Below are positions 1-59,499 of a DNA stretch of 59,499 nt, piece after piece (positions within the stretch are counted from its first letter, which is position 1; each line of letters opens with the position of its first letter). A program made the translations under genes and the position numbers. A model generated the notes under the pieces. It was not told the origin of the DNA and did not search any database. It was given only the letters and a program-made list of their open reading frames with translations. The DNA lies in the NCBI GenBank assembly GCA_963169875.1, contig CAUJEL010000068.1:1-59499 (forward strand), read 5' to 3'. The DNA comes from Candidatus Zhuqueibacterota bacterium (lineage in GTDB: Bacteria; Zhuqueibacterota; Zhuqueibacteria; Residuimicrobiales; Residuimicrobiaceae).

Positions 1-541
1 TGTTCAGGCGTTTGGCCTCTTGAACGGCGATCGCTTCTTTCTTGGCATCGATGATGAAGATGGCCGTGGGCAGATGATTCATGTCGCGAATGCCACCGAG
101 CACTTTGTCAAGTTTTTCCTTGTCGCGCTCGATGGTGAGGATTTCTTTTTTGGTCACTTTATCGTAGGTGCCGTCACTTGCCTTTTTTTCCAGATTTTTC
201 AGCCGTTTCACGCTCTTTTTAATGGTGACGAAATTGGTGAGCGTTCCGCCAAGCCAGCGTTCGGTGACATAGGGCATGCCGCAGCGATCCGCTTCCAGCT
301 TGATGATGTCTTTGGCCTGCTTCTTGGTGCCGACCAAAAGCACCGTGCCGCCTTCGCTGACGATCTTGCGCATGGCATCCCGTGCGGTGTTGAGGCAAAC
401 GATGGACTTCTTCAAGTCGATGATGTGGATCCCGTTGCGTTCCATGAAAATATAACGCTTCATCTTGGGATTCCAGCGGCGGGTGAGATGGCCAAAATGG
501 CTTCCGGCGAGCAACAAATCTTGAATAGTTACTTCAGCCAT
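1..541 (-). CDS. rpsB: 30S ribosomal protein S2 (C-terminus cut by window start)
   Basis: Small-subunit ribosomal protein S2, part of the 30S platform. Reading the minus strand from the ATG at 541 gives MAEVTIQDLLLAGSHFGH, then RRWNPKMKRYIFMERNGIHIID, the highly conserved S2 N-terminus (the HFGH and RWNPKM motifs). The frame stays open for 180 codons to the window edge, so about the last quarter of a typical S2 is missing. It lies 102 bp downstream of rpsI in the common bacterial order rplM-rpsI-rpsB, and elongation factor Ts (tsf) would be expected just outside the window. A GGAGTAAT-type ribosome binding site precedes the ATG. Confidence 0.96.
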   Translation of the reverse strand, partial: MAEVTIQDLLLAGSHFGHLTRRWNPKMKRYIFMERNGIHIIDLKKSIVCLNTARDAMRKIVSEGGTVLLVGTKKQAKDIIKLEADRCGMPYVTERWLGGTLTNFVTIKKSVKRLKNLEKKASDGTYDKVTKKEILTIERDKEKLDKVLGGIRDMNHLPTAIFIIDAKKEAIAVQEAKRLN

Positions 542-643
542 GATTACTCCTAAACTTGGGGTTAAGCCACCATCCTCCAGTCAAGAGATATGACCCCGAA
601 GGGCACCCCGTGTTCAAAGAAGGATGTGTGTGATAAGTTACGA

Positions 644-1036
644 TTAACGTTTTGAAAATTGAAAACGCTTGCGTGCACCTGGGCGGCCGTATTTTTTCCG
701 CTCGACCATGCGCGGATCGCGGGTGAGGAATCCACCTTTGCGCAGCATGGGGCGAAAATCTTCATTGGCTTTAACCAGGGCGCGGGCAATGCCGAGCAAC
801 AGAGCGCCGGCCTGACCGGTGAGTCCACCACCGATCACATGCGCTTTGATGTCATATTTGCCCAGGGTATCGGTCACTTGCAGCGGCTGCTCGATGATCA
901 TTTTCAGCGTGTCACGCTTGAAATACTCCAGCAGATTCTGCTCATTGACCGAGATACTGCCACTGCCTGGCGCCAGCCAAACGCGCGCGATGGCATTCTT
1001 GCGCCGTCCGGTGGCATTGTAGTACGTGCCTTTCAT
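644..1036 (-). CDS. rpsI: 30S ribosomal protein S9
   Basis: Ribosomal protein S9, 130 residues, the usual length. It shows the family signature: an N-terminal [12 protein letters not shown] stretch, [19 protein letters not shown] in the middle, and a basic tail ending [17 protein letters not shown], whose last residues reach the P-site tRNA in known ribosomes. The start ATG at 1036 follows an AAAGGAG ribosome binding site. It is 36 bp downstream of rplM and almost certainly co-transcribed with it, matching the near-universal L13-S9 pairing. Confidence 0.98.
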
Positions 1037-1072
1037 TTGTTCTCCTTTAACTCTTGCTCAAGCAGGGGTCGA

Positions 1073-1501
1073 TTACAGGGTCAAGGTTTCGGGCTGTTGC
1101 GCTGTGTGCGGATGTTCCGGTGCGGTGTAAATCTTCAACTTCCGGAGCATGTGACGGCCCAATTTGTTGTGCGGCAGCATACCGCGAACGGCATGGCGCA
1201 GGACAAATTCAGGCTTTTTCTCCATAACACGGCTGATCGGCGTCTGACGCAAACCACCGGGATAACCGGTAAAATGCACATACGTCTTTTCTTCCATCTT
1301 ACGGCCGGTTAGCTTTACCTTGTCGGCATTGACCACAACCACAAAATCACCACAATCCATGTGCGGTGCCCAGATGGGCTTGTTCTTGCCGCGCAGGATG
1401 TCGGCGATCCGGGTGGCCAACCGGCCCAAAACCTGTCCCTCTGCATCGATCACATACCACTTCTGCTCGATGTCACTGGGTTTTGGTGTAAAAGTCTTCA
1501 A
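1073..1501 (-). CDS. rplM: 50S ribosomal protein L13 (TTG start)
   Basis: Ribosomal protein L13, an early-assembly 50S protein, 142 residues and full length. It shows the family pattern of an N-terminal KWYVIDAEGQVLGRLAT, then GDFVVVVNADKV, KTYVHFTGYPGG and the C-terminal AVRGMLPHNKLGR. The start appears to be TTG at 1501: an AAAGGAG sits 7 nt upstream, the next residues match the L13 N-terminus, and no in-frame ATG lies before the conserved core. It is the first gene of the rplM-rpsI-rpsB run. The 180 bp upstream, before the pyrC stop, should hold the promoter, but I could not pick one with confidence. Confidence 0.97.
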   Translation of the reverse strand: MKTFTPKPSDIEQKWYVIDAEGQVLGRLATRIADILRGKNKPIWAPHMDCGDFVVVVNADKVKLTGRKMEEKTYVHFTGYPGGLRQTPISRVMEKKPEFVLRHAVRGMLPHNKLGRHMLRKLKIYTAPEHPHTAQQPETLTL

Positions 1502-1681
1502 GCTATTTCTCCTTTATTTTGCATTAAGCCGAGAAATATAGAGATTTTTTCGGATAAATGCAAGATGTTTTTATGGGGATAAGGGGATTAACGTATGGAT
1601 AATATGAAATATCCCCCCCGCACGGCAAAAATGGCGTTTACGGCGACAAAAGGCAAAAGCAGTACGCTCCCCCGCATGGGC

Positions 1682-2989
1682 TTACGGCCTGGCTTCCCCC
1701 GCAACCCAGAAGTAACCGCGATTGACGACGCCCAGCACCCGGCCATTCAATTCCCAACCGTCGTATGGCATGTTGCGCGACAAGGAGTGCAGGTTCGCTT
1801 TGCGCACAGTCCAGGCCGCATCCGGCTGCAATATTGTGAGATTTGCCACTTCACCCTCCTTGATTCGTGGCAGGGGCAATCCCAATATCTGGCGCGGTCC
1901 AATGATCATTTTTTTCAGGACCTCTTCCAGGCGCATCTCGCCCGTCTGCACCAGGTGCTTGAGGATGATGCCCAGCATGGTTTCCAGGCCGAGAATGCCA
2001 AAGGGCGCCGCCGCAAATTCGACATCTTTTTCCTCGATGCTGTGCGGCGCGTGATCCGAGGCGATGGCATCAATGGTGCCGTCGCGCAAGCCGATTTTCA
2101 GCGCTTCCACATCTAGCCGGCTGCGCAGCGGCGGGTTCATCTTGAGGTTGGTATCATAATCAATCAATGCCTCATCGCTCAGCGCCAGATGATGCGGTGT
2201 GACCTCGCACGTCACCTTGACGCCGTTTTCCTTGCCGCGGCGCACCAGTTCAAGGCTTTTGGCCGTCGATATATGCGCAATATGGATGTGCCCGCCGGTG
2301 TATTCGGCCAGTGCGATATTCCGCGCCACCATGATGGACTCGGCGATGTCCGGCTGTCCCGGGAGTCCCAGGCGCGTCGACATCCAGCCTTCATGCATGT
2401 GGCCGCCCGCGGCCAGATGGGGATCCTCGCAATGCTCGATGAGCGGCACTTCGAACATGCTGGAATATTCCAGCGCCGCGCGCATCACCGCGGTATTGGC
2501 TACCGGGTTGCCGTCATCTGAAAACGCAACCGCGCCCGCTTTCACCAATTCAGCCATTTCCGTGATCTCAGCGCCTGCACGTTTTTTGCTGACGCAGGCA
2601 ATGGGCAGCACTTCCACCAGTTGTTCCTCGCCCCGTTTTTTGAGAAAACGCACCACCTCCTGGCTGTCGCAGGGCGGCGTCGTGTTGGGCATGGCGCACA
2701 CCGCGGTCATGCCGCCGGCCATGGCTGCGGCGCAACCGCTCTCGATGGTCTCTTCATCCTCACGGCCGGGTTCGCGCAGGTGCACATGCATATCCATCAA
2801 CCCCTGCATCAGCAGGTGTCCGCTCGCGTCGATCTTTTCGCCGCTGAATCCATCCGCAAGGTCGGTCCCGAGCTGCTTGATCTTGCCGTCCGCGATGAGG
2901 ATATCGAGTCTCTTGTGGCTGCCGTCGCTTGCATCATAGATGGTGCCGCCGCTCAGCAGCAACGCCTTTGCTTTTTTTATTTCATTCAT
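1682..2989 (-). CDS. pyrC: dihydroorotase (class I)
   Basis: Cytoplasmic dihydroorotase of de novo pyrimidine synthesis (carbamoyl-aspartate to dihydroorotate), an amidohydrolase-superfamily metalloenzyme. The 435-residue protein shows the metal-binding HxH in MDMHVHLREPG, later histidines in IEHCED and HIAHIST, and the catalytic Asp region IASDHAPHS. I place the start at the ATG at 2989 because AAGG lies about 8 nt upstream. A longer frame begins with a TTG at 3019, abutting the pyrB stop, but lacks its own binding site. It is the last gene of a tight pyrR-pyrB-pyrC operon. Confidence 0.95.
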   Translation of the reverse strand: MNEIKKAKALLLSGGTIYDASDGSHKRLDILIADGKIKQLGTDLADGFSGEKIDASGHLLMQGLMDMHVHLREPGREDEETIESGCAAAMAGGMTAVCAMPNTTPPCDSQEVVRFLKKRGEEQLVEVLPIACVSKKRAGAEITEMAELVKAGAVAFSDDGNPVANTAVMRAALEYSSMFEVPLIEHCEDPHLAAGGHMHEGWMSTRLGLPGQPDIAESIMVARNIALAEYTGGHIHIAHISTAKSLELVRRGKENGVKVTCEVTPHHLALSDEALIDYDTNLKMNPPLRSRLDVEALKIGLRDGTIDAIASDHAPHSIEEKDVEFAAAPFGILGLETMLGIILKHLVQTGEMRLEEVLKKMIIGPRQILGLPLPRIKEGEVANLTILQPDAAWTVRKANLHSLSRNMPYDGWELNGRVLGVVNRGYFWVAGEARP

Positions 2990-3015
2990 ATGCTTACCTT
3001 GCTTGATTGAAAATG

Positions 3016-3948
3016 TCAAGAAACACTCTCTTCATTGCCGCTCAACAGATAGAGCACGGCCATGCGCACCGCCACACCGTTGGTGACCTGGTTGAGGATC
3101 ACGGAATATTCGGCGTCCGCCACATCCGCATCCAGTTCGACGCCACGATTGATGGGGCCGGGATGCATGATGGTGATGTCCTTCTTGGCCCGTTCCAGCC
3201 GCTGCTGTGTGATGCCGAACTCGGCGTGATACTCGCGGAGGGTCGGAAAAAGTCCGGCTTCCTGCCGTTCCAGCTGAATGCGCAACACATTGAGGACGTC
3301 GGCCCAGGCGATGGCATCTTCCACATCATAAGTGACCTGGACGCCAAATTTTTCCACATCCCGCGGGATCAGGGTTTTGGGCCCGCAGAGCATCACTTCC
3401 GCGCCCATGGCCTTCAGGCCGCGGATATTGGACCCGGCGACGCGGCTGTGGGAGATGTCGCCGATGATGGCGACGCGAAGTCCCTGCAGTTTGGCAAATT
3501 TCTCCCGCAGGGTGAACATATCGAGAAGCGCCTGCGTGGGATGTTCATGCATGCCATCCCCCGCGTTGATGATGGCGGCGTCCACGCACTGGGTGAGGAA
3601 GCGCGGCACACCGGCGGCCTGGTGGCGCACCACCACCATGTCGATCTTCATGGCTTCGATGTTGCGGATGGTATCCTTGAGGGTTTCTCCCTTTTTCACC
3701 GAACTGGTGGAGGTGGTGAAATTAACGGAATCCGCGGAGAGTCGTTTTTCCGCCAGCTCAAAGGAGATGCGGGTGCGGGTCGATGCTTCATAGAAAAGAT
3801 TGACCACGGTCAGACCGCGGAGGGTCGGCACTTTGGGAATCGGCCGGTCCAATATTTCGCGGAATGTGGTTGCCGTGTCGAGTATCAGGCTGATGTCTTC
3901 GGCGCTGACGCCCTCCAGACCAAGCAGATGCTTTTGTTGCAAAGGCAT
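3016..3948 (-). CDS. pyrB: aspartate carbamoyltransferase catalytic chain
   Basis: Catalytic subunit of aspartate transcarbamoylase (carbamoyl phosphate plus aspartate to carbamoyl aspartate), 310 residues, the usual length. The carbamoyl-phosphate-binding motif STRTRISFE follows FYEAS near residue 55. HPTQALLDMFT and the C-terminal half with IMHPGPINRGVEL carry the remaining substrate-binding residues. No regulatory chain (pyrI) is present; partnering with a PyrR/PyrC-type operon resembles the unregulated or dodecameric enzymes. Its ATG follows the pyrR stop codon with no gap, so translation is probably coupled. Confidence 0.97.
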   Translation of the reverse strand: MPLQQKHLLGLEGVSAEDISLILDTATTFREILDRPIPKVPTLRGLTVVNLFYEASTRTRISFELAEKRLSADSVNFTTSTSSVKKGETLKDTIRNIEAMKIDMVVVRHQAAGVPRFLTQCVDAAIINAGDGMHEHPTQALLDMFTLREKFAKLQGLRVAIIGDISHSRVAGSNIRGLKAMGAEVMLCGPKTLIPRDVEKFGVQVTYDVEDAIAWADVLNVLRIQLERQEAGLFPTLREYHAEFGITQQRLERAKKDITIMHPGPINRGVELDADVADAEYSVILNQVTNGVAVRMAVLYLLSGNEESVS

Positions 3949-4506
3949 TTAATTGACCTCCTTCGGGGCTTCGACCAATAGAACACAATCCTCTCCGTCG
4001 GTTTCCATGAGGCGCACCTGTACTTCTTCACCGATGGAGGTGGGTATGGCTTTTCCGATATAATCAGCATGAATGGGCAGCTCGCGATGCCCGCGGTCCA
4101 CCAGAACGGCCAGCTGGATGCTGGAAGGACGGCCGAAATCCATGAGCGCATCAAGCGCCGCCCGCGAGGTACGGCCTGTGAACAGCACATCATCGACCAG
4201 GATGACGTGGATGTCGTTGATCTCGAAAGGAATATCGGTGACCTGGACCAGCGGCTGGCGCAACCGTTTGCGGAAATCATCACGATACAAGGTGATGTCG
4301 AGAATGCCAAAGGGCACCTTGTGCTTTTCCGTCTCCTGGATGCGTTTGACGACGCGCTCCGCGATGAAGGCTCCGCGGGTTCTGACGCCGACGATGGCGA
4401 TGTTGGCCACGCCGTGATTACGTTCGACGATTTCCAGGGCTAACCGGGAGATGGTGCGTTGCAGACCTTCCTGGTCAATGACTTTGGCTTTTACTTTGAT
4501 TTCCAT
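3949..4506 (-). CDS. pyrR: bifunctional pyr operon regulator / uracil phosphoribosyltransferase PyrR
   Basis: PyrR-family protein, 185 residues. Known members bind pyr mRNA in a UMP-dependent way to control attenuation and also carry uracil phosphoribosyltransferase activity. The PRPP loop is clear in VILVDDVLFTGRTSRAALDAL, preceded by VGVRTRGAFIAERV and followed by LVDRGHRELPI, the PyrR hallmark segments. I chose the ATG at 4506: GAGGTG lies 8 nt upstream, and an in-frame GTG at 4518 overlaps that binding site. It leads the pyrR-pyrB-pyrC operon. The upstream leader holds a 7-bp repeat array rather than a recognisable PyrR-binding loop. Confidence 0.95.
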   Translation of the reverse strand: MEIKVKAKVIDQEGLQRTISRLALEIVERNHGVANIAIVGVRTRGAFIAERVVKRIQETEKHKVPFGILDITLYRDDFRKRLRQPLVQVTDIPFEINDIHVILVDDVLFTGRTSRAALDALMDFGRPSSIQLAVLVDRGHRELPIHADYIGKAIPTSIGEEVQVRLMETDGEDCVLLVEAPKEVN

Positions 4507-4596
4507 AGCACCGTTCACCTCATGTTAAAGGAGACTGATCACACAAAGCAGACGATAGACGGCCGACGGTGTGATACGTTGACAATTGGTGTACCG

Positions 4597-4735
4597 TGGC
4601 CGGTGGTTAGCTGTCCGTGGTCAGCTTTTGTCGTCCGTGGCCTGTGGTCCGTTGTCAGCTTTTCGTCGTCCGTGGCCTGTGGTCCGTTGTCAGCTTTTCG
4701 TCGTCCATGGTCCGTGGTCAGCTGTCCGACTTCGT
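4597..4735. repeat. 7-bp-periodic repeat array with 35-bp higher-order unit
   Basis: A degenerate array with 7-bp spacing made of words such as GTCGTCC, GTGGCCT, GTGGTCC, GTTGTCA and GCTTTTC. These five words form a 35-bp unit present twice without a mismatch (4630-4664 and 4665-4699), with a diverged partial third copy to 4727. It lies between the divergent pyrR and the small gene at 4811. Similar words recur at 51797-51842. Short frames reading through it are translations of the repeat, not genes. Confidence 0.85.
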
Positions 4736-4745
4736 GAGAAAACCC

Positions 4746-4774
4746 TTGCAATTATGCTTCATTTTGTTTAGACT
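4746..4774 (+). promoter_or_regulatory. sigma-70-like promoter for the small gene at 4811
   Basis: TTGCAA at 4746-4751 and TAGACT at 4769-4774 are separated by 17 bp, a good match to vegetative -35/-10 elements. Transcription would begin near 4781, 30 nt before the GTG start, with AGGAG in between. Prediction from sequence only. Confidence 0.5.
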
Positions 4775-4810
4775 CTGGGCGTGCAGACACTTGACAGGAG
4801 TTGCCACAAC

Positions 4811-5152
4811 GTGACCACTACGTCCAGAATGTTCAAATCGGGGGAGGTCCTCCTCATTCATTTCAATGAACAGCCCTCTTTTTTCGTCCGCGTCGAACGA
4901 ATCGAAGCTGATCATAAAAAAGGATGGTGGCGGTTGCATATGCTTATTCTCACCATTCCGCTGCAGAATATGGTCTGGATTCTCGATGACGAGCAGATGC
5001 GCGGCGCCGCTTTCACCATGCAAGGCCATCCGGTGCGCATCGAGGCTGTGAATGCCCCTGCTCCGGAAGCCCCTACCTCCTCCGCGCCGAATCAGAAACC
5101 CGACGAAGAGCGTGATGCCCAGGTCGTCTCCATGTTTGATGGAGATGAATAA
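4811..5152 (+). CDS. small conserved hypothetical protein
   Basis: A 113-residue soluble protein with no signal peptide or membrane segment. Its core reads MFKSGEVLLIHF, RVERIEADHKKGWW, then a hydrophobic strand run LHMLILTIPLQNMVWILDDEQ and GAAFTMQGHPVRIE; the last 35 residues are Pro/Glu-rich and probably disordered. I recall this pattern (FKxGEVLLIH ... KxGWW ... FTMxGxPVRLE) from unnamed conserved proteins in deltaproteobacteria and related groups, with no known function. The start is taken as GTG at 4811 because AGGAG ends 10 nt upstream; the ATG at 4829 is the alternative. It is divergent from the pyr operon and monocistronic. Confidence 0.8.
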   Translation: MTTTSRMFKSGEVLLIHFNEQPSFFVRVERIEADHKKGWWRLHMLILTIPLQNMVWILDDEQMRGAAFTMQGHPVRIEAVNAPAPEAPTSSAPNQKPDEERDAQVVSMFDGDE

Positions 5153-5320
5153 AGCACACGTTTTAACAGGAATCTTCGACCGCCGGGATACGCAAAGAAC
5201 AATAAAAACAACAATGGTCCGACGTTTCTAAATCAAATTCAAAATCAAGCCTTGTCAAATATTGACAAAAAGTTAGCCTCGACGCTCTCTGTGTGCCCGG
5301 CGGTTCCTGAATAAGTCGGT

Positions 5321-6562
5321 TTAGAAGGCCGCTTTTTCGCGCTCGCGAATGATGCGATGGCTGTCGCCATCCACCAGCACCTCGACCGCCCGCGGCCGTT
5401 CGTTATAATTGCTGGACAGGGTATAGCCATACGCCCCGGCCGTCATCACCGCGAGATGATCGCCGCGCTGCATCACAGGCAGATCACGATCCTTGGCGAG
5501 GAAATCGCCCGATTCGCAAATGGCGCCGACGACATCCACCTGCTCCGTGGCTGCATCTGATTTTTGCAACGGCAGCACCGTGTGATAAGCGCTGTACAGC
5601 GACGGACGGATCAAGTCGTTCATGGCCGCATCGACAATGATGAACTTTTTGCCCTTGGTCTCCTTGCGAAACAGCACTTGCGACAGCAGCAGCCCGTTGG
5701 GACCGATGATGGAGCGCCCCGGCTCGAAAAGAATTTCGCATCCCGTCTGTTTGATGACAGGAATCACCTTTTCAGCGATATCCTCCGGCTCCATGAACCA
5801 TGGCGTCTCTTTTTCGCCGAGCACGCGGGTATAATCCACGCCGAGCCCGCCGCCGATATCCACGTGTTCGAAATGAATCCCCTGCGCCTGCAAATCCGAC
5901 ACAAAGGCGGCCAGGGTTTCAGCCATTTTCACATACGGATCCGCCTTTTTGATCATGGATCCCACATGGCAATGCACACCCGCAATCTTGATCGATTTTT
6001 GTCCTGCAGCCCAGAGATAGCAGTCGCGCGCTTCTTTCATCTCGATGCCGAATTTGTTGGCGCTTTTGCCAGTGGTCAGATAGGGATGGCCTTCGATGTC
6101 GATATCGGGATTGATGCGGATGGCGATGGGCGCCACCGCGCCCATTTCGGCGGCGATGCGCGCGGTCACTTGCAATTCTTCACGGGATTCGATGTTGATA
6201 GCCAGCACATTTGAACCGATGGCATAACGAATTTCAGCATCGGTCTTGCCCACGCTGGCGTAGACGATGCGCTGTGCTGGAAATCCCGCCTTCAAGGCCA
6301 GGGCCAGCTCGCCGCCCGAGACCACATCCGCACCGGCGCCCAGTTCCGCCATCATCTTGAGGATCACGGGATTGGCATTGGCCTTCAAGGCGTAGCAAAC
6401 CAGATGCGGATGCGCGGCGAACGCCTGGTCGATTTTTTGGAAATTATGCACAATGCCCGCCTTGCTGTAGACATAGGCCGGTGTGCCATATTGCCCGGCT
6501 ACGGCGGTCAGATCGGTCTCTTCGCAGAAGAGACGGTTGTTTTTATACGCGAACGGGATCAT
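5321..6562 (-). CDS. lysA: diaminopimelate decarboxylase
   Basis: PLP enzyme converting meso-diaminopimelate to lysine, the last step of lysine synthesis. 413 residues, full length. The fold-III signatures are present: the PLP lysine in CYALKANANP (K60), HCHVGSMI, the glycine-rich phosphate site HVDIGGGLGVDY, EPGRSIIGPNG, and the C-terminal CESGDFL with GAYGYTLSSNYN supplying the partner-subunit cysteine and tyrosine. It lies 21 bp upstream of nothing related; trpS precedes it by 21 bp on the same strand and the two are probably co-transcribed. Confidence 0.96.
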   Translation of the reverse strand: MIPFAYKNNRLFCEETDLTAVAGQYGTPAYVYSKAGIVHNFQKIDQAFAAHPHLVCYALKANANPVILKMMAELGAGADVVSGGELALALKAGFPAQRIVYASVGKTDAEIRYAIGSNVLAINIESREELQVTARIAAEMGAVAPIAIRINPDIDIEGHPYLTTGKSANKFGIEMKEARDCYLWAAGQKSIKIAGVHCHVGSMIKKADPYVKMAETLAAFVSDLQAQGIHFEHVDIGGGLGVDYTRVLGEKETPWFMEPEDIAEKVIPVIKQTGCEILFEPGRSIIGPNGLLLSQVLFRKETKGKKFIIVDAAMNDLIRPSLYSAYHTVLPLQKSDAATEQVDVVGAICESGDFLAKDRDLPVMQRGDHLAVMTAGAYGYTLSSNYNERPRAVEVLVDGDSHRIIREREKAAF

Positions 6563-6583
6563 CTCTGGCTACTCCTTTTCCGG

Positions 6584-7549
6584 TCAATAATCAATGCCCA
6601 CGGCGTGGCGGGCTTTAGCAAGGTAGTCACTGGCGACACCCCGGGCTTTTTCCGCGCCCATTTTCATGATTTTCATCACCCGGTCGCTATCCGCCAGCAG
6701 CTCGGCGCGTTTTTCACGGTAGGGCGTGAAATAGTTCCAGATGACTTCCAGCAATTCTTTTTTCACTTCACCGTATTTAAGACCTGGCTGCAGATAGCGC
6801 GCGCGCAGCTCTTTCTTGCCCTGGGCATCGAGGAACAGCGAATAGATGGCGAAGAGCGTGCAGGTGTCGGGATTTTTCGGCGCTTCCACCGGCGTGGCGT
6901 CGGTGACAATGGACATGACGCGCTTTTTCATCGCCTCATAGGGACTGAAAATCTCGATGGTGTTGCCATAGGATTTGCTCATCTTCTGGCCGTCGAGGCC
7001 GGGGACCATGGCCACGGCCTCGGGGATGTCCGGTTCCGGGACCACGAACACATCGCCGTAGGTCTGATTGAAACGGATGGCGATGTCGCGGGTCATCTCG
7101 AGATGTTGTTTCTGGTCCTTGCCGACGGGCACGCGATCGGCGCCGTAGAGCAGAATGTCCGCAGCCATGAGCACGGGATAGGCGAAGAGGCCGTGATTGG
7201 CGGGGATGCCTTTTGCCAGCTTGTCTTTATAGGAATGGCCGCGTTCCAGCAGGCCGAAGGGTGTCACATTGGAGAGCAGCCAGGTCAATTCGGTCACTTC
7301 GGGCACATCGGACTGGACGTAGAAATAGGATTTTTCCGGGTCGATGCCCAGGGCGAGGAAATCGCAGGCCGCTTCAAAGGTATTTTTTCGCAGAGCCGCC
7401 GCGTCGAAAACGCTGGTGAGAGCGTGCAAATTGACGATAAAGCAGAACAGGGTGTGATGTTCCTGATATTCGATCATGCGTTTCATCATGGCGAAATAGT
7501 TGCCAAGGTGAAGGCCGCCGGAAGGCTGGATACCGGATAAAACGCGCAC
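6584..7549 (-). CDS. trpS: tryptophanyl-tRNA synthetase (GTG start)
   Basis: Class I aminoacyl-tRNA synthetase charging tRNA-Trp, 321 residues as is typical for bacterial TrpRS. It has the HIGH-equivalent GGLHLGNY just after the N-terminal SGIQPSG, a VQSDVPE segment, YPVLMAADILLY, and the KMSKS loop in DGQKMSKSYGNTI. The start is a GTG at 7549: AAAGGAG lies 5 nt upstream and the protein then begins RVLSGIQPSG, the family N-terminus. A longer in-frame TTG at 7567 overlaps that binding site. lysA follows 21 bp downstream. Confidence 0.97.
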   Translation of the reverse strand: MRVLSGIQPSGGLHLGNYFAMMKRMIEYQEHHTLFCFIVNLHALTSVFDAAALRKNTFEAACDFLALGIDPEKSYFYVQSDVPEVTELTWLLSNVTPFGLLERGHSYKDKLAKGIPANHGLFAYPVLMAADILLYGADRVPVGKDQKQHLEMTRDIAIRFNQTYGDVFVVPEPDIPEAVAMVPGLDGQKMSKSYGNTIEIFSPYEAMKKRVMSIVTDATPVEAPKNPDTCTLFAIYSLFLDAQGKKELRARYLQPGLKYGEVKKELLEVIWNYFTPYREKRAELLADSDRVMKIMKMGAEKARGVASDYLAKARHAVGIDY

Positions 7550-7812
7550 AAAAACTCCTTTGCACAATTGATGAACATTTTACTGATTCATAAAAGTTAC
7601 GCGTTTTTTTGCCCTGAATCAAGCAAAAAGAGGCGGCAGATGAGCGCAGTTGACCGGGGAATTTGTCCTTTCAGGCATCACGCGAACCAGAACCCGGATA
7701 ATTGCTCCACCACCAGCACATTCACAAGTCCGTGCAGGGCGATTTGCTTGCTTTTTGAATTTAAAAGCTCTAAATTGCTATGAAGAAAATGATCACCCTT
7801 AATGGAGGATTT

Positions 7813-9015
7813 ATGACTTCTGCTGAACTCATCGCCATCGAAGAACAGTATGGAGCGCACAATTATCACCCCCTGGACGTGGTCGTCGAGCGCGCGCAGG
7901 GACCCTGGGTCTGGGATGTAGAAGGCAAACGCTATCTCGATTGTCTGGCCGCCTATTCAGCAGTCAATCAGGGACATTGCCATCCGCGTCTGGTCAAAGT
8001 CATGCAGGAACAAGCGCAAAAACTGACCTTGACGAGTCGCGCGTTTCGCAACAACCTGTGGCCGTTGTTCGCCAAAGAAGCCTGCGAACTGTTGGGCTAT
8101 GAAATGATGCTGCCCATGAACAGCGGCGCCGAAGCGGTGGAAACCGCCATCAAAACGGCGCGCAAATGGGGCTATCTGAAAAAAGGCATAGAAACGGATA
8201 AAGCGGAGATCATCGTCTGCAGCGGCAATTTCCACGGCCGCACCACCACTATCGTCTCTTTTTCCGACGACCCGGACGGTCGCGACTATTACGGCCCCTA
8301 TACCCCCGGATTCGTCATGGTGGAGTATGGCAACATCGAAGCCCTGAAAAAAGCCATCAACAAAAACACCGCCGCCTTTCTGGTCGAGCCGATCCAGGGC
8401 GAAGCCGGCGTGGTGTCGCCGCCCGCGGGCTATCTCAAGGCGGCTGCGCAGGTTTGCAAGGAACACAATGTGCTGCTGATGTGCGATGAAATTCAGAGCG
8501 GATTGGGCCGCACCGGCAAGCTCATGGCCAGCGAACACGAAGGGGTCAAGCCCGACCTGGTCACCATCGGCAAGGCGCTCTCCGGCGGCATGTACCCGGT
8601 ATCCGCGGTGCTGTCGAGCCGGGAGATCCTCGGCGTCTTCAAGCCGGGCACGCACGGATCCACCTATGGCGGTAATCCCCTGGCCTGCGCCGTGTCGCGC
8701 GAGGCCTTGCGCGTGCTGGTCGATGAAAAACTGATCGAGAATGCGGCCGCCATGGGCGCCTATCTCATGGACGGCCTGCGCATTATCGACACGCCGCATA
8801 TCGATTTTGTCCGCGGCGTCGGCCTGTGGGTGGGCATCGTGCTGAAACCGGAAGCGGGCGGTGCGCGGCGTTTCTGTGTTGCACTCAAGGAGCGCGGCAT
8901 TCTCGCCAAGGACACCCATTCACACATCATCCGTCTGGCACCGCCGCTGGTGGTGACCAAAGCGGACATTGACTGGGCGCTCGGCGAGATCGCCCGGGTC
9001 TTCAAGACGCTGTAA
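7813..9015 (+). CDS. rocD: ornithine--oxo-acid aminotransferase
   Basis: Class III PLP aminotransferase, 400 residues, most like ornithine delta-aminotransferase (ornithine plus 2-oxoglutarate to glutamate semialdehyde plus glutamate). Features seen: YGAHNYHPLDVV at the N-terminus, a family trait of OAT; the phosphate-binding MNSGAEAVETAIK; CSGNFHGRTTT; EPIQGEAGVV; CDEIQSGLGRTGK; and the PLP lysine in TIGKALSGGMYPVSA. The ATG at 7813 follows GGAGG by 7 nt; an in-frame ATG at 7780 lacks a site. It appears to be a single-gene unit; a 24-bp perfect palindrome lies 11 bp past its stop. Confidence 0.93.
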   Translation: MTSAELIAIEEQYGAHNYHPLDVVVERAQGPWVWDVEGKRYLDCLAAYSAVNQGHCHPRLVKVMQEQAQKLTLTSRAFRNNLWPLFAKEACELLGYEMMLPMNSGAEAVETAIKTARKWGYLKKGIETDKAEIIVCSGNFHGRTTTIVSFSDDPDGRDYYGPYTPGFVMVEYGNIEALKKAINKNTAAFLVEPIQGEAGVVSPPAGYLKAAAQVCKEHNVLLMCDEIQSGLGRTGKLMASEHEGVKPDLVTIGKALSGGMYPVSAVLSSREILGVFKPGTHGSTYGGNPLACAVSREALRVLVDEKLIENAAAMGAYLMDGLRIIDTPHIDFVRGVGLWVGIVLKPEAGGARRFCVALKERGILAKDTHSHIIRLAPPLVVTKADIDWALGEIARVFKTL

Positions 9016-9026
9016 ATGCACATGTC

Positions 9027-9050
9027 CTGAGCGACCCCGGGGTCGCTCAG
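9027..9050. terminator. 24-bp perfect palindrome after ornithine aminotransferase gene
   Basis: CTGAGCGACCCC followed by its exact complement, starting 12 nt after the stop codon. The stem is strong but has no direct U-tract (CTTCTTTTT begins 8 nt later), so it may act as a terminator or only as an mRNA 3' end structure. Confidence 0.55.
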
Positions 9051-9635
9051 CTGGCTCTTCTTTTTGATGCGCCCTGCTCTGAGGTGCCGCGTACAGCGCA
9101 GGAACTCGGGAGCCAATCTGTATTCACGCAGTCGCGCTCCAGGGGAGGGCGACCGGGCCGTCCTGCGGACTTGTGCCGGCCAGTCAGCACAGCGACGCCA
9201 ATCCGCCGCAGCAGGTCACTATGGATGCCATCCCGTCGTAGCATAAGAGCATACAGAGACGCCTCAGAATTTCTGAGGCGTCTCTGTATGAGAGAAATCC
9301 TGCCGATGTCATTCCGAGTGTATCGTCTTATAACCAGTTTGTTGCCCTGTTTTCTCGCCATATCACCAATCCCGATTTCGAAACACATGTCTTTCTAATT
9401 TAAAATTCCTCTATCTTGTTGTTATTATAGATTTGAATGTAGTTGTTCCCGTGGCACAGTATTTGCGAATGTCTCCCCAAACGCGAAAAATCAGCAACCT
9501 CGTAAGCGATGGTTAGTTGATGCTCACCGTATGCAATTTCTTGTCTGAGAGGAGCAACTTGTCAAAAAGGATCAGCACCGCGAAAACCATACTCTGGCAC
9601 ACCACACAAAAAGGAATTCTGGAAAGGAGTTGACC
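9051..9635. other. intergenic stretch with one long palindrome
   Basis: 585 bases with no convincing gene. It contains the 41-bp near-perfect palindrome at 9250-9290. The rest (9060-9240 fairly GC-rich, 9390-9600 AT-rich) shows nothing I recognise; the AT-rich part probably holds the promoter of the next gene. Confidence 0.6.
9250..9290. repeat. 41-nt inverted repeat, 20-bp arms
   Basis: CATACAGAGACGCCTCAGAA, one T, then the exact reverse complement. There is no flanking T-run, so it is not a standard terminator. The inner ACGCCTCA/TGAGGCGT core is shared with the palindrome at 13465-13494. Confidence 0.85.
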
Positions 9636-10748
9636 ATGCGTAACAAATTAATGTTTTTGCTTTTTATTTTTACAACCTGGGCTGCGAATTTTGCGCTGGC
9701 GCAGATGCTCATAAAGAATAGTGGAAACACGGAAATTGTCCGCATAGATCAAGCGGGCAATATGGGGATCAACGCCAATAATTCTGCGAACAAGCTTTCC
9801 GTTGCCGGCAGTGTGGCAATCGGCGCCTCCTATGCGGGTCAGACCGCGCCGGCCAATGGCCTGATCGTCGAAGGTCACGCTGCGATAGGAACGCAAGCGA
9901 GCACCGCCTATTCTCTGGTTGTCAACGACAGCAATCTGGATGGACTCGCCATTTTTTCCAGGAGTCTGAATGCAGCCCAGAATATATCGACCGATGCCAT
10001 CACGGCGATTAGCGATTTGCCCACAGCACAGCCAACAACATCAGGCACTCATCGTCATGCCATGCAATCTGTATTAAAAACCATCGGGGGGACCTGGAAT
10101 GTCGCGAGTACCGTCGATGCAGGATTTTTTGAGGGACCAGCTGACTTTGGGCAGAGTCGCCTCCTGTCTGGAAGTTCGGGCGCCATTTGGGCAGAGCGGA
10201 CTGAATGGCCCAGTTACGTAAAAGGTGTTAGCGCCATACGAATTGCCGGATATTTTAACAATGATAACGCTGCCAGCAACGATTACGGCATCTGGGTGCG
10301 TGGTGGGTACAAAAATTTTCTGCAAAGAGCGGTCGGTATCGGAACCACCAACTTTACACCTCAGAACGTTGATCCCAATGGATACATGCTGGCAGTGGCG
10401 GGCAGAGTGTATGCATCCGGAGGCTTCAACCCTCCCTCATCGGACATGCGCATGAAAGAAAATATCCAGCCTGTGGAGGATGCACTCGAGACCGTGGCCA
10501 GGATCAGGGGGGTTCAATTTGACTGGCGCAAGGAAGAGTTCCCGGAGCGCTATTTTCCCGGCAGCCGGCAATATGGATTTATCGCCCAGGAGGTCGAACA
10601 GGTGGTCCCGGAACTGGTCGGCACAGATCCAGATGGATTTAAAAATCTTTCCTATGATGGCATGGTTCCCATCCTGCTGGAGGCGATAAAAACGCTCAAG
10701 GCAAGAGTCGAACAGCTTGAGGCGCAAAATTTGAATAAAACCAAGTAA
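9636..10748 (+). CDS. secreted protein with C-terminal S74 intramolecular chaperone domain
   Basis: A 370-residue exported protein. It begins with a signal peptide (MRNKLMFLLFIFTTWAANFALAQ). Repetitive beta-rich sequence with GNMGINANNSANKLSVAGSVAIG-type repeats then resembles tail-fibre and autotransporter stalks. From about residue 270 comes a Peptidase_S74 domain (SSDMRMKENIQPVEDALETV, then YGFIAQEVEQVVPELV), followed by a coiled-coil LLEAIKTLKARVEQLEAQ. In phage fibres this domain helps trimerise the stalk and then cuts itself off through a Ser-Lys dyad; the Ser and Lys of SDMRMK are retained. No sorting domain is seen. The ATG at 9636 is 6 nt after AAAGGAG. Function on the cell surface is inferred. 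Confidence 0.85.
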   Translation: MRNKLMFLLFIFTTWAANFALAQMLIKNSGNTEIVRIDQAGNMGINANNSANKLSVAGSVAIGASYAGQTAPANGLIVEGHAAIGTQASTAYSLVVNDSNLDGLAIFSRSLNAAQNISTDAITAISDLPTAQPTTSGTHRHAMQSVLKTIGGTWNVASTVDAGFFEGPADFGQSRLLSGSSGAIWAERTEWPSYVKGVSAIRIAGYFNNDNAASNDYGIWVRGGYKNFLQRAVGIGTTNFTPQNVDPNGYMLAVAGRVYASGGFNPPSSDMRMKENIQPVEDALETVARIRGVQFDWRKEEFPERYFPGSRQYGFIAQEVEQVVPELVGTDPDGFKNLSYDGMVPILLEAIKTLKARVEQLEAQNLNKTK

Positions 10749-10755
10749 TTCGAGT

Positions 10756-10786
10756 GTTGGGCTCCGCCTCACAGGCGGGGCCCAAC
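10756..10786 (+). terminator. hairpin after the S74-domain gene
   Basis: GTTGGGCTCCGCCT and AGGCGGGGCCCAAC flank a 3-nt loop, beginning 7 nt after the stop. The stem is very stable with a weak tail (TTGAAATCT). A related sequence is present in opposite orientation at 51992-52017, so it may be a mobile hairpin doubling as a terminator. Confidence 0.6.
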
Positions 10787-11343
10787 TTGAAATCTGCCGC
10801 TACCCCTCTCTCTGTCTCCCCGCCACCAATGTGCAGCAACCCTCTTTTCATCTTTTTGTTTCCTTGCGTATCTTTGCATTCCCCGATAAATACATCCGCT
10901 TAAAAGCCATTTTTTATGCACAAAAATGAATTTAACGAATTATTTTTGATTTTTTTACGGGATATCCCCATATTTTTAATAATGAAAATTTGCTCCGGCC
11001 CCACATTCCACATTTCAATTTAGCACCGTTTCATAATCTCAACAAAGACAGGTCAGTGTCCTTTGCGCACCCGGCGGTTTATGGATCATGCGGATTAACA
11101 CCGCCTTGGTAATATACTGCAACCAATCACACTATTTATTTGCTATTCTTACCCAGATGCAATATATTAATACTACATATATCCGGGGAGCATTCTCTCT
11201 TCAGCATCTTTCGATGGCCACCCTTTGTCTGGCACGTCTCCACTCCGCAGCACTTGTACATTTTCTGTCTCTTTCAAAAAATTACGAATCGCCACGTCTT
11301 GCATATCAAGTTACAGCGTTGTTCGTGAAGAAAGGAAGACACC
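10787..11343. other. AT-rich intergenic region
   Basis: 557 bases, mostly AT-rich, with no frame that looks coding and no clear repeat. The promoter of the 11344 gene probably lies in its last 200 bases. I see nothing else to report. Confidence 0.5.
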
Positions 11344-13380
11344 ATGAAAACATCGATGCTGACCAGAGCCCTGATACCGCTTTTTTTACTGCTCTCCTCT
11401 CTGCTTTCCGCGCAGAATCTCTTGTTCACCAAGCAATTTACCAACGACCCTGTGTCGCCAGGCAGCACAGTGGAACTACAGTTTACATTAGCCAACCAGA
11501 ACCCCACTGAAGCACTTACGGGCATCAGTTTTACGGATGATCTTGATGCCGCCCTCTCGGGACTGAATGCGGTGGGAACGCCTATAAACGATATCTGTGG
11601 CGTGGGTTCACAACTGTCGGGTACTTCCCTGTTGACATTGACAGGGGGCAATCTGGTGTCCGGGGCATCCGTGACCTTTTCGATTACACTCCAGGTACCT
11701 GCAGGGGCTACTCCTGGTTTCTATCTGAACACGACGAGTCCAGTCATCGCTTATTCCACTTCCGGCACGCCCGTCATGGCAAACCCGGCTTCGGACAACC
11801 TGGAAATAAAAAATATACTTTCTGTTGCGAAAGTATTTGATCCTGGCAGTGTGCCAACAGGCGGGATCAGCACCTTGAAGTTTAATTTTATAAACGTCAC
11901 CATTTCCGCGGCAGAAGCCGTGAGTTTTGCCGACGTTCTGCCGGCGGGTCTGGTGATCGCAACACCCGCCAATGCATCGTCCACCTTTCCGGAAGGGACC
12001 CTGGTAGCTGTGAGTGGATCCGGTGTCATAACGTTTTCCGGGGGTAAGCTCCTTGCGGGCACCAATGCGACCATCACTGTGGATGTACAGGCGCTCATCA
12101 GTGGACAAATGGACAACCAATCCGGGGATGTAACCAGCAGTTTTGGCAATTCAGGTCCCATGTCGGCGTCTTTGCTGGTTACAGATACACCACCCCCCCC
12201 GATCATAACCGGACGCATCAATGGGCAACTGACGGTTGATGAAAACAGAAACGGGGTTCCAGATGCCCACGAGTGTACGCTGCATCAAGTCCCGGTGATT
12301 TTGAGTGGACAAAACGGACAACATATTGCCAAGGCCTTGTCGGATGCCTCAGGCCAGTATCATTTCAAAAACGTTGGCATCGGCACCTACACGTTACGTG
12401 TCGATGATAGACTATGGGACACGCCGGTACACCAGACAACATTCCCCAATCAGGCGATCACCATCAGTATCCCGGGCGAGGAGAAAAAAGCGGACCTGCT
12501 GGTCTATTCAGATTACGTCAATCTGTGCGATCAAACCCTGCTTGATTACCTGGATAACAGTGATGATCCAGACGATGTGCCCAAACAGAGTAATTCCCTG
12601 GTCTTTGTGACCGGTTCACCGACGGATTCGCGAAAAGGAGAAAAGCGGAAATGCGGTTGGAAGAATGCCGTGGACGGCATTTTGCAGGGATGGAACGGGA
12701 CTACCCTGGCCAGGGGGTATCCCGATGTGCATGGTCCTGCCTGGGCGATCTTTGAATTTTTTGATCAGCAGGTGCACCGCTTCAACATGATCGCCGTGCA
12801 AACGGATAATGGCCCGGATGATGATCAAACGGCAGAATCTCGTCAGGTCGACAGACTGCAAATCCTGGTGTCGACGTCCGGAATGGCAGAGGACGATTTC
12901 GTACCCATTGCTGATCATCATCGCCGTTTCAATGGCAACAAGCTGGAATACATTAAATTGAATGACTATGCCGCTGCCCGATATCTCAAACTCGTTCTGC
13001 TCTCCCCCTATACGAAAAGCGGATATCGGCAAATCGTTGAATTCATTCCAACAGCCCAGGACAAGAAGGGAGCCATACCGGCAGATACAGAAGCCCCTCT
13101 TGCCACATGCGAATCTGGCGCACTTGATCATTTCGAGTGCTATCCCAATCCATTCAATCCGTCAACAACGATCGCTTTTCGTGTCCTGCAAGCCGAACAT
13201 ATCAAGGTGCGGATAAGCGATCCACTCGGAAGAGAGGTCGCAACCCTGGTGGATGGCGTAAAGCCCGCCGGTCGCTACCAGGTGGTTTGGGATGCAACGG
13301 ATCATGCCAGCGGGATTTATTTCGTTTCCATTTCTTCTGCAAGTGCGGAAATTGTTCGCCGTATCACGCTGGTGAAATAA
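11344..13380 (+). CDS. large exported protein: DUF11-like repeats, SdrB-like fold, discoidin-like module, T9SS sorting domain
   Basis: 678 residues. A signal peptide (to about residue 24, ending SLLSAQ) is followed by two DUF11-like beta domains (about 25-290; AKVFDPGSVPTGG starts the second). Next comes an SdrD-B/Cna-B-like unit (GQLTVDENRNGVPDAHE ... GTYTLRVDD, about 295-380). A F5/8-type-C (discoidin)-like module follows (about 410-580: GWKNAVDGILQGWNGTT, WAIFEFFDQ, IAVQTDNG, ARYLKLVLL). It ends in a sorting domain, CYPNPFNPSTTIAF ... GIYFVSISSASAEIVRR. The last indicates export by a type IX-like system and attachment or release at the surface. AAAGGAAG precedes the ATG. The discoidin-like module has a close relative in the 44546 gene. 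Ligand unknown. Confidence 0.88.
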   Translation: MKTSMLTRALIPLFLLLSSLLSAQNLLFTKQFTNDPVSPGSTVELQFTLANQNPTEALTGISFTDDLDAALSGLNAVGTPINDICGVGSQLSGTSLLTLTGGNLVSGASVTFSITLQVPAGATPGFYLNTTSPVIAYSTSGTPVMANPASDNLEIKNILSVAKVFDPGSVPTGGISTLKFNFINVTISAAEAVSFADVLPAGLVIATPANASSTFPEGTLVAVSGSGVITFSGGKLLAGTNATITVDVQALISGQMDNQSGDVTSSFGNSGPMSASLLVTDTPPPPIITGRINGQLTVDENRNGVPDAHECTLHQVPVILSGQNGQHIAKALSDASGQYHFKNVGIGTYTLRVDDRLWDTPVHQTTFPNQAITISIPGEEKKADLLVYSDYVNLCDQTLLDYLDNSDDPDDVPKQSNSLVFVTGSPTDSRKGEKRKCGWKNAVDGILQGWNGTTLARGYPDVHGPAWAIFEFFDQQVHRFNMIAVQTDNGPDDDQTAESRQVDRLQILVSTSGMAEDDFVPIADHHRRFNGNKLEYIKLNDYAAARYLKLVLLSPYTKSGYRQIVEFIPTAQDKKGAIPADTEAPLATCESGALDHFECYPNPFNPSTTIAFRVLQAEHIKVRISDPLGREVATLVDGVKPAGRYQVVWDATDHASGIYFVSISSASAEIVRRITLVK

Positions 13381-13464
13381 GTCGCGACAGACCGATGGCC
13401 GGAGGGAAAGGATAGAATAAAAGCATAATATAAATCCGCTTTGCATCGATAGATACATAAAATT

Positions 13465-13494
13465 AAAAACGCCTCAAATATTTGAGGCGTTTTT
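13465..13494. terminator. 30-bp perfect palindrome, bidirectional terminator
   Basis: AAAAACGCCTCAAAT followed by its exact complement ATTTGAGGCGTTTTT. With A-runs on one side and T-runs on the other it can terminate both the plus-strand gene ending at 13380 and the minus-strand gene ending at 13561. Confidence 0.85.
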
Positions 13495-13560
13495 AGTTGG
13501 ACGGTGTCAGAAACATCTTCTGTTTCCGACGGGTTCGCCTGCAGGGGCGTAAGCACAGGG

Positions 13561-14541
13561 TTACTTGCAGGCGCTAAGCAGCCGCTCCATCATAGCGTTG
13601 GTCTCCGGGCGGACGATGCGGCGCGCTGCCTCCTCCTCAAACCATGCCAGCGTCATGCGGATGCCGGCGCTGAAGGGTATGGTGGCCCGGTACTGCGGTA
13701 CAAAGCGCTTGATTTTAGTGTTGTCAAAGATCATGCTGTAGGACTTGTCTCCCAACAGCGTGCCCGATAACGAGGGCTCCAGACGGCCGATAAAATCCGA
13801 TGGCATATAGACGATCTTTGGCTCCACGCCTACGCAAGCCGCGATGGCCTGATAGATCTGATTCCAGGTTAATATTTCATCGGACGTGATGTGAAACGCA
13901 TGGCCGATGGCCTGCTGATGCCCCAGCAAGCCAACAAATCCGAGGGCGAAATCCCTGGCATGGGTGAGCGTCCACAGGGAGGTGCCATCCCCGTGCAGAA
14001 TGACCTCCTGGCCTTTTTTCATGCGCTCGATGAGCGTGTACTCGCGGCCGCCGCCGATGACCGCTGGGATGATGGTATCATAGGTGTGGGATGGCCGCAC
14101 AATGGTGACCGGGAATCCTTCTTCGCGATGCGCGCGAATGAGGCGTTCTTCGCAGGCGATCTTGTTGCGCGAATACTCCCAGAAGGGATTGCACAACGGC
14201 GTCGACTCGGTGATGACCGGATGCGACGGCGGTTTTTGATAGACCGAGGCGGAACTGATAAAAACGTACTGCCTGGTTTTGCCCCGGAACAGCGCGATGT
14301 CGCGTTCCACCTCGTGTTCCTGATAAGCGATCCAGTTGACCACAACATCCCAGTGATGGTTTTCCAATAATCCGGAAACTGCCTTCACATCCGTGATATC
14401 ACCAAGCAGGAAATTGGCTTTGGGGATCTCGACGCCGATCTGGCCGCGGTTTAAAAGATAAAGATCGATGCCGGAGGCAATCGCGAGTTTGCTGACTTCC
14501 GTGCTGATGTTGCCGGTGCCGCCGATAAAAAGAACCTTCAT
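13561..14541 (-). CDS. NAD(P)-dependent epimerase/dehydratase (extended SDR family)
   Basis: A 326-residue Rossmann-fold protein. The nucleotide motif is GGTGNIS at the N-terminus. LLGDITD and VVNWIAYQ follow, and the catalytic region has SSASVY followed by YSRNKIACEE, giving the Ser/Tyr-xxx-Lys set of extended short-chain dehydrogenases (S at the SSAS strand, YSRNK). RPSHTYD is another family-like motif. It resembles nucleotide-sugar epimerases and the chloroplast-type RNA-binding/epimerase subgroup; the substrate cannot be told. The ATG at 14541 follows AGGAG by 8 nt. It is transcribed alone, facing the 11344 gene. Confidence 0.85.
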   Translation of the reverse strand: MKVLFIGGTGNISTEVSKLAIASGIDLYLLNRGQIGVEIPKANFLLGDITDVKAVSGLLENHHWDVVVNWIAYQEHEVERDIALFRGKTRQYVFISSASVYQKPPSHPVITESTPLCNPFWEYSRNKIACEERLIRAHREEGFPVTIVRPSHTYDTIIPAVIGGGREYTLIERMKKGQEVILHGDGTSLWTLTHARDFALGFVGLLGHQQAIGHAFHITSDEILTWNQIYQAIAACVGVEPKIVYMPSDFIGRLEPSLSGTLLGDKSYSMIFDNTKIKRFVPQYRATIPFSAGIRMTLAWFEEEAARRIVRPETNAMMERLLSACK

Positions 14542-14683
14542 GTCCCTCACTCCTGTCCATCAGAAATTAAAATTCAATAACGGCAATACCCTGCGAAGTT
14601 TTGGATGATCGCGGACGATTGGGATGATTGGTGATTTCGGATGTGAATACAACGGGGGGCATCGATGTCATTCCGTTATACAT

Positions 14684-14895
14684 TCCTGTCCTCTGCTGTC
14701 TGCCTTTGTTCTCTGCTCCCTGCCCGCAATCAACGGGGTACTGCATTATGTTCTCTGCTGCCTGTTGACTGCCAACTGCGTACTGCCTTCTGTTCTCTGC
14801 TGCCCGCCAACTGCCAACTGCCTTCTTATCTTTCTGCTGTTCTCTGCCCACTGCCAACTGCGAACTTGTGAGCTCTGTCTGCTGTTCTCAGCTCT
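14684..14895. repeat. heptanucleotide repeat array (TGCNNNC-type)
   Basis: A run with 7-bp spacing, best read as TGTTCTC TGCTGCC TGTTGAC TGCCAAC TGCGTAC TGCCTTC TGTTCTC TGCTGCC CGCCAAC TGCCAAC TGCCTTC around 14750-14827. The first two bases and the last C are nearly constant while the middle varies, and phase slips occur at the ends. Leucine/cysteine-rich short frames here are artefacts of the repeat. It lies between the SDR gene and the TonB receptor gene. Confidence 0.85.
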
Positions 14896-14971
14896 CTGAC
14901 CACTGATTATGCATCCTTATTTCCCTATATTTTTTTAGCCCCGGATTCTCACATCCTGCCGGTCTGTATGG

Positions 14972-17128
14972 CTAAAATTCTCCCTGTACCCCCGCCGTGA
15001 ACGTCCGCATCGGCATGAGGTTGCTCTCCATGGGCGCATAATTGTACTGCCGCAGATTCTGCACGCCCAGTTTGAAACTGAACTTGCGCCAGTCATAGCT
15101 GACGCGCACATCCCAGAACTTCATCGGCACGCGCTCATTGATGGGATAAATCTTCACCGCTTCCACCTTGCTGGCATAACGGTAATCCAGTTGCACCTGA
15201 ATCCTGGCCACGCGCACGCCCGCCTTGAGCGTGCCGATCAGTTTGGGCCGGTAGGTCAGCGGCTCCTGCCAGGTCAACTCTTTGTGGTTCATGGCCGTTG
15301 CGGTCAACTGCAGACTCGGCACCACCGGCCAATTCTTCCACTGCAGCGGATGGCTGAAATTGGTGGTCGCTTCGATGCCCTGAATACGCGCCCGCGGGAT
15401 GTTGCGGAACTGCACCTGGCCGCGGATCAGATCCATATGCGCCTCGATCAGCTCCCAATACTCATTATCGAACAGCGACACATCCACATTCCAGTTTTCA
15501 TTGATGTACTGGCGCACGCCGATATCATAGGCCCAACTGCTCTCCGCTTTCAACGCCGGATTGGCGACGATCTTGAAATTCATGATCGCCAGTTCGAGAA
15601 AACGCTCGATGATGGTGGCGGCGCGGAAACCGCTGCCCGCTGAAGCGCGGAGGCTCGTCGTCGGCCACGGCTGCCAGTTGATGCCAATACGCGGGCTGAA
15701 CAAATCCTCCTTCAATCCGCCCACCAGCTGGTAGCGGTCATAACGGAACCCGGTGGTGAGACGCAGATTATTGCGCGCTTTCCATTCGTTCTGCACATAA
15801 GGCCCCAGGAAATAGCCCTTGTGATCGCCAAAAAATTTGGTCGAGCCCGCATCGTGCTGGAATTGCACGCCCGCTGTCACCGTATGATTCTCGTGGGGGA
15901 TATAGTCCGCCTGGATCTCGGCGCCTTCGCCATAGGCGGGATTGAAATTGCTGCTCTCCCCGAACTGATTTCCCATCAGCGTGCGAATAAAAGAAGCGCG
16001 CAGATTCATGGCAAACCGCGGCGAGAAGGGGATGACCAGTTTGGTGTAGGTGTTGAGCTGATTGGTGCTGGCGTGATTGTTGAGATTCCTGGCATCGACT
16101 TCATAGGGATCGTTGGGCCCTTTCCACTGCACAAAAAAGCCGCGGTCGATGTAGCTGTAGGCATTATAGATCGTCCATTTGGCGCCGTTGCCGAACTGGA
16201 CATCGAATTTACCGGTGACGTTGTATTTCTGCGCATCGCCGAGTTCGGTGTAGCCGGTTGTCATGAAGCGGCCCAGGGAGATGCGGCCGCCGACGCGGCC
16301 GATGCGTTTGCTGTAAGAGATATCCTCGCGCGTATAGTGCAAGCGCTGGGGATCGGTCCATTCCCAATCGCTGAAATAGGGCTTGTCGTATTGTCCGGCA
16401 GAAACAGAAAACAGCAGCCGGCCTTTGGGATCCGCGTCCTTGGTGAGCACATTGACCACGCCGCCCAGCGCCGAGGCGCCCCACAGGGTGGAACCCGCGC
16501 CTTTCAATACTTCGATCTGCTCGATATCCAGCGGCGGCAGCATGTCCCAGTTGAACTCGCCGGTGTCGCTGGCATAGACCGGCACGCCGTCCAGGAGCAG
16601 CAGCACCTTGTTGCCGGCGCCGAAGGTATAGCCGGTGGAGCCGCGGATGTTGATCTGATTGCCGACAAAGTGCACACCCGGCGCGGTCTCCAGCGCTTCC
16701 TGGATGTTGGTGGCGTTGCGCTGGCGGATCTCCAGAGAGGAGACCACCGAGAGCGAGACCGGCGCCTGGTCCAGGGTCTGCTTGGTCTTGCCCGCGGAGA
16801 TCACCACCGGATCCATGATGATGGGCGTGGGTTTGAGGCGAATGGTCAATGCGGTTTCCTCGCCGGATTTGAGCACGACGCGATCGAGCTGCCGGGCGCG
16901 ATAGCCAACCATGGAGATCCGCAATGAATGGCTCCCCTCCGGGACGTCCTTAATGACAAATTGGCCTTTGCTGTCGGAGACGGCGCCGCACAGGGTGCCG
17001 AGCACCTGGACGTTGGCGCCGGGCAGCGCCTGGCCGCTCTCCTGATCGTAAATCTGGCCGCGCACCTGTGCCTGGGCAAAGATGAGCGCAGGCCATATCA
17101 ATAAAAATAAAAATATATTTTTGGTCAT
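14972..17128 (-). CDS. TonB-dependent outer-membrane receptor (copy A)
   Basis: A 718-residue outer-membrane active-transport barrel. It has a signal peptide (to about residue 19), a carboxypeptidase-regulatory-like domain (about 22-105: GQIYDQESGQALPGANVQVLG), a plug (about 120-225: VPVYASDTGEFNWDMLP, IEQIEVLKGAGSTLWG, GGVVNVLTK) and a beta-barrel ending in GVQGEF with terminal aromatic Phe. It lies 24 bp after a lipoprotein gene and downstream of a secreted-protein gene, forming a set duplicated at 23.9-28.2 kb. It is clearly paralogous to the 25601-27748 receptor; both end with a YPxxERVPxKxWD segment and an N(L/A)xxYNY segment. Substrate unknown. Confidence 0.93.
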   Translation of the reverse strand: MTKNIFLFLLIWPALIFAQAQVRGQIYDQESGQALPGANVQVLGTLCGAVSDSKGQFVIKDVPEGSHSLRISMVGYRARQLDRVVLKSGEETALTIRLKPTPIIMDPVVISAGKTKQTLDQAPVSLSVVSSLEIRQRNATNIQEALETAPGVHFVGNQINIRGSTGYTFGAGNKVLLLLDGVPVYASDTGEFNWDMLPPLDIEQIEVLKGAGSTLWGASALGGVVNVLTKDADPKGRLLFSVSAGQYDKPYFSDWEWTDPQRLHYTREDISYSKRIGRVGGRISLGRFMTTGYTELGDAQKYNVTGKFDVQFGNGAKWTIYNAYSYIDRGFFVQWKGPNDPYEVDARNLNNHASTNQLNTYTKLVIPFSPRFAMNLRASFIRTLMGNQFGESSNFNPAYGEGAEIQADYIPHENHTVTAGVQFQHDAGSTKFFGDHKGYFLGPYVQNEWKARNNLRLTTGFRYDRYQLVGGLKEDLFSPRIGINWQPWPTTSLRASAGSGFRAATIIERFLELAIMNFKIVANPALKAESSWAYDIGVRQYINENWNVDVSLFDNEYWELIEAHMDLIRGQVQFRNIPRARIQGIEATTNFSHPLQWKNWPVVPSLQLTATAMNHKELTWQEPLTYRPKLIGTLKAGVRVARIQVQLDYRYASKVEAVKIYPINERVPMKFWDVRVSYDWRKFSFKLGVQNLRQYNYAPMESNLMPMRTFTAGVQGEF

Positions 17129-17152
17129 GACGATTCCCGCCCATAGATGGCA

Positions 17153-17971
17153 TTATTGAGGATTTACTATTTTCGACCAATCCGCCTGGATATCGAGACC
17201 GGAGAGGGCCTCACCCGCCTTGACGCGGAATTTGGCGGGCTCGCCGGGCTGCGCCGGATTCTCATAGACGCCGATGGTCTGGAACTCGGTCAGATTAGAA
17301 TTTTCCGGCAACCAGAAGACAGCCAGATATTCGATGTTGCCGTTGCGCACCGGCAGTTTAAAGTGATAGGGATTGGTGCCGACGCTGAAATCGATGGACT
17401 TGAGAAAGGTCAGATATTCCACGCTCACCGTCGGTTTGTAGCGGTAAGCCGCCACGGCTGTGGCCAGCGTGTTGGCTGGGAAGGGGCCATTAAAATAAAT
17501 GGTGCCCTCGATGCTGGCATCGCGATTGACCTTGTCCCAGTTGGCAACCAGATTCATCTGATGCTGAGGTTGCGCCGTTGTGAGATCAAAACCCAAGGGG
17601 AGCAGGTTATTATTGATATCCAGAGGCAGGGAGAGGACATCGGCCAGATTGGATTTGGTATCATTGCTGTACCACCACAGACTGATGGCATCGTAATGAC
17701 CCAGCGGCAGGTCGATCTCGGTGTGCACGGAATCCAGTCCGATGGGCAGGCTGTTGGAACTATGGAACAGCTCATTGATGGCGTGGGGCGGAAAATCAGG
17801 CGTCACGATCAGATAAATGCCCTGGGTGTTGGCAGGCGGTGTGCCGTGGAACTTGATATCCACCAGCAGCCGGCCCGGCAGCGGCGCCAGGCCGTGGTCA
17901 TCGGAACAGCTGCTGAGAAAGGACAGCAGTCCCGGAAATAAACACAGAAAGTATTTTGCTTTCATAGACAT
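17153..17971 (-). CDS. 'DHGL' lipoprotein with two tandem domains (copy A)
   Basis: A 272-residue predicted lipoprotein: the signal peptide ends in the lipobox LSSC (Cys about 22), directly followed by SDDHGLAP. Two related beta-rich domains follow (about 34-150 and 155-270). Both contain a strand like LLVDIKFHG or GTIYFNGP near the start and a region with YDAISLWWYSNDT or IEYLAVFWLPENSN towards the end. The shorter lipoprotein at 27763 has the same DHGL motif and a single such domain. I know no named family for it. Genetic linkage to the TonB receptor 24 bp downstream suggests a surface-exposed substrate-binding or plug-assisting role, which is inference. AGGA lies 5 nt before the ATG. Confidence 0.82.
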   Translation of the reverse strand: MSMKAKYFLCLFPGLLSFLSSCSDDHGLAPLPGRLLVDIKFHGTPPANTQGIYLIVTPDFPPHAINELFHSSNSLPIGLDSVHTEIDLPLGHYDAISLWWYSNDTKSNLADVLSLPLDINNNLLPLGFDLTTAQPQHQMNLVANWDKVNRDASIEGTIYFNGPFPANTLATAVAAYRYKPTVSVEYLTFLKSIDFSVGTNPYHFKLPVRNGNIEYLAVFWLPENSNLTEFQTIGVYENPAQPGEPAKFRVKAGEALSGLDIQADWSKIVNPQ

Positions 17972-18044
17972 GGATTCCTGATTGACAGATCATTTTATCT
18001 TCGCCTGTGGATGAACCCGGAAGAACCCGGATTTGGTCATCGCT

Positions 18045-18071
18045 CCAGCTCGACGAGGCTCGTCGACCTGG
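18045..18071. repeat. GTCGACGAG hairpin, copy 1
   Basis: CCAGCTCGACGAG, a central G, then CTCGTCGACCTGG: 13-bp arms with one mismatch. A near-identical hairpin is at 50559-50585. It lies in the gap between the secreted-protein gene and the lipoprotein gene. Confidence 0.75.
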
Positions 18072-18097
18072 TGTGCACGGGCACGAAGGCGCTCTCA

Positions 18098-18121
18098 AAC
18101 GCGCGGACGCGTCCGCGCGTT
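18098..18121. repeat. 24-bp perfect palindrome, GC-rich
   Basis: AACGCGCGGACG followed by its exact complement. It lies 16 bp downstream of the secreted-protein stop codon and may end or attenuate that transcript before the lipoprotein-receptor pair; there is no U-tract on the minus strand. Confidence 0.7.
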
Positions 18122-18136
18122 CAAAGCGGGCGTATG

Positions 18137-19852
18137 TCACCGCAGCAGCAACAGCTTCCGCTCCGCCCGGAACGATGCTCCCTGCAGCACCGCAAAAAAG
18201 ACACCGCTGGGCAAGGATCGACCATCCTGATCCCGGCCATCCCATGACAGCTCATGCCCCCCCGATCCGAACCGCTGATCCGCCAGGGTTGCTATCCTGT
18301 GGCCGGCGACATCATAGATAGTGCAGACCACATGCTGCGGCCGTGACAGCTGAAATGTTAATCGCGTGCCGGCATTGAAAGGATTGGGATAATTCTGCAG
18401 CATTTGAAAATGGCTGGCGATCACCTCTTCGACCTGCTCCACGCCGGTCAAAAAAGTCACCGGCAGAGCGCGATGTTCGATATAATCGGCCAGCTGTTGC
18501 GCCTGTTCGCGCGTATTGAACGTGCCGGGCAGAAAATACATGAGAAAACCCAATTTCAGGCTTTTGGGAACGCTCATCAGGAAGCCTTGATCCCCATAGG
18601 ATTTGCCATCGCCTGTATCCTTGGCGCCTTTGAAAATATGGGCATCTCCCATACCGCCGCTGCTGTTGTCATAAAAATAGAGCTGAATGGCATCGGCCAC
18701 CGTGTCCGGGAATGTGGTCATGGAAAAAATCGCACCCTGGTCACCTGCCGTGAGCATCCACTCATTGATGGGTTTTTCGATGACTGGGTCAGGGACGTCT
18801 GCAACGCCATCCACGACCAGTCCGTTATTGCGTTTGCTGAAGAAGCGCATGCCTGCGGCAGCAGGTGAAAGATCCCAACTCTGCCTCAGGTTGTACAATT
18901 CGAGATAGACCTCCGCTTCCGGAAAAGCCTCTGCCAGGCTGTTCGGGTCGAGCGCCTCGCCTCCTTCGAGCGTGCCGCTGAAGGGATAGAATTTGACCGC
19001 GACAAAGAAGGCCATCGCGTCCTCGAGTCGGGTGTAGCCCAAGCGAATGGTCATGCGCACCTCGCGCACCATTCTGACCACCGGATTTTTAGTGTAGCCT
19101 TTATAATCAGAATAGACCTTGAGATACATTTCATTGGTGTTGACAAAAGGAATGCCCACCACGCCAAAATCGCCATAGCCATTCAGCAATATTTTTTGAC
19201 GGTCAAAAATATCCACGCCGGTGCCAAAAGGCGGATTGAGCTGAATGCTCCTGAGGATGCCAAAATTCTTGTCAATGGCGACATTGTAATATTTGCTGCA
19301 GAGACTGTCCGCATCCGGATAGTAGGTGAACTGATACGGGGTGGGCACGGATTCCGTGATGGTTGAAGAGCGGAACAGATAGGCAAAGGCGCTTTTCTCG
19401 TACGAACGGGGATCGTAGACGCGGATTTCAAGCCGTTTGTTAAAGCTTTTGGCCTCGGCATTATCAATCCAGGCTTTGGGCGGCGCCTGATCCCCCATAT
19501 CGCGGATCATGAACACCAGTTCATCATCTTCATCAAAGAGTCCATCATCCAAGGCTTGATCGGAACAGGCGTAAAAAAAACGGCTTTTGGCCGGATCGTA
19601 CGGATTGGCCATGATGATGCGCTCGTCAACCTGGAACGGCATCAGACGCCACGATTGCGTGCTGTCGCTCCAGGCATAAAGATACATCTCCTCGACCGGC
19701 ACGCCATAAAATTCCTGCAGCAGCGACTGCTTCATGACCATGGGCTCGTAAATTCGCTCACGATACAACTTGTTGGTTTCTGCAATGCCAAGGCCCGTCA
19801 AAACAAAGAGCAGCAGACCAAACCAGGCGGTTCTCATGATCCGGATTGACAT
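18137..19852 (-). CDS. exported protein of unknown family with T9SS sorting domain (copy A)
   Basis: 571 residues. Signal peptide (MRTAWFGLLLFVLTGLGIAE), a long beta-rich body, then a sorting domain from about residue 482 (MLQNYPNPFNAGTRLTF ... SGVFFAVLQG). The body shares clear landmarks with the 557-residue protein at 23928: W-L-MPFQVD, DDELVFMIRDMGDQAPPKAW, DLSPAAAGMRFFS followed by VDGVAD, GDGKSYGDQG, and LGFLMYFLPG. I do not recognise a named family or catalytic motif. GGAGG lies about 10 nt upstream of the ATG at 19852. It is probably a surface component supplying or binding the ligand for the receptor encoded downstream; that is inference from linkage. Confidence 0.85.
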   Translation of the reverse strand: MSIRIMRTAWFGLLLFVLTGLGIAETNKLYRERIYEPMVMKQSLLQEFYGVPVEEMYLYAWSDSTQSWRLMPFQVDERIIMANPYDPAKSRFFYACSDQALDDGLFDEDDELVFMIRDMGDQAPPKAWIDNAEAKSFNKRLEIRVYDPRSYEKSAFAYLFRSSTITESVPTPYQFTYYPDADSLCSKYYNVAIDKNFGILRSIQLNPPFGTGVDIFDRQKILLNGYGDFGVVGIPFVNTNEMYLKVYSDYKGYTKNPVVRMVREVRMTIRLGYTRLEDAMAFFVAVKFYPFSGTLEGGEALDPNSLAEAFPEAEVYLELYNLRQSWDLSPAAAGMRFFSKRNNGLVVDGVADVPDPVIEKPINEWMLTAGDQGAIFSMTTFPDTVADAIQLYFYDNSSGGMGDAHIFKGAKDTGDGKSYGDQGFLMSVPKSLKLGFLMYFLPGTFNTREQAQQLADYIEHRALPVTFLTGVEQVEEVIASHFQMLQNYPNPFNAGTRLTFQLSRPQHVVCTIYDVAGHRIATLADQRFGSGGHELSWDGRDQDGRSLPSGVFFAVLQGASFRAERKLLLLR

Positions 19853-19876
19853 ATAAAAAATCCTCCTGTAAACATC

Positions 19877-21022
19877 TCAGCGGTTGCGCGCTTCGATGGG
19901 GCATTGCTCGATGACAATTTCCCCGTTTTCGCCAACCAGCGTAAAATATTCCCACAAATTGACCGTTGAACAGACATGCCGCGGGACCAGGGCCAGATAA
20001 TCCCCTATCTGCAGCTGTGTTTTTTCAGCCAGCTCAACCACCGTGTGTTCTTCACTCCATTTCACCGCCTGAATGCCGGGCAGGCTGAACGCCTCCACCG
20101 GTCCCTGATCCACGGCCCAGCGCTTGTGCCCCAGATTCAGCGTACGGCGGTCCGGCGCGGTCTGGTCGACCACCTGGGCCAGGATGAGCGCCGCGGGCGC
20201 AAAGGTATCCGGCATCAGCCGGCCGCAGGTGGTGTCAAAGAGCACCCAGGTGCCCGGGGAGAGCCAAAGTTCCGCGTCAAATTGCTGTGTGTTCAAATAC
20301 TCAAAATCGGGCCAGAAACCGGGCGTGCCACCGACCACCATCCGCGGCACTGCGACCTGGTTCTCATTGAAATGGCGCAGGATCTGCAAAAGCAGATCCA
20401 TGCTCTGCCGCGTGATCGCTCTGCGTTCGTCCAGCGTCGCCTTGTAGTTATGGCCGTCATAGGCGTGCAGACCCGCAAACCATAGGCCATAGAGACGGCT
20501 GGTTTCACGATAGAGGTCAAAAGCCCGCTCCGCGGCAACCCCGGTGCGCCCCATGCCCACATCCAGATCGATGAAAAAGCGCACATCGAAATCGTGTTTT
20601 TTGGCCAGTGCCGGCCAGATGGCGGCGTGTTCGGGATGGGCGATCTGAATATAGAATTGCACCTCGCGGTGCGCGGCCATGCGTTCAGCCAGCCAGGCCG
20701 CCTGCGCCTGCAGCAGGGGATAGGCGACAAATATTTCCCGGGCGCCGCAGCCCAGGAGCATGTCGACTTCATTGAGGGTCGCCTTGAAACGCGATACCCC
20801 CGCATCCAGCAACTGCTGCGTCACCCAGCCCGATTTATGCGTCTTGACATGGGGGCAGAGCAGGGACAGATCCGCATCAGAGCGCACCTGCTGCAACATC
20901 TCCCGCATGGTATTGATGTTGGCCTGAACCCGCTCTTGCCACACCAATAGCCGCGGCGTGATGATTCTGCCGGGATCGGCGATGCGATAGGTGGTGTTGC
21001 AGGCGGGTAATGTGAATTCCAT
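19877..21022 (-). CDS. D-threonine aldolase / D-serine dehydratase-like PLP enzyme
   Basis: 381 residues with an alanine-racemase-type N-terminal barrel. The PLP lysine is in CPHVKTHK (about residue 65), followed by ATLNEVDMLL, FFIDLDVGMGRTGV, GLHAYDGHNY and VVGGTPGFWPDFEY. The C-terminal domain has LVPRHVCSTVN, where the His and Cys match the metal-ligand pair of eukaryotic D-serine dehydratase and bacterial D-threonine aldolase (DSD1-like family). The reaction is likely cleavage or dehydration of a D-hydroxyamino acid, exact substrate unknown. Start uncertain between the ATGs at 21022 and 21028; AGG 8 nt before 21022 decides. It lies 24 bp upstream of the secreted-protein gene and may be co-transcribed with it. 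Confidence 0.85.
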   Translation of the reverse strand: MEFTLPACNTTYRIADPGRIITPRLLVWQERVQANINTMREMLQQVRSDADLSLLCPHVKTHKSGWVTQQLLDAGVSRFKATLNEVDMLLGCGAREIFVAYPLLQAQAAWLAERMAAHREVQFYIQIAHPEHAAIWPALAKKHDFDVRFFIDLDVGMGRTGVAAERAFDLYRETSRLYGLWFAGLHAYDGHNYKATLDERRAITRQSMDLLLQILRHFNENQVAVPRMVVGGTPGFWPDFEYLNTQQFDAELWLSPGTWVLFDTTCGRLMPDTFAPAALILAQVVDQTAPDRRTLNLGHKRWAVDQGPVEAFSLPGIQAVKWSEEHTVVELAEKTQLQIGDYLALVPRHVCSTVNLWEYFTLVGENGEIVIEQCPIEARNR

Positions 21023-21171
21023 AAGCATAACCTGTAGCAAAAAAGTCGCTCGAAATCGTGGGTTTTAATGAACCCTGCAAAATGATTTGTAAAACCTGAT
21101 ATTTTTAAGAGTCAGCAAGCCGCTCGCGATGATCGGCCAAACTGAACGCTGCCATTTGCTGTGCGGTGAGG

Positions 21172-21280
21172 TGTCACCGTTTTTGGGGCTGCCTGAACCT
21201 GTCGAAGGCAGCAATATGCCGGCCTCGACAGGCTCAGGCGTGCGTGCGCTGTCGCGCCGGCGCATGCCACCACGCTGACC
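21172..21280. repeat. dispersed repeat, copy 1 (CCTCGACAGGCTC type)
   Basis: GCTGCCTGAACCTGTCGAAGGCAGC and GGCCTCGACAGGCTCAGGC, then GTGCGCT, GCCGGCGC and a final CGCTGA. The same ordered blocks recur at 50426-50545. The element contains an internal inverted repeat (CCTGTCGA / TCGACAGG), like intergenic palindromic elements of other bacteria. Confidence 0.75.
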
Positions 21281-21282
21281 CA

Positions 21283-22137
21283 TCAATTCGCATCCTGTAC
21301 CTGATATACCGTGCGCGTGGGAAAGGGAAATTCAATACCTTTTGCATCAAACTCGATCTTGAGCCGCCGGTTGAATTCCCGGGCGAGGCGCCACTGCTGC
21401 CCCGGCCTGGTGGTCAAGCGCGCCCGGATGACGACAGATGACTCGGCAAAGCGCTCCAGTCCGAAGAGCTCGATTGGCTGCAGCATATCCACCTTGAAAT
21501 CGGCATCGGCGCGCAGCGACTCGTCCACCGCCTTGACCGCCTCGATGGCGCGGTCCACATCCTGATCATAGGTGATGCCGATATCCATGACGTACTGGCT
21601 AAATTCCTTGGTCATGTTGGTGACGATATCGATGACGCCATTGGGAATGAAATGGACATTCCCCGAGACGTCGCGCAACACGGTCATCTTCAGACTCACC
21701 TTTTCGACGGTGCCGCTTTTCCCTGCGGCCTGAATGACATCGCCGACGCGGATCTGGTCATTAGCGAGGATAAAAAAGCCGTTAATCACATCCTTGATCA
21801 GACTCTGGGCGCCAAAACCGACGGCGATACCGGCGATGCCCGCGGCTGCCAGAACGGGGCCGATTTCAATGCCCAGTTCGCTCAAGATCGTGATGATGGC
21901 CACGGCAAAAATGATCACGGACAGGGTGTGGCGGATCACCACCCCCAGGGTCTCGGCGCGCTTGACCGATTCTTCATCCAGTTCCTGACGGCTGATCAGA
22001 AGCGCCATCTTGCGCGACAACGTGCGAATGGCTTTGTAGATCAGCAACGTGATGATAACAATGATGAAAATTCTTATTCCGGAGCGAAGGACGGAAACCG
22101 CCACATCCGTGGTCCAGAGCAGATATTTATCCATCAT
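21283..22137 (-). CDS. MscS-family mechanosensitive channel
   Basis: A 284-residue inner-membrane protein of the small-conductance mechanosensitive channel family, which releases solutes on osmotic downshock. Three membrane helices are visible (about 13-38, 66-88, 92-112). The third, pore-lining helix AAAGIAGIAVGFGAQSLIKDVINGFFIL is the MscS signature, followed by the beta domain (DQIRVGDVIQAAGKSGTVEKVSLKMTVLRD ... IPNG) and an alpha/beta C-terminus. It follows the acyl-CoA-synthetase-like gene by 8 bp and is probably translated from the same mRNA. Confidence 0.93.
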   Translation of the reverse strand: MMDKYLLWTTDVAVSVLRSGIRIFIIVIITLLIYKAIRTLSRKMALLISRQELDEESVKRAETLGVVIRHTLSVIIFAVAIITILSELGIEIGPVLAAAGIAGIAVGFGAQSLIKDVINGFFILANDQIRVGDVIQAAGKSGTVEKVSLKMTVLRDVSGNVHFIPNGVIDIVTNMTKEFSQYVMDIGITYDQDVDRAIEAVKAVDESLRADADFKVDMLQPIELFGLERFAESSVVIRARLTTRPGQQWRLAREFNRRLKIEFDAKGIEFPFPTRTVYQVQDAN

Positions 22138-22145
22138 AACGCCCC

Positions 22146-23837
22146 CTACACATAGAGATACCGTTTGATCTTCTGTGTTGGCGTCTTGTCGAAGGGCTCG
22201 GTCTGCTCGATGATCTTGTTGATGCGCGAGAACGGCTTGACCTGGCTGTTGACGTGGGTACGGATCATTTCCAGGCGTGCGACGATGCGTTCCTTGATCT
22301 CTGAGTCGTTCAGTTTTTCGGAGGAAAACATCTGCTCGAGTTCCTCATAGTTGAGAAACACGCGCGCGATCAGCTGGCCGTTTTGTTCATAGACCAGTGA
22401 CTCCAGCACATCCGCTTCTTCATTCAACACCGCCTCGATCTCTTCAGGATAGATATTTTCTCCGCTCGGGCCCAGGATCATGTTTTTGAGCCGTCCCTTG
22501 ATGTAGAGGTAACCGTTGCTGTCAAAGGCGCCGAGATCGCCGGTGCGCAGCCAGCCCTCTTTATCCAGGACTTCGGAAGTTCGATCCGCGTCTTTATAGT
22601 AGCCCTGCATGACCATGGGGCCGCGGACGAGGATTTCGCCCTCCCCCGTATGTGGATTGGGTTTGTCAATTTTGATCTCTACGCCCGGCAAGGGTTTTCC
22701 GGTCGAGCGCAACACCGTGCCTGCCGGATCGGTGCCGGCGATGAGGGGCGCGGTTTCGGTGAGACCGTAGCCAATGGCATAGGGGAATTGGGCTTCGCGC
22801 AAAAAATGTTCGACTTCAGGCGCCAGCGATGCGCCGCCGATGCAGAAACTGCGCAGCTCGCCGCCAAAAAAGCGCAGCAACTTTTTGCCGGCCGCGCGAT
22901 GCAGCGTTCGCCGCATAAAGTTGATGCCGTAAAGCCCGCGCACCACCCGCTTCTGGGTGAACTGCGGCAGAATGCGCGTCTTGAATATTTTTTCGATCAC
23001 CAGTGGCACGGAGCACATGATGGTGGGCTTAACCGACTGCAAGGCCGGTGTCAGCACCCGCGCCGTCGGCGGCTTATCGACGTAATAAACCGCTGCGCCG
23101 ACGAGCAGCACCAGCACCAGGCCAAGCGTGCATTCATAGGCATGTGACAACGGCAAAATGGACAGCAGCCGGTCGGTATGATTGACATCGATAATCCCGG
23201 TTGTGGCAATGGCATCGGATACGATATTTTTATGGGTGAGCATGACGCCCTTGGAATTTCCTGTGGTGCCCGAAGTATAAATGATCGAAGCCAGATCATC
23301 TTCCTGCACTTCCCTGGTACGGCCGGCCCAGCGTTTGGCGGCGCCTCTGAGTTTATCCAGTTCGATGCTTCCCTGGTCAATGAATTCTTTCAAGCGTTCG
23401 CCTTTAGTGCGCAAGGGGACCGTTGAAAAATCCTCGATGATGAAAACCGAGCGCAGCGACGATTCGAACTCATCTTCCACTTTGCTGTACAATTTTTCCG
23501 AGACGAAAATGGCCTTGGCGCCCGAATGGCGGACGATGTGCTGCACCTCCGCAGTGGTGAAATCAGGCAAAATGGGAACGACGACCGCACCCATGGTGGT
23601 GATGGCTAAATAGGCAATGCCCCACTGCGGTTTGTTCTCGCTGAGAAGCGCCACGCGGTCCCCGGCAATAATACCCTGATTGGACAAGAGTTCCGAAACA
23701 ACATGCACTTTGTCCTGGAGAGCACTGTAGTTGATGGTCGCGCCATCCACTTCACCCAATGCGATGTGGGTGGGATAGGTTTGCACGGAATTCTTCAACA
23801 GGGCATTTAATGTCAAAGTTGACAAATTCGTTGTCAT
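22146..23837 (-). CDS. AMP-binding acyl-CoA synthetase-like ligase
   Basis: A 563-residue ANL-superfamily enzyme, most like long-chain fatty-acid CoA ligases: it would adenylate a carboxylic acid and transfer it to CoA. The ATP/AMP motif IIYTSGTTGNSKGVMLTHKN (about 190-209), GYGLTETAPLIAGT, GWLRTGDLGAFDSNGYLYIKGR and the C-terminal hinge are intact. The catalytic lysine appears in DKTPTQKIKRYLYV at the extreme C-terminus. No membrane segment. It heads a two-gene unit with MscS; AGGATCAACCT precedes the ATG. Confidence 0.92.
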   Translation of the reverse strand: MTTNLSTLTLNALLKNSVQTYPTHIALGEVDGATINYSALQDKVHVVSELLSNQGIIAGDRVALLSENKPQWGIAYLAITTMGAVVVPILPDFTTAEVQHIVRHSGAKAIFVSEKLYSKVEDEFESSLRSVFIIEDFSTVPLRTKGERLKEFIDQGSIELDKLRGAAKRWAGRTREVQEDDLASIIYTSGTTGNSKGVMLTHKNIVSDAIATTGIIDVNHTDRLLSILPLSHAYECTLGLVLVLLVGAAVYYVDKPPTARVLTPALQSVKPTIMCSVPLVIEKIFKTRILPQFTQKRVVRGLYGINFMRRTLHRAAGKKLLRFFGGELRSFCIGGASLAPEVEHFLREAQFPYAIGYGLTETAPLIAGTDPAGTVLRSTGKPLPGVEIKIDKPNPHTGEGEILVRGPMVMQGYYKDADRTSEVLDKEGWLRTGDLGAFDSNGYLYIKGRLKNMILGPSGENIYPEEIEAVLNEEADVLESLVYEQNGQLIARVFLNYEELEQMFSSEKLNDSEIKERIVARLEMIRTHVNSQVKPFSRINKIIEQTEPFDKTPTQKIKRYLYV

Positions 23838-23878
23838 AGGTTGATCCTGTATTAAATGATTATTCTCTGCCTTTTCTC

Positions 23879-23913
23879 TACCCTTGCGAAGGTTTTAAGC
23901 CTCCGCAAGGGTA
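23879..23913. repeat. CCTTGCGAAGG hairpin, copy 1
   Basis: TACCCTTGCGAAGG ... CCTCCGCAAGGGTA, 14-bp arms with one mismatch, 7-nt loop. It sits between the end of the copy-B secreted-protein gene and the ligase gene. Related hairpins are at 36779 and 57419. Confidence 0.8.
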
Positions 23914-23927
23914 TGTCTTGGGTATGT

Positions 23928-25601
23928 CTAATAAACCACCTGCACTTTGGTCATGAGCATTTGCCCGGCGCAATGGACGCGCACAAAATAAACACCCTGC
24001 GGCGCCAGATATCCTTTGGCGTCGCGTCCATCCCAGCGCAAGAGCGTGCGGCCGTTGACAGGCGCCGAAATCGAACGCCAGGAGGTCACCAGCTGACCGA
24101 GCAGATTGAAGACCTGGACCTCATAATCTTGTGCAACGGGCATGGCCGTGATCTCCCATGCGATCTCGCCCCGGTGCGGGTCGAAGGGATTGGGATAGCC
24201 TGCACCCAGTTTAAATCCATCGGGTACGCTTGCCGGAATATCGACCCTGGTTCCCGGATCATTGAGAACGCTCACTTTGACGGCCGGATCCTGTTGAATC
24301 CATTTGAAAAAAGCATCGGCAAATGTTGCATCGCGGTCGCGTTCGGGAAGAATATACAAAGTGAATCCCATGGTCACATTGTTGGTGATCAATCCGCTGC
24401 CGGATTTGGCGGTGACCACCAGCCCCATATCGCCGTAGGACTTTTTGTCACCGCTTTCAAGGGTGTTGTCCGATGTGCCGCCCGAACGATCATCGCGATA
24501 GTAGAGGATTGTCGCACCGTTTTTGGTGCTGGGCATCTCCATGACCACGAAGAGGGTGCCCTGGGGACCGCTGGCCATGGTCCACTGTTTTCCGGTCTGC
24601 GACGCCAATGCTGTGGCGATGTTTTCAGCTGTGCCATCGATGGCCGCCCCGCCGCGATTGTTGTCCGAATAGAAGCGCATGCCCGCCGCCTGCGGACTGA
24701 GGTCGAGTGACTGACGTATCAGCTTGGCGCCGGCCAGAACCAGTATGTACTCGCTCTCCAATTGTTTATCCTTGACACCGATCATCACCGACCAGGGATA
24801 ATAGAAGAGGGGATAATCGATCGGCGCCGTGCCAATGCCCGGCACGGTCAGTTTGGAGCGCTGATCGCGAATCGCGCGCACGACCCCCGGCCAATAGGTA
24901 TAGGTGGAATCCTTGCTGCCCGGGATGGAGCCATTCCCCTTAAGGGTGTCTTCCGTGGCCGCATATTTGCCGATGGTGGGATCCAGTGCCGTACCCGCCA
25001 CCCGCAGTTTCAACCGGTCGATGAGATCGGTTTTGGGATTGTCCGCCATGGCCAGATAATCGATCCAGCCGTGATAATTATGGCCGATGATATAGGCGTT
25101 GGAAAAAACCGTATCCGCGCCGCTGCCCTTGGGGGCGCCGATATGACGGAAATAGCTTTTGGGCTGACTGGAGCTGGGATAGAGATAGAGCCAGCCTTTC
25201 TGGGTAGCATCGCTTCCTTCAGAAATCTCGATTTCGACACGCCGGGCCGCCCGGATGCCATTCTCCGCCAGCCAGGCCTTTTCCGGAGCGCGATCGCCGA
25301 GATCCTCAGGCATGAAGAGCACTTCGTCGTTTGCATCCAGGTAGGTGGGAGCTGGTTTGCCATGATAATTTCCATTAGCATCGCGATAATCCACCTGAAA
25401 GGGCACCAGATGCCAGCTGCCGTCGCTGGCGTCATAACGAAAAGCGCGCCAGTCATTAAAAGCGAACTGACTGACGGTTATCCTGGCGCCCGCCATCTTG
25501 ATGGGCACATATTTCCGCTGCAACGTCTTGAACTCGGCGCTCTGCGCAAATTGGATGCTCAACATCATCAACACAACAAAAAGAATCGTACGTTTCAACA
25601 T
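23928..25601 (-). CDS. exported protein of unknown family with diverged sorting domain (copy B)
   Basis: 557 residues, paralogous to the 18137-19852 protein. Signal peptide (to about residue 21, ending FAQSAE), then WHLVPFQVDYRD, DEVLFMPEDLGDRAPEKAW, DLSPQAAGMRFYSDNN with IDGTAE, GDKKSYGDMG and MGFTLYILPE in the same order as copy A. The C-terminal about 85 residues (GAGYPNPFDPHRGEIAWEI ... GVYFVRVHCAG) are a diverged sorting domain. Its ATG overlaps the stop codon of the TonB receptor by one base (TAATG), so the two are translationally coupled. No catalytic motif recognised. Confidence 0.86.
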   Translation of the reverse strand: MLKRTILFVVLMMLSIQFAQSAEFKTLQRKYVPIKMAGARITVSQFAFNDWRAFRYDASDGSWHLVPFQVDYRDANGNYHGKPAPTYLDANDEVLFMPEDLGDRAPEKAWLAENGIRAARRVEIEISEGSDATQKGWLYLYPSSSQPKSYFRHIGAPKGSGADTVFSNAYIIGHNYHGWIDYLAMADNPKTDLIDRLKLRVAGTALDPTIGKYAATEDTLKGNGSIPGSKDSTYTYWPGVVRAIRDQRSKLTVPGIGTAPIDYPLFYYPWSVMIGVKDKQLESEYILVLAGAKLIRQSLDLSPQAAGMRFYSDNNRGGAAIDGTAENIATALASQTGKQWTMASGPQGTLFVVMEMPSTKNGATILYYRDDRSGGTSDNTLESGDKKSYGDMGLVVTAKSGSGLITNNVTMGFTLYILPERDRDATFADAFFKWIQQDPAVKVSVLNDPGTRVDIPASVPDGFKLGAGYPNPFDPHRGEIAWEITAMPVAQDYEVQVFNLLGQLVTSWRSISAPVNGRTLLRWDGRDAKGYLAPQGVYFVRVHCAGQMLMTKVQVVY

Positions 25602-27748
25602 TAAAAATCTCCACTGATAGCCAGCAAATAATTCCGTATTTCGCCGAGCACGCGCTCGGAGACGGTGTAATTGTAATTCAACGCGTTGCGCGCCACAACC
25701 TGGACATCGATCTTGCCGAAGCGGTAACCGCAGCGCAGATCCCAGATTTTGGTCGGAACGCGTTCATCGAGCGGATAGACCGCCACCTTTTCGATCCGCC
25801 CCATGTAACGATAATCCGCCCCCATGGTGAACCCCTGCCAGCGCAGGCTCGGCGACAATGAAGCGATGAAGCGCGGCCGGTAGAGCAGGATTTCATCCGT
25901 CTCCGTCTCGCGCGGATCCATCCAGGTGGCCGTGGCTTGCACATTGATGCGATCCTGCCAGAAGCGCAGGCGGCATTCGGTCTCGATGCCCATGATGCGC
26001 GCCGCCGGATAGTTGATGAACTGCGCCTTCAGCTGCGAAGCCAACAGCGTCGGCTCGATGAGGTTCTTGTAGCGGTTGTAGAACCAGGTGACCTCCCCGT
26101 AGGCCCAATTGCCAACGCTCTGGCGGATGCCCACGTCCACAAGGATGGAGCGCTCCGGCTGCAATTTGGGGTTGGGCACGGCTTTGAAATCCTTCGATCC
26201 GGCGGTGATGAAGCGCTCGACCACCGTGGCGGCGCGAAACCCGCGGCCAAAAGACCCGTGCAATACGGTGCCGAACAACGGCTGGTAACTGAAGCCAATT
26301 TTCGGACTGACCTGCATCTCGAGCGAATCGCCAACCAGTTGATAAGTGTCCCAGCGCAATCCCGCATTCAGATGCAACAGTTGCGATACCGTCCAAATTT
26401 CCTGAATGTATGGGGAAACGCCGTTGGCGACGCGTTTGCCGTAATATTCTGATTCGACCGCATCGCGCTTGTAATCCAGGCCCATGGAGATGCTGTGGCG
26501 GTCAGACGGCTGCCAGGTGAACTGCCATTCTCCGCTGGCGCCGATGGCCGGCGTGAAGGCGCTGGTGATGTTGAAGGGCACGCCGACGAGTTGCTGATTA
26601 TAGGAGAGCCGTGCCTTGCCGGAGAGGCGCGGAGAAAAAACCTGCTGATAGACCGCATAGCCCACAAAACCGTTCAGTGTATAGCTGTCGCCGCGGTCGG
26701 GTGAAGGCACATTTAGCGCGCGGTTCTGCTCGAGCCACTGCAAAAAGATCTCGCGCTCTTCCCAGCTGTAGGTCGAAAAGAACGTCAGCGTCGCATGGTT
26801 GGGCAGCTGCCACACTGCCTTGCCGCTAAGGTACCAGCGCTCGAAGCGGCCATTCTCGCGGTCACCGGTGGATTGATGGCGCGAGGCGGCCAGGCGCAGG
26901 CCAACCGGCCCGAAGCTGCGCGAAAGGCCCATATCGGTGCGATGATAATAGCGCAGCTTGTCCGTCCATTTCCACTCCGGCACCGAGGGTGTGTCGTACA
27001 TACCCGAGGCCTGGCGGAAGGTCGCTGACCAGGATGCCGTGGGCGCTTTGGTGATCATGTTGACCACACCGCTGAGAGCGCCGGAACCGTACAGAGAGGA
27101 AGCCGCGCCCTTGAGAACTTCCATGCGTTCAATTTCCGTGATGGGAACGATGTTCCAGTTGGCTTCGCCGAGATCGCTGGTGAGGATGGGCACCTCATCC
27201 AAAAGCACCAGCATGCGGCTGCCGCCGAGGCGATTGTATCCGGAACCGCCGCGGATGTTGATATTTTCTCCCACCAGAGTGACGCCTGGCACCAGCTGCA
27301 GGGCCTCTTCCGTGCGCAGCAGGTTGCGCTGGCGGATGGAGGCGCGGTCCATGACGCTGATGCTCGCCGCCGCCGAGGCCAGGGTCTCCGGCTGGCGCGA
27401 GCCCGTCACCACCACCTGATGCATCTGAATGACGGTGGGTTTCAATTTGATCTGTACGGATGTTTTTTGCCCCGCCGCGACGTTGAGCGACAGGGTTTCA
27501 GGCTGAAAGCCGATATAGGTGGCGCGTAAGCGATGTTCTCCAGCCGGAACGCCCTGAATGGTGAAATACCCTTGTCCATCGCACACCGCGCCATACACGG
27601 AACCCATGATCTGTACATTGGCGCCGGGCAGGGCCTCGTTGTTTTGTGCATCGAGCACCCTGCCGCTGATTTGGCCGGTCTCTGCCGCGTGAAGGGCGAG
27701 CTCGCCAGCCAGCAAAAACAGTAGAAGGGATCGTATCACTCTATTCAT
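25601..27748 (-). CDS. TonB-dependent outer-membrane receptor (copy B)
   Basis: 715 residues. Signal peptide (to about 21), carboxypeptidase-regulatory-like domain (about 25-110: GRVLDAQNNEALPGANVQIMG), a plug with VPILTSDLGEANWNIVP, IERMEVLKGAASSLYG and GVVNMITK, and a barrel ending in AISGDF. It aligns by eye along its whole length with the 14972-17128 receptor. It lies 14 bp after the single-domain DHGL lipoprotein gene and overlaps the secreted-protein gene by one base, so this copy is an operon lipoprotein-receptor-secreted protein. Substrate unknown; neither plug nor barrel shows a feature that identifies it. Confidence 0.93.
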   Translation of the reverse strand: MNRVIRSLLLFLLAGELALHAAETGQISGRVLDAQNNEALPGANVQIMGSVYGAVCDGQGYFTIQGVPAGEHRLRATYIGFQPETLSLNVAAGQKTSVQIKLKPTVIQMHQVVVTGSRQPETLASAAASISVMDRASIRQRNLLRTEEALQLVPGVTLVGENINIRGGSGYNRLGGSRMLVLLDEVPILTSDLGEANWNIVPITEIERMEVLKGAASSLYGSGALSGVVNMITKAPTASWSATFRQASGMYDTPSVPEWKWTDKLRYYHRTDMGLSRSFGPVGLRLAASRHQSTGDRENGRFERWYLSGKAVWQLPNHATLTFFSTYSWEEREIFLQWLEQNRALNVPSPDRGDSYTLNGFVGYAVYQQVFSPRLSGKARLSYNQQLVGVPFNITSAFTPAIGASGEWQFTWQPSDRHSISMGLDYKRDAVESEYYGKRVANGVSPYIQEIWTVSQLLHLNAGLRWDTYQLVGDSLEMQVSPKIGFSYQPLFGTVLHGSFGRGFRAATVVERFITAGSKDFKAVPNPKLQPERSILVDVGIRQSVGNWAYGEVTWFYNRYKNLIEPTLLASQLKAQFINYPAARIMGIETECRLRFWQDRINVQATATWMDPRETETDEILLYRPRFIASLSPSLRWQGFTMGADYRYMGRIEKVAVYPLDERVPTKIWDLRCGYRFGKIDVQVVARNALNYNYTVSERVLGEIRNYLLAISGDF

Positions 27749-27762
27749 TGAATCATTTACCT

Positions 27763-28212
27763 TTATTTCGATGCGGGCCAGTCACAATAAATATCGATAT
27801 CTTTGGCCACGGGGTTATTCTTGTCGAGCGTGACCGGCTGAATTTCCCAGCCATGGGTTTCATCGAGTCCATAAATACCCAGGATGTTGGTGTAATCCCA
27901 GTCCTTGCCTTTTTCCCGGTAGACCACAGCCACGACCTGATACCGCGCCAGCGGTGCCGGCAGACGATAGGCGGGTGATTCCTGGCTTGTATTCAGAGAG
28001 GTATTGGTGATCACCAGATCGCCCAAACCCTGGGGCGGGAAATTCACCACCGCGACCACCCGGGCCGCATCGATCTTGTCCGGTTTGGCGCCGGGGTTGG
28101 AAAAAATCACCCGCCCGCTGATTTCGGATTCGATGATGCCGAGTCCGTGGTCGATCTCACAGCTCGATAAAAGAGAGAGCGTGAGAAGAGTGACCAGATA
28201 AGTTTTCTTCAT
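27763..28212 (-). CDS. 'DHGL' lipoprotein, single domain (copy B)
   Basis: A 149-residue predicted lipoprotein: signal peptide with lipobox LSSC (Cys about 18), then EIDHGLGI, the same motif as in the copy-A lipoprotein at the same place. One beta-rich domain follows (GRVIFSNPG, VVAVVNFPPQGLGDL, RYQVVAVVYREKGKD), matching each of the two domains in copy A. First gene of the three-gene copy-B operon. Known TonB systems often pair the barrel with a surface lipoprotein that captures ligand (SusD-like in Bacteroidetes); this protein is far smaller and not SusD-like. Confidence 0.8.
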   Translation of the reverse strand: MKKTYLVTLLTLSLLSSCEIDHGLGIIESEISGRVIFSNPGAKPDKIDAARVVAVVNFPPQGLGDLVITNTSLNTSQESPAYRLPAPLARYQVVAVVYREKGKDWDYTNILGIYGLDETHGWEIQPVTLDKNNPVAKDIDIYCDWPASK

Positions 28213-28528
28213 ACTTGATTAAACCTGTACCTTTATGGCAATGTTGACCTTGTTGGCTTTGCGTCATTGCTGTGATCGTTTCTGATCGCCGCATCACCAG
28301 TGAAAAAATTGCACGTTTCAAATCACACATAGAACGCATATTTACGCTTCGTGGTTCTGCGCCAGATCACAAAAGTGTAATTCCTGCGTCTGGCTAATTT
28401 TGTTGCAAAACGGGCCTAAAAATCGGATATCACATCCTTTTGCATGATGACAGCCGGTCGTTTCGGCTGGTGATGATCGCCATTGCAGCAAAAGCAGCCT
28501 TTGCGATCGCTGTCAGGAATGGCTTTTT
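28213..28528. other. intergenic region, putative operon promoter
   Basis: 316 bases between the TPR membrane protein gene and the copy-B operon on the same strand. No coding frame, no repeat family seen; it must contain the copy-B promoter if that operon is independently transcribed, but I could not single out -35/-10 boxes. Confidence 0.45.
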
Positions 28529-30145
28529 TCATGGATGGATGTTTTTTTCACCTAATACGCGCAGAGTCTCCTGGAGGTTCTTCTCCGCTTCAGTAAAACC
28601 GGGCATCTGTTTGACTGCGGCCTGGAAATGCGGCAGCGCTTCGGCATGGCGGCCCTGCTTGAAGAGGACTTTGCCGAGATTGTTATGCGCGGCTGGATTT
28701 TCCGCATTCAATTGCAGGGCGCGGTGCAGCGGCGGCTCCGCTTCCTCGAGCCGGTCCAGGTTGAGCAGCACATAACCGAGATTATTATACCCCGAATCAT
28801 CATCGGGACGGATGCGAATGGCTTCCTGAAAATGAGTCATCGCCTCTTGTTTGCGCCCTGATTCGTACAGGGCGGCGCCCAGGTTGACATGCGCCAGGTC
28901 ATTGTCCTGCGTCACCCGCGCGGCATGATCGAACAGCGTGATGCTGTTCTCCCAGACCCGGGCCTGACGCCAGGTCAACCCAGCCAAAACAATCAGTATG
29001 CCGAGGCCGGCCAGGAATTGCCCCTGCGGCGGCACTTTCAATCGACGCAGGATCCCTTCGCCCGCGAAAACAACGAGGATGAACAATCCGGTCAGCGGCA
29101 CGTAAGCATATCGGTCCGCCCGCGCCTGCATGCCAACCTGGATGATGCCAATGACCGGGGTCAGGGCGACGAGGTACCACAGCCATCCGGCCAGGGCATA
29201 GGGCGCCCGGCGCCGCAGACGCCAGAACACAACAGAGAGCAGCACGATAGCCAGCAGTGAAATCGCAAATGCAGGACTGATGATCTCCGTGCGCGGGTGC
29301 GGATACATCACCGCCAGATCCATCGGCCAGAACATCTTGCCGATGTAGCTGAAAATAGAAATGGCCGCGTTGCTGATGCGCTGCGCCAACGGGATGCTCC
29401 CCAGCGATTGCACAGCGCCGCCCCGCGCCTGCGCCACCACCACCGCAATGCCCGCTGCCAGGGCGAGCGTAAAGAAATATCTTTTTTCCCAAACCAGTTT
29501 TCGCCAGGAAATAGCCGGCTTTGCCGGACCGGAGCCCCGCGACAGAGGCCAATCATCGAGGATGAGCAGGAGGAGCGGCAGCGTCACCAGCATCTGTTTG
29601 GACATCAATCCCAAGCCAAACAGCAGCAAGGCGCCCAGGTGCCGCCGGAAATCCGGTTTTTCAAGATAGCGCGTCCATGCGAGAAGGGCGGCGAACATGA
29701 AAAAAGTGCTCAGGGTATTTTTGCGCTCCGAGATCCAGGCGACCGATTCGACGTTGAGCGGATGCACTAAAAACAGACCCGCCACCAGGAAACTCAGCGC
29801 CGGTCGCCGCGTGAGCCGCAGCATCACCCGGTAGAGCAGCAGTCCTGCCGCCACATGCCAGAACAGATTCATGGCGTGGTGGGCGGAGGCGTTGAGTCCG
29901 AACAGGGCGCAATCGATCTGGTGGCTCAACCAGGTGAGGGGATGCCAATTGCTGGCATAAAAGGCGGAGAAAGCCCAGGACAGATTCTCCAGCGACAAGC
30001 CGCTGTTGACATGGGCGTTCTCGGTCACATATTCGATGTCGTCGTAATTGACGAACCCGGCGTTGAAAACAGGACTATAGGCCGCCACAGTCAAGAGTGC
30101 GAGAAGGATGCCCAACCGCAGATGTCTTTTCTGGATGGATTGCAT
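28529..30145 (-). CDS. polytopic membrane protein with C-terminal TPR repeats
   Basis: 538 residues. About ten hydrophobic segments occupy residues 1-390. Near the N-terminus is an acidic loop (FVNYDDIEYV) followed by SNWHPLTWLSHQIDCALFG, the pattern of GT-C-fold, lipid-sugar-dependent glycosyltransferase-like proteins (PMT/TMTC and bacterial TPR relatives). Three to four tetratricopeptide repeats follow (about 420-530: AHVNLGAALYESGRKQEAM, GYNNLGYVLLNLDRLEEAE, AHNNLGKVLFKQGRHAEAL). It may modify exported proteins or glycans; activity is inferred. The ATG at 30145 begins 13 bp after the exonuclease stop; an upstream GTG at 30187 would overlap that gene. Confidence 0.82.
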   Translation of the reverse strand: MQSIQKRHLRLGILLALLTVAAYSPVFNAGFVNYDDIEYVTENAHVNSGLSLENLSWAFSAFYASNWHPLTWLSHQIDCALFGLNASAHHAMNLFWHVAAGLLLYRVMLRLTRRPALSFLVAGLFLVHPLNVESVAWISERKNTLSTFFMFAALLAWTRYLEKPDFRRHLGALLLFGLGLMSKQMLVTLPLLLLILDDWPLSRGSGPAKPAISWRKLVWEKRYFFTLALAAGIAVVVAQARGGAVQSLGSIPLAQRISNAAISIFSYIGKMFWPMDLAVMYPHPRTEIISPAFAISLLAIVLLSVVFWRLRRRAPYALAGWLWYLVALTPVIGIIQVGMQARADRYAYVPLTGLFILVVFAGEGILRRLKVPPQGQFLAGLGILIVLAGLTWRQARVWENSITLFDHAARVTQDNDLAHVNLGAALYESGRKQEAMTHFQEAIRIRPDDDSGYNNLGYVLLNLDRLEEAEPPLHRALQLNAENPAAHNNLGKVLFKQGRHAEALPHFQAAVKQMPGFTEAEKNLQETLRVLGEKNIHP

Positions 30146-30158
30146 AGGCTGCTCGATG

Positions 30159-30992
30159 CTACGCTTCGTTTTTCGGATAAATGCCACGCTGCGCCGCGAT
30201 CAGCATCTGGCGCGTCTCTTCGGGCCACTCCTGGCTGACCAGCCATTGCAAATAATCCGGATCGTTTTGATGGACCCAGTTCAGACTCTTGCCCCGGTAT
30301 TTTCCAAAACTGAAAATCGCTTCGCGATAACGCCAGTAGAATTTGCGATCCGGTGTGACGAACCTGCTGTTGTCATCCGGCGCGCAAAACTGTGCCAGAT
30401 GCGAAACATCATGCGGCAAATCGGCATACCTTTGCAGCTGCCCGTCCAGCACCTCCAGGGTGGCGCGGACATCGGTCAGGGCGTCATGGGCGCCGGTCAA
30501 ATCCTTGTGACAGTAGAAACGATAGGCGGCGGTGAGGTCGCGGGGTTCCTTGCGATGAAAGATGGATTGGGCATCAACGATGCGCACCTGCGCCAGGGAT
30601 AACGGCTGGCCGTTCCGCTCCATTTCCGCCTGCAGGAAGGGGATATCAAAACGGGCGACATTGAAACCGGCGAGGTCGCATCCGGTGATGAACTCCTGCA
30701 GGCGCGGTGCAAAATCCTTGAACAGAGGCTTGTCAGCGACCATGGCATCGCTGATGTGATGTACCTGCGTCGCTTCCGGCGGGATCGGGATGCCGGGATT
30801 CACCAGCTCCTGCCACTCCTGCATCTGTTTGTCCACTTGCAAACGGATGAATGCGAACTGGACGATGCGGTCCATTTGCATATCCAGCCCCGTGGTTTCG
30901 AGATCGAAAAAAACCAGGGGGCGATTCAGATGCAGTGCGTGCAAGGGCAGATCATTATCCGCAAAATTCAGGCTCTGTTGTTCGCTCGCCAT
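30159..30992 (-). CDS. DEDDh 3'-5' exonuclease with C-terminal accessory domain
   Basis: 277 residues. An epsilon/DnaQ-type exonuclease domain (about 25-200) has motif I FFDLETTGLD, an HHISDAMV segment, motif II GFNVARFDIPFL and motif III HDALTDVRAT, giving the complete Asp-Glu-Asp-Asp-His set. After it comes YWRYREAIFSFGKYRGKSL then DPDYLQWLVSQEW, resembling the small DUF3820-type domain that is often appended to such exonucleases. Likely a DNA repair or RNA/DNA trimming enzyme rather than the replicative proofreader. The start is the ATG at 30992, 5 nt after AGGAAA; an in-frame start at 31013 is weaker. Upstream of the TPR gene, probably co-transcribed. Confidence 0.9.
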   Translation of the reverse strand: MASEQQSLNFADNDLPLHALHLNRPLVFFDLETTGLDMQMDRIVQFAFIRLQVDKQMQEWQELVNPGIPIPPEATQVHHISDAMVADKPLFKDFAPRLQEFITGCDLAGFNVARFDIPFLQAEMERNGQPLSLAQVRIVDAQSIFHRKEPRDLTAAYRFYCHKDLTGAHDALTDVRATLEVLDGQLQRYADLPHDVSHLAQFCAPDDNSRFVTPDRKFYWRYREAIFSFGKYRGKSLNWVHQNDPDYLQWLVSQEWPEETRQMLIAAQRGIYPKNEA

Positions 30993-31138
30993 AAGGTTTC
31001 CTGTATTGACCATAGTAAATTAAAGTATTAAAAATAATACATAAAAACCATAAAATTATTCACAGAGAAAAAATGATGCATTTTTCAAAATAAATAACTA
31101 TGTTATAGACGGGAAAGTGGAACACGATTCATTTCATT

Positions 31139-31603
31139 ATGAGAACAATAAATCAATCTCTTTGCAGCATAATCCTCCTCCTCTTTTGTCTCATCCAATC
31201 GGCCTCTGCTGACGTGCATCAGGGTGTCGGTGTCGGCTTTATTTTGGGGGCGCCGACGGGCTTGAGCGCCAAAAAATGGATCGGCGCGCAGCAAGCCTTT
31301 GACGCTGCTGCAGCGTGGTCAACGGGTGAGCAAAAATCCTTTTATCTCCATGCTGACTATTTGCACCAGAGGCCGCAATCGGTTCCTGCCAATTCTGTGT
31401 ACATGGACTGGCATTATGGTTTTGGCGGCATGATCCGCTTTGATCAGAAAGCAGCCGTTGGCATCCGGCTGCCCTTCGGACTCGACTATGGTTTTAAATC
31501 CATCCCCCTGGAAATATTCGCCGAAATCGTCCCCGTCGTCCTCCTCGCTCCGGATACCGATTTTGACATCGACGGCGGCATCGGCATTCGACTTTTCTTA
31601 TAA
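31139..31603 (+). CDS. small exported beta-barrel-like protein
   Basis: 154 residues with a signal peptide (to about residue 25, ending SASADV). The mature part is GVGVGFILGAPTGLSAKKW, AFDAAAAWS, FYLHADYL, GIRLPFGLDYGF, EIFAEIVPVV and a C-terminal GGIGIRLFL. These alternating, glycine-rich strands with a terminal aromatic-x-aromatic end match a small outer-membrane family (DUF3996-like) that I recall from spirochaetes and FCB bacteria; function unknown. No strong ribosome binding site precedes the ATG at 31139. It is 21 bp upstream of gcvP and may share its transcript. Confidence 0.8.
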   Translation: MRTINQSLCSIILLLFCLIQSASADVHQGVGVGFILGAPTGLSAKKWIGAQQAFDAAAAWSTGEQKSFYLHADYLHQRPQSVPANSVYMDWHYGFGGMIRFDQKAAVGIRLPFGLDYGFKSIPLEIFAEIVPVVLLAPDTDFDIDGGIGIRLFL

Positions 31604-31624
31604 CCCTTAATGAACGAGGTTTAA

Positions 31625-34513
31625 ATGAAGAACGCCTTACCCGCGACAGATGCTTTTCCCATTCGCCACCTGGGTCCTGATGCGAACGAGAAGCAGGACA
31701 TGCTGAAGCAAATCGGCATCAACTCCCTGGATGCCCTCATCGATGAAACCATCCCGCAGAGCATTCGCCTGCAGCAGGCCTTTGACAACCAGTCGGCCAT
31801 CGGCGAGCAGCAGCTGTTGCAGCAGCTGCAAAAACTCGCCAACCGCAATAAAGTATTTCGCTCCTATATCGGCCTGGGATTTTATGATACCATCACCCCG
31901 GCTGTCATTCTGCGCAATATTTTTGAGAATCCCGGCTGGTATACCCAGTATACGCCCTACCAGGCTGAAATATCCCAGGGACGGCTCGAAGCGCTGCTGG
32001 TTTTTCAAAATATGATCAGCGATCTCACAGGCATGGATGTGGCCAATGCCTCGTTGCTGGATGAAGCCACCTCCGCCGCGGAAGCCATGAGCATGATTCA
32101 CCGTCTCAACAGCAAAAAGACCCGCGATCCAAAAAATAATGTCTTTCTCGTTTCCGATAAATGCCTGCCCCAGACCATAGACGTATTGAAAACCCGTTCC
32201 GCGCCGCACGATATCGAAATCCGCATCGCCAAACTGGATGAAACCAGCCTGGACGAGCGCGTATTTGGCGTGCTCATCCAGTATCCTGATGTCGATGGCG
32301 ATGTGCAGGATCCGCGCGCTTTCATTGAAAAAGCCCATGCCAGGGGGGCGCTGGTGGCGGTCGCCGCCGACCTGCTCGCTTTGGTGGTGTTGACGCCGCC
32401 GGGGGAGATGGGTGCGGACATTGTGCTCGGTTCCGCGCAGCGCTTTGGCGTGCCCATGGGATTCGGCGGTCCGCACGCGGCTTACTTTGCCACCCGTACC
32501 GAGAATATTCGTCAGATGCCCGGCCGCGTCATCGGCGTGTCGGTGGACCGGCACGGTAAAAAAGCTTATCGCATGGCTCTGCAGACGCGCGAACAGCACA
32601 TCCGCCGCGAGAAAGCCACCTCCAATATCTGCACCGCTCAGGCGCTGCTGGCCATCATGGCGGGCATGTATGGCGTCTGGCACGGCGCAGATGGGCTCAA
32701 GGGCATTGCCACACGCGTCCACTATCTCACCCGGATTGTGGCTGCCAGCCTGGAAAAACTCGGCTATCGCCAACTCAATAAGGTCTATTTTGACACCATC
32801 AAGGTACGGGCCGGAAAAGAGGAAGTGACCAAAATCCGCGAACAGGCCCTGGCCCATGGCATCAACTTCCATTATATCGACATCCAGGAGATCAGCATTG
32901 CCCTCGATGAGACGGTACGGCCTGAAGATGTGGAGGAGATCGTCGCTCTGTTCGCCACTGCCATAGGTCAGAAAGAGTTCAAAATCGACTGGCAGGCTCT
33001 TGCTGTGGATTCAAGCGCTGTCATCACCGGCGCATTGCAGCGCAGCAGCGCCTTCCTGACGCACCCGGTCTTCAGCAAATACCGCTCCGAGCACAAGATG
33101 GTGCGCTATTTGAAAAATTTGGAAAAGAAAGATCTCTCGCTCACCACCTCCATGATTCCCCTGGGATCCTGCACCATGAAGCTGAACGGCACGGCCGAGA
33201 TGCTGGCGTTGAGCTGGCCCGGCTTCAGCAAGCTGCATCCTTTTGTGCCGCAGGACCAGGCCGCGGGGTATCTGGAATTGATCGCAGAGCTGGAAAGAGA
33301 TCTCTGCAAGATCACGGGATTTGCGGCCGCTTCGTTCGAGCCCAATTCCGGCGCCCAGGGCGAGTTCAGCGGACTGATGGTCATCCGCGCCTGGCATCTC
33401 TCCCGCGGCGATTTGCAGCGCACGGTCACGTTGATCCCGGCGTCGGCGCACGGCACCAATCCCGCCAGTGCGGTCATGGCGGGCATGGACGTGGTGGTGG
33501 TCGCCTGCGACAATCAGGGCAATATCGATGTGGCGGACCTGAAAGCCAAGGCCGAACAGCACAAGGACACCTTGTCCTGCCTGATGGTCACTTATCCCTC
33601 CACCCATGGCGTGTTCGAAGAGCAGATCATCGAGATCTGCCGCATCATACATAAAAATGGCGGTCAGGTCTATATGGACGGCGCCAACATGAACGCCCAG
33701 GTGGGATTGACCAATCCGGCGGCCATTGGCGCGGATGTGTGTCATCTCAATTTGCACAAGACCTTTGCCATTCCTCACGGCGGTGGCGGTCCCGGCATGG
33801 GTCCCATCTGCGTGGCGGAACACCTCAAGCCGTTCCTGCCGGGGCATCCTTTGGTGAAAATCGGCGGCGGCAAGGCGATTCCGGCGGTGAGCGCCACGCC
33901 TTATGGCAGCGCCAGCATCCTCATCATCTCCTATGCCTACATAAAACTGATGGGCAGTGCGGGCTTGACGGACGCGACGCGCTATGCGATCCTCAATGCC
34001 AATTACATCGCGGCGCGGCTGGGCGCGCACTATAAGGTGCTCTACACCGGCGTCAAAGGACGCGTTGCCCATGAGATGATTTTCGATCTGGCGGAATTCA
34101 AGGCGTATGGAATAGAGGCGGAGGATATTGCCAAGCGGTTGATGGATTACAATTTTCACGCGCCCACGGTGGCTTTTCCGGTGCACAATTCGATCATGGT
34201 GGAGCCCACCGAGAGCGAAGACAAGGGCGAGCTGGACCGTTTTTGCGATGCCCTGATCCGGATTCGCGCGGAAATCCAGGAAGTGATCGATGGCAAGGCG
34301 GACAAGCTCGACAATGTTCTGAAGAACGCGCCGCACACGTCCGCCGAAGTCAGCGCGAATGAATGGACACATGGTTACAGCCGTGAAAAGGCGGCGTTCC
34401 CGTTGCCGTATTTGCAGGACAATAAATTCTGGCCTGCGGTGGGGAGGATCGATAATACCTACGGGGATCGCAACCTCTTTTGCGCCTGTCCGCCGCTCGA
34501 GGCTTACGAATGA
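31625..34513 (+). CDS. gcvP: glycine dehydrogenase (decarboxylating), P protein
   Basis: The PLP-dependent P protein of the glycine cleavage system, 962 residues. This is the fused long form in which the catalytic half follows an inactive homologous half. Seen: FPIRHLGPDANEKQDML at the N-terminus, FIGLGFYDT-like YIGLGFYDTITPAVI, and in the second half MIPLGSCTMKLNG, EPNSGAQGEFSGLMVI, PASAHGTNPASA and the PLP lysine in HLNLHKTFAIPHGGGGPGMGP (about residue 712). GAGG precedes the ATG. H, T and L proteins are not in the window, so the gene is unlinked from the rest of the system. A strong terminator follows. Confidence 0.98.
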   Translation: MKNALPATDAFPIRHLGPDANEKQDMLKQIGINSLDALIDETIPQSIRLQQAFDNQSAIGEQQLLQQLQKLANRNKVFRSYIGLGFYDTITPAVILRNIFENPGWYTQYTPYQAEISQGRLEALLVFQNMISDLTGMDVANASLLDEATSAAEAMSMIHRLNSKKTRDPKNNVFLVSDKCLPQTIDVLKTRSAPHDIEIRIAKLDETSLDERVFGVLIQYPDVDGDVQDPRAFIEKAHARGALVAVAADLLALVVLTPPGEMGADIVLGSAQRFGVPMGFGGPHAAYFATRTENIRQMPGRVIGVSVDRHGKKAYRMALQTREQHIRREKATSNICTAQALLAIMAGMYGVWHGADGLKGIATRVHYLTRIVAASLEKLGYRQLNKVYFDTIKVRAGKEEVTKIREQALAHGINFHYIDIQEISIALDETVRPEDVEEIVALFATAIGQKEFKIDWQALAVDSSAVITGALQRSSAFLTHPVFSKYRSEHKMVRYLKNLEKKDLSLTTSMIPLGSCTMKLNGTAEMLALSWPGFSKLHPFVPQDQAAGYLELIAELERDLCKITGFAAASFEPNSGAQGEFSGLMVIRAWHLSRGDLQRTVTLIPASAHGTNPASAVMAGMDVVVVACDNQGNIDVADLKAKAEQHKDTLSCLMVTYPSTHGVFEEQIIEICRIIHKNGGQVYMDGANMNAQVGLTNPAAIGADVCHLNLHKTFAIPHGGGGPGMGPICVAEHLKPFLPGHPLVKIGGGKAIPAVSATPYGSASILIISYAYIKLMGSAGLTDATRYAILNANYIAARLGAHYKVLYTGVKGRVAHEMIFDLAEFKAYGIEAEDIAKRLMDYNFHAPTVAFPVHNSIMVEPTESEDKGELDRFCDALIRIRAEIQEVIDGKADKLDNVLKNAPHTSAEVSANEWTHGYSREKAAFPLPYLQDNKFWPAVGRIDNTYGDRNLFCACPPLEAYE

Positions 34514-34549
34514 AAAAAAAGCCCTGGTTATAGAAACCAGGGCTTTTTT
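34514..34549 (+). terminator. intrinsic terminator of gcvP
   Basis: AAAAAAGCCCTGGTT, 5-nt loop, AACCAGGGCTTTTTT, starting at the stop codon. Classic stem plus U-tract; the A-run on the left makes it bidirectional. Confidence 0.93.
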
Positions 34550-34601
34550 GTTTGTTGTTTTCGCTGGGGGCCTTTGACAGGGCGGGGCAGCCCCCCATAA
34601 C

Positions 34602-34980
34602 GTCATCCTGCAAGGATCTTTTAGACTCCGCGGGACCATCCCAAAAATGTCATCCTGCAAGGATCTTTTACGCTGCGCGGGACAATTCCAAATACGCTGC
34701 GCGGGACAATTTCAAATACGCTCCGCGGAACAATCTGCCGGTGCCCCACTCTTCTGCCGCAGGGCGTAAAAGGTGCTTACAGCAGGACATGAAGGGGGGC
34801 AGATCAAAAAATGTCATCTTGTAAAGATCTTTTAGACTCCGCGGGACCATCCCAAAAATGTCATCCTGTAAGGATCTTTTACGCTGCGCGGGACAATTCC
34901 AAATACGCTGCGCGGGACCATCTGCCGGTGCCCCACTCTTCTGCCGCGGGACGTAAAAGGTGCTTACATAACAGGAGGGG
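34602..34980 (+). repeat. tandem pair of modular repeats with 24-bp internal units
   Basis: Two direct copies (34602-34795 and 34813-34980). Each has the order GTCATCCTGCAAGGATCTTTTA-type block, a block with ACTCCGCGGGACCATCCC, a second GTCATCCTG block, 24-bp units starting ACGCTGCGCGGGACAATTCC, then CTGCCGGTGCCCCACTCTTC and GTAAAAGGTGCTTACA. Copy 1 has three 24-bp units (34670, 34694, 34718), copy 2 has two (34881, 34905). A third copy with one unit lies inverted at 48895-48986. This fills the gap between gcvP and the lipoprotein gene; nothing coding is present. Confidence 0.9.
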
Positions 34981-35021
34981 GGCGCGTCAAGGCGGGGGCG
35001 GCTTCGGCCTGGTATGCACCC

Positions 35022-36716
35022 TCACCGCGGCAGGCGCATATCATTCCCCTCATTGGGCCAGCGCGAGCGCACCTCAAGGGTGTCCGGATAGACGGCATAG
35101 CGCTCGGCCGGTTGCCACGGGAACGGCGCGCCGTAGCTGAAGCGGCCGTTGTTGTCCTCATCGCGATAATAATCGATGACATACCGTCCCGGCATGATAT
35201 CCGCAAAGCGATAAAAGCCTTCATTATCCAGCCACAACTCATACACCGGCCCGCTCACTCCGCGCGCCCGCATATAAATACGTCCCGAGCCGCTGGCTTC
35301 ATCCACCATCGACCCGGATATTTCGGATAATGTGTCTGGATTCAGCGTATGAAAGGAGAGGGCTACCAGGGTGTCCGCCAGGCGGATGCCGTTGCGGTCG
35401 CGCACCGAGTCCTCGGCGATGACCACTTTGTAGAGCTGTTCAGGCAGGAGCAGTGAATCGGGTTGAAACCGCAGCGTCGCGGCATCGGGCCAATTGAAGC
35501 TTCCTGTGAGGGCGGTTTTGCCGGTGTCCTGAAGTTGAAAGGCCAACTGCGTCCAGGTTGTGTCCAGCGCTTCGGAAAAAATCATCGTGACAGGTGTGTT
35601 CAAGGGATTATTGCGGCTCTTGTCCTCGGGCAGAGCCTGGATGAAGTAGGGTTTGACCGAGTCATCCCGGGCGCTGCCGGTAAAAACTGCGGAGGAGGAA
35701 TCGGCCAGCAGGGCAAATCCGGCTAAATCCTTGCCCTGTTTCACCTGCACGGTATACGATGCGCTGTCCCGCTGTGGGGCGGTCAGCAGGTGCACATAGG
35801 CGGCGTTGCGAAAGTCCAGCAGGGCGTCGAGCACGGCCAGGGTATCGCCTTTGGCGTGGATGAGATAGTTGGAGCGATCCTCCAGGCCATCTTCGGCCAT
35901 GCGTTCCGAGAAGCGCAGATCCACATGATGGCGGTCCGGGGCGGTGGCGCCGGCCAGTTGCGGCGCCGTGGTGTCGCCCATGGCTGCGCGCAGCACCAGC
36001 CCGCTGATGGCTGGACGGGTGCTGTCCAGAGCGACATCCTTGGGTGCCACGGCGATCAACTCGCGTTCGGCTTCATAGGTGCCGCTGCGGTCGCGGTCGG
36101 CCACCGCGAAAATACGGTAGTGTCCCAAAGCGAGATAGTCGAGGTTGAACACACCGAGGGCATTGCATTGAGTCACATACAGGGGTTTTGTTTTGCCGGG
36201 ATTGGGGTGTAAATCAGTTTTCAAGTCATAGGCCCACACCTGCGTGCCTTCAATGGGCGTATCGGCATGGACAGTTCCCCGGATCGTGCCGCGATCCAGG
36301 GAGTCACCGGTGGAGAAGGCGAGGGTATGGGAGGCTGCCAGGGTGAGGTTGCGGCGGTCGCGCGTGCCCGTGCCGATGGTGATGACGTAGGTGCGGTTTT
36401 CCAGCAAGGGCTCCATAAAGCGGATTTCCAGTTTTTTGCCGTGCCATTTATAGCGCACGGGTTCCGCCGGCATGGGGGTGATGAAAATGGATTCTTCGCA
36501 GGTGCGGTGTTCCACAGCCTCGCTGAAGTGGATGAACACTTTGCTGTCCAGGTTGACCCGGGTGCTGTCGCTTTTTGGCTCGGTGCTGAGAATTTGCGGC
36601 CGCGTACGGTCGACCGGACCGCCTGGCGGAAAGCCTTGTTTGGCGCAGGCCAGCAAAAGAAGGAGTATCAAGGTCGTCCAGTATCGAATCGTATTGTGTG
36701 AAAAAGTAAAGGTCAT
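35022..36716 (-). CDS. lipoprotein with Ig-like (SbsA/Big_5-type) domains
   Basis: 564 residues. A signal peptide with lipobox LLAC (Cys about 24) is followed by AKQGFPPGGPVDRTRPQI. An SbsA-type Ig-like domain follows (about 38-135: STEPKSDSTRVNLDSKVFIHFSE). Next is a carboxypeptidase-regulatory-like stretch (about 145-230: GTIRGTVHADTPIEGTQVWAYD ... GHYRIFAVADRDRSG), further Ig-like regions (APDRHHVDLRFSERM; PLNTPVTMIFSEALDT), and a terminal DIMPGRYVIDYYRDEDNNGRF unit. The KQGxPPGGPxD start is a common feature of this FCB lipoprotein family. Probably a structural cell-envelope protein; function unknown. Monocistronic on the minus strand, facing gcvP. Confidence 0.85.
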   Translation of the reverse strand: MTFTFSHNTIRYWTTLILLLLLACAKQGFPPGGPVDRTRPQILSTEPKSDSTRVNLDSKVFIHFSEAVEHRTCEESIFITPMPAEPVRYKWHGKKLEIRFMEPLLENRTYVITIGTGTRDRRNLTLAASHTLAFSTGDSLDRGTIRGTVHADTPIEGTQVWAYDLKTDLHPNPGKTKPLYVTQCNALGVFNLDYLALGHYRIFAVADRDRSGTYEAERELIAVAPKDVALDSTRPAISGLVLRAAMGDTTAPQLAGATAPDRHHVDLRFSERMAEDGLEDRSNYLIHAKGDTLAVLDALLDFRNAAYVHLLTAPQRDSASYTVQVKQGKDLAGFALLADSSSAVFTGSARDDSVKPYFIQALPEDKSRNNPLNTPVTMIFSEALDTTWTQLAFQLQDTGKTALTGSFNWPDAATLRFQPDSLLLPEQLYKVVIAEDSVRDRNGIRLADTLVALSFHTLNPDTLSEISGSMVDEASGSGRIYMRARGVSGPVYELWLDNEGFYRFADIMPGRYVIDYYRDEDNNGRFSYGAPFPWQPAERYAVYPDTLEVRSRWPNEGNDMRLPR

Positions 36717-36778
36717 GGGCTTTTCCGAAGAGAATTTTTATTCTTTCCTGAATTGAGCGATTTGTGCGCAAAAGGCAG

Positions 36779-36809
36779 CCTTGTGAAGGTTAGGAGAACC
36801 TTCGCAAGG
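36779..36809. repeat. CCTTGCGAAGG hairpin, copy 2
   Basis: CCTTGTGAAGGTT, 5-nt loop, AACCTTCGCAAGG. It is nested inside a second inverted pair GAGCGATT (36755-) / AATCGCTC (36817-), so the whole unit spans about 36755-36825. Related to copies at 23879 and 57419. Confidence 0.8.
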
Positions 36810-36910
36810 TTAAGGCAATCGCTCGGTTCAGGTCTTTATAAACATAGGGAGAAGAAACAGGAATTTCAAGTTCTTTTTATCCGGGATCGGTCCGGTTGGT
36901 TGATCAGAGC

Positions 36911-36941
36911 TTGTAGAAAAGACTTGATTTTTGTATATAAT
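36911..36941 (+). promoter_or_regulatory. putative promoter of the BrnT/BrnA pair
   Basis: TTGTAG at 36911-36916 and TATAAT at 36936-36941, 19-bp spacing, inside the AT-rich near-palindrome TATATAATGTATATATA that could be the autoregulatory operator. The RNA would start only about 10 nt before the BrnT ATG. Confidence 0.45.
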
Positions 36942-36958
36942 GTATATATACTTTTTAA

Positions 36959-37267
36959 ATGAGCCAACTATATGAAAAAATACGTGAGTGTACCGGTTTT
37001 GAGTGGGATGAATATAACATCAAAAAAAACTGGGAGAAGCATTTTGTTACGCCCCTAGAATGTGAGCAAATATTTTTTAATAAGCCGCTTCTCGTTTTGA
37101 CCGATTTGAAACACTCTGATATTGAAATGAGATTTTATGCATTAGGCAGAACGGACCGCCGTAGAATGTTGTTTGTGGTTTTTACCATAAGAAACCTAAA
37201 AATAGGGGTGATATCTGCCCGGGATATGAGCCGAAAAGAGAGAAATTTTTATGAAGAACAATGTTAA
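36959..37267 (+). CDS. brnT: BrnT family toxin
   Basis: 102 residues matching the DUF497/BrnT RelE-like ribonuclease toxin family: an early FEWDEYNIKKNWEKHFVTPLECEQIF, then RFYALGRTDRRRMLFVVFTIR and a final ISARDMSRKERNFYEE. These match the family FxWDxxKxxxNxxKHxVxFxEA, E-R-ALG and ISARxAxxxExxxYE patterns; Arg and Glu/Tyr residues there are thought to be catalytic in known members. It cleaves RNA and inhibits growth unless neutralised by BrnA. No Shine-Dalgarno sequence is seen. Overlaps the antitoxin gene by 17 bp. Confidence 0.9.
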   Translation: MSQLYEKIRECTGFEWDEYNIKKNWEKHFVTPLECEQIFFNKPLLVLTDLKHSDIEMRFYALGRTDRRRMLFVVFTIRNLKIGVISARDMSRKERNFYEEQC

Positions 37268-37544
37268 AAAAGTTATTCCCAAATTTAAAAACGAAAAAGA
37301 AGAAAATGATTTTTGGGATTCGCACGATTCCAAGGATTTTCTGGACTGGTCCAGGGCCGTCAAAATGACAAATCCCAAATTGAAACCTTCCCTTAAAACT
37401 ATCTCCATTCGTTTGCCTGAGAGCGTCATTGAAGAACTGAAATTGTTGGCGAATAAAAGAGATATTCCATATCAATCTTTGCTAAAAATGTTTCTCATGG
37501 AAAGAGTCGAAAAGGAACTGTTACTAATAAGCGACCAAGGATGA
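37251..37544 (+). CDS. brnA: BrnA/CopG-type antitoxin
   Basis: 97 residues. A basic/acidic N-terminal half (FKNEKEENDFWDSHDSKDFLDW), which in such antitoxins wraps the toxin, precedes a ribbon-helix-helix DNA-binding C-terminus (TISIRLPESVIEELKLLANKRDIPYQSLLKMFL). The FWDSHDS motif is typical of the CopG/BrnA antitoxins paired with BrnT. Coding overlap with brnT implies coupled translation, and the DNA-binding domain implies autorepression at the promoter upstream of brnT. Confidence 0.88.
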   Translation: MKNNVKKVIPKFKNEKEENDFWDSHDSKDFLDWSRAVKMTNPKLKPSLKTISIRLPESVIEELKLLANKRDIPYQSLLKMFLMERVEKELLLISDQG

Positions 37545-37553
37545 GAAAATCCC

Positions 37554-38615
37554 ATGACCAGATCATCTAAAGTATCCCGCCGTGAATTCCTCGGCGGCCT
37601 GGCCGCCACCAGCGCCGCCGCAGCCTGGTTTGCACCTGCCGTATCCGCGGAAGAGCACCTGCCCCTGGTGAAGCCGCGCGCCCTGCAAAAGGGAGACGTG
37701 GTCGGACTCGTCGCGCCGGCCAGTCCGGTCTTTGAACCCAGTGAAATCATCGAAGGTAAGCGCGCCATGGAAAAACTGGGCTTTCGTGTCAAGCTGGGTA
37801 AACATATCCGCAAAAAATGGGGTTATCTGGCGGGCAGCGACCAGGAGCGCGCCGAAGACCTCATGTCCATGTTCACAGATCCCGATGTGGCTGCCATCGT
37901 GGCGCTGCGCGGCGGCTATGGCGCCATCCGCATCCTGCCGTATCTCGATTATAAAGTCATCCGCCAGAATGCAAAAATTCTCATCGGTTACAGCGACATC
38001 ACCACGCTGCATTTGGCCATCCACAAGCTCTCCGGCATCGTCACCTACCACGGCGCCGTGGCCCTGTCGACCTTCAATGAGTATTCCACGCGCTATTTCA
38101 TGAATACGCTGACCAGGGCGGCTGCGCCGGGTCTGGTGGATACCCCATCATCGGCCTTGCCCATGACCTTTTGGCCGGAAAAAGCATCGGCCCTGGTAAA
38201 AGGCCCTTTGGTTGGCGGCAACCTCACCCTCGTCACCGCTACGCTGGGCACCCCTTATGAAATCGATACAGCCGGCAAGGTGCTGTTCCTCGAGGAAGTC
38301 GGCGAGGAGCCCTACTCGCTGGATCGCATGTTGACACAGCTGCAGCAGGCGGGGAAGCTGGCGGCGGCCTCTGCCATTCTCGTCGACCGCTGCGTTAAAT
38401 GCAAGCCCGCGGAGTATAAACCTGCTTTTGATAATACCCTGAGCGTTGAGGAAATCATGGAAGACCGTCTCAACGGACTGGGCGTGCCGGTGCTTTATGG
38501 ATTGCAGATCGGCCATGTGGCGGACAAACCGGTGCTGCCCTTGGGCATTGAAGCCACGGTGGACCGGGACCAGGCGTGTTTTGCGGTCAGCGAAAGTGCG
38601 GTTCGCGACATTTGA
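37554..38615 (+). CDS. Tat-exported LD-carboxypeptidase (peptidase family S66)
   Basis: 353 residues. A twin-arginine signal (SRREFLGGLAATSAAAAWFAPAVSA) is followed by an S66 serine peptidase that would remove the terminal D-Ala from muropeptide tetrapeptides. Family landmarks: GDVVGLVAPASP, KHIRKKWGYLAGSDQERA, ALRGGYGAIRILPYLDY, the nucleophile Ser in LIGYSDITTLHLAI, KGPLVGGNLTLV with the catalytic Glu in FLEEVGEEPYSLDRML, and the His near GLQIGHVADKPVLPLG. Most S66 enzymes are cytoplasmic recycling enzymes; Tat export implies a periplasmic version. It begins 9 bp after the BrnA stop but is probably unrelated to that module. Confidence 0.93.
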   Translation: MTRSSKVSRREFLGGLAATSAAAAWFAPAVSAEEHLPLVKPRALQKGDVVGLVAPASPVFEPSEIIEGKRAMEKLGFRVKLGKHIRKKWGYLAGSDQERAEDLMSMFTDPDVAAIVALRGGYGAIRILPYLDYKVIRQNAKILIGYSDITTLHLAIHKLSGIVTYHGAVALSTFNEYSTRYFMNTLTRAAAPGLVDTPSSALPMTFWPEKASALVKGPLVGGNLTLVTATLGTPYEIDTAGKVLFLEEVGEEPYSLDRMLTQLQQAGKLAAASAILVDRCVKCKPAEYKPAFDNTLSVEEIMEDRLNGLGVPVLYGLQIGHVADKPVLPLGIEATVDRDQACFAVSESAVRDI

Positions 38616-38766
38616 TTCCGCAAAATATGGCTTTTTTTGTATATAAATATGTAAGTAAGAGAATTTTCAGGCTGTGAGAAGTATCACGACAGGTTAGGCG
38701 CAAAATTCATACCTTGCCATACCAAGTCCGCGAGCAGCATAAACGGTGAATTCATTCAAACAAGGT

Positions 38767-39792
38767 ATGTTACAGGTGAGTGTTCTTCATATAAAAATAT
38801 CCAGATTCTTTTGCAAAATGTTACTGTTCTTTGTCATCAGTGGATGGTTGCTGGGCGTGGTCCCTGTGCAATCGGGCACGGCCACGCTCTCATGGCTGCC
38901 CGTGAGCGAGGATACGTCAGGCCATCCGGAGTCGCAGCCGCTGTATTATAATATCCATTGCGACACGCTGCCCGCTTTCGTGCCGTCGACATCCAATTTC
39001 CTCGCTGCGACCTTGAACACCCAGTATGTGCATACCGATGCGCGCTTGGACGACCCCAACGTACATCTCTATTATGTGGTCTATGCGGTTGATATGTATG
39101 GTAATTATTCTGCGCCGTCGGATACCGTGGGTGAATCCAGTTATGTGCTGGCCAATGTACGGGTTTTACTGGAGGCGCCTTATGATGCGGCGGGCGATAC
39201 CATGTCCACGCGTCTAAGGGACAGCGCCATCTTGTCATTGAGTTCGCCCTATTACCTGGCGCCGCGCCGTGTAACTGCACTGCCCGCGAACGTAACGGAT
39301 TGGGTCTTGCTGCAGCTGCGCGATCCCATCACAGCCACCATTGTGGCCGAGGAATCCTTTTTTGTCAACAAGTACGGCATGGTGACGGAGTTGGATGGGA
39401 TAACCACCCAGCTTGGATTCACCGGGTGTGCGCCAGGAGATTATCAAGTCATCGTGCGGCATCGCAACCATGTGGCGGTGATGTCCCGGCCAACTATCTC
39501 TTTTTCCGAGAAAAGTGCGGCACTCTACGATTTTACCTCGGACAGCACGCGCTACTATGGCACGTCTGCCGCCAAGTTTTTGCGGGAGGGCATCTGGGGA
39601 TTGTGGTGCGGTGATATGAATCAGGATGGCGTGGTGACCGATATTGACTATGCCTGGTGGCTGGATGACGCGCAGACGGGACGGACGGGCTACCGGCCGG
39701 CGGATCTGAACTTTGACAACGCCTGTACCACGGCGGATTATCTGCTGTGGTACAAGACCCAGCGGACCGGCATTTATTCACATGTGCCATAG
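38767..39792 (+). CDS. exported protein with fibronectin-III-like domain and dockerin-like C-terminus
   Basis: About 341 residues; hydrophobic segment MLLFFVISGWLLGVVPVQSG acts as signal peptide or anchor. Then a fibronectin-III-like domain (ATLSWLPVSED ... YYVVYAVDMYGNYSAPSD) and a module VRVLLEAPYDAAGDTMSTRL ... VTDWVLLQLRD ... YQVIVRHRNHVAVMS that is shared with the next gene. It ends in a dockerin-like pair of calcium loops, GDMNQDGVVTDIDYAWW and ADLNFDNACTTADYLLW. The start is uncertain: ATG at 38767, an upstream GTG at 38746, or ATG at 38818. No sorting domain. First of three consecutive secreted-protein genes. Confidence 0.78.
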   Translation: MLQVSVLHIKISRFFCKMLLFFVISGWLLGVVPVQSGTATLSWLPVSEDTSGHPESQPLYYNIHCDTLPAFVPSTSNFLAATLNTQYVHTDARLDDPNVHLYYVVYAVDMYGNYSAPSDTVGESSYVLANVRVLLEAPYDAAGDTMSTRLRDSAILSLSSPYYLAPRRVTALPANVTDWVLLQLRDPITATIVAEESFFVNKYGMVTELDGITTQLGFTGCAPGDYQVIVRHRNHVAVMSRPTISFSEKSAALYDFTSDSTRYYGTSAAKFLREGIWGLWCGDMNQDGVVTDIDYAWWLDDAQTGRTGYRPADLNFDNACTTADYLLWYKTQRTGIYSHVP

Positions 39793-39839
39793 TGATAATG
39801 AAAAATAGCAAAATTATATAGATTTTATTATTTTCCCAT

Positions 39840-39869
39840 TTGATTTTTTATTTGCTTGATGTATATTAT
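39840..39869 (+). promoter_or_regulatory. putative promoter of the 39903 gene
   Basis: TTGATT at 39840-39845 and TATATT at 39862-39867 (16-bp spacing) or TATTAT at 39864-39869 (18 bp), in an AT-rich gap of 110 bp. Sequence match only. Confidence 0.4.
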
Positions 39870-39902
39870 CAATAGAAACCTCAAAGAAGGGGCAAAAAAG
39901 GC

Positions 39903-41105
39903 ATGCAAAAAAAATACAAAAGCATTCTCTGTCTGGCAGCGGTTGTGCTCTTCTCCCTGGTTGCGGTTGTTTTTGCGGATGATTCAGAGTTCCGTCTGGT
40001 CGTATCGCGCAACAGCGGCGCCGTGGGCGCCCGGTTTCATGTCGATCTCGAGATGAAAACCACGACCACGCGAACGCTTAATTCCCTGACCATCGATGTG
40101 GCGTATGGGCCTGAATTGACGCCTTTTGCCACAAATCCGGACAGCAACTGGTTCGCCGCCACCACAGGGTACGATCTCTCGGTGAGCAAACTGGGTGCCC
40201 CCAACAACTATTATCGCGTTCTGGTCACGGGCAACGGCATCGGCAAATCCGGCGCCGGCGTGCCGGCCGGCTTCAATGTCACCACTTCCTGGCAGCGCGT
40301 CGTCACCTTACGCTGGACCATAGCCACGCTCAGCCCCTCTTATAACATGGCCATGCTGAACACCACCGATGCGGCCGCCTATTTCGATAATCTGGCCAAC
40401 AATCCCGAAGGGGATCTGACCGAGTGGGCCACCGCCCCAATCGCGCCGGCAACGGTGAAGCTGTCGGTTAAAGCTTTTCTGCAGGGGCCTTATGATGTGG
40501 CAAATCACAATATGTTGACGGGACTCCTGGATCTCGGGGTCATCCCGACGACTTCTCCCTATGCCTACGATCCAGGCACTGTGAGCAGCATTCCTGCGAA
40601 TTCGGTGGATTGGGTGATGCTGCAACTCCGCAGCACGATCGGCGGACCGACGATCTATGCCAAAAGTCTGTTCCTGAACAAGAACGGCAACATCGTCGGA
40701 ACTGATGGATCTACTGCTACTTTCGATATCTTGACGCTTGAGGGACTCAAAAACTATTATGTCGTTGTGCGGCACAGAAATCATCTGGCCATCATGAGTA
40801 ATGCGGGATTGGCGCTCAATGAAACCAGCACGACGCTGCATGATTTTACCACGGCTCAAACCAAAGCGTATGGCATTACGCCGATGAAAGCGATGAGCGA
40901 TGGCGCCTTTGCCTTGAAGACCGGCGATGCGAATGCAGATGGCGGTGTGGATGCGATAGATAAAAACAGTTATTGGCGGCCCAATAATGGCACACCGTGG
41001 GCTTATGAGAAATATTCCGATTTTAATTTGGATGGTGGCATTGATGCCATCGATGCCAATACGTATTGGCGACCCAACAATGGCAGTGGAACCCAGGTGC
41101 CATAA
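39903..41105 (+). CDS. exported cohesin-like/dockerin-like protein
   Basis: 400 residues. Signal peptide (to about residue 26, ending VVFADD). A cohesin-like beta domain comes first (about 30-185: FRLVVSRNSGAVGARFHVDLEM ... QRVVTLRWTI). Then the same LQGPYD ... GVIPTTSPYAYDP ... VDWVMLQLRS ... YYVVVRHRNHLAIMS module as in the preceding protein. Finally two near-identical dockerin-like loops, GDANADGGVDAIDKNSYWRPNNG and SDFNLDGGIDAIDANTYWRPNNG, ending in QVP. Cohesin plus dockerin in one polypeptide suggests self- or neighbour-assembly on the surface, outside a classical cellulosome. AAGG lies just before the ATG. Confidence 0.83.
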   Translation: MQKKYKSILCLAAVVLFSLVAVVFADDSEFRLVVSRNSGAVGARFHVDLEMKTTTTRTLNSLTIDVAYGPELTPFATNPDSNWFAATTGYDLSVSKLGAPNNYYRVLVTGNGIGKSGAGVPAGFNVTTSWQRVVTLRWTIATLSPSYNMAMLNTTDAAAYFDNLANNPEGDLTEWATAPIAPATVKLSVKAFLQGPYDVANHNMLTGLLDLGVIPTTSPYAYDPGTVSSIPANSVDWVMLQLRSTIGGPTIYAKSLFLNKNGNIVGTDGSTATFDILTLEGLKNYYVVVRHRNHLAIMSNAGLALNETSTTLHDFTTAQTKAYGITPMKAMSDGAFALKTGDANADGGVDAIDKNSYWRPNNGTPWAYEKYSDFNLDGGIDAIDANTYWRPNNGSGTQVP

Positions 41106-41120
41106 TAAGTGAGGATGATG

Positions 41121-42221
41121 ATGAAAAGAATGATATTTGTTGTCGCGTTACTGGTTTTGGCGTTTGGCCAGCTGTCCACTTCATTCGCCGCATTCGACCT
41201 GCAATTTGTGGTTGTTCGCAACGACATGACCCTGGGCGGCTATTTTGACGTCAAAGTGCAGATCCGTTATACAGGTACTGCTTTCAACCTGGGCACATGC
41301 AATTTGGTGTTTACTTATGATAATACCGCGCTTTCAACACCTGAATTATTAACGGCTCATAATTTTAGTGGCGGCGGGTATTATACCATGACTGTCACTG
41401 TGCCTGCTGCCGGCCGTACATCCGTAAATATTGCTCTAAGGACTATTGGCACGGCGGTTACATCCAGTTTTATGGATGTGGTTACCATCCGCTATACCAT
41501 CACGGATCCTGATGGAAGCCCCAACTTTGTCTGGAGAACCACTTCACCCAACCCGACTATTGTCTGGGCAGATGATGAGGAAACAATCATCGCAGCCGGC
41601 AATCTGAGTCCCCTGGATGCCACCCTGCCCGTCGAATTGGGCAGTTTCACCGCCGTCAATCTTGATGGCGTGGTCAAGCTGCAGTGGACCACCCAGAGCG
41701 AACAGAACAACGTCGGCTTCAATATCTATCGCAGCACCTCGGCCAAGGATGGTTTTAAGAAGATCAATGGCAGCCTGATCGCCGCAGCGGGCACGTCCGC
41801 TACGCCCAATTCCTATTCTTTTATTGATGATCGTCTGCAGGACAAAGGTACCTATTATTACCGCCTTGAAGATATCGATATTGAAGGCCAGACCAATCAT
41901 CATGGCCCGGTGACCATCACGGTGGATCAGGTCAAACTGCCGGAAAATTTCTATGTCCAGCAGAATTACCCCAATCCATTCAACCCATCCACCACGCTCG
42001 AATACGGCTTGCCGGAAGTCGCCTCGGTGCGCGTCCAGGTCTACAACGTGCGCGGCGAACTGGTCCGCACCCTGGTCAACGAGAACCAGACCGCCGGTCA
42101 CAAAACTCTCACCTGGAATGGATCCAATGACAATGGCACCATCGTTCCGACGGGCATTTACATCTGCCGCATCCAGGCCGGCAGCAGCACCAAAGCCATC
42201 AAGATGATGTTCGCGAAATAA
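41121..42221 (+). CDS. exported cohesin-like protein with T9SS sorting domain
   Basis: 366 residues. Signal peptide (MKRMIFVVALLVLAFGQLSTSFA), a cohesin-like domain (FDLQFVVVRNDMTLGGYFDVKVQI ... DVVTIRYTI) resembling that of the preceding protein, a fibronectin-III-like T9SS-associated domain (VELGSFTAVNLDGVVKLQWTT ... FNIYRSTS ... YYYRLEDIDIEG), and a sorting domain (QQNYPNPFNPSTTLEYGLPE ... GIYICRIQAGS). The start is the third of three ATGs (41121), 7 nt after GAGG; 41115 and 41118 remain possible. It follows the 39903 gene by 15 bp, so the two are an operon; this protein could be the surface anchor for dockerin-bearing partners. Confidence 0.87.
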   Translation: MKRMIFVVALLVLAFGQLSTSFAAFDLQFVVVRNDMTLGGYFDVKVQIRYTGTAFNLGTCNLVFTYDNTALSTPELLTAHNFSGGGYYTMTVTVPAAGRTSVNIALRTIGTAVTSSFMDVVTIRYTITDPDGSPNFVWRTTSPNPTIVWADDEETIIAAGNLSPLDATLPVELGSFTAVNLDGVVKLQWTTQSEQNNVGFNIYRSTSAKDGFKKINGSLIAAAGTSATPNSYSFIDDRLQDKGTYYYRLEDIDIEGQTNHHGPVTITVDQVKLPENFYVQQNYPNPFNPSTTLEYGLPEVASVRVQVYNVRGELVRTLVNENQTAGHKTLTWNGSNDNGTIVPTGIYICRIQAGSSTKAIKMMFAK

Positions 42222-42245
42222 ACTTTATCTGACCATAATATATAT

Positions 42246-42281
42246 GGGCTGCCCGGCAAAGACTGGACAGCCCTTTTTTTT
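42246..42281 (+). terminator. intrinsic terminator
   Basis: GGGCTG ... CAGCCC with internal pairing (CCxG/CxGG) followed by eight T, 24 nt after the 41121 gene stop. Ends the cohesin/dockerin gene run. Confidence 0.9.
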
Positions 42282-42360
42282 GCTAATATCTGTTGCTTTT
42301 TTCTGCTGAATTCTCTATTTTTCGTCAAGTTAACCGGCTTGATAATCAAAGGCACGTGCG

Positions 42361-42729
42361 ATGGATAACAGAAAAGTAGAAACGTATCACGATCTCGCCG
42401 TCTGGCAGCAGAGTCACGAACTGGTACAAAATGTTTTCAAGGCATGCGCCAGGTTCCGCAAGCACGAACAGGCGCATCTGGCCCTTCTGCTGCGCACTAG
42501 CGCGGCGCAAATTCCTCTCAACATTGCCCTTGGCTTCAAAAAACGCGCCAAGGATGCCAAGGTGCATTATTACCGCACCGCCCTCACCGCGCTCGATGAA
42601 CTGAATTATTACATCCTGCTCAGCCGCGATCTCGGCCATCTCAAAAATGCCAGCAAGCTGTTAGAAGAAATCGAAAACGTCGAGAAGCGCCTGAAGGGCC
42701 TGGTGCGTTCGGTCGCCGGTAATAATTAG
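42361..42729 (+). CDS. four-helix-bundle protein, S23/23S-rRNA-intervening-sequence family
   Basis: 122 residues, all-helical. The family pattern is plain: YHDLAVWQQSHELVQNVFKACARF, HLALLLRTSAAQIPLNIALGFKKRA, HYYRTALTALDELNYYILLSRDLG and a final EEIENVEKRLKGLV. Homologues were first found inside intervening sequences of 23S rRNA genes, but many are free-standing, as here, with unknown function; a structural pentamer is known. No rRNA gene is nearby. No TA partner or mobile gene is adjacent. Confidence 0.88.
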   Translation: MDNRKVETYHDLAVWQQSHELVQNVFKACARFRKHEQAHLALLLRTSAAQIPLNIALGFKKRAKDAKVHYYRTALTALDELNYYILLSRDLGHLKNASKLLEEIENVEKRLKGLVRSVAGNN

Positions 42730-43061
42730 GGCTGCAGGGCTCGGCACAACATTCATTTCGTTCCGCTGATCATCCTGACTTTTCAGATCCAAAGACGGTT
42801 GATCCCGATTCTGTACGGTAAATTATCTTCAACTTTCTGAGCTTCGAATGGTGGCGAGCATTCATAGTCAGCCACCTGAAGGCGGAACTACGAACACTGG
42901 AATGCCTGATGTTTTGCCCCCGGGCTCTGTATTAACGTGCCCGCAGCGATTGCATGCCCTCACCTTTTGGGTAAATTTAATCAGGATTATGCCAATCGTT
43001 GAAACAGGATAAGGATTGTTAAGTCTCATATCGGATATTCATCTCATAAAGGAGTTGTTTT
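42730..43061. other. intergenic region, nothing recognised
   Basis: 332 bases between the four-helix protein gene and the M24 peptidase gene. No coding frame, terminator or repeat family recognised; the promoter of the peptidase probably lies in the last 100 bases. Confidence 0.45.
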
Positions 43062-44246
43062 ATGGATTTAAAGGCCATTCAAGCTGCATTACAAGCCGCC
43101 GGTCTCGATGGCTGGCTGTTTTATGATTTTCACAACCGCGACGCCATCGCGGCCCGTATTCTCAATATGGACACCCATCGCTTCGCCTCGCGGCGCTGGT
43201 TCTATTTCATCCCCGCCACAGGCGAACCGCAAAAACTGGTGCACCGCATCGAGCCGTGGCGTTGCGATCATCTGCCCGGCGCCAAACATATCTATCTCCC
43301 CTGGGAAGGACAGCATCAATTGCTCCGCAAGATGCTCGGCAGCGCCAAACGCGTGGCCATGCAGTATTCACCGGGCAATGCCATTCCCTACGTCTCCATC
43401 GTCGACGGCGGCACCCTCGATCTGCTGCGCAGCTTTGGCGTGGAAGTCATATCCAGCGCCGATCTGGTCGGACAGTTCGAAGCGCACCTCACCATGGCGG
43501 ATTGGGAGAGCCATAAAGAGGCCATGGAAGTGCTGCATATCGCCAAAAATGCGGCTTTTGCAGAGGTGGGCCGGTTGATCCGCGCCGGCAAGCCACCCCG
43601 CGAAGTGGAAATTCAGCATTTTATGAACGACATTTTCAAGAAACACGATCTCATGGCCCTGGACGGTCCGATCGTCGGGGTTAATGAACACGCGGCCGAT
43701 CCCCATTTCGAGCCCACCGAGGAGAACAGCCACACCATGAAAGAGGGCGACCTGCTGCTGCTCGATCTCTGGGGCAAGAAAAACCGGCCCGGATCGATCT
43801 ATGCGGATATCACCTGGATGGGGTATATCGGCGAGCAGGTGCCCCAGGCCCTGGAAGATACGTTCCAGGTCATTCGCCGCGCCCGCGATGCGGCGGTGGG
43901 CATTGTGCGCGAGCGCTTTGCCGCCAATAAAGCATTGCACGGCTGGGAAGTGGATGACGCCTGCCGCAAGGTGATCGTGGATGCGGGCTATGGCGACTAT
44001 TTCACCCATCGCACAGGGCACAATATCGGCGAAGAAGTGCACGGCAACGGCGTCCACATCGACAATCTCGAGACCAAGGACGAACGCCTCATCATTCCCG
44101 GTACCTGCTTTTCCGTGGAACCGGGCATCTACATGCCGGAGAAGAAGCTGGGCTTCCGCACCGAGATCGATGTGTTCGTCACCGACGAGCGCGAGGTGAC
44201 CATCGCCGGCGCAGTGCAGGAAAAGATTGTGGCCATTTTGGCCTGA
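43062..44246 (+). CDS. M24-family Xaa-Pro aminopeptidase-like metallopeptidase
   Basis: 394 residues. An N-terminal creatinase-like domain (to about 160; DGWLFYDFHNRDAIAARIL) precedes a pita-bread catalytic domain. All five metal ligands are present: Asp in LLLLDLWG, Asp in YADITWMG, His in HRTGHNIG, Glu in FSVEPGIY and Glu in FRTEIDVF. Prolidase or aminopeptidase P-type activity in the cytoplasm is likely; no signal peptide. The ATG at 43062 follows GGAG. Single-gene unit ended by the hairpin at 44314. Confidence 0.92.
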   Translation: MDLKAIQAALQAAGLDGWLFYDFHNRDAIAARILNMDTHRFASRRWFYFIPATGEPQKLVHRIEPWRCDHLPGAKHIYLPWEGQHQLLRKMLGSAKRVAMQYSPGNAIPYVSIVDGGTLDLLRSFGVEVISSADLVGQFEAHLTMADWESHKEAMEVLHIAKNAAFAEVGRLIRAGKPPREVEIQHFMNDIFKKHDLMALDGPIVGVNEHAADPHFEPTEENSHTMKEGDLLLLDLWGKKNRPGSIYADITWMGYIGEQVPQALEDTFQVIRRARDAAVGIVRERFAANKALHGWEVDDACRKVIVDAGYGDYFTHRTGHNIGEEVHGNGVHIDNLETKDERLIIPGTCFSVEPGIYMPEKKLGFRTEIDVFVTDEREVTIAGAVQEKIVAILA

Positions 44247-44313
44247 TGCGGATAAACCGGGGCCATCTCCCGGACACTTCAAAGGTGTTCAGCATTTCTT
44301 GACCAAATCATCC

Positions 44314-44344
44314 GCCAGGCATGGGCGCCATGCCTGGCTTTTTT
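44314..44344 (+). terminator. intrinsic terminator of the M24 peptidase gene
   Basis: GCCAGGCAT, 7-nt loop, ATGCCTGGC, then six T. A degenerate GGACACTT/AGGTGTTC pair, related to the 48841 hairpin, lies just before it. Confidence 0.9.
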
Positions 44345-44380
44345 CAGCAAAAAATAGATTTTGCTTGACTTGTATCACAA

Positions 44381-44406
44381 AATAAGTTACTTTATAATAA
44401 CTTATT
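44381..44406. promoter_or_regulatory. AT-rich inverted repeat upstream of the 44546 gene
   Basis: AATAAGTTA, 8-nt spacer CTTTATAA, TAACTTATT: exact 9-bp arms. TATAAT at 44393-44398 lies within it, so it may be an operator over a -10 box; a TTGACT at 44365 is too far (22 bp) for a normal -35. Confidence 0.5.
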
Positions 44407-44545
44407 TAATTTATAAGCCCTTTCACCTGCATCCTTGCATTCGCAACTGTGCCGCATTCTGAAGTGCTTTCCCCTAATTAACCAGTGATCCAATAACCAT
44501 CATTAGTCGCTGTTTAATCATTCATTTTATTTTTGGAGATTCCAG

Positions 44546-47500
44546 ATGAATCAGAAATGGTTACGGTTATTATATGTATTGTGTCTGGCCATGGCGATGT
44601 TACCTGTTGCCGCATCCGCACAAAATCTCAACATTTATGTGGATGATGCCATCGCTTACTATGAAGGCGATACGGGCACGATGAATGTGTTAGTGACCAT
44701 CAGAACCACTTATTCAGGTCTCTTCCGCAGGGTTTTAATAGATTATACAACAGCGGACGGTACTGCAATAGCCCCAGGGGACTATCAAACCGTCAGTGGA
44801 ACGATCGAGCTCAATACCTTAATCCGCTCCCAGACGATCAGCATTCCGATTGTGGGCGATAACATCGTGGAACCCAATGAAATCTTTGTAGTGAACATCA
44901 GTAATCCACACTATGGTTCCGGCGTTTTGCCCCGACCAACCCTGGTCATTGCTGATGGTTCGGCCAATGTGATGATCGTCGATGACGAGTATGATCCCTA
45001 TCAGATCAGCATCGAGCCAGTCGTTCAACCGGTCGAAGGCACACCACCTACGGTTCTGCCCGGAACCAATGCGGTTAATGTGACCGTCAGTTTGGACCGC
45101 GTCGTGGCGCTTTATCATGCGGTTACGGTTGACTGGTCCACCGGCACGGGCTCAGCCACGCCGGTGATGGATTACATGCCTGTTCCCATGCTGCCCATTC
45201 TCCCCAATCCAACCATCACTTTTAATACCGGTGAGCAGACCAAGACCATTACGGTGACGCTGGTGACGGATCGTCATGTGGAAAGCGATGAGAGTGTGCC
45301 GGTTGTGCTTTCCAATGTATCCCCGAATGCCGCCATTGTGAATGGTACCTGCAGCCTGGATATCCTCGACGATGATCAGGCGGATCTGGTCACCACCAAA
45401 ACGCTTTATACCATGGATGGCGTTCCGGTTTCGGGCGAAATCTTGATCGGTGAATCCTACAGATACACCTTGACCTTGCAAAACCTGGGCCCGGGTAACC
45501 TCTGGTCCATGAGCGGCGAGGTCGTCACCGTGACAGACGTGCTGCCCGAGGGATTGAACTATGTGTCTCACTCTGGTCTGGGCGGCAGTTATGATGATCC
45601 GACGCGGACCATCACCTGGCTGGTGCCTTTGTCCATGTCCTGGGATTTCATGGCCACCTATACAGCCGAAGTGGTAGTCACTGTGGATCCCGCCCTGTTT
45701 GAAGGCACGACATTGACCAATCAGTTGTGCGCCGCGCTCCCGGCATTCACCTACTATCCCGGGCATGAGATGATGCCGGATCCCGATCTCGACAATAACT
45801 GCGCCAATTTTACCATCTATTCAGCCAGGCCTGATGTCGATTTCTGCAGCCAGTTTGATTCGGATCGCAACGTGGGTCCGGCTCCCCTTCAGGTCAATTT
45901 TCATTCGTTCAAAAAGGTGTTGAATCCGCACTGGAACCTGGGCGACGGCCTGGATATCCATCAAGCCAACAATTCGCACACCTATATGACGTCTGGTGTG
46001 CAATATGATGATTACAGAGTGGGCTACATGGGCAGCTTTGTGCCGCATTTCGTCACCGTTTATGCACCCGGCGACGATGCCTATGCCAGACTCCAGGTGG
46101 TCTCCGCCAGTCCGTCCAATCCCAAACAGGATTGGTCCAATGCCGTCGATGGTGACACCTATTGGAAAAATGGCACAGCGGCGGTCACCCACGATGCCAT
46201 GGGCAAGCCATGGGCCATCTTTGAGTTCGTTGATCAGACCACGAAAAACCTCAGCAAGCTGCGCCTGTTGACTGATACCGGTCTGATGAATGGCGCCGAT
46301 CAGGTGCGCCATTTCCGCGTCCTGGTCTCCACGACCGGCACGGAAGAGGCTGATTTCACCGAGATCCTCGCGGCGGAAAAATCGCCGATTCTCGATACGC
46401 CCTGTGAATTGAACGATGATTGGCAGACCTTTTCCTTCACCCCCATGGCGGCCAAATATATCAAACTGGTCATCGATACGCCGGAGAGCCATTGGCGTTA
46501 TCTGGGCGAGTTCGAAGCCTACGTGCACACGGTATTGCCGCATGCAAATAAATCCTGGATCGCGGCCTCCTGCAACGGCACTGCGGTGGATGTGACGCTG
46601 CACCTGTTCGATGCGGAAAACAATCCGCTGGCGGGCAAGCAGCCGGATGATATCCATTTCTTCGCCATGCCGATGCACCACGAGAACCCGAATCCGCAGG
46701 GAAGCTGGTCAGCCTGGACCGAGACCGCGCCCGGCGTCTATAACGCGCAGTTGACGTGCCCGGTGGAAGGCGAAAAGCAGATTCTCGCTTCTGTGGATGG
46801 CGTGCTGGTGCTGCATACGAATCCGGATGCCGAAGAGATGTGCACGGTGATGATCGGCACGGAAAAAGTGAGCGAAAACATGCTGCCCGTCGATCCGAGT
46901 CTCCCGGCCAATGCGCTGGTTTTCGTCAAAGGCTCGGCCACTGCCAAGAATCAGGGCTGGGACAATGCCGTGGATGGCGATTTTGACGGCTGGGATGGCA
47001 CCACCACCGCCAGAGGCAGTAAAGTGGATGCGGGTCCGGCCTGGGGCATCTTCCAGTTCGCCGGCCAGGGCATCATGCAGTTCGACCGCGTAATCATTCA
47101 AACGGATAATGGCACGGACGACGACCGCTATGAGATGCGTCAGGCCACCAGGATCGAAATCCTGATTTCGACCACGGGCACAGCGGACGGCGATTTCACC
47201 TCCATCAAGACCTTGTATCGCACCAATGGCAAGTTGAAATGCGATCTCCTCAAGGAGATGGTCTCGGCCCGTTACGTCAAAGTGATGCTGCACGAACCGG
47301 TGTGGCAGACCGGCGCCTGGCGGCAGATTGTGGAATTCCAGGTTCATACCTCCGCACGACACGGCGCCATGCCGGTCGCTGAAACCGCGGCGCTGGCGGC
47401 ACTGCCGCAGACGTTCCAGCTGGAGCAGAACTATCCCAATCCGTTCAATCCGGTCACTTCGCTGCGCTATCAGCTGCCGCAGGATGTGCACGTGATGCTG

Positions 47501-47671
47501 GCGATTTTCGACATCTCCGGCCAGCAGGTGGCGCGGCTGGTGGATGAGAATCAATCGGCCGGCTGGCACAGTGTGAAATGGAATGCTGCCGGTATGCCCA
47601 GCGGCGTCTATTTCGCCCGCATCGTCGCCGGCGAGTTCTCGGATGTGAAACAGATGATGCTGGTCAAATAA
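44546..47671 (+). CDS. 1041-residue exported protein: Calx-beta, DUF11, PKD-like, discoidin-like modules and T9SS sorting domain
   Basis: Signal peptide to about residue 25 (VAASAQ). Domains in order: Calx-beta (about 28-150, ending VMIVDDEYDP); a second Calx-beta (about 155-280, SLDILDDDQ); a DUF11-type domain (about 285-430); a PKD-like fragment (PAPLQVNFHSFKKV ... SHTY). Then a discoidin-like module (DWSNAVDGDTYWKNGT ... AKYIKLVI), an Ig-like stretch, and a second discoidin-like module (GWDNAVDGDFDGWDGTT ... ARYVKVML). The sorting domain is LEQNYPNPFNPVTSLRY ... SGVYFARIVAG. Calcium- and carbohydrate-binding modules suggest adhesion or polysaccharide contact; no catalytic domain is seen. 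GGAG lies about 9 nt before the ATG. Confidence 0.9.
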   Translation: MNQKWLRLLYVLCLAMAMLPVAASAQNLNIYVDDAIAYYEGDTGTMNVLVTIRTTYSGLFRRVLIDYTTADGTAIAPGDYQTVSGTIELNTLIRSQTISIPIVGDNIVEPNEIFVVNISNPHYGSGVLPRPTLVIADGSANVMIVDDEYDPYQISIEPVVQPVEGTPPTVLPGTNAVNVTVSLDRVVALYHAVTVDWSTGTGSATPVMDYMPVPMLPILPNPTITFNTGEQTKTITVTLVTDRHVESDESVPVVLSNVSPNAAIVNGTCSLDILDDDQADLVTTKTLYTMDGVPVSGEILIGESYRYTLTLQNLGPGNLWSMSGEVVTVTDVLPEGLNYVSHSGLGGSYDDPTRTITWLVPLSMSWDFMATYTAEVVVTVDPALFEGTTLTNQLCAALPAFTYYPGHEMMPDPDLDNNCANFTIYSARPDVDFCSQFDSDRNVGPAPLQVNFHSFKKVLNPHWNLGDGLDIHQANNSHTYMTSGVQYDDYRVGYMGSFVPHFVTVYAPGDDAYARLQVVSASPSNPKQDWSNAVDGDTYWKNGTAAVTHDAMGKPWAIFEFVDQTTKNLSKLRLLTDTGLMNGADQVRHFRVLVSTTGTEEADFTEILAAEKSPILDTPCELNDDWQTFSFTPMAAKYIKLVIDTPESHWRYLGEFEAYVHTVLPHANKSWIAASCNGTAVDVTLHLFDAENNPLAGKQPDDIHFFAMPMHHENPNPQGSWSAWTETAPGVYNAQLTCPVEGEKQILASVDGVLVLHTNPDAEEMCTVMIGTEKVSENMLPVDPSLPANALVFVKGSATAKNQGWDNAVDGDFDGWDGTTTARGSKVDAGPAWGIFQFAGQGIMQFDRVIIQTDNGTDDDRYEMRQATRIEILISTTGTADGDFTSIKTLYRTNGKLKCDLLKEMVSARYVKVMLHEPVWQTGAWRQIVEFQVHTSARHGAMPVAETAALAALPQTFQLEQNYPNPFNPVTSLRYQLPQDVHVMLAIFDISGQQVARLVDENQSAGWHSVKWNAAGMPSGVYFARIVAGEFSDVKQMMLVK

Positions 47672-47684
47672 ATTTTCCATATCG

Positions 47685-47750
47685 TGGGGTGGGTGCCAGC
47701 CCACCTTTCTGGAGTGAAAAAGATTTGTAGGGTGGGCGCAAGCCCACCTT
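47685..47750. repeat. two tandem GGTGGGC...GCCCACC hairpins
   Basis: GGTGGGTGCCAGCCCACC at 47688-47705 and GGTGGGCGCAAGCCCACC at 47731-47748, each followed by TTT, in direct repeat. Just after the 1041-residue gene; likely a repeat family that also folds in the mRNA 3' end. Confidence 0.8.
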
Positions 47751-47762
47751 TGCAGGATTCTG

Positions 47763-47799
47763 AAAGCCCGTTGCCCTGGTTTGGCGACGGGCTTTTTTT
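47763..47799 (+). terminator. intrinsic terminator
   Basis: AAAGCCCGTTGCC ... GGCGACGGGCTTT, followed by a further run of T. Ends transcription of the 44546 gene before the Msr gene. Confidence 0.92.
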
Positions 47800-47893
47800 G
47801 CCGTATTTTGCCGATGAATCTTTTCGTTGGTTATTCCAGGGGAACAGCCGGGATGCGCGGGGCGTTATGAAGACAAAAGAAGGAGTGGTTTTC

Positions 47894-48832
47894 ATGAAAA
47901 ACATCATATACAGCGCCGTGCCTGCGATTCTCCTGTTTTTGATGATCGCAGTTTGGGCGCAAACAGGAGAGAAGAAGGTGAAATACAATACATTGACGCC
48001 GGAGGAGGAGCGGGTCCTGATCCACAAAGGGACGGAGATGCCCTTCACAGGCCTCTATTACAAGCATAAAGATACCGGCACCTATACCTGCAAACGCTGT
48101 GATGCGCCGCTCTACCGCTCCAGCGACAAATTTGACTCGGGCTGCGGCTGGCCCAGTTTTGACGATGAAATTCCCGGCGCCGTGCAGCGGCATACCGATA
48201 CCGACGGCCAGCGCACGGAGATCCTCTGCGCCAACTGCGGCGCCCATCTCGGCCATGTCTTTGAGGGCGAGGGATTCACAGCCAGGAACACGCGCCACTG
48301 CGTCAACTCCATCTCGATGAATTTTGTGCCAGCGCCACAGACCCCGGGCCGCACGGCCAAAGCGTGGTTCGCGGGCGGATGTTTCTGGGGCGTGGAACAC
48401 TATTTTGAGAAGGAACCCGGCGTCATAAGCGTTGTTTCCGGATATATGGGCGGAACGGTGGAGAAACCCACCTATGAGCAGGTCTGCAGCGGCCGCACCG
48501 GACACGCCGAGACCGTGGAGGTGACCTATGATCCTGACAAGACCTCGTACGAGACCCTGGCGCGGCTCTTCTTCGAGATCCATGATCCCACGCAGCTGGA
48601 TCGCCAGGGACCTGATCGCGGTCCGCAGTACCGTTCCGCGGTTTTTTACGGCACCGAGAAAGAAAAGGCCATTATCGAAAAGCTGATCCGGTTGCTCAAG
48701 GAGAAGGACTACAAAGTCGTCACCGAGGTAGCGCCGGCAAACACCTTCTGGCCCGCGGAAACCTATCATCAAGACTACTATGCCAAAACCGGCAAGCAGC
48801 CCTATTGTCATTTTTATACGAAGCGGTTTTAG
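47894..48832 (+). CDS. msrBA: exported methionine sulfoxide reductase, MsrB-MsrA fusion
   Basis: 312 residues. Signal peptide (MKNIIYSAVPAILLFLMIAVWAQ), then an MsrB domain (about 35-155) with CKRCDAPLY and CANCGAHLGH zinc cysteines, GCGWPSFDD and the catalytic Cys in RHCVNS. An MsrA domain follows (about 165-312) with catalytic Cys in AGGCFWGVEHYF, SGYMGG, GRTGHAETVEV and FWPAETYHQDYY. It would repair both stereoisomers of methionine sulfoxide in exported proteins. B-before-A order is the less common one. The ATG at 47894 follows AAGAAGGAG by 9 nt; a longer frame starting at 47684 runs through a terminator and is rejected. Confidence 0.94.
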   Translation: MKNIIYSAVPAILLFLMIAVWAQTGEKKVKYNTLTPEEERVLIHKGTEMPFTGLYYKHKDTGTYTCKRCDAPLYRSSDKFDSGCGWPSFDDEIPGAVQRHTDTDGQRTEILCANCGAHLGHVFEGEGFTARNTRHCVNSISMNFVPAPQTPGRTAKAWFAGGCFWGVEHYFEKEPGVISVVSGYMGGTVEKPTYEQVCSGRTGHAETVEVTYDPDKTSYETLARLFFEIHDPTQLDRQGPDRGPQYRSAVFYGTEKEKAIIEKLIRLLKEKDYKVVTEVAPANTFWPAETYHQDYYAKTGKQPYCHFYTKRF

Positions 48833-48840
48833 ATTAAAGT

Positions 48841-48871
48841 GTTGTCGGACACCTCCCAGGTGTCCGACAAC
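48841..48871 (+). terminator. 14-bp perfect hairpin after the MsrBA gene
   Basis: GTTGTCGGACACCT, CCC loop, exact complement, starting 8 nt after the stop. No T-tract. Degenerate relatives occur at 44270-44291 (GGACACTT/GGTGTTC) and perhaps 13505-13531 (GTCAGAAACA/TGTTTCCGAC), so it may be a repeat element. Confidence 0.6.
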
Positions 48872-48894
48872 TATCCTGTTAATCCCTCCCCTTT

Positions 48895-48986
48895 GTCCTG
48901 CTGTAAGCACCTTTTAAGTCCTGCGGCAGTGGCCTGTTACACCGGCAGATTACCCCGCGGACGCTAAAAGATCTTTACAAGATGAC
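48895..48986 (-). repeat. modular repeat, third copy, inverted, one 24-bp unit
   Basis: Read on the minus strand: GTCATCTTGTAAAGATCTTTTA, one unit AGCGTCCGCGGGGTAATCTG, then GTAACAGGCCACTGCCGCAG and TTAAAAGGTGCTTACAGCAG. This matches the ends of the copies at 34602-34980, with fewer internal units. It lies in the 395-bp gap before the CE1 esterase gene; the rest of the gap is AT-rich with no other feature seen. Confidence 0.88.
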
Positions 48987-49227
48987 ATTTTATTAATTTG
49001 TCCCCTTCCTGTCACTCCCCCCCTGCCATACTGGAAGCATCTTTTAGTATAAAAATTTTTTCATTTTAAAAGATAGAAAATATGATTAAAATAGGAGTCA
49101 CCGCCTCTGTGAATGATTTTTTGCGAATGATGGCGGTTATATCTCAGAACTGTCATGTAACAGCATTGCATCATGTGTCAGGATAGGATAAAGCGGATGC
49201 AGTCAATCCGAAAAGGAGGAAGGTTCC

Positions 49228-50394
49228 ATGAATAATCCCGTTAAAACAAGCCGGCTGTTCGCAGTTGTGATTACCCTTTTGTTAATATACTGTGCCGCCG
49301 GATGGGCGCAAAACAGGCCGGAGTGGAAGCCATCGCCCGGCGATACCCTGACCTCTTACCGGGTGCTGGGCGATCTGCGCGTCTATTTTGCCATTTATGC
49401 CCCCAAGGCCACTGAAGTACTGCTGTCCGGCAGCGACCTCCCGGGCCTCGATCGTGGCGCCAAAATGAACAAGCGCGAAGACGGCGTCTGGGAGATCACC
49501 GTGGGACCCATACCACCCGGCGCTTACCGATACAATTTTAACATAGATGGCCTGGCGGTCATCGATCCGCGCAATCCCCTGACCAGTCAATCCAACATGA
49601 ACACCTGGAGTCTGTTCTACACCGGTGGCTCGGAGTGGATGGATGCCAGAGATGTGCCGCGAGGCGCCATCGCCGAGGTGACCTATTTTTCCAAATCCCT
49701 GAACCGCTTCCGGCGCATGCACGTCTACACCCCGCCGGGTTATGAATCGGGCAAGGGCAAGTACCCCGTCTTTTATCTGCTTCATGGCGCCTGGGACTGC
49801 GACGATTCCTGGACCAGCGTCGGCCGCGCCGGTTTCATCATCGATAATCTCCTTGCTGCGAAAAAAGCCAGACCCATGATCATCGTCATGCCCGCCGGCC
49901 ACACCGGACCTTTCCTGTCCCGTCCCAGCACCGACGCCACGCGGCCGCAGGTCGACGAGTTCTCCGAGGATTTTATCAACGACGTCATGCCCTGGGTGGA
50001 CAACCACTATCGCGTGCTCAAGGGCCGTAATCACCGCGCCATGGCCGGACTCTCCATGGGCGGCGGCCAGACCCTCAATATCGGCTTAATGCATCTCAAC
50101 AAGTTCGCCTATCTCGGTGTCTTCAGCGCGGGCATCTTTGGCATCAACGGCAAAGGCGGCCCGGAGTGGGAAGCGCGCAACAAGCCCTATCTCACCGACG
50201 CCAGGGCGAAGCAGGGCTTGAAACTGCTGTGGCTGGCAACGGGGGTGGATGATTTTCTCGTCGAGACCTCGCGCGCCACGGTCGAGTTTCTCAAGAAATA
50301 CGATTTCAATCCGATTTACAAAGAGACCGACGGCGCACACACCTGGCTCAAATGGCGCGACTATCTCTACGAATTCGCGCCGATGCTGTTCTAG
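49228..50394 (+). CDS. exported CE1-type esterase with N-terminal E-set domain
   Basis: 388 residues. Signal peptide (to about residue 28, ending AGWAQ), an E-set/CBM48-like beta domain (about 40-130: LRVYFAIYAPKATEVLLSG ... PPGAYRYNFNIDG), then an alpha/beta-hydrolase domain of the feruloyl/acetylxylan esterase group. Catalytic pieces: HGAWDCDDSWT oxyanion loop, nucleophile Ser in AGLSMGGGQTLNI, Asp in ATGVDDFLVE, His in TDGAHTWLKWRDYL. It would de-esterify plant or algal polysaccharides outside the cell or in the periplasm. A GGAGGAAGG ribosome site precedes the ATG. Linked loosely to another exported esterase and to a GH127 enzyme. Confidence 0.9.
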   Translation: MNNPVKTSRLFAVVITLLLIYCAAGWAQNRPEWKPSPGDTLTSYRVLGDLRVYFAIYAPKATEVLLSGSDLPGLDRGAKMNKREDGVWEITVGPIPPGAYRYNFNIDGLAVIDPRNPLTSQSNMNTWSLFYTGGSEWMDARDVPRGAIAEVTYFSKSLNRFRRMHVYTPPGYESGKGKYPVFYLLHGAWDCDDSWTSVGRAGFIIDNLLAAKKARPMIIVMPAGHTGPFLSRPSTDATRPQVDEFSEDFINDVMPWVDNHYRVLKGRNHRAMAGLSMGGGQTLNIGLMHLNKFAYLGVFSAGIFGINGKGGPEWEARNKPYLTDARAKQGLKLLWLATGVDDFLVETSRATVEFLKKYDFNPIYKETDGAHTWLKWRDYLYEFAPMLF

Positions 50395-50425
50395 AATTTT
50401 TGCTGTTATTTGGAGTGCGGGCTAC

Positions 50426-50545
50426 GTGTCGCCGCTTTTTCGCTGCCTGAGCCTGTTGAAGGCGGCGACATGCTGGCCTCGACAGGCTCGGCCATCGTCC
50501 GTGCGCTTGAAAGCGCCGTCGTGCCGGCGCACTCCACAATGCTGA
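50426..50545. repeat. dispersed repeat, copy 2 (CCTCGACAGGCTC type)
   Basis: Same ordered blocks as 21172-21280: GCTGCCTGAGCCTGTTGAAGGC, GGCCTCGACAGGCTCGG, CGTGCGCTT, GCCGGCGC, TGCTGA, with a small insertion near 50510. Confidence 0.75.
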
Positions 50546-50558
50546 GAAATGACCATGT

Positions 50559-50585
50559 GTAGGTTGACGAGTCTCGTCGACCTAC
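50559..50585. repeat. GTCGACGAG hairpin, copy 2
   Basis: GTAGGTTGACGAG, T, CTCGTCGACCTAC: 13-bp arms with one mismatch; counterpart at 18045-18071. Immediately followed (50592-50658) by CATTGCGAG ... ACGAAGCAATCTCC, resembling a very widespread bacterial intergenic repeat. Confidence 0.72.
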
Positions 50586-50730
50586 AGGGGTGCCATTGCG
50601 AGTGAAGTATTAGACGCAGGAAATACCGCAGCTATTGCGTTGGAACGAAGCAATCTCCGCCACAAGTGATAGTACCAAAGTGCCATTTTCGATTTGCCCT
50701 AATCAGATTAAAAAGAATTCGGAGCACCTC

Positions 50731-51768
50731 ATGAAAAAAATTATCACCATGCCACTGGTTTGCCTGGCCATTTTGACCATCCTTGGCGGACTCGCTTTTG
50801 CCGCGAGTCCGGCGATGCATCATGAATACGTTGTCAGCAAAGACGTCGAATGGGCCAAGCCGGGCGGACAGGGCCTTACCATGGACATCTACACGCCGCA
50901 GACCGGGAAGGCGAGCTATCCGGTGCTCATCATCTATCACGGCGGCGCCTGGATGATCAACAACAAATCGGTCATGGACAGCATGTCGATCTATCTTGTG
51001 AAAAGAGCCGAGTATGTTGTATGCAACGTCAATTACCGTCTGCTGGTGGATGCGGGTAATACCGTCACCCTGGACCAGATCGTTGAGGACGTGCTGGGCG
51101 CGGTGGCTTGGGTGCGGTCGAACATCGCCTCTTATAAAGGCGATCCTGCCAAGCTCATCGTCACCGGCGACAGCGCCGGCGGACATCTGGCAGCCATGGT
51201 GGTGCTGGCGGGCGACAAACTGGAATCGGACGGATTCGGCGGTGCGACCCTGGGATTCTGCCCCACCTGGCTGCCGCCGGGGGTGACTGCTGAGGAGCTG
51301 GCGCAGCAAGATGGATTGGCGGTGCAGGCGGCCATCCTCAGCTATCCAGCCCTGGACCTCCATGCGGCTTGTGCAGGCGGATTTGAGAAGCCGGAAAACT
51401 ATTTTTGGAATTTCGCCAAAGCGCAGGCGCGCGGCATTTTCGGCGATTCGGTCACGGTGGAAAAGAACCCCGATCATTATAAAATGGTCTCGCCGGTTTA
51501 TCTGCTTCCCCATTCTTCGGCGAAAAAATTGCCGCCGCAGCTGTGCATGGTGGGTTCGGCCGACAATCTCATTCCACCGGCATCGGTAAAGGCCTATGTG
51601 GACACATTGCAGGCATTGGGACATCCGGCTGAGTATTGGGAACACGCAGGCCGTCCACACGCCTATCTGGACTCCTGGAAGAATGAGTTTCTGGGCACCT
51701 CCTTTGGCAAAGATGCCCCGGCGGCGCTGGACAAGATGATCGAGTTTATGAACGGGATATTTTACTAG
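50731..51768 (+). CDS. exported alpha/beta-hydrolase esterase (carboxylesterase/HSL-like)
   Basis: 345 residues with a signal peptide (MKKIITMPLVCLAILTILGGLAFAA). Hydrolase landmarks: oxyanion HGG in IIYHGGAWMI, nucleophile Ser in VTGDSAGGHLAAMV, acid Asp in VGSADNLIPPAS, and His in GRPHAYLDSW. The pattern is that of the hormone-sensitive-lipase/CE10-like group; true substrate unknown, but the neighbouring CE1 esterase suggests carbohydrate ester removal. The ATG at 50731 has GGAG 6 nt upstream; the longer frame from 50635 runs through repeat DNA. Confidence 0.9.
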   Translation: MKKIITMPLVCLAILTILGGLAFAASPAMHHEYVVSKDVEWAKPGGQGLTMDIYTPQTGKASYPVLIIYHGGAWMINNKSVMDSMSIYLVKRAEYVVCNVNYRLLVDAGNTVTLDQIVEDVLGAVAWVRSNIASYKGDPAKLIVTGDSAGGHLAAMVVLAGDKLESDGFGGATLGFCPTWLPPGVTAEELAQQDGLAVQAAILSYPALDLHAACAGGFEKPENYFWNFAKAQARGIFGDSVTVEKNPDHYKMVSPVYLLPHSSAKKLPPQLCMVGSADNLIPPASVKAYVDTLQALGHPAEYWEHAGRPHAYLDSWKNEFLGTSFGKDAPAALDKMIEFMNGIFY

Positions 51769-52181
51769 AAAGCGACCATTTTAGGGAGGCTATGCTCTGA
51801 CCACGGACGACGCGCCATGGTGGTCTGTGGTCCGTCGTCCTGTCACACCAACTGCTCCCTTATTGCTTTGCATCTTCAGCTTTTCATCAATTTTCACTAT
51901 TTTACATATTTTCACCGTACGGTGAAAACAGTAAAATTGGTGAAAATGGTTAGAATCACCTCCATGTATTATATAGGAGTGCGATGTAAGCGGGGTCCCA
52001 CCTCTGCGGTGGAGCCCAGCTATACAAATCATCTGCATGGCTATTTCCCCCGATTGCCTTTTTTTCCATGTCACCTCAATTCTATCCACCCAATCGCTTT
52101 TTTTAAGATGGCCGAGCTGCCGCTCGACGCTCCCAGGTCGCCCTCTGGAGAGGGCTCCTACAAAAAAATTCCATTTTTTCC
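51769..52181. other. repeat-rich intergenic region
   Basis: About 410 bases without a gene. It contains a short heptad-like stretch (51797-51842, words GTGGTCC GTCGTCC), the long inverted repeat at 51888-51948, a hairpin GGGTCCCACC/GGTGGAGCCC (51992-52017, cousin of the 10756 hairpin) and GCCCTCTGGAGAGGGC (52141-52156). Confidence 0.7.
51888..51948. repeat. 61-bp imperfect inverted repeat with perfect 20-bp core
   Basis: The centre TTTTCACCGTACGGTGAAAA (51909-51928) is a perfect palindrome. The arms extend as CAATTTTCACTATTTTAC on the left and GTAAAATTGGTGAAAATG on the right, pairing with a few mismatches. No T-tract follows. Confidence 0.8.
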
Positions 52182-52182
52182 C

Positions 52183-52211
52183 TTGACAATAATAAGAAAA
52201 AAATGTATACT
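52183..52211 (+). promoter_or_regulatory. sigma-70 promoter of the gntR-ABC operon
   Basis: Consensus TTGACA at 52183-52188, 17-bp spacer, TATACT at 52206-52211. Transcription would start near 52218, about 64 nt before the GTG of gntR. The -10 box is the first six bases of the operator arm. Confidence 0.8.
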
Positions 52212-52236
52212 GTATATGAAACATATATACAGTATA
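52206..52236. promoter_or_regulatory. GntR operator: 12-bp perfect inverted repeat
   Basis: TATACTGTATAT, 7-nt spacer GAAACAT, ATATACAGTATA. The arms are exact complements and cover the -10 box and start site, the geometry expected of an autorepressed YtrA-type GntR operon. Confidence 0.82.
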
Positions 52237-52281
52237 ATCGTATAAAACAGTAGAAACAGACAATACACAAGGATTGAACTC

Positions 52282-52653
52282 GTGAAGATCATCCTCTCAA
52301 ACGCATCGCCCGATCCCATCTATGAACAGATCGCGCGGCAGATCAAAAACCAGATCATCAGCGGCGACCTCGAAGAGGGCGCACCCTTGCCCTCCATCCG
52401 CATGCTGGCCCTGGAACTGCAGATCTCTGTGATCACCACCAAACGCGCCTACGAAGAACTGGAAAAAGAGGGCTTTATCGATACCGTGGGCGGCAAAGGC
52501 AGTTTCGTGGCGGTGCAAAACAAGGAGCTGCTGCGCGAGAAAAAGATGAAGATCGTGGAGGACAAACTCAACGAGGCCGTGGCCGAAGCCCGGCTCCTCG
52601 GCATCTCCTATCAGGAGCTGCAAAAGATGCTGGATTTGCTGTATCAGGAATGA
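52282..52653 (+). CDS. GntR-family regulator, YtrA subfamily
   Basis: 123 residues. An N-terminal winged helix (about 8-75: PIYEQIARQIKNQIISGDLEEGAPLPSIRMLALEL ... TTKRAYEELEKEGFIDTVGGKGSFVA) is the GntR signature, followed by only a short helical C-terminus (about 45 residues), the YtrA type that dimerises and represses neighbouring ABC transporter genes. Start codon is GTG at 52282 with AAGG upstream; the protein begins MKIILSNASPDPIYEQ. First gene of a six-gene operon; the palindrome over its own promoter is the likely target. Effector unknown; in Bacillus, cell-wall antibiotics induce the ytr operon. Confidence 0.93.
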   Translation: MKIILSNASPDPIYEQIARQIKNQIISGDLEEGAPLPSIRMLALELQISVITTKRAYEELEKEGFIDTVGGKGSFVAVQNKELLREKKMKIVEDKLNEAVAEARLLGISYQELQKMLDLLYQE

Positions 52654-52654
52654 G

Positions 52655-52757
52655 CCCATGACGAAATGGCTCACCCATCACACCCTGAATAGGTGCGGAT
52701 TTTATGTGTAAACGCATCGAAATGATCCCATGCCGTAATGGTTTACCCATCACGCCC
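52655..52757. repeat. 31-bp imperfect direct repeat between gntR and the first ATPase gene
   Basis: CCCATGACGAAATGGCTCAC... (52655-52685) and CCCATGCCGTAATGGTTTAC... (52727-52757), both continuing CCCATCAC, match at 25 of 31 positions by eye. Each contains an inverted CCAT/ATGG pair. They lie within the operon leader between cistrons. Confidence 0.7.
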
Positions 52758-52805
52758 GGCTCACAGGGCGCCAAGGCAGTGCATATAGATTTCAGGAGTC
52801 ATCGC

Positions 52806-53663
<858 letters not shown>

Positions 53664-53664
53664 T

Positions 53665-54342
53665 ATGACGCGCCTGTTGATCACCTATGAATGGCTGCAC
53701 AACCGTAAAATCTTTTGGCGCTTGCTGGCCATCATGCCGCTCTATTTCATCTGGATGAGCAACTCCATCCCTGAAACCAGGGTGTTCCTGTTCATCACCG
53801 CGCTGATGTGCAGCTTTCTGCCGTTCACACTGCTCCTGCGCGAGGACAAGTTCAAGGCGCAAGGCCTGATCTGCAGCATGCCGGTGAAGCGCCGTCAGGT
53901 TATTCAGCTGCGCTATGGTGTGCTGTGGCTGGCGGCCCTGGTCTTTTTGCTCGTGGTGCTGGCGGTGGTGTTGCTGTCGCCCCTGTCACGGGTGAACGGC
54001 GCCAGCCTGCTGACGGTGGGAGGGCTCTTTTATTTCCTGTGCCTGTCCACCCTGATCATCGCGGTGCTCTATCCTTTCAGCGTCTATTTCGGTGCCATGG
54101 GGTTCATCATCGTTCTTGTGGCCTTTCAGTTCCTCGGAGTGGGCCTGCAAGCCCTGATCCTCGCCCTGGGGTATGGACCTGACCTGAAGACCATCCCGCG
54201 GGCGATCGCCGCATTTTTGCAGTCGAGCCACGCGGCACTGGGGGGGCCGCTCTATTATTCGGCGCTCTTCATTGCCGTCGTGCTGGTGAATGCAGTATCC
54301 CTGTTTATATCGATACGTCTGTTTGAAAAGAAAGAATTATAA
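53665..54342 (+). CDS. ABC-2-type permease 1
   Basis: 225 residues with about six membrane helices. It contains the loop GLICSMPVKRRQVIQLRYG, shared in form with the two downstream permeases (CSLPxxRxxxVxxxRY), and ends SIRLFEKKEL. I take the ATG at 53665, 6 nt after GGAG; an ATG at 53653 lies inside the ATPase 1 reading frame. Partner of ATPase 1 by position. Confidence 0.88.
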   Translation: MTRLLITYEWLHNRKIFWRLLAIMPLYFIWMSNSIPETRVFLFITALMCSFLPFTLLLREDKFKAQGLICSMPVKRRQVIQLRYGVLWLAALVFLLVVLAVVLLSPLSRVNGASLLTVGGLFYFLCLSTLIIAVLYPFSVYFGAMGFIIVLVAFQFLGVGLQALILALGYGPDLKTIPRAIAAFLQSSHAALGGPLYYSALFIAVVLVNAVSLFISIRLFEKKEL

Positions 54343-54352
54343 GGAAGTCATC

Positions 54353-55210
54353 ATGGAAAACGTAGTGGAGATAAACCGGCTGGTCAAGTCCTACGAGGGA
54401 TTCAGCCTCAAGGAAATCTCGTTTGCGCTGCCGAAGGGTTACATCATGGGTTTCATCGGTCCCAATGGCGCCGGCAAGACGACGACCATCAAACTGATCC
54501 TGAATCTGATTCGCAAGCAGAGCGGCGATATCCGCATCTTCGGGATGGATCCCATCCGCGATGAGGTGGCGGTCAAGTCGCGCATCGGCTTTGTCCACGA
54601 CGCACCGCTGTTCTATGATTATCTCTGCTTGCATCAGATCAAGAACATCATCGCGCCGTTCTACAAACGCTGGGATGATGCGGTCTATAAAAAGCTTTTT
54701 AAGGAATTTGAGCTGCCCGAGGGCAAGAAATTCAAGGAGCTCTCGCGCGGCACCAAGATGAAATTCGCCCTGGTCCTGGCGCTTTCCCATCACGCCGATC
54801 TCATCATCATGGATGAGCCGACTTCGGGCCTGGATCCGGTGTTCCGCCGCGAGCTGCTGGAAAAGCTGGCGCAGCTGCTGCAGGATGAGGAGAAATCAAT
54901 CCTCTTCTCGACCCATATCACCTCCGACCTGGAGCGCATCGCCGATTATATCACCTTCATCAACGGCGGCGAGATTGTTTTTTCAGCGGCCAAGGATGCG
55001 GTGCTGGAGCAGTGGGGCATTGTCAAGGGCGGCAAGGAGCTGCTCAACGAATCGAGCAAATCCCTGTTCCGCGGCATCCGGCTGCATGAATTCGGATTTG
55101 AGGCGCTCACCGCGGATTGCGAGCGCGTGCGCCGCACCTTCAATGGTCAGGTGGTGATCGAGCGCGCCACCCTTGAGGATATCATGTTCTATATCGTCAA
55201 GGGGGCATAA
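54353..55210 (+). CDS. ABC transporter ATP-binding protein 2
   Basis: 285 residues, the same length as ATPase 1. Walker A GPNGAGKTTT, Q-loop region GFVHDAPLFYDYL, signature LSRGTKMKF, Walker B LIIMDEPTSGLDP, switch His FSTHITSDLERIADY, and the same C-terminal extension ending ATLEDIMFYIV. Clearly a tandem duplicate of the 52806 gene. AAGGAAG precedes the ATG by 6 nt, 10 bp after permease 1. Confidence 0.94.
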   Translation: MENVVEINRLVKSYEGFSLKEISFALPKGYIMGFIGPNGAGKTTTIKLILNLIRKQSGDIRIFGMDPIRDEVAVKSRIGFVHDAPLFYDYLCLHQIKNIIAPFYKRWDDAVYKKLFKEFELPEGKKFKELSRGTKMKFALVLALSHHADLIIMDEPTSGLDPVFRRELLEKLAQLLQDEEKSILFSTHITSDLERIADYITFINGGEIVFSAAKDAVLEQWGIVKGGKELLNESSKSLFRGIRLHEFGFEALTADCERVRRTFNGQVVIERATLEDIMFYIVKGA

Positions 55211-55211
55211 T

Positions 55212-55940
55212 ATGTTACAGCTCATCTGGAAAGATATCTACCTGGTAATCATCAACCGCAACGCGCGCATCGCGCTGCTGCTGTTCTGGGTGATCCTGGT
55301 CTATTTCAAAAACCGCTGGCAGGCGGATGCGGTGGTGGCGATCGGCAACATGGTGTTCGCCTTTCTGGTCACGGTGGCGCTGGTGGCGCACTCGGAGAGC
55401 GAAGAGTCGGCCCGCTACCAGCCGCTGCTCTTCTGCAGTCTGCCCATCAAGCGCGCCTGGATGGTCTATTCGTCCTATATTGTGACCGTGTTGAGCACCT
55501 GTTTTGCGCTGCTTTACACGCTGCTGGTGACCTGGCTGGTCGGCTGGATTATTCCGGCTTCCTTTTTGAAGGACCACCATGTGCTCACCCTGGGCGAGGC
55601 GGGCATGGTGATGTCGATCATGGTTTTCAACGCCGTGATACAGGATCCGATGCAGTTCAAGTACGGCTCCATGGGGCATCGCAAGCTGTTGTATGCGCTG
55701 GCCATCATCACGACAGTGATCGCCAGTTTGTTCCTGCTGCCGCTGTTCATGACGCTATTGAGTGTTGGCCATCTTAATCAACCATCCTTTGACCATTTCG
55801 GACCGATGGCTCCGCTATTGTATGTGGCCGAACGGTTGAACGAGCCCACCTTTGCACTGGGGACGCTGGCGGTGTTTGCGGTGCTGTGTCTGGTCTCGAT
55901 CCGGTTGTCGGTTTATTATTTCGAAAAAAGGGATTTGTAA
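55212..55940 (+). CDS. ABC-2-type permease 2
   Basis: 242 residues, about six membrane helices, beginning MLQLIWKDIYLVIINR. It has the shared loop LLFCSLPIKRAWMVYSSYI and a VFNAVIQDPMQFKYGSMG segment, ending SVYYFEKRDL. Its ATG begins 1 bp after the ATPase 2 stop (TAATATG), so translation is coupled. Confidence 0.88.
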   Translation: MLQLIWKDIYLVIINRNARIALLLFWVILVYFKNRWQADAVVAIGNMVFAFLVTVALVAHSESEESARYQPLLFCSLPIKRAWMVYSSYIVTVLSTCFALLYTLLVTWLVGWIIPASFLKDHHVLTLGEAGMVMSIMVFNAVIQDPMQFKYGSMGHRKLLYALAIITTVIASLFLLPLFMTLLSVGHLNQPSFDHFGPMAPLLYVAERLNEPTFALGTLAVFAVLCLVSIRLSVYYFEKRDL

Positions 55941-55941
55941 T

Positions 55942-56637
55942 ATGTGGAAATATCTGCACAAGGATTGGGCCACGTGCCGGCTATTCGTGCTGGTGGTTTT
56001 TCCCTTTTATCTGCTCTATGGCGTGATCGCCCACATGGCGGATGGCATGCTCTTCCTGTTTCATATCATGCTGGCCCTGGCATTGAGTCTGCTGCCGCTG
56101 ATTATGGAGGAGCGCTATCAGACAGATACCTGGCTGTGCAGTCTGCCGGTGAGCCGCTGGGAGGTGGTCGCGGTGCGCTATGTCACGGTGCTGGTGGTGA
56201 TCACCTTGATGCTGCTGCTGTATGCTCTGTTTGGCGCGCTGTTGCGATGGCTGCTGCCGCGGGAGCAGGCGCTGCCGCTGTTGCATCCGGGCATGGTGAT
56301 CGCTTTTTATCTGTTGCCGCTGCTGATGCTGTCGCTGTTTCTGCCGTTTTATTTTCGTTACGGCTTGAGCCGGGGATTTTTCCGCATGAACATGAGCGTA
56401 CTGGGTTTTTTGCTGGTGGTGATGGTCGTGCTGGAGCTGCGTTCGTCACTCGGGGAGTTGTGGCGCTACCTGCGTTCGCCCGAATTCCTCAGCGCGCCGA
56501 TGGGGACGCTGTTGGGGGGATTTGTCGGCTGGCTGAAGGCTGGCGGGATTGGCGTGGTGGTGTTGTTGGGGTTATTGTCCGTGCCGATTATCTCTTTGGC
56601 TTTGTCGGTGCGGTTTTATGGGAGGAGGGCGTTTTAA
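55942..56637 (+). CDS. ABC-2-type permease 3
   Basis: 231 residues with about six membrane helices; shared loop TWLCSLPVSRWEVVAVRYV and C-terminal SVRFYGRRAF, marking it as a third paralogue. It begins 1 bp after permease 2 stops (TAATATG). Two ATPases to three permeases implies that ATPase 2 serves a heterodimeric permease 2/3 pair while ATPase 1 pairs with permease 1, or that assemblies mix. Last gene of the operon; no U-tract terminator is obvious after it. Confidence 0.87.
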   Translation: MWKYLHKDWATCRLFVLVVFPFYLLYGVIAHMADGMLFLFHIMLALALSLLPLIMEERYQTDTWLCSLPVSRWEVVAVRYVTVLVVITLMLLLYALFGALLRWLLPREQALPLLHPGMVIAFYLLPLLMLSLFLPFYFRYGLSRGFFRMNMSVLGFLLVVMVVLELRSSLGELWRYLRSPEFLSAPMGTLLGGFVGWLKAGGIGVVVLLGLLSVPIISLALSVRFYGRRAF

Positions 56638-56839
56638 TACGCACTCAGAGCAATCAGTATGAGGCTCAAATCACCCTTACAACGGCTCTTTTTCACTAAC
56701 GGGGTAAGATGCCCCGCAACATGCTTCCGTCCGAGAAAGCATCATCGGACGATCAGAGGTTAATGAGATTTTAATTGCATGGTTGGTATGAATTTATTAT
56801 GTTTGATTGTAGGAATGTAATCATCTATGGATGAATCGT

Positions 56840-57079
56840 ATGAAAAAAGCAGTAAATTTTACGTTGATCTTCCAGTCCGAGCCTGAAGGCGGCTATACCG
56901 CGACCGTTGCGAATCTGCCCGGTGTGGTCTCTTTTGGAGATACCATCGAGGCCGCGGAAAAAAATATTCGCGAGGCTATTGGGCTGCATATAGAGAATTT
57001 GCAGGCTCATAATGCATGGCCGCCTGAGATAGGACATCGTGTATTTACAGGAACCCTGACTCTGGAGTTGGCCGAATGA
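56840..57079 (+). CDS. hicB: HicB-family antitoxin
   Basis: 79 residues with the partially degraded RNase-H-like HicB fold: FTLIFQSEPEGGYTATVANLPGVVSFGDTIEAAEKNIREAIGLHIENL. No separate DNA-binding domain is appended, so it is the short form. The start is uncertain between ATGs at 56840 and 56831. It overlaps hicA by 4 bp (ATGA). Confidence 0.88.
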   Translation: MKKAVNFTLIFQSEPEGGYTATVANLPGVVSFGDTIEAAEKNIREAIGLHIENLQAHNAWPPEIGHRVFTGTLTLELAE

Positions 57080-57303
57080 CTCCGCGGCTACCGGCCATGA
57101 CATCGCGCGATGTCGTGCAAAAGCTCAAACGAGCCGGTTTTTGTGAATGGCGTCAAACCGGAAGCCATCTTTCCATGTATAATGAAAAAGAAAACAAAGC
57201 TTTGACTATACCGATTCATTTCAAGAAGGATATTCCCATCGGTACGCTTCGGTCCATCATTCGTGAGTCGGGATTGACAGTAGAGGAATTTCTAGCGTTA
57301 TAA
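57076..57303 (+). CDS. hicA: HicA-family mRNA interferase toxin
   Basis: 75 residues with the double-stranded-RNA-binding-like HicA fold: TSRDVVQKLKRAGFCEWRQTGSHLSMY contains the catalytic His of the GSH motif, followed by TIPIHFKKDIPIGTLRSIIRESGL. It cleaves mRNA unless held by HicB. Antitoxin-first order with coupled translation. A start at the internal ATG 57097 is possible; coupling favours 57076. Confidence 0.92.
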   Translation: MTPRLPAMTSRDVVQKLKRAGFCEWRQTGSHLSMYNEKENKALTIPIHFKKDIPIGTLRSIIRESGLTVEEFLAL

Positions 57304-57418
57304 TTAGAAATCAGGTTGGTATCCGACCAAGATCCATTCCTTCTCATAACCTCACACGCAAAAAAGTCTGGTGTTTTAATTCATCTTGGTGCAATCTTAT
57401 ATGAGGCTGGAGCTGTAT

Positions 57419-57447
57419 CCTTGCGAAGGCTGCACGCCTTCGCAAGG
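57419..57447. repeat. CCTTGCGAAGG hairpin, copy 3
   Basis: CCTTGCGAAGGC, TGCAC loop, GCCTTCGCAAGG: perfect 12-bp arms. It lies between the converging hicA and metallophosphoesterase genes, so it may serve as a terminator, though no T-run follows. Confidence 0.85.
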
Positions 57448-57469
57448 TTATAGGAGTGACTCGGGGTTT

Positions 57470-58405
57470 CTATCTCTTCCGCTCCACAACGTGAAGTATT
57501 TTTCCTTCCTTGTTGAACATATACAGCCGCAGATCCTGGCCTGAGGCGGAGCAGACGGAGAATCCGGTGCTGCTGTCGCAGAAGACCGTGCCTTCGATGG
57601 GGGCGACGATGCGGCTGAGTGAAGCGGAGCTGTTGACAATGTAATCGACATCCGAGCCCGGACGGCGGATGTGCTGATGATTGTGAATGTGTCCGCAGAG
57701 GTAAAAATCCACATCATGCTTGATCAGGAGCGGGTCCAGCCACTTTTGCATATCCGTCCGCTCTGAAAGGGTCTTGTTGGTTTCGGCATAGACCGGATGA
57801 TGTCCCATCACCACGGTCCAGGTGGATGTATCCACCGTCAGAACCGAATCGATCCAGACCAGCTGACGATCGCGGTCCTGCTTGCATGCGTCAGGGTACT
57901 CTGCGGTGTTTGTTCGGTATTTGTCGATCAGGGGTGCCGTGTCGATCCATACCAGACGCAACGTGGTGCTGTCATCCACCTCGTGCACCCGGGTGTAATA
58001 ACGCGCCGGCATGACCCAGCGGCGGCTCACCTTGCCATAATCAAGAACCGCCTGGGTGTTGCCGCGGTACTCGTGATTTCCCAGAACCGCGAACCAATCG
58101 ATCATCAACTCCGGGTGAGAATAGACATATTCGTAATTTGTCAGCCACAGCGGATCGTGGACACTGGCTACGCCCATGAAATGATGGACATCCCCCGCCA
58201 GGGCGACGAATTCAGGGTCAACAAACTCGGCCAACTCACCCATTTTGTCAGCGATGGGCTTCTGGTCATAGTAGCCATTTCGGCCCTGGTCGTTGCTGAC
58301 ATAAAAGTTGAAGCGATCGTCGAATTCTTTTTTCAGATCCTGTCCCTGGGCGCTGACACTCCAGACAGTGACCAACAACAGCGCGAACATCAGATGTTTT
58401 TTCAT
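57470..58405 (-). CDS. exported metallophosphoesterase (acid-phosphatase-like)
   Basis: 311 residues. Signal peptide (MKKHLMFALLLVTVWSVSAQG). Calcineurin-like metal motifs: VSNDQGRNGYYDQ (diverged first motif), VALAGDVHHF, VLGNHEYRGN, VVMGHHPVYAE and LCGHIHNHQHI, the arrangement of purple-acid-phosphatase-like enzymes of the TRAP type. It likely hydrolyses a phosphomonoester in the periplasm or outside. The ATG at 58405 follows GGAG by 8 nt; a longer frame from 58570 is rejected because it has no site and the signal peptide would be internal. Confidence 0.9.
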   Translation of the reverse strand: MKKHLMFALLLVTVWSVSAQGQDLKKEFDDRFNFYVSNDQGRNGYYDQKPIADKMGELAEFVDPEFVALAGDVHHFMGVASVHDPLWLTNYEYVYSHPELMIDWFAVLGNHEYRGNTQAVLDYGKVSRRWVMPARYYTRVHEVDDSTTLRLVWIDTAPLIDKYRTNTAEYPDACKQDRDRQLVWIDSVLTVDTSTWTVVMGHHPVYAETNKTLSERTDMQKWLDPLLIKHDVDFYLCGHIHNHQHIRRPGSDVDYIVNSSASLSRIVAPIEGTVFCDSSTGFSVCSASGQDLRLYMFNKEGKILHVVERKR

Positions 58406-58947
58406 GCCATTTCTCCATACAATTGGAATGGGATAGAAGCCCGATAGATACTCATTTTTTCTATCGCCCCACAGGCTGTTTTTCACTCGTGTCATCAAAT
58501 TCTTCAAAAGATAGTCAATCAGACTATGAGATGCAACGCAAAAAGGAAGCCGGTCACAATACCGTAGCACTATTGACGCTGCCCTTTTGCTTTTCCTGGC
58601 ATAGCTCTGTGTCCCCGCGGTTGATGATTCAGTCTGTTAACCTGCATAATTCACAAACAACACAAGGAGCAGCTTTAATAATTTATTTAATATAAATTTA
58701 TACCATTCAGACATCAAAAATGTAATCTACCAAAAAGACCACGAAGCGCACAAGAATAATTTACTAACTTTATATATTTAAGAGAATTATCAGGGCATCT
58801 TGCTTCGTGTTCTTCGTGAACTTTTTGGTTAGGAATTATTCAGGTTAAAGCATATCTCATCTTTTTTACAATCTCTGTTTGTGCTTGCAAATGATTTTCA
58901 AGAGATGTAATTTCAACAACAGCTCGTTCAACGAAAAGGAGACCATC
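58406..58947. other. AT-rich intergenic region between divergent genes
   Basis: 542 bases. Contains a pair of inverted sequences: ACCAAAAAGACCACGAAGCG (from 58729) and, read in reverse, ACCAAAAAGTTCACGAAGAA (to 58830), bounding a 100-bp element. The rest shows no coding potential; promoters for both flanking genes must lie here. Confidence 0.6.
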
Positions 58948-59499
58948 ATGCGCAATTCCAGGCTGATATTTTGCCTGCTGCTGGCAGGCTTGGGTTTGGC
59001 ACTCGCCGGTGGTGAAAAAACCGGTCTGGTCAGCACCGCTGCCACTCCCCATGCCCGGCTCCACGATGTGCCCATTCCCGCCGTGACCCTGGGCGATGGA
59101 TTCTGGGGATCGCGCATGCGCATCAATCAGGAGAAGAGCATCCCCGAACTCCATCGCCTGCTCGAAGAACACGGTGTGATGGACAATTTCCGTCGCCTCA
59201 GCGGCCGCAAGGATGTGCCCCGGCGCGGCTACCTCTTCACCGATTCGGATCTTTTCAAATGGATGGAGGCCGTCGCCCTGTCGCTGCAGTCGCAAGCAAA
59301 TGATTCACTCAAAGCTACACTCGACGCGGTCGTGGACGACGTCGTGGCCGCGCAGCAGCCCGACGGCTATCTCAACACTTATCACACGGTCATGGACAAT
59401 GTCCCCCGTTTCAGCAATTTCGCCGACAACCACGAGCTCTACTGCCTCGGCCATCTCCTCCAGGCGGGCATCGCCTATGCACGCGGCAGCGGCGAGGAC
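58948..59499 (+). CDS. GH127 (DUF1680) glycosidase, N-terminal part, cut by window end
   Basis: The frame from the ATG at 58948 is open for 184 codons to the edge. It starts with a signal peptide (MRNSRLIFCLLLAGLGLALAG). Then come IPAVTLGDGFWGSRMRIN, SIPELHRLLEEHG, GYLFTDSDLFKWMEAVA, VVAAQQPDGYLNTYHTV and NHELYCLGHLLQAGIAYA, the N-terminal pattern of the glycoside hydrolase 127 family (beta-L-arabinofuranosidases and relatives). The zinc-binding catalytic half lies outside the window. AAAAGGAG precedes the ATG. It fits with the two exported esterases upstream as part of plant or algal polysaccharide breakdown. Confidence 0.9.
   Translation, partial: MRNSRLIFCLLLAGLGLALAGGEKTGLVSTAATPHARLHDVPIPAVTLGDGFWGSRMRINQEKSIPELHRLLEEHGVMDNFRRLSGRKDVPRRGYLFTDSDLFKWMEAVALSLQSQANDSLKATLDAVVDDVVAAQQPDGYLNTYHTVMDNVPRFSNFADNHELYCLGHLLQAGIAYARGSGED

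Follow-up and report, generated by a model that had tools for sequence, protein, structure and literature searches.

Two paralogous sets of TonB-dependent receptor, lipoprotein and sorting-domain protein in a KSB1/Zhuqueibacterota genome

TonB-powered passage of ligands is established for TonB-dependent receptors (TBDRs) generally, and detailed knowledge of lipoprotein-assisted TonB import comes mainly from Bacteroidota. Lipoprotein-assisted uptake through a TBDR has published precedent in BtuB–BtuG, the vitamin B12 system of Bacteroides, in which the BtuG lipoprotein binds the ligand and forms a capping lid (PMC10404256). Other systems close to the locus studied here are SusC–SusD and RagA–RagB (glycan or peptide import), HmuR–HmuY of Porphyromonas (haem) and TOL_0244/TOL_1625 of Thalassolituus (long-chain alkanes; PMC6304351). 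In the literature on the outer-membrane systems of Zhuqueibacterota, the paper on the phylum is silent on TonB, secretion and lipoproteins. Here we describe two gene sets in a window of 59,499 nucleotides (the whole stretch of DNA analysed) from a genome of the KSB1/Zhuqueibacterota group, together with their relatives.

Two paralogous sets in the window

Set A is transcribed in the order SEC_A (secreted protein), LIP_A (lipoprotein), TBDR_A, with 24 bp between LIP_A and the downstream receptor (Table 1). The order in set B is LIP_B, TBDR_B, SEC_B; here 14 bp separate LIP_B from TBDR_B, and TBDR_B overlaps the downstream SEC_B by 1 bp. Paralogy between the sets is far above chance for all three components: the receptors match at 38% over their full length (E 2.2e-153), the secreted proteins at 29% (E 9.5e-35) and the lipoproteins at 28% (E 4.5e-6).

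Table 1. Features of the two sets and the genes next to them (positions in the window)
Feature	Position	Strand	Size and basis
TBDR_A, TonB-dependent receptor	14972..17128	-	718 aa; Pfam; distinct LIP-linked TBDR subfamily
LIP_A, lipoprotein with two homologous beta-sandwich domains (predicted)	17153..17971	-	272 aa; AlphaFold2
LIP_A lipid-anchor Cys22 and adjacent DDHGL motif	17888..17908	-	sequence; LIP family motif tally
SEC_A, secreted protein, undescribed N-domain and C-terminal sorting domain	18137..19852	-	571 aa
SEC_A C-terminal T9SS/FlgD-Ig-type sorting domain, about aa 486-571	18140..18397	-	PF13860
PLP enzyme, D-serine dehydratase/alanine-racemase fold	19877..21040	-	Pfam PF14031, PF01168; synteny
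Acyl-CoA synthetase (AMP-binding), between sets B and A	22146..23837	-	
SEC_B, paralogue of SEC_A	23928..25601	-	557 aa; B-type SEC clade
SEC_B C-terminal T9SS sorting domain, about aa 469-557	23931..24197	-	TIGR04183
TBDR_B, paralogue of TBDR_A, same domain order	25601..27748	-	715 aa
LIP_B, one-domain form of the lipoprotein	27763..28212	-	149 aa
LIP_B lipid-anchor Cys18 and adjacent DHGL motif	28141..28161	-	sequence; LIP family motif tally

Domains and predicted folds

Pfam analysis of TBDR_A reveals a CarboxypepD_reg N-terminal extension (aa 22-110), a plug (120-224) and a beta-barrel (271-692), and both receptors score far above the cut-offs of PF07715 and PF00593 for the plug and the TonB-dependent barrel. 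Five other TBDRs of the same genome split from the LIP-linked ones in the tree (99); the genome's other TBDRs match mainly in the N-terminal and plug part, at no more than 95 bits.

LIP_A is modelled by AlphaFold2 as a beta-sandwich protein (pLDDT 90.7). Profile comparison reveals that its two halves are mutually homologous (probability 98.5%) and that LIP_B-type proteins correspond to the N-terminal half (probability 99.7%). The predicted LIP fold, a single or double transthyretin/CnaB-like beta-sandwich, differs from those of SusD and BtuG. Members share the pattern C-x-x-D-[HKQ]-G-[LI] and, with all of them scanned against Pfam, fall into no Pfam or NCBIfam family; a sequence search of the PDB gave no credible match. 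LIP matches none of the SusD, HmuY or BtuG models in Pfam and NCBIfam, and is neither a SusD-like TPR lipoprotein, nor a BtuG-like beta-propeller, nor an HmuY lipoprotein.

SEC is an undescribed beta-rich domain (about aa 30-470 in SEC_A) followed by a type IX secretion system (T9SS) tail. The tail of SEC_A scores above the cut-off of PF13860 and, against TIGR04183 (cut-off 23), reaches 20.4 bits, below the threshold, while that of SEC_B reaches 25.7 bits, above it. A profile of the tail matches PorU, PorZ (PG93) and FlgD chains, and the genome encodes PorU (887 bits) and SprA (658 bits), both above cut-off, so that the sorting domain and the machinery that mark T9SS cargo of the type A sorting kind occur together. 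Outside the tail, SEC belongs to no Pfam or NCBIfam family (all members scanned against Pfam), and in a sequence search of the PDB only the tail was matched. About 20 near-invariant polar residues, among them Q74 and Y158 (93/93) and R260 and R323 (99%), suggest that a site for binding or catalysis is conserved.

The description in the earlier note is thus borne out: the open reading frames of the two paralogous sets lie where it placed them, with the 1-bp overlap and 14-bp spacing it gave for set B. It was also right that both secreted partners carry a T9SS-type sorting domain and otherwise belong to no recognised family, and that the lipoprotein is not SusD-like.

Distribution and lineages across the phylum

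LIP occurs in 74 and SEC in 75 of the 82 genomes of the phylum, and LIP_A in 52 of 60 relatives. In a survey of relatives, 67 of the 70 loci have LIP next to a TBDR, which lies directly downstream in 66, and in further loci LIP lies beside a TBDR in 19/20. Linkage to a TBDR, on which the earlier note had made its case for a unit depend, therefore holds for LIP and only partly for SEC: of the 93 sampled SECs, 31 have no TBDR linked to them, and some LIP–TBDR pairs lack SEC. Since about one third of the sampled SECs stand alone, the LIP–TBDR pair appears to be the core, with SEC or a FadL-type pore (see below) as exchangeable partner. One LIP_A-type pattern run over GTDB genomes returned 26 loci, of which the phylum-named ones are mostly KSB1 or Calditrichota. 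A search for plasmid-borne relatives of the sets found none.

Both gene orders are fixed phylum-wide, and A and B are two old lineages, each with its own clade-specific order, that in relatives frequently lie side by side. The earlier note had argued for function from membership kept despite shuffled order; that argument falls away, because each order is fixed within its own lineage, while the sets themselves stand as a real, phylum-wide module. SEC_B sequences form one clade (SH-aLRT 99), as do TBDRs with SEC downstream (99), and partner type tracks the TBDR clades. The TBDR tree also contains early-branching B-type pairs without linked SEC. An AU test does not reject a single origin of all receptor-linked SECs (p 0.065), which is compatible with either one recruitment or two.

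A third lineage, type C, also occurs in the host genome and was overlooked by the earlier note. Here a FadL-type pore takes the place of SEC, and FadL–LIP–TBDR is divergent from a FadR-like TetR gene, with etfBA alongside and, in several genomes, etfBA and an Fe-S oxidoreductase. The pore (L019:2995-4443) is of the FadL/TodX kind (Toluene_X, PF03349, E 2.3e-43) and scores below the cut-off of the E. coli FadL equivalog; the TetR protein matches FadR model NF053878, by far its best family, at 169-193 bits without reaching the cut-off of 200. A FadL-type pore beside a FadR-like regulator points to fatty acids or similar hydrophobic compounds as probable type C ligands. The type C intergenic region contains a perfect palindrome (L019:4569-4593) that is unique in the genome and absent from the window. 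A guessed FadR consensus, tried as an operator common to type C and the window sets, found no match, and such a common operator was rejected.

Proposed import and its alternatives

These data are best read, in our view, as lipoprotein-assisted, TonB-driven import in which SEC captures the ligand or prepares it, a reading that we hold to be somewhat probable. The core of the import unit would be a TBDR with a surface-exposed lipoprotein of one or two transthyretin/CnaB-like beta-sandwich domains, and LIP, by analogy with BtuB–BtuG and SusC–SusD, may dock on the receptor to form a complex, as lid or ligand-binding cap. SEC would be exported via the cell's own type IX system, be retained at the surface or released, and bind or modify an extracellular ligand prior to hand-over, after which TonB would power passage of this ligand across the receptor. 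The role proposed in the earlier note, with the exported protein capturing a ligand and the receptor taking it up, is plausible. In the sister lineage, a FadL-type pore would replace SEC on the same core.

It is rather unlikely, in our estimate, that the transporter comprises LIP and TBDR only and that SEC is an independent surface enzyme or adhesin, merely co-transcribed. Linked and solo SECs keep the same near-invariant polar residues, which suggests that SEC can work without a receptor, and the solo SECs and SEC-free pairs described above argue in the same direction; however, two TBDR groups show fixed linkage to SEC throughout many families, and genomes G041 and G030, whose B-type pair has no linked SEC, still hold close SEC_B relatives elsewhere (L125 and L120).

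As to the ligand imported in the favoured reading, neighbouring genes vary by family and therefore no single class emerges. That all lineages import fatty acids, acyl or other hydrophobic compounds, collected by TBDR and LIP and presented by FadL (type C) or SEC (types A and B), seems unlikely. FadD and thioesterase neighbours, which would fit such a role, are confined to some families: the acyl-CoA synthetase lies between sets B and A in the window's own family, and three other loci have a 4HBT thioesterase after TBDR_A. The regulator and electron-transfer genes of type C and the fact that long alkanes co-induce a TBDR and a FadL homologue in Thalassolituus (PMC6304351) favour the same view. 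In contrast, type C loci of other families have M49 or M3 peptidases as neighbours, and A-type neighbours include a transglutaminase and the D-serine dehydratase-like enzyme (24 bp upstream of SEC_A, a conserved neighbour in some families of the group only). The window lacks the type C palindrome, and its receptors score 132 and 99 bits against the TOL_0244 cut-off of 645. Quite unlikely is the bolder version, a TonB-energised importer of fatty acids or other amphipathic molecules that joins one receptor-lipoprotein core to either a FadL pore or a T9SS-exported carrier or hydrolase, as modular lipid scavenging peculiar to KSB1/Zhuqueibacterota.

Glycan uptake in the manner of SusC–SusD, in which SEC would be a carbohydrate-active enzyme or a binding protein, is improbable. 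GH2, GH38 and GH65 families have a galactose-mutarotase-like domain in common; the top Foldseek matches of SEC include GH2 beta-galactosidases and a GH38 mannosidase, but at TM-scores of only about 0.23-0.28, and a GH65 protein appears in a viral fold library among mainly sorting-tail and low-score matches. SEC has no Pfam carbohydrate family, LIP is not SusD, the receptors reach 112 and 110 bits against the SusC/RagA cut-off of 368, and no glycoside hydrolase was found among the neighbours examined.

Uptake of haem, cobalamin or siderophores is very improbable. The nearest solved relatives include CirA, haem receptors and BtuB, and haem-receptor model TIGR01785 is the top NCBIfam match of both receptors, yet at 179 and 146 bits against a cut-off of 317 (BtuB model TIGR01779: 101 and 128 against 600). 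A haem signature was rejected, as of the 55 receptors with readable motif only 2 carry a histidine in the stretch from the FRAP-like to the NPxL motif, and 53 lack it; an Rfam search of the set loci found no cobalamin or other riboswitch, and LIP matches neither HmuY nor BtuG models. Equally remote is a machine that builds or attaches surface proteins through TBDR, lipoprotein and FadL-family barrel, recalling the Bacteroidota BAM complex, where the FadL homologue BamG binds a surface lipoprotein (cf. BamG–BamH; PMC12578637, PMC12611786). In some families the A sets do lie near SprA or PorX, or adjoin ExbD and a TonB/GltG-like gene. Proximity to T9SS genes, however, is limited to few families and could be chance, and type C is accompanied by a fatty-acid-type regulator and electron-transfer genes.

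A phylum that is largely uncultured and shares its superphylum with Bacteroidota apparently possesses, in most genomes, a receptor-lipoprotein pair of its own, in which the lipoprotein has a different fold. With a third partner that can be a secreted T9SS protein or a FadL pore, the sets allow a test of how new extracellular partners are gained by such pairs, and of whether TonB energy serves hydrophobic nutrients. The sets further define LIP and the SEC domain as protein families, for which no entry was found in Pfam or NCBIfam.

Among known systems, BtuB–BtuG likewise has a TonB receptor with a surface lipoprotein encoded alongside (PMC10404256), but BtuG is a beta-propeller rather than one or two beta-sandwiches, a B12 riboswitch was not found at the sets here, and a third partner comparable to SEC or FadL is not described for it. 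SusC–SusD and RagA–RagB share the CarboxypepD_reg extension and adjacent lipoprotein, but the SusD lid is built of TPR helices, LIP is a smaller, beta-rich protein, and the receptors here lie far under the SusC cut-off. HmuR–HmuY resembles the sets in its adjacent small lipoprotein and in the receptors' nearest model, and differs by the missing HmuY match and FRAP-NPxL histidine. Thalassolituus, similar to type C, combines a TonB receptor with a FadL homologue for hydrophobic substrates (PMC6304351), but no LIP-family lipoprotein is described there and the receptors here fall under the TOL_0244 cut-off. SEC shares with Bacteroidota T9SS cargo of type A its tail and the machinery present, but has an N-terminal domain in no searched family. 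Overall, KSB1/Zhuqueibacterota seem to have in these sets their own equivalent of the systems with which gut bacteria import nutrients.

Two gene sets of fixed order

The window carries six open reading frames for TonB-dependent receptors (TBDR), DHGL lipoproteins (LIP) and secreted proteins with a T9SS-type sorting tail (SEC), and their positions, overlaps and gaps are those reported in the earlier note. Both receptors combine a CarboxypepD_reg extension with a plug and a barrel and are clear TBDRs. TBDR_A shares 38% identity with TBDR_B along the full length, and a third relative lies on contig C210 of the same genome (39% identity); five other TBDRs of this genome match mainly in the N-terminal and plug part, at 95 bits or less. 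Identity is 29% between SEC_A and SEC_B and 28% between LIP_A and LIP_B. Between set B and set A lie genes for an acyl-CoA synthetase, for an MscS channel and for a D-serine-dehydratase-like enzyme.

Features of the window and of fetched loci (L-numbers)
Feature	Location	Description
Set A	window 14972-19852, minus strand	SEC_A, LIP_A, TBDR_A in transcription order
Set B	window 23928-28212, minus strand	LIP_B, TBDR_B, SEC_B in transcription order
Third LIP of the window's genome	L019:1882-2712	34 bp upstream of a receptor truncated by the contig end; downstream of a FadL/TodX-type pore
FadL-LIP-TBDR lineage (type C)	L019:1882-4443; L163-L181	beside FadR-like TetR gene; etfBA and Fe-S oxidoreductase in several genomes
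Palindrome	L019:4569-4593	perfect, 11-bp arms, AAAAAGTGAAT-TTC-ATTCACTTTTT, between FadR-like gene and FadL; core unique in genome; candidate operator
Long LIP proteins	L170:9541-11337; L182:9376-11196	598-606 aa, apparently >2 domain copies
SECs without linked TBDR (solo)	L009:401-2899; L011:2231-4135; e.g. L122, L123, L140	sometimes tandem pairs; no receptor nearby
Two ExbD genes, TonB/GltG-like gene	L076:3025-5287; syntenic block in L079	directly upstream of SEC-SEC-LIP-TBDR
T9SS genes (response regulator PorX; SprA)	L078:5770-7326, syntenic gene in L080; L058:14919-19001	near A-type sets; chance possible
Secreted DUF7933/DUF11/SdrD_B protein	window 11344-13380	T9SS sorting tail
Protein with phage-tail-type features	window 9630-10748	Peptidase_S74 chaperone domain
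Protein with phage-tail-type features	L019:9424-10656	resembles the window 9630-10748 protein by eye

LIP relatives are present in 52 of 60 near genomes; across the phylum, profile searches find LIP in 74 of 82 genomes, and the SEC N-terminal domain occurs in 75 of the 82. Most named matches to the LIP profile come from metagenome-assembled genomes of candidate division KSB1 and Calditrichota, and PMC11683472 discusses KSB1 jointly with Zhuqueibacterota; for spread beyond the phylum, the survey covered LIP_A-type proteins with one pattern. In the neighbourhoods retrieved for LIP and SEC (sampled from LIP matches first and SEC matches second, with short contigs common and percentages holding for this sample), a TBDR adjoins LIP in 67 of 70 loci and lies directly downstream in 66; three lack an adjacent TBDR, one of them at a contig end.

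SEC_A-LIP_A-TBDR_A and LIP_B-TBDR_B-SEC_B are each fixed orders, and several genomes hold all six genes as one block, LIP_B-TBDR_B-SEC_B-(other genes)-SEC_A-LIP_A-TBDR_A, of which the window is an example. In the SEC tree, B-type SECs form a single clade (SH-aLRT 99). Five of them, located at contig edges or lying between TBDR_B and SEC_A, were given the B-type label once the first tree had been inspected. A-type SECs require three changes, solo SECs branch between the two types, and the test does not reject a common origin for all linked SECs (AU p 0.065). The TBDR tree splits LIP-linked receptors from the five other receptors of the window's genome (99), unites receptors with SEC downstream in one clade (99) and clusters FadL-linked receptors (99), one LIP-only row included. 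B-type pairs that branch early have no adjoining SEC; two genomes with such a pair (G041, G030) hold close SEC_B relatives elsewhere. From these groupings we therefore find that the order difference, read earlier as shuffling, is old and lineage-specific.

A FadL-linked lineage

At the type C locus of the window's genome, the pore matches PF03349 (E 2.3e-43). The best family for the divergent TetR gene is FadR (E 1e-49, 169 bits versus a cut-off of 200); etfB and etfA look-alikes, recognized by sequence and not by profile, and an Fe-S oxidoreductase follow. LIP lies beside TBDR in 19 of 20 fetched type C loci, and a FadL relative adjoins nearly all; in type C loci of other families, M49 and M3 peptidases take the following position instead. 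Because of this FadL/FadR context, fatty acids are the likely type C ligand.

Protein architecture and a proposed mechanism

Profile comparison reveals that LIP_A consists of two mutually homologous halves (probability 98.5%) and that LIP_B-type proteins are one domain copy matching its N-half (99.7%). Most family members carry a C-x-x-D-[HKQ]-G-[LI] motif following the lipid-anchor cysteine. The AlphaFold2 model of LIP_A (mean pLDDT 90.7, alignment of 32 sequences) has two nearly all-beta domains, and its Foldseek matches, CnaB-type pilins and fimbrillin-like proteins, point to a likely shared fold class; we leave the exact family unset, since TM-scores are low.

The SEC_A model (pLDDT 88.3) has its best structural counterparts in GH2 beta-galactosidases and in a GH38 mannosidase (TM-scores 0.23-0.28), and these weak matches hint at a galactose-mutarotase-like domain. 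About 20 polar residues are nearly invariant over 93 SECs, linked and solo alike; SEC therefore likely has a conserved site of its own and can function without a linked receptor. Its tail matches PorU, PorZ and FlgD, and the T9SS genes PorU and SprA are present. Well over 100 places in the window's genome carry a tail like that of SEC_A, and consequently this cell probably exports many proteins via T9SS.

In sum, LIP and TBDR are the constant element of the sets, and SEC or FadL is the changing one. We name no ligand for sets A and B, as their neighbours (acyl-CoA synthetase, thioesterase, D-serine-dehydratase-like enzyme, transglutaminase) disagree. Once exported by T9SS, SEC would capture or modify the ligand extracellularly. 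LIP would most likely cap the receptor and bind the ligand, by analogy with the lipoprotein-capped receptors BtuBG and SusCD (PMC10404256, PMC7782687).
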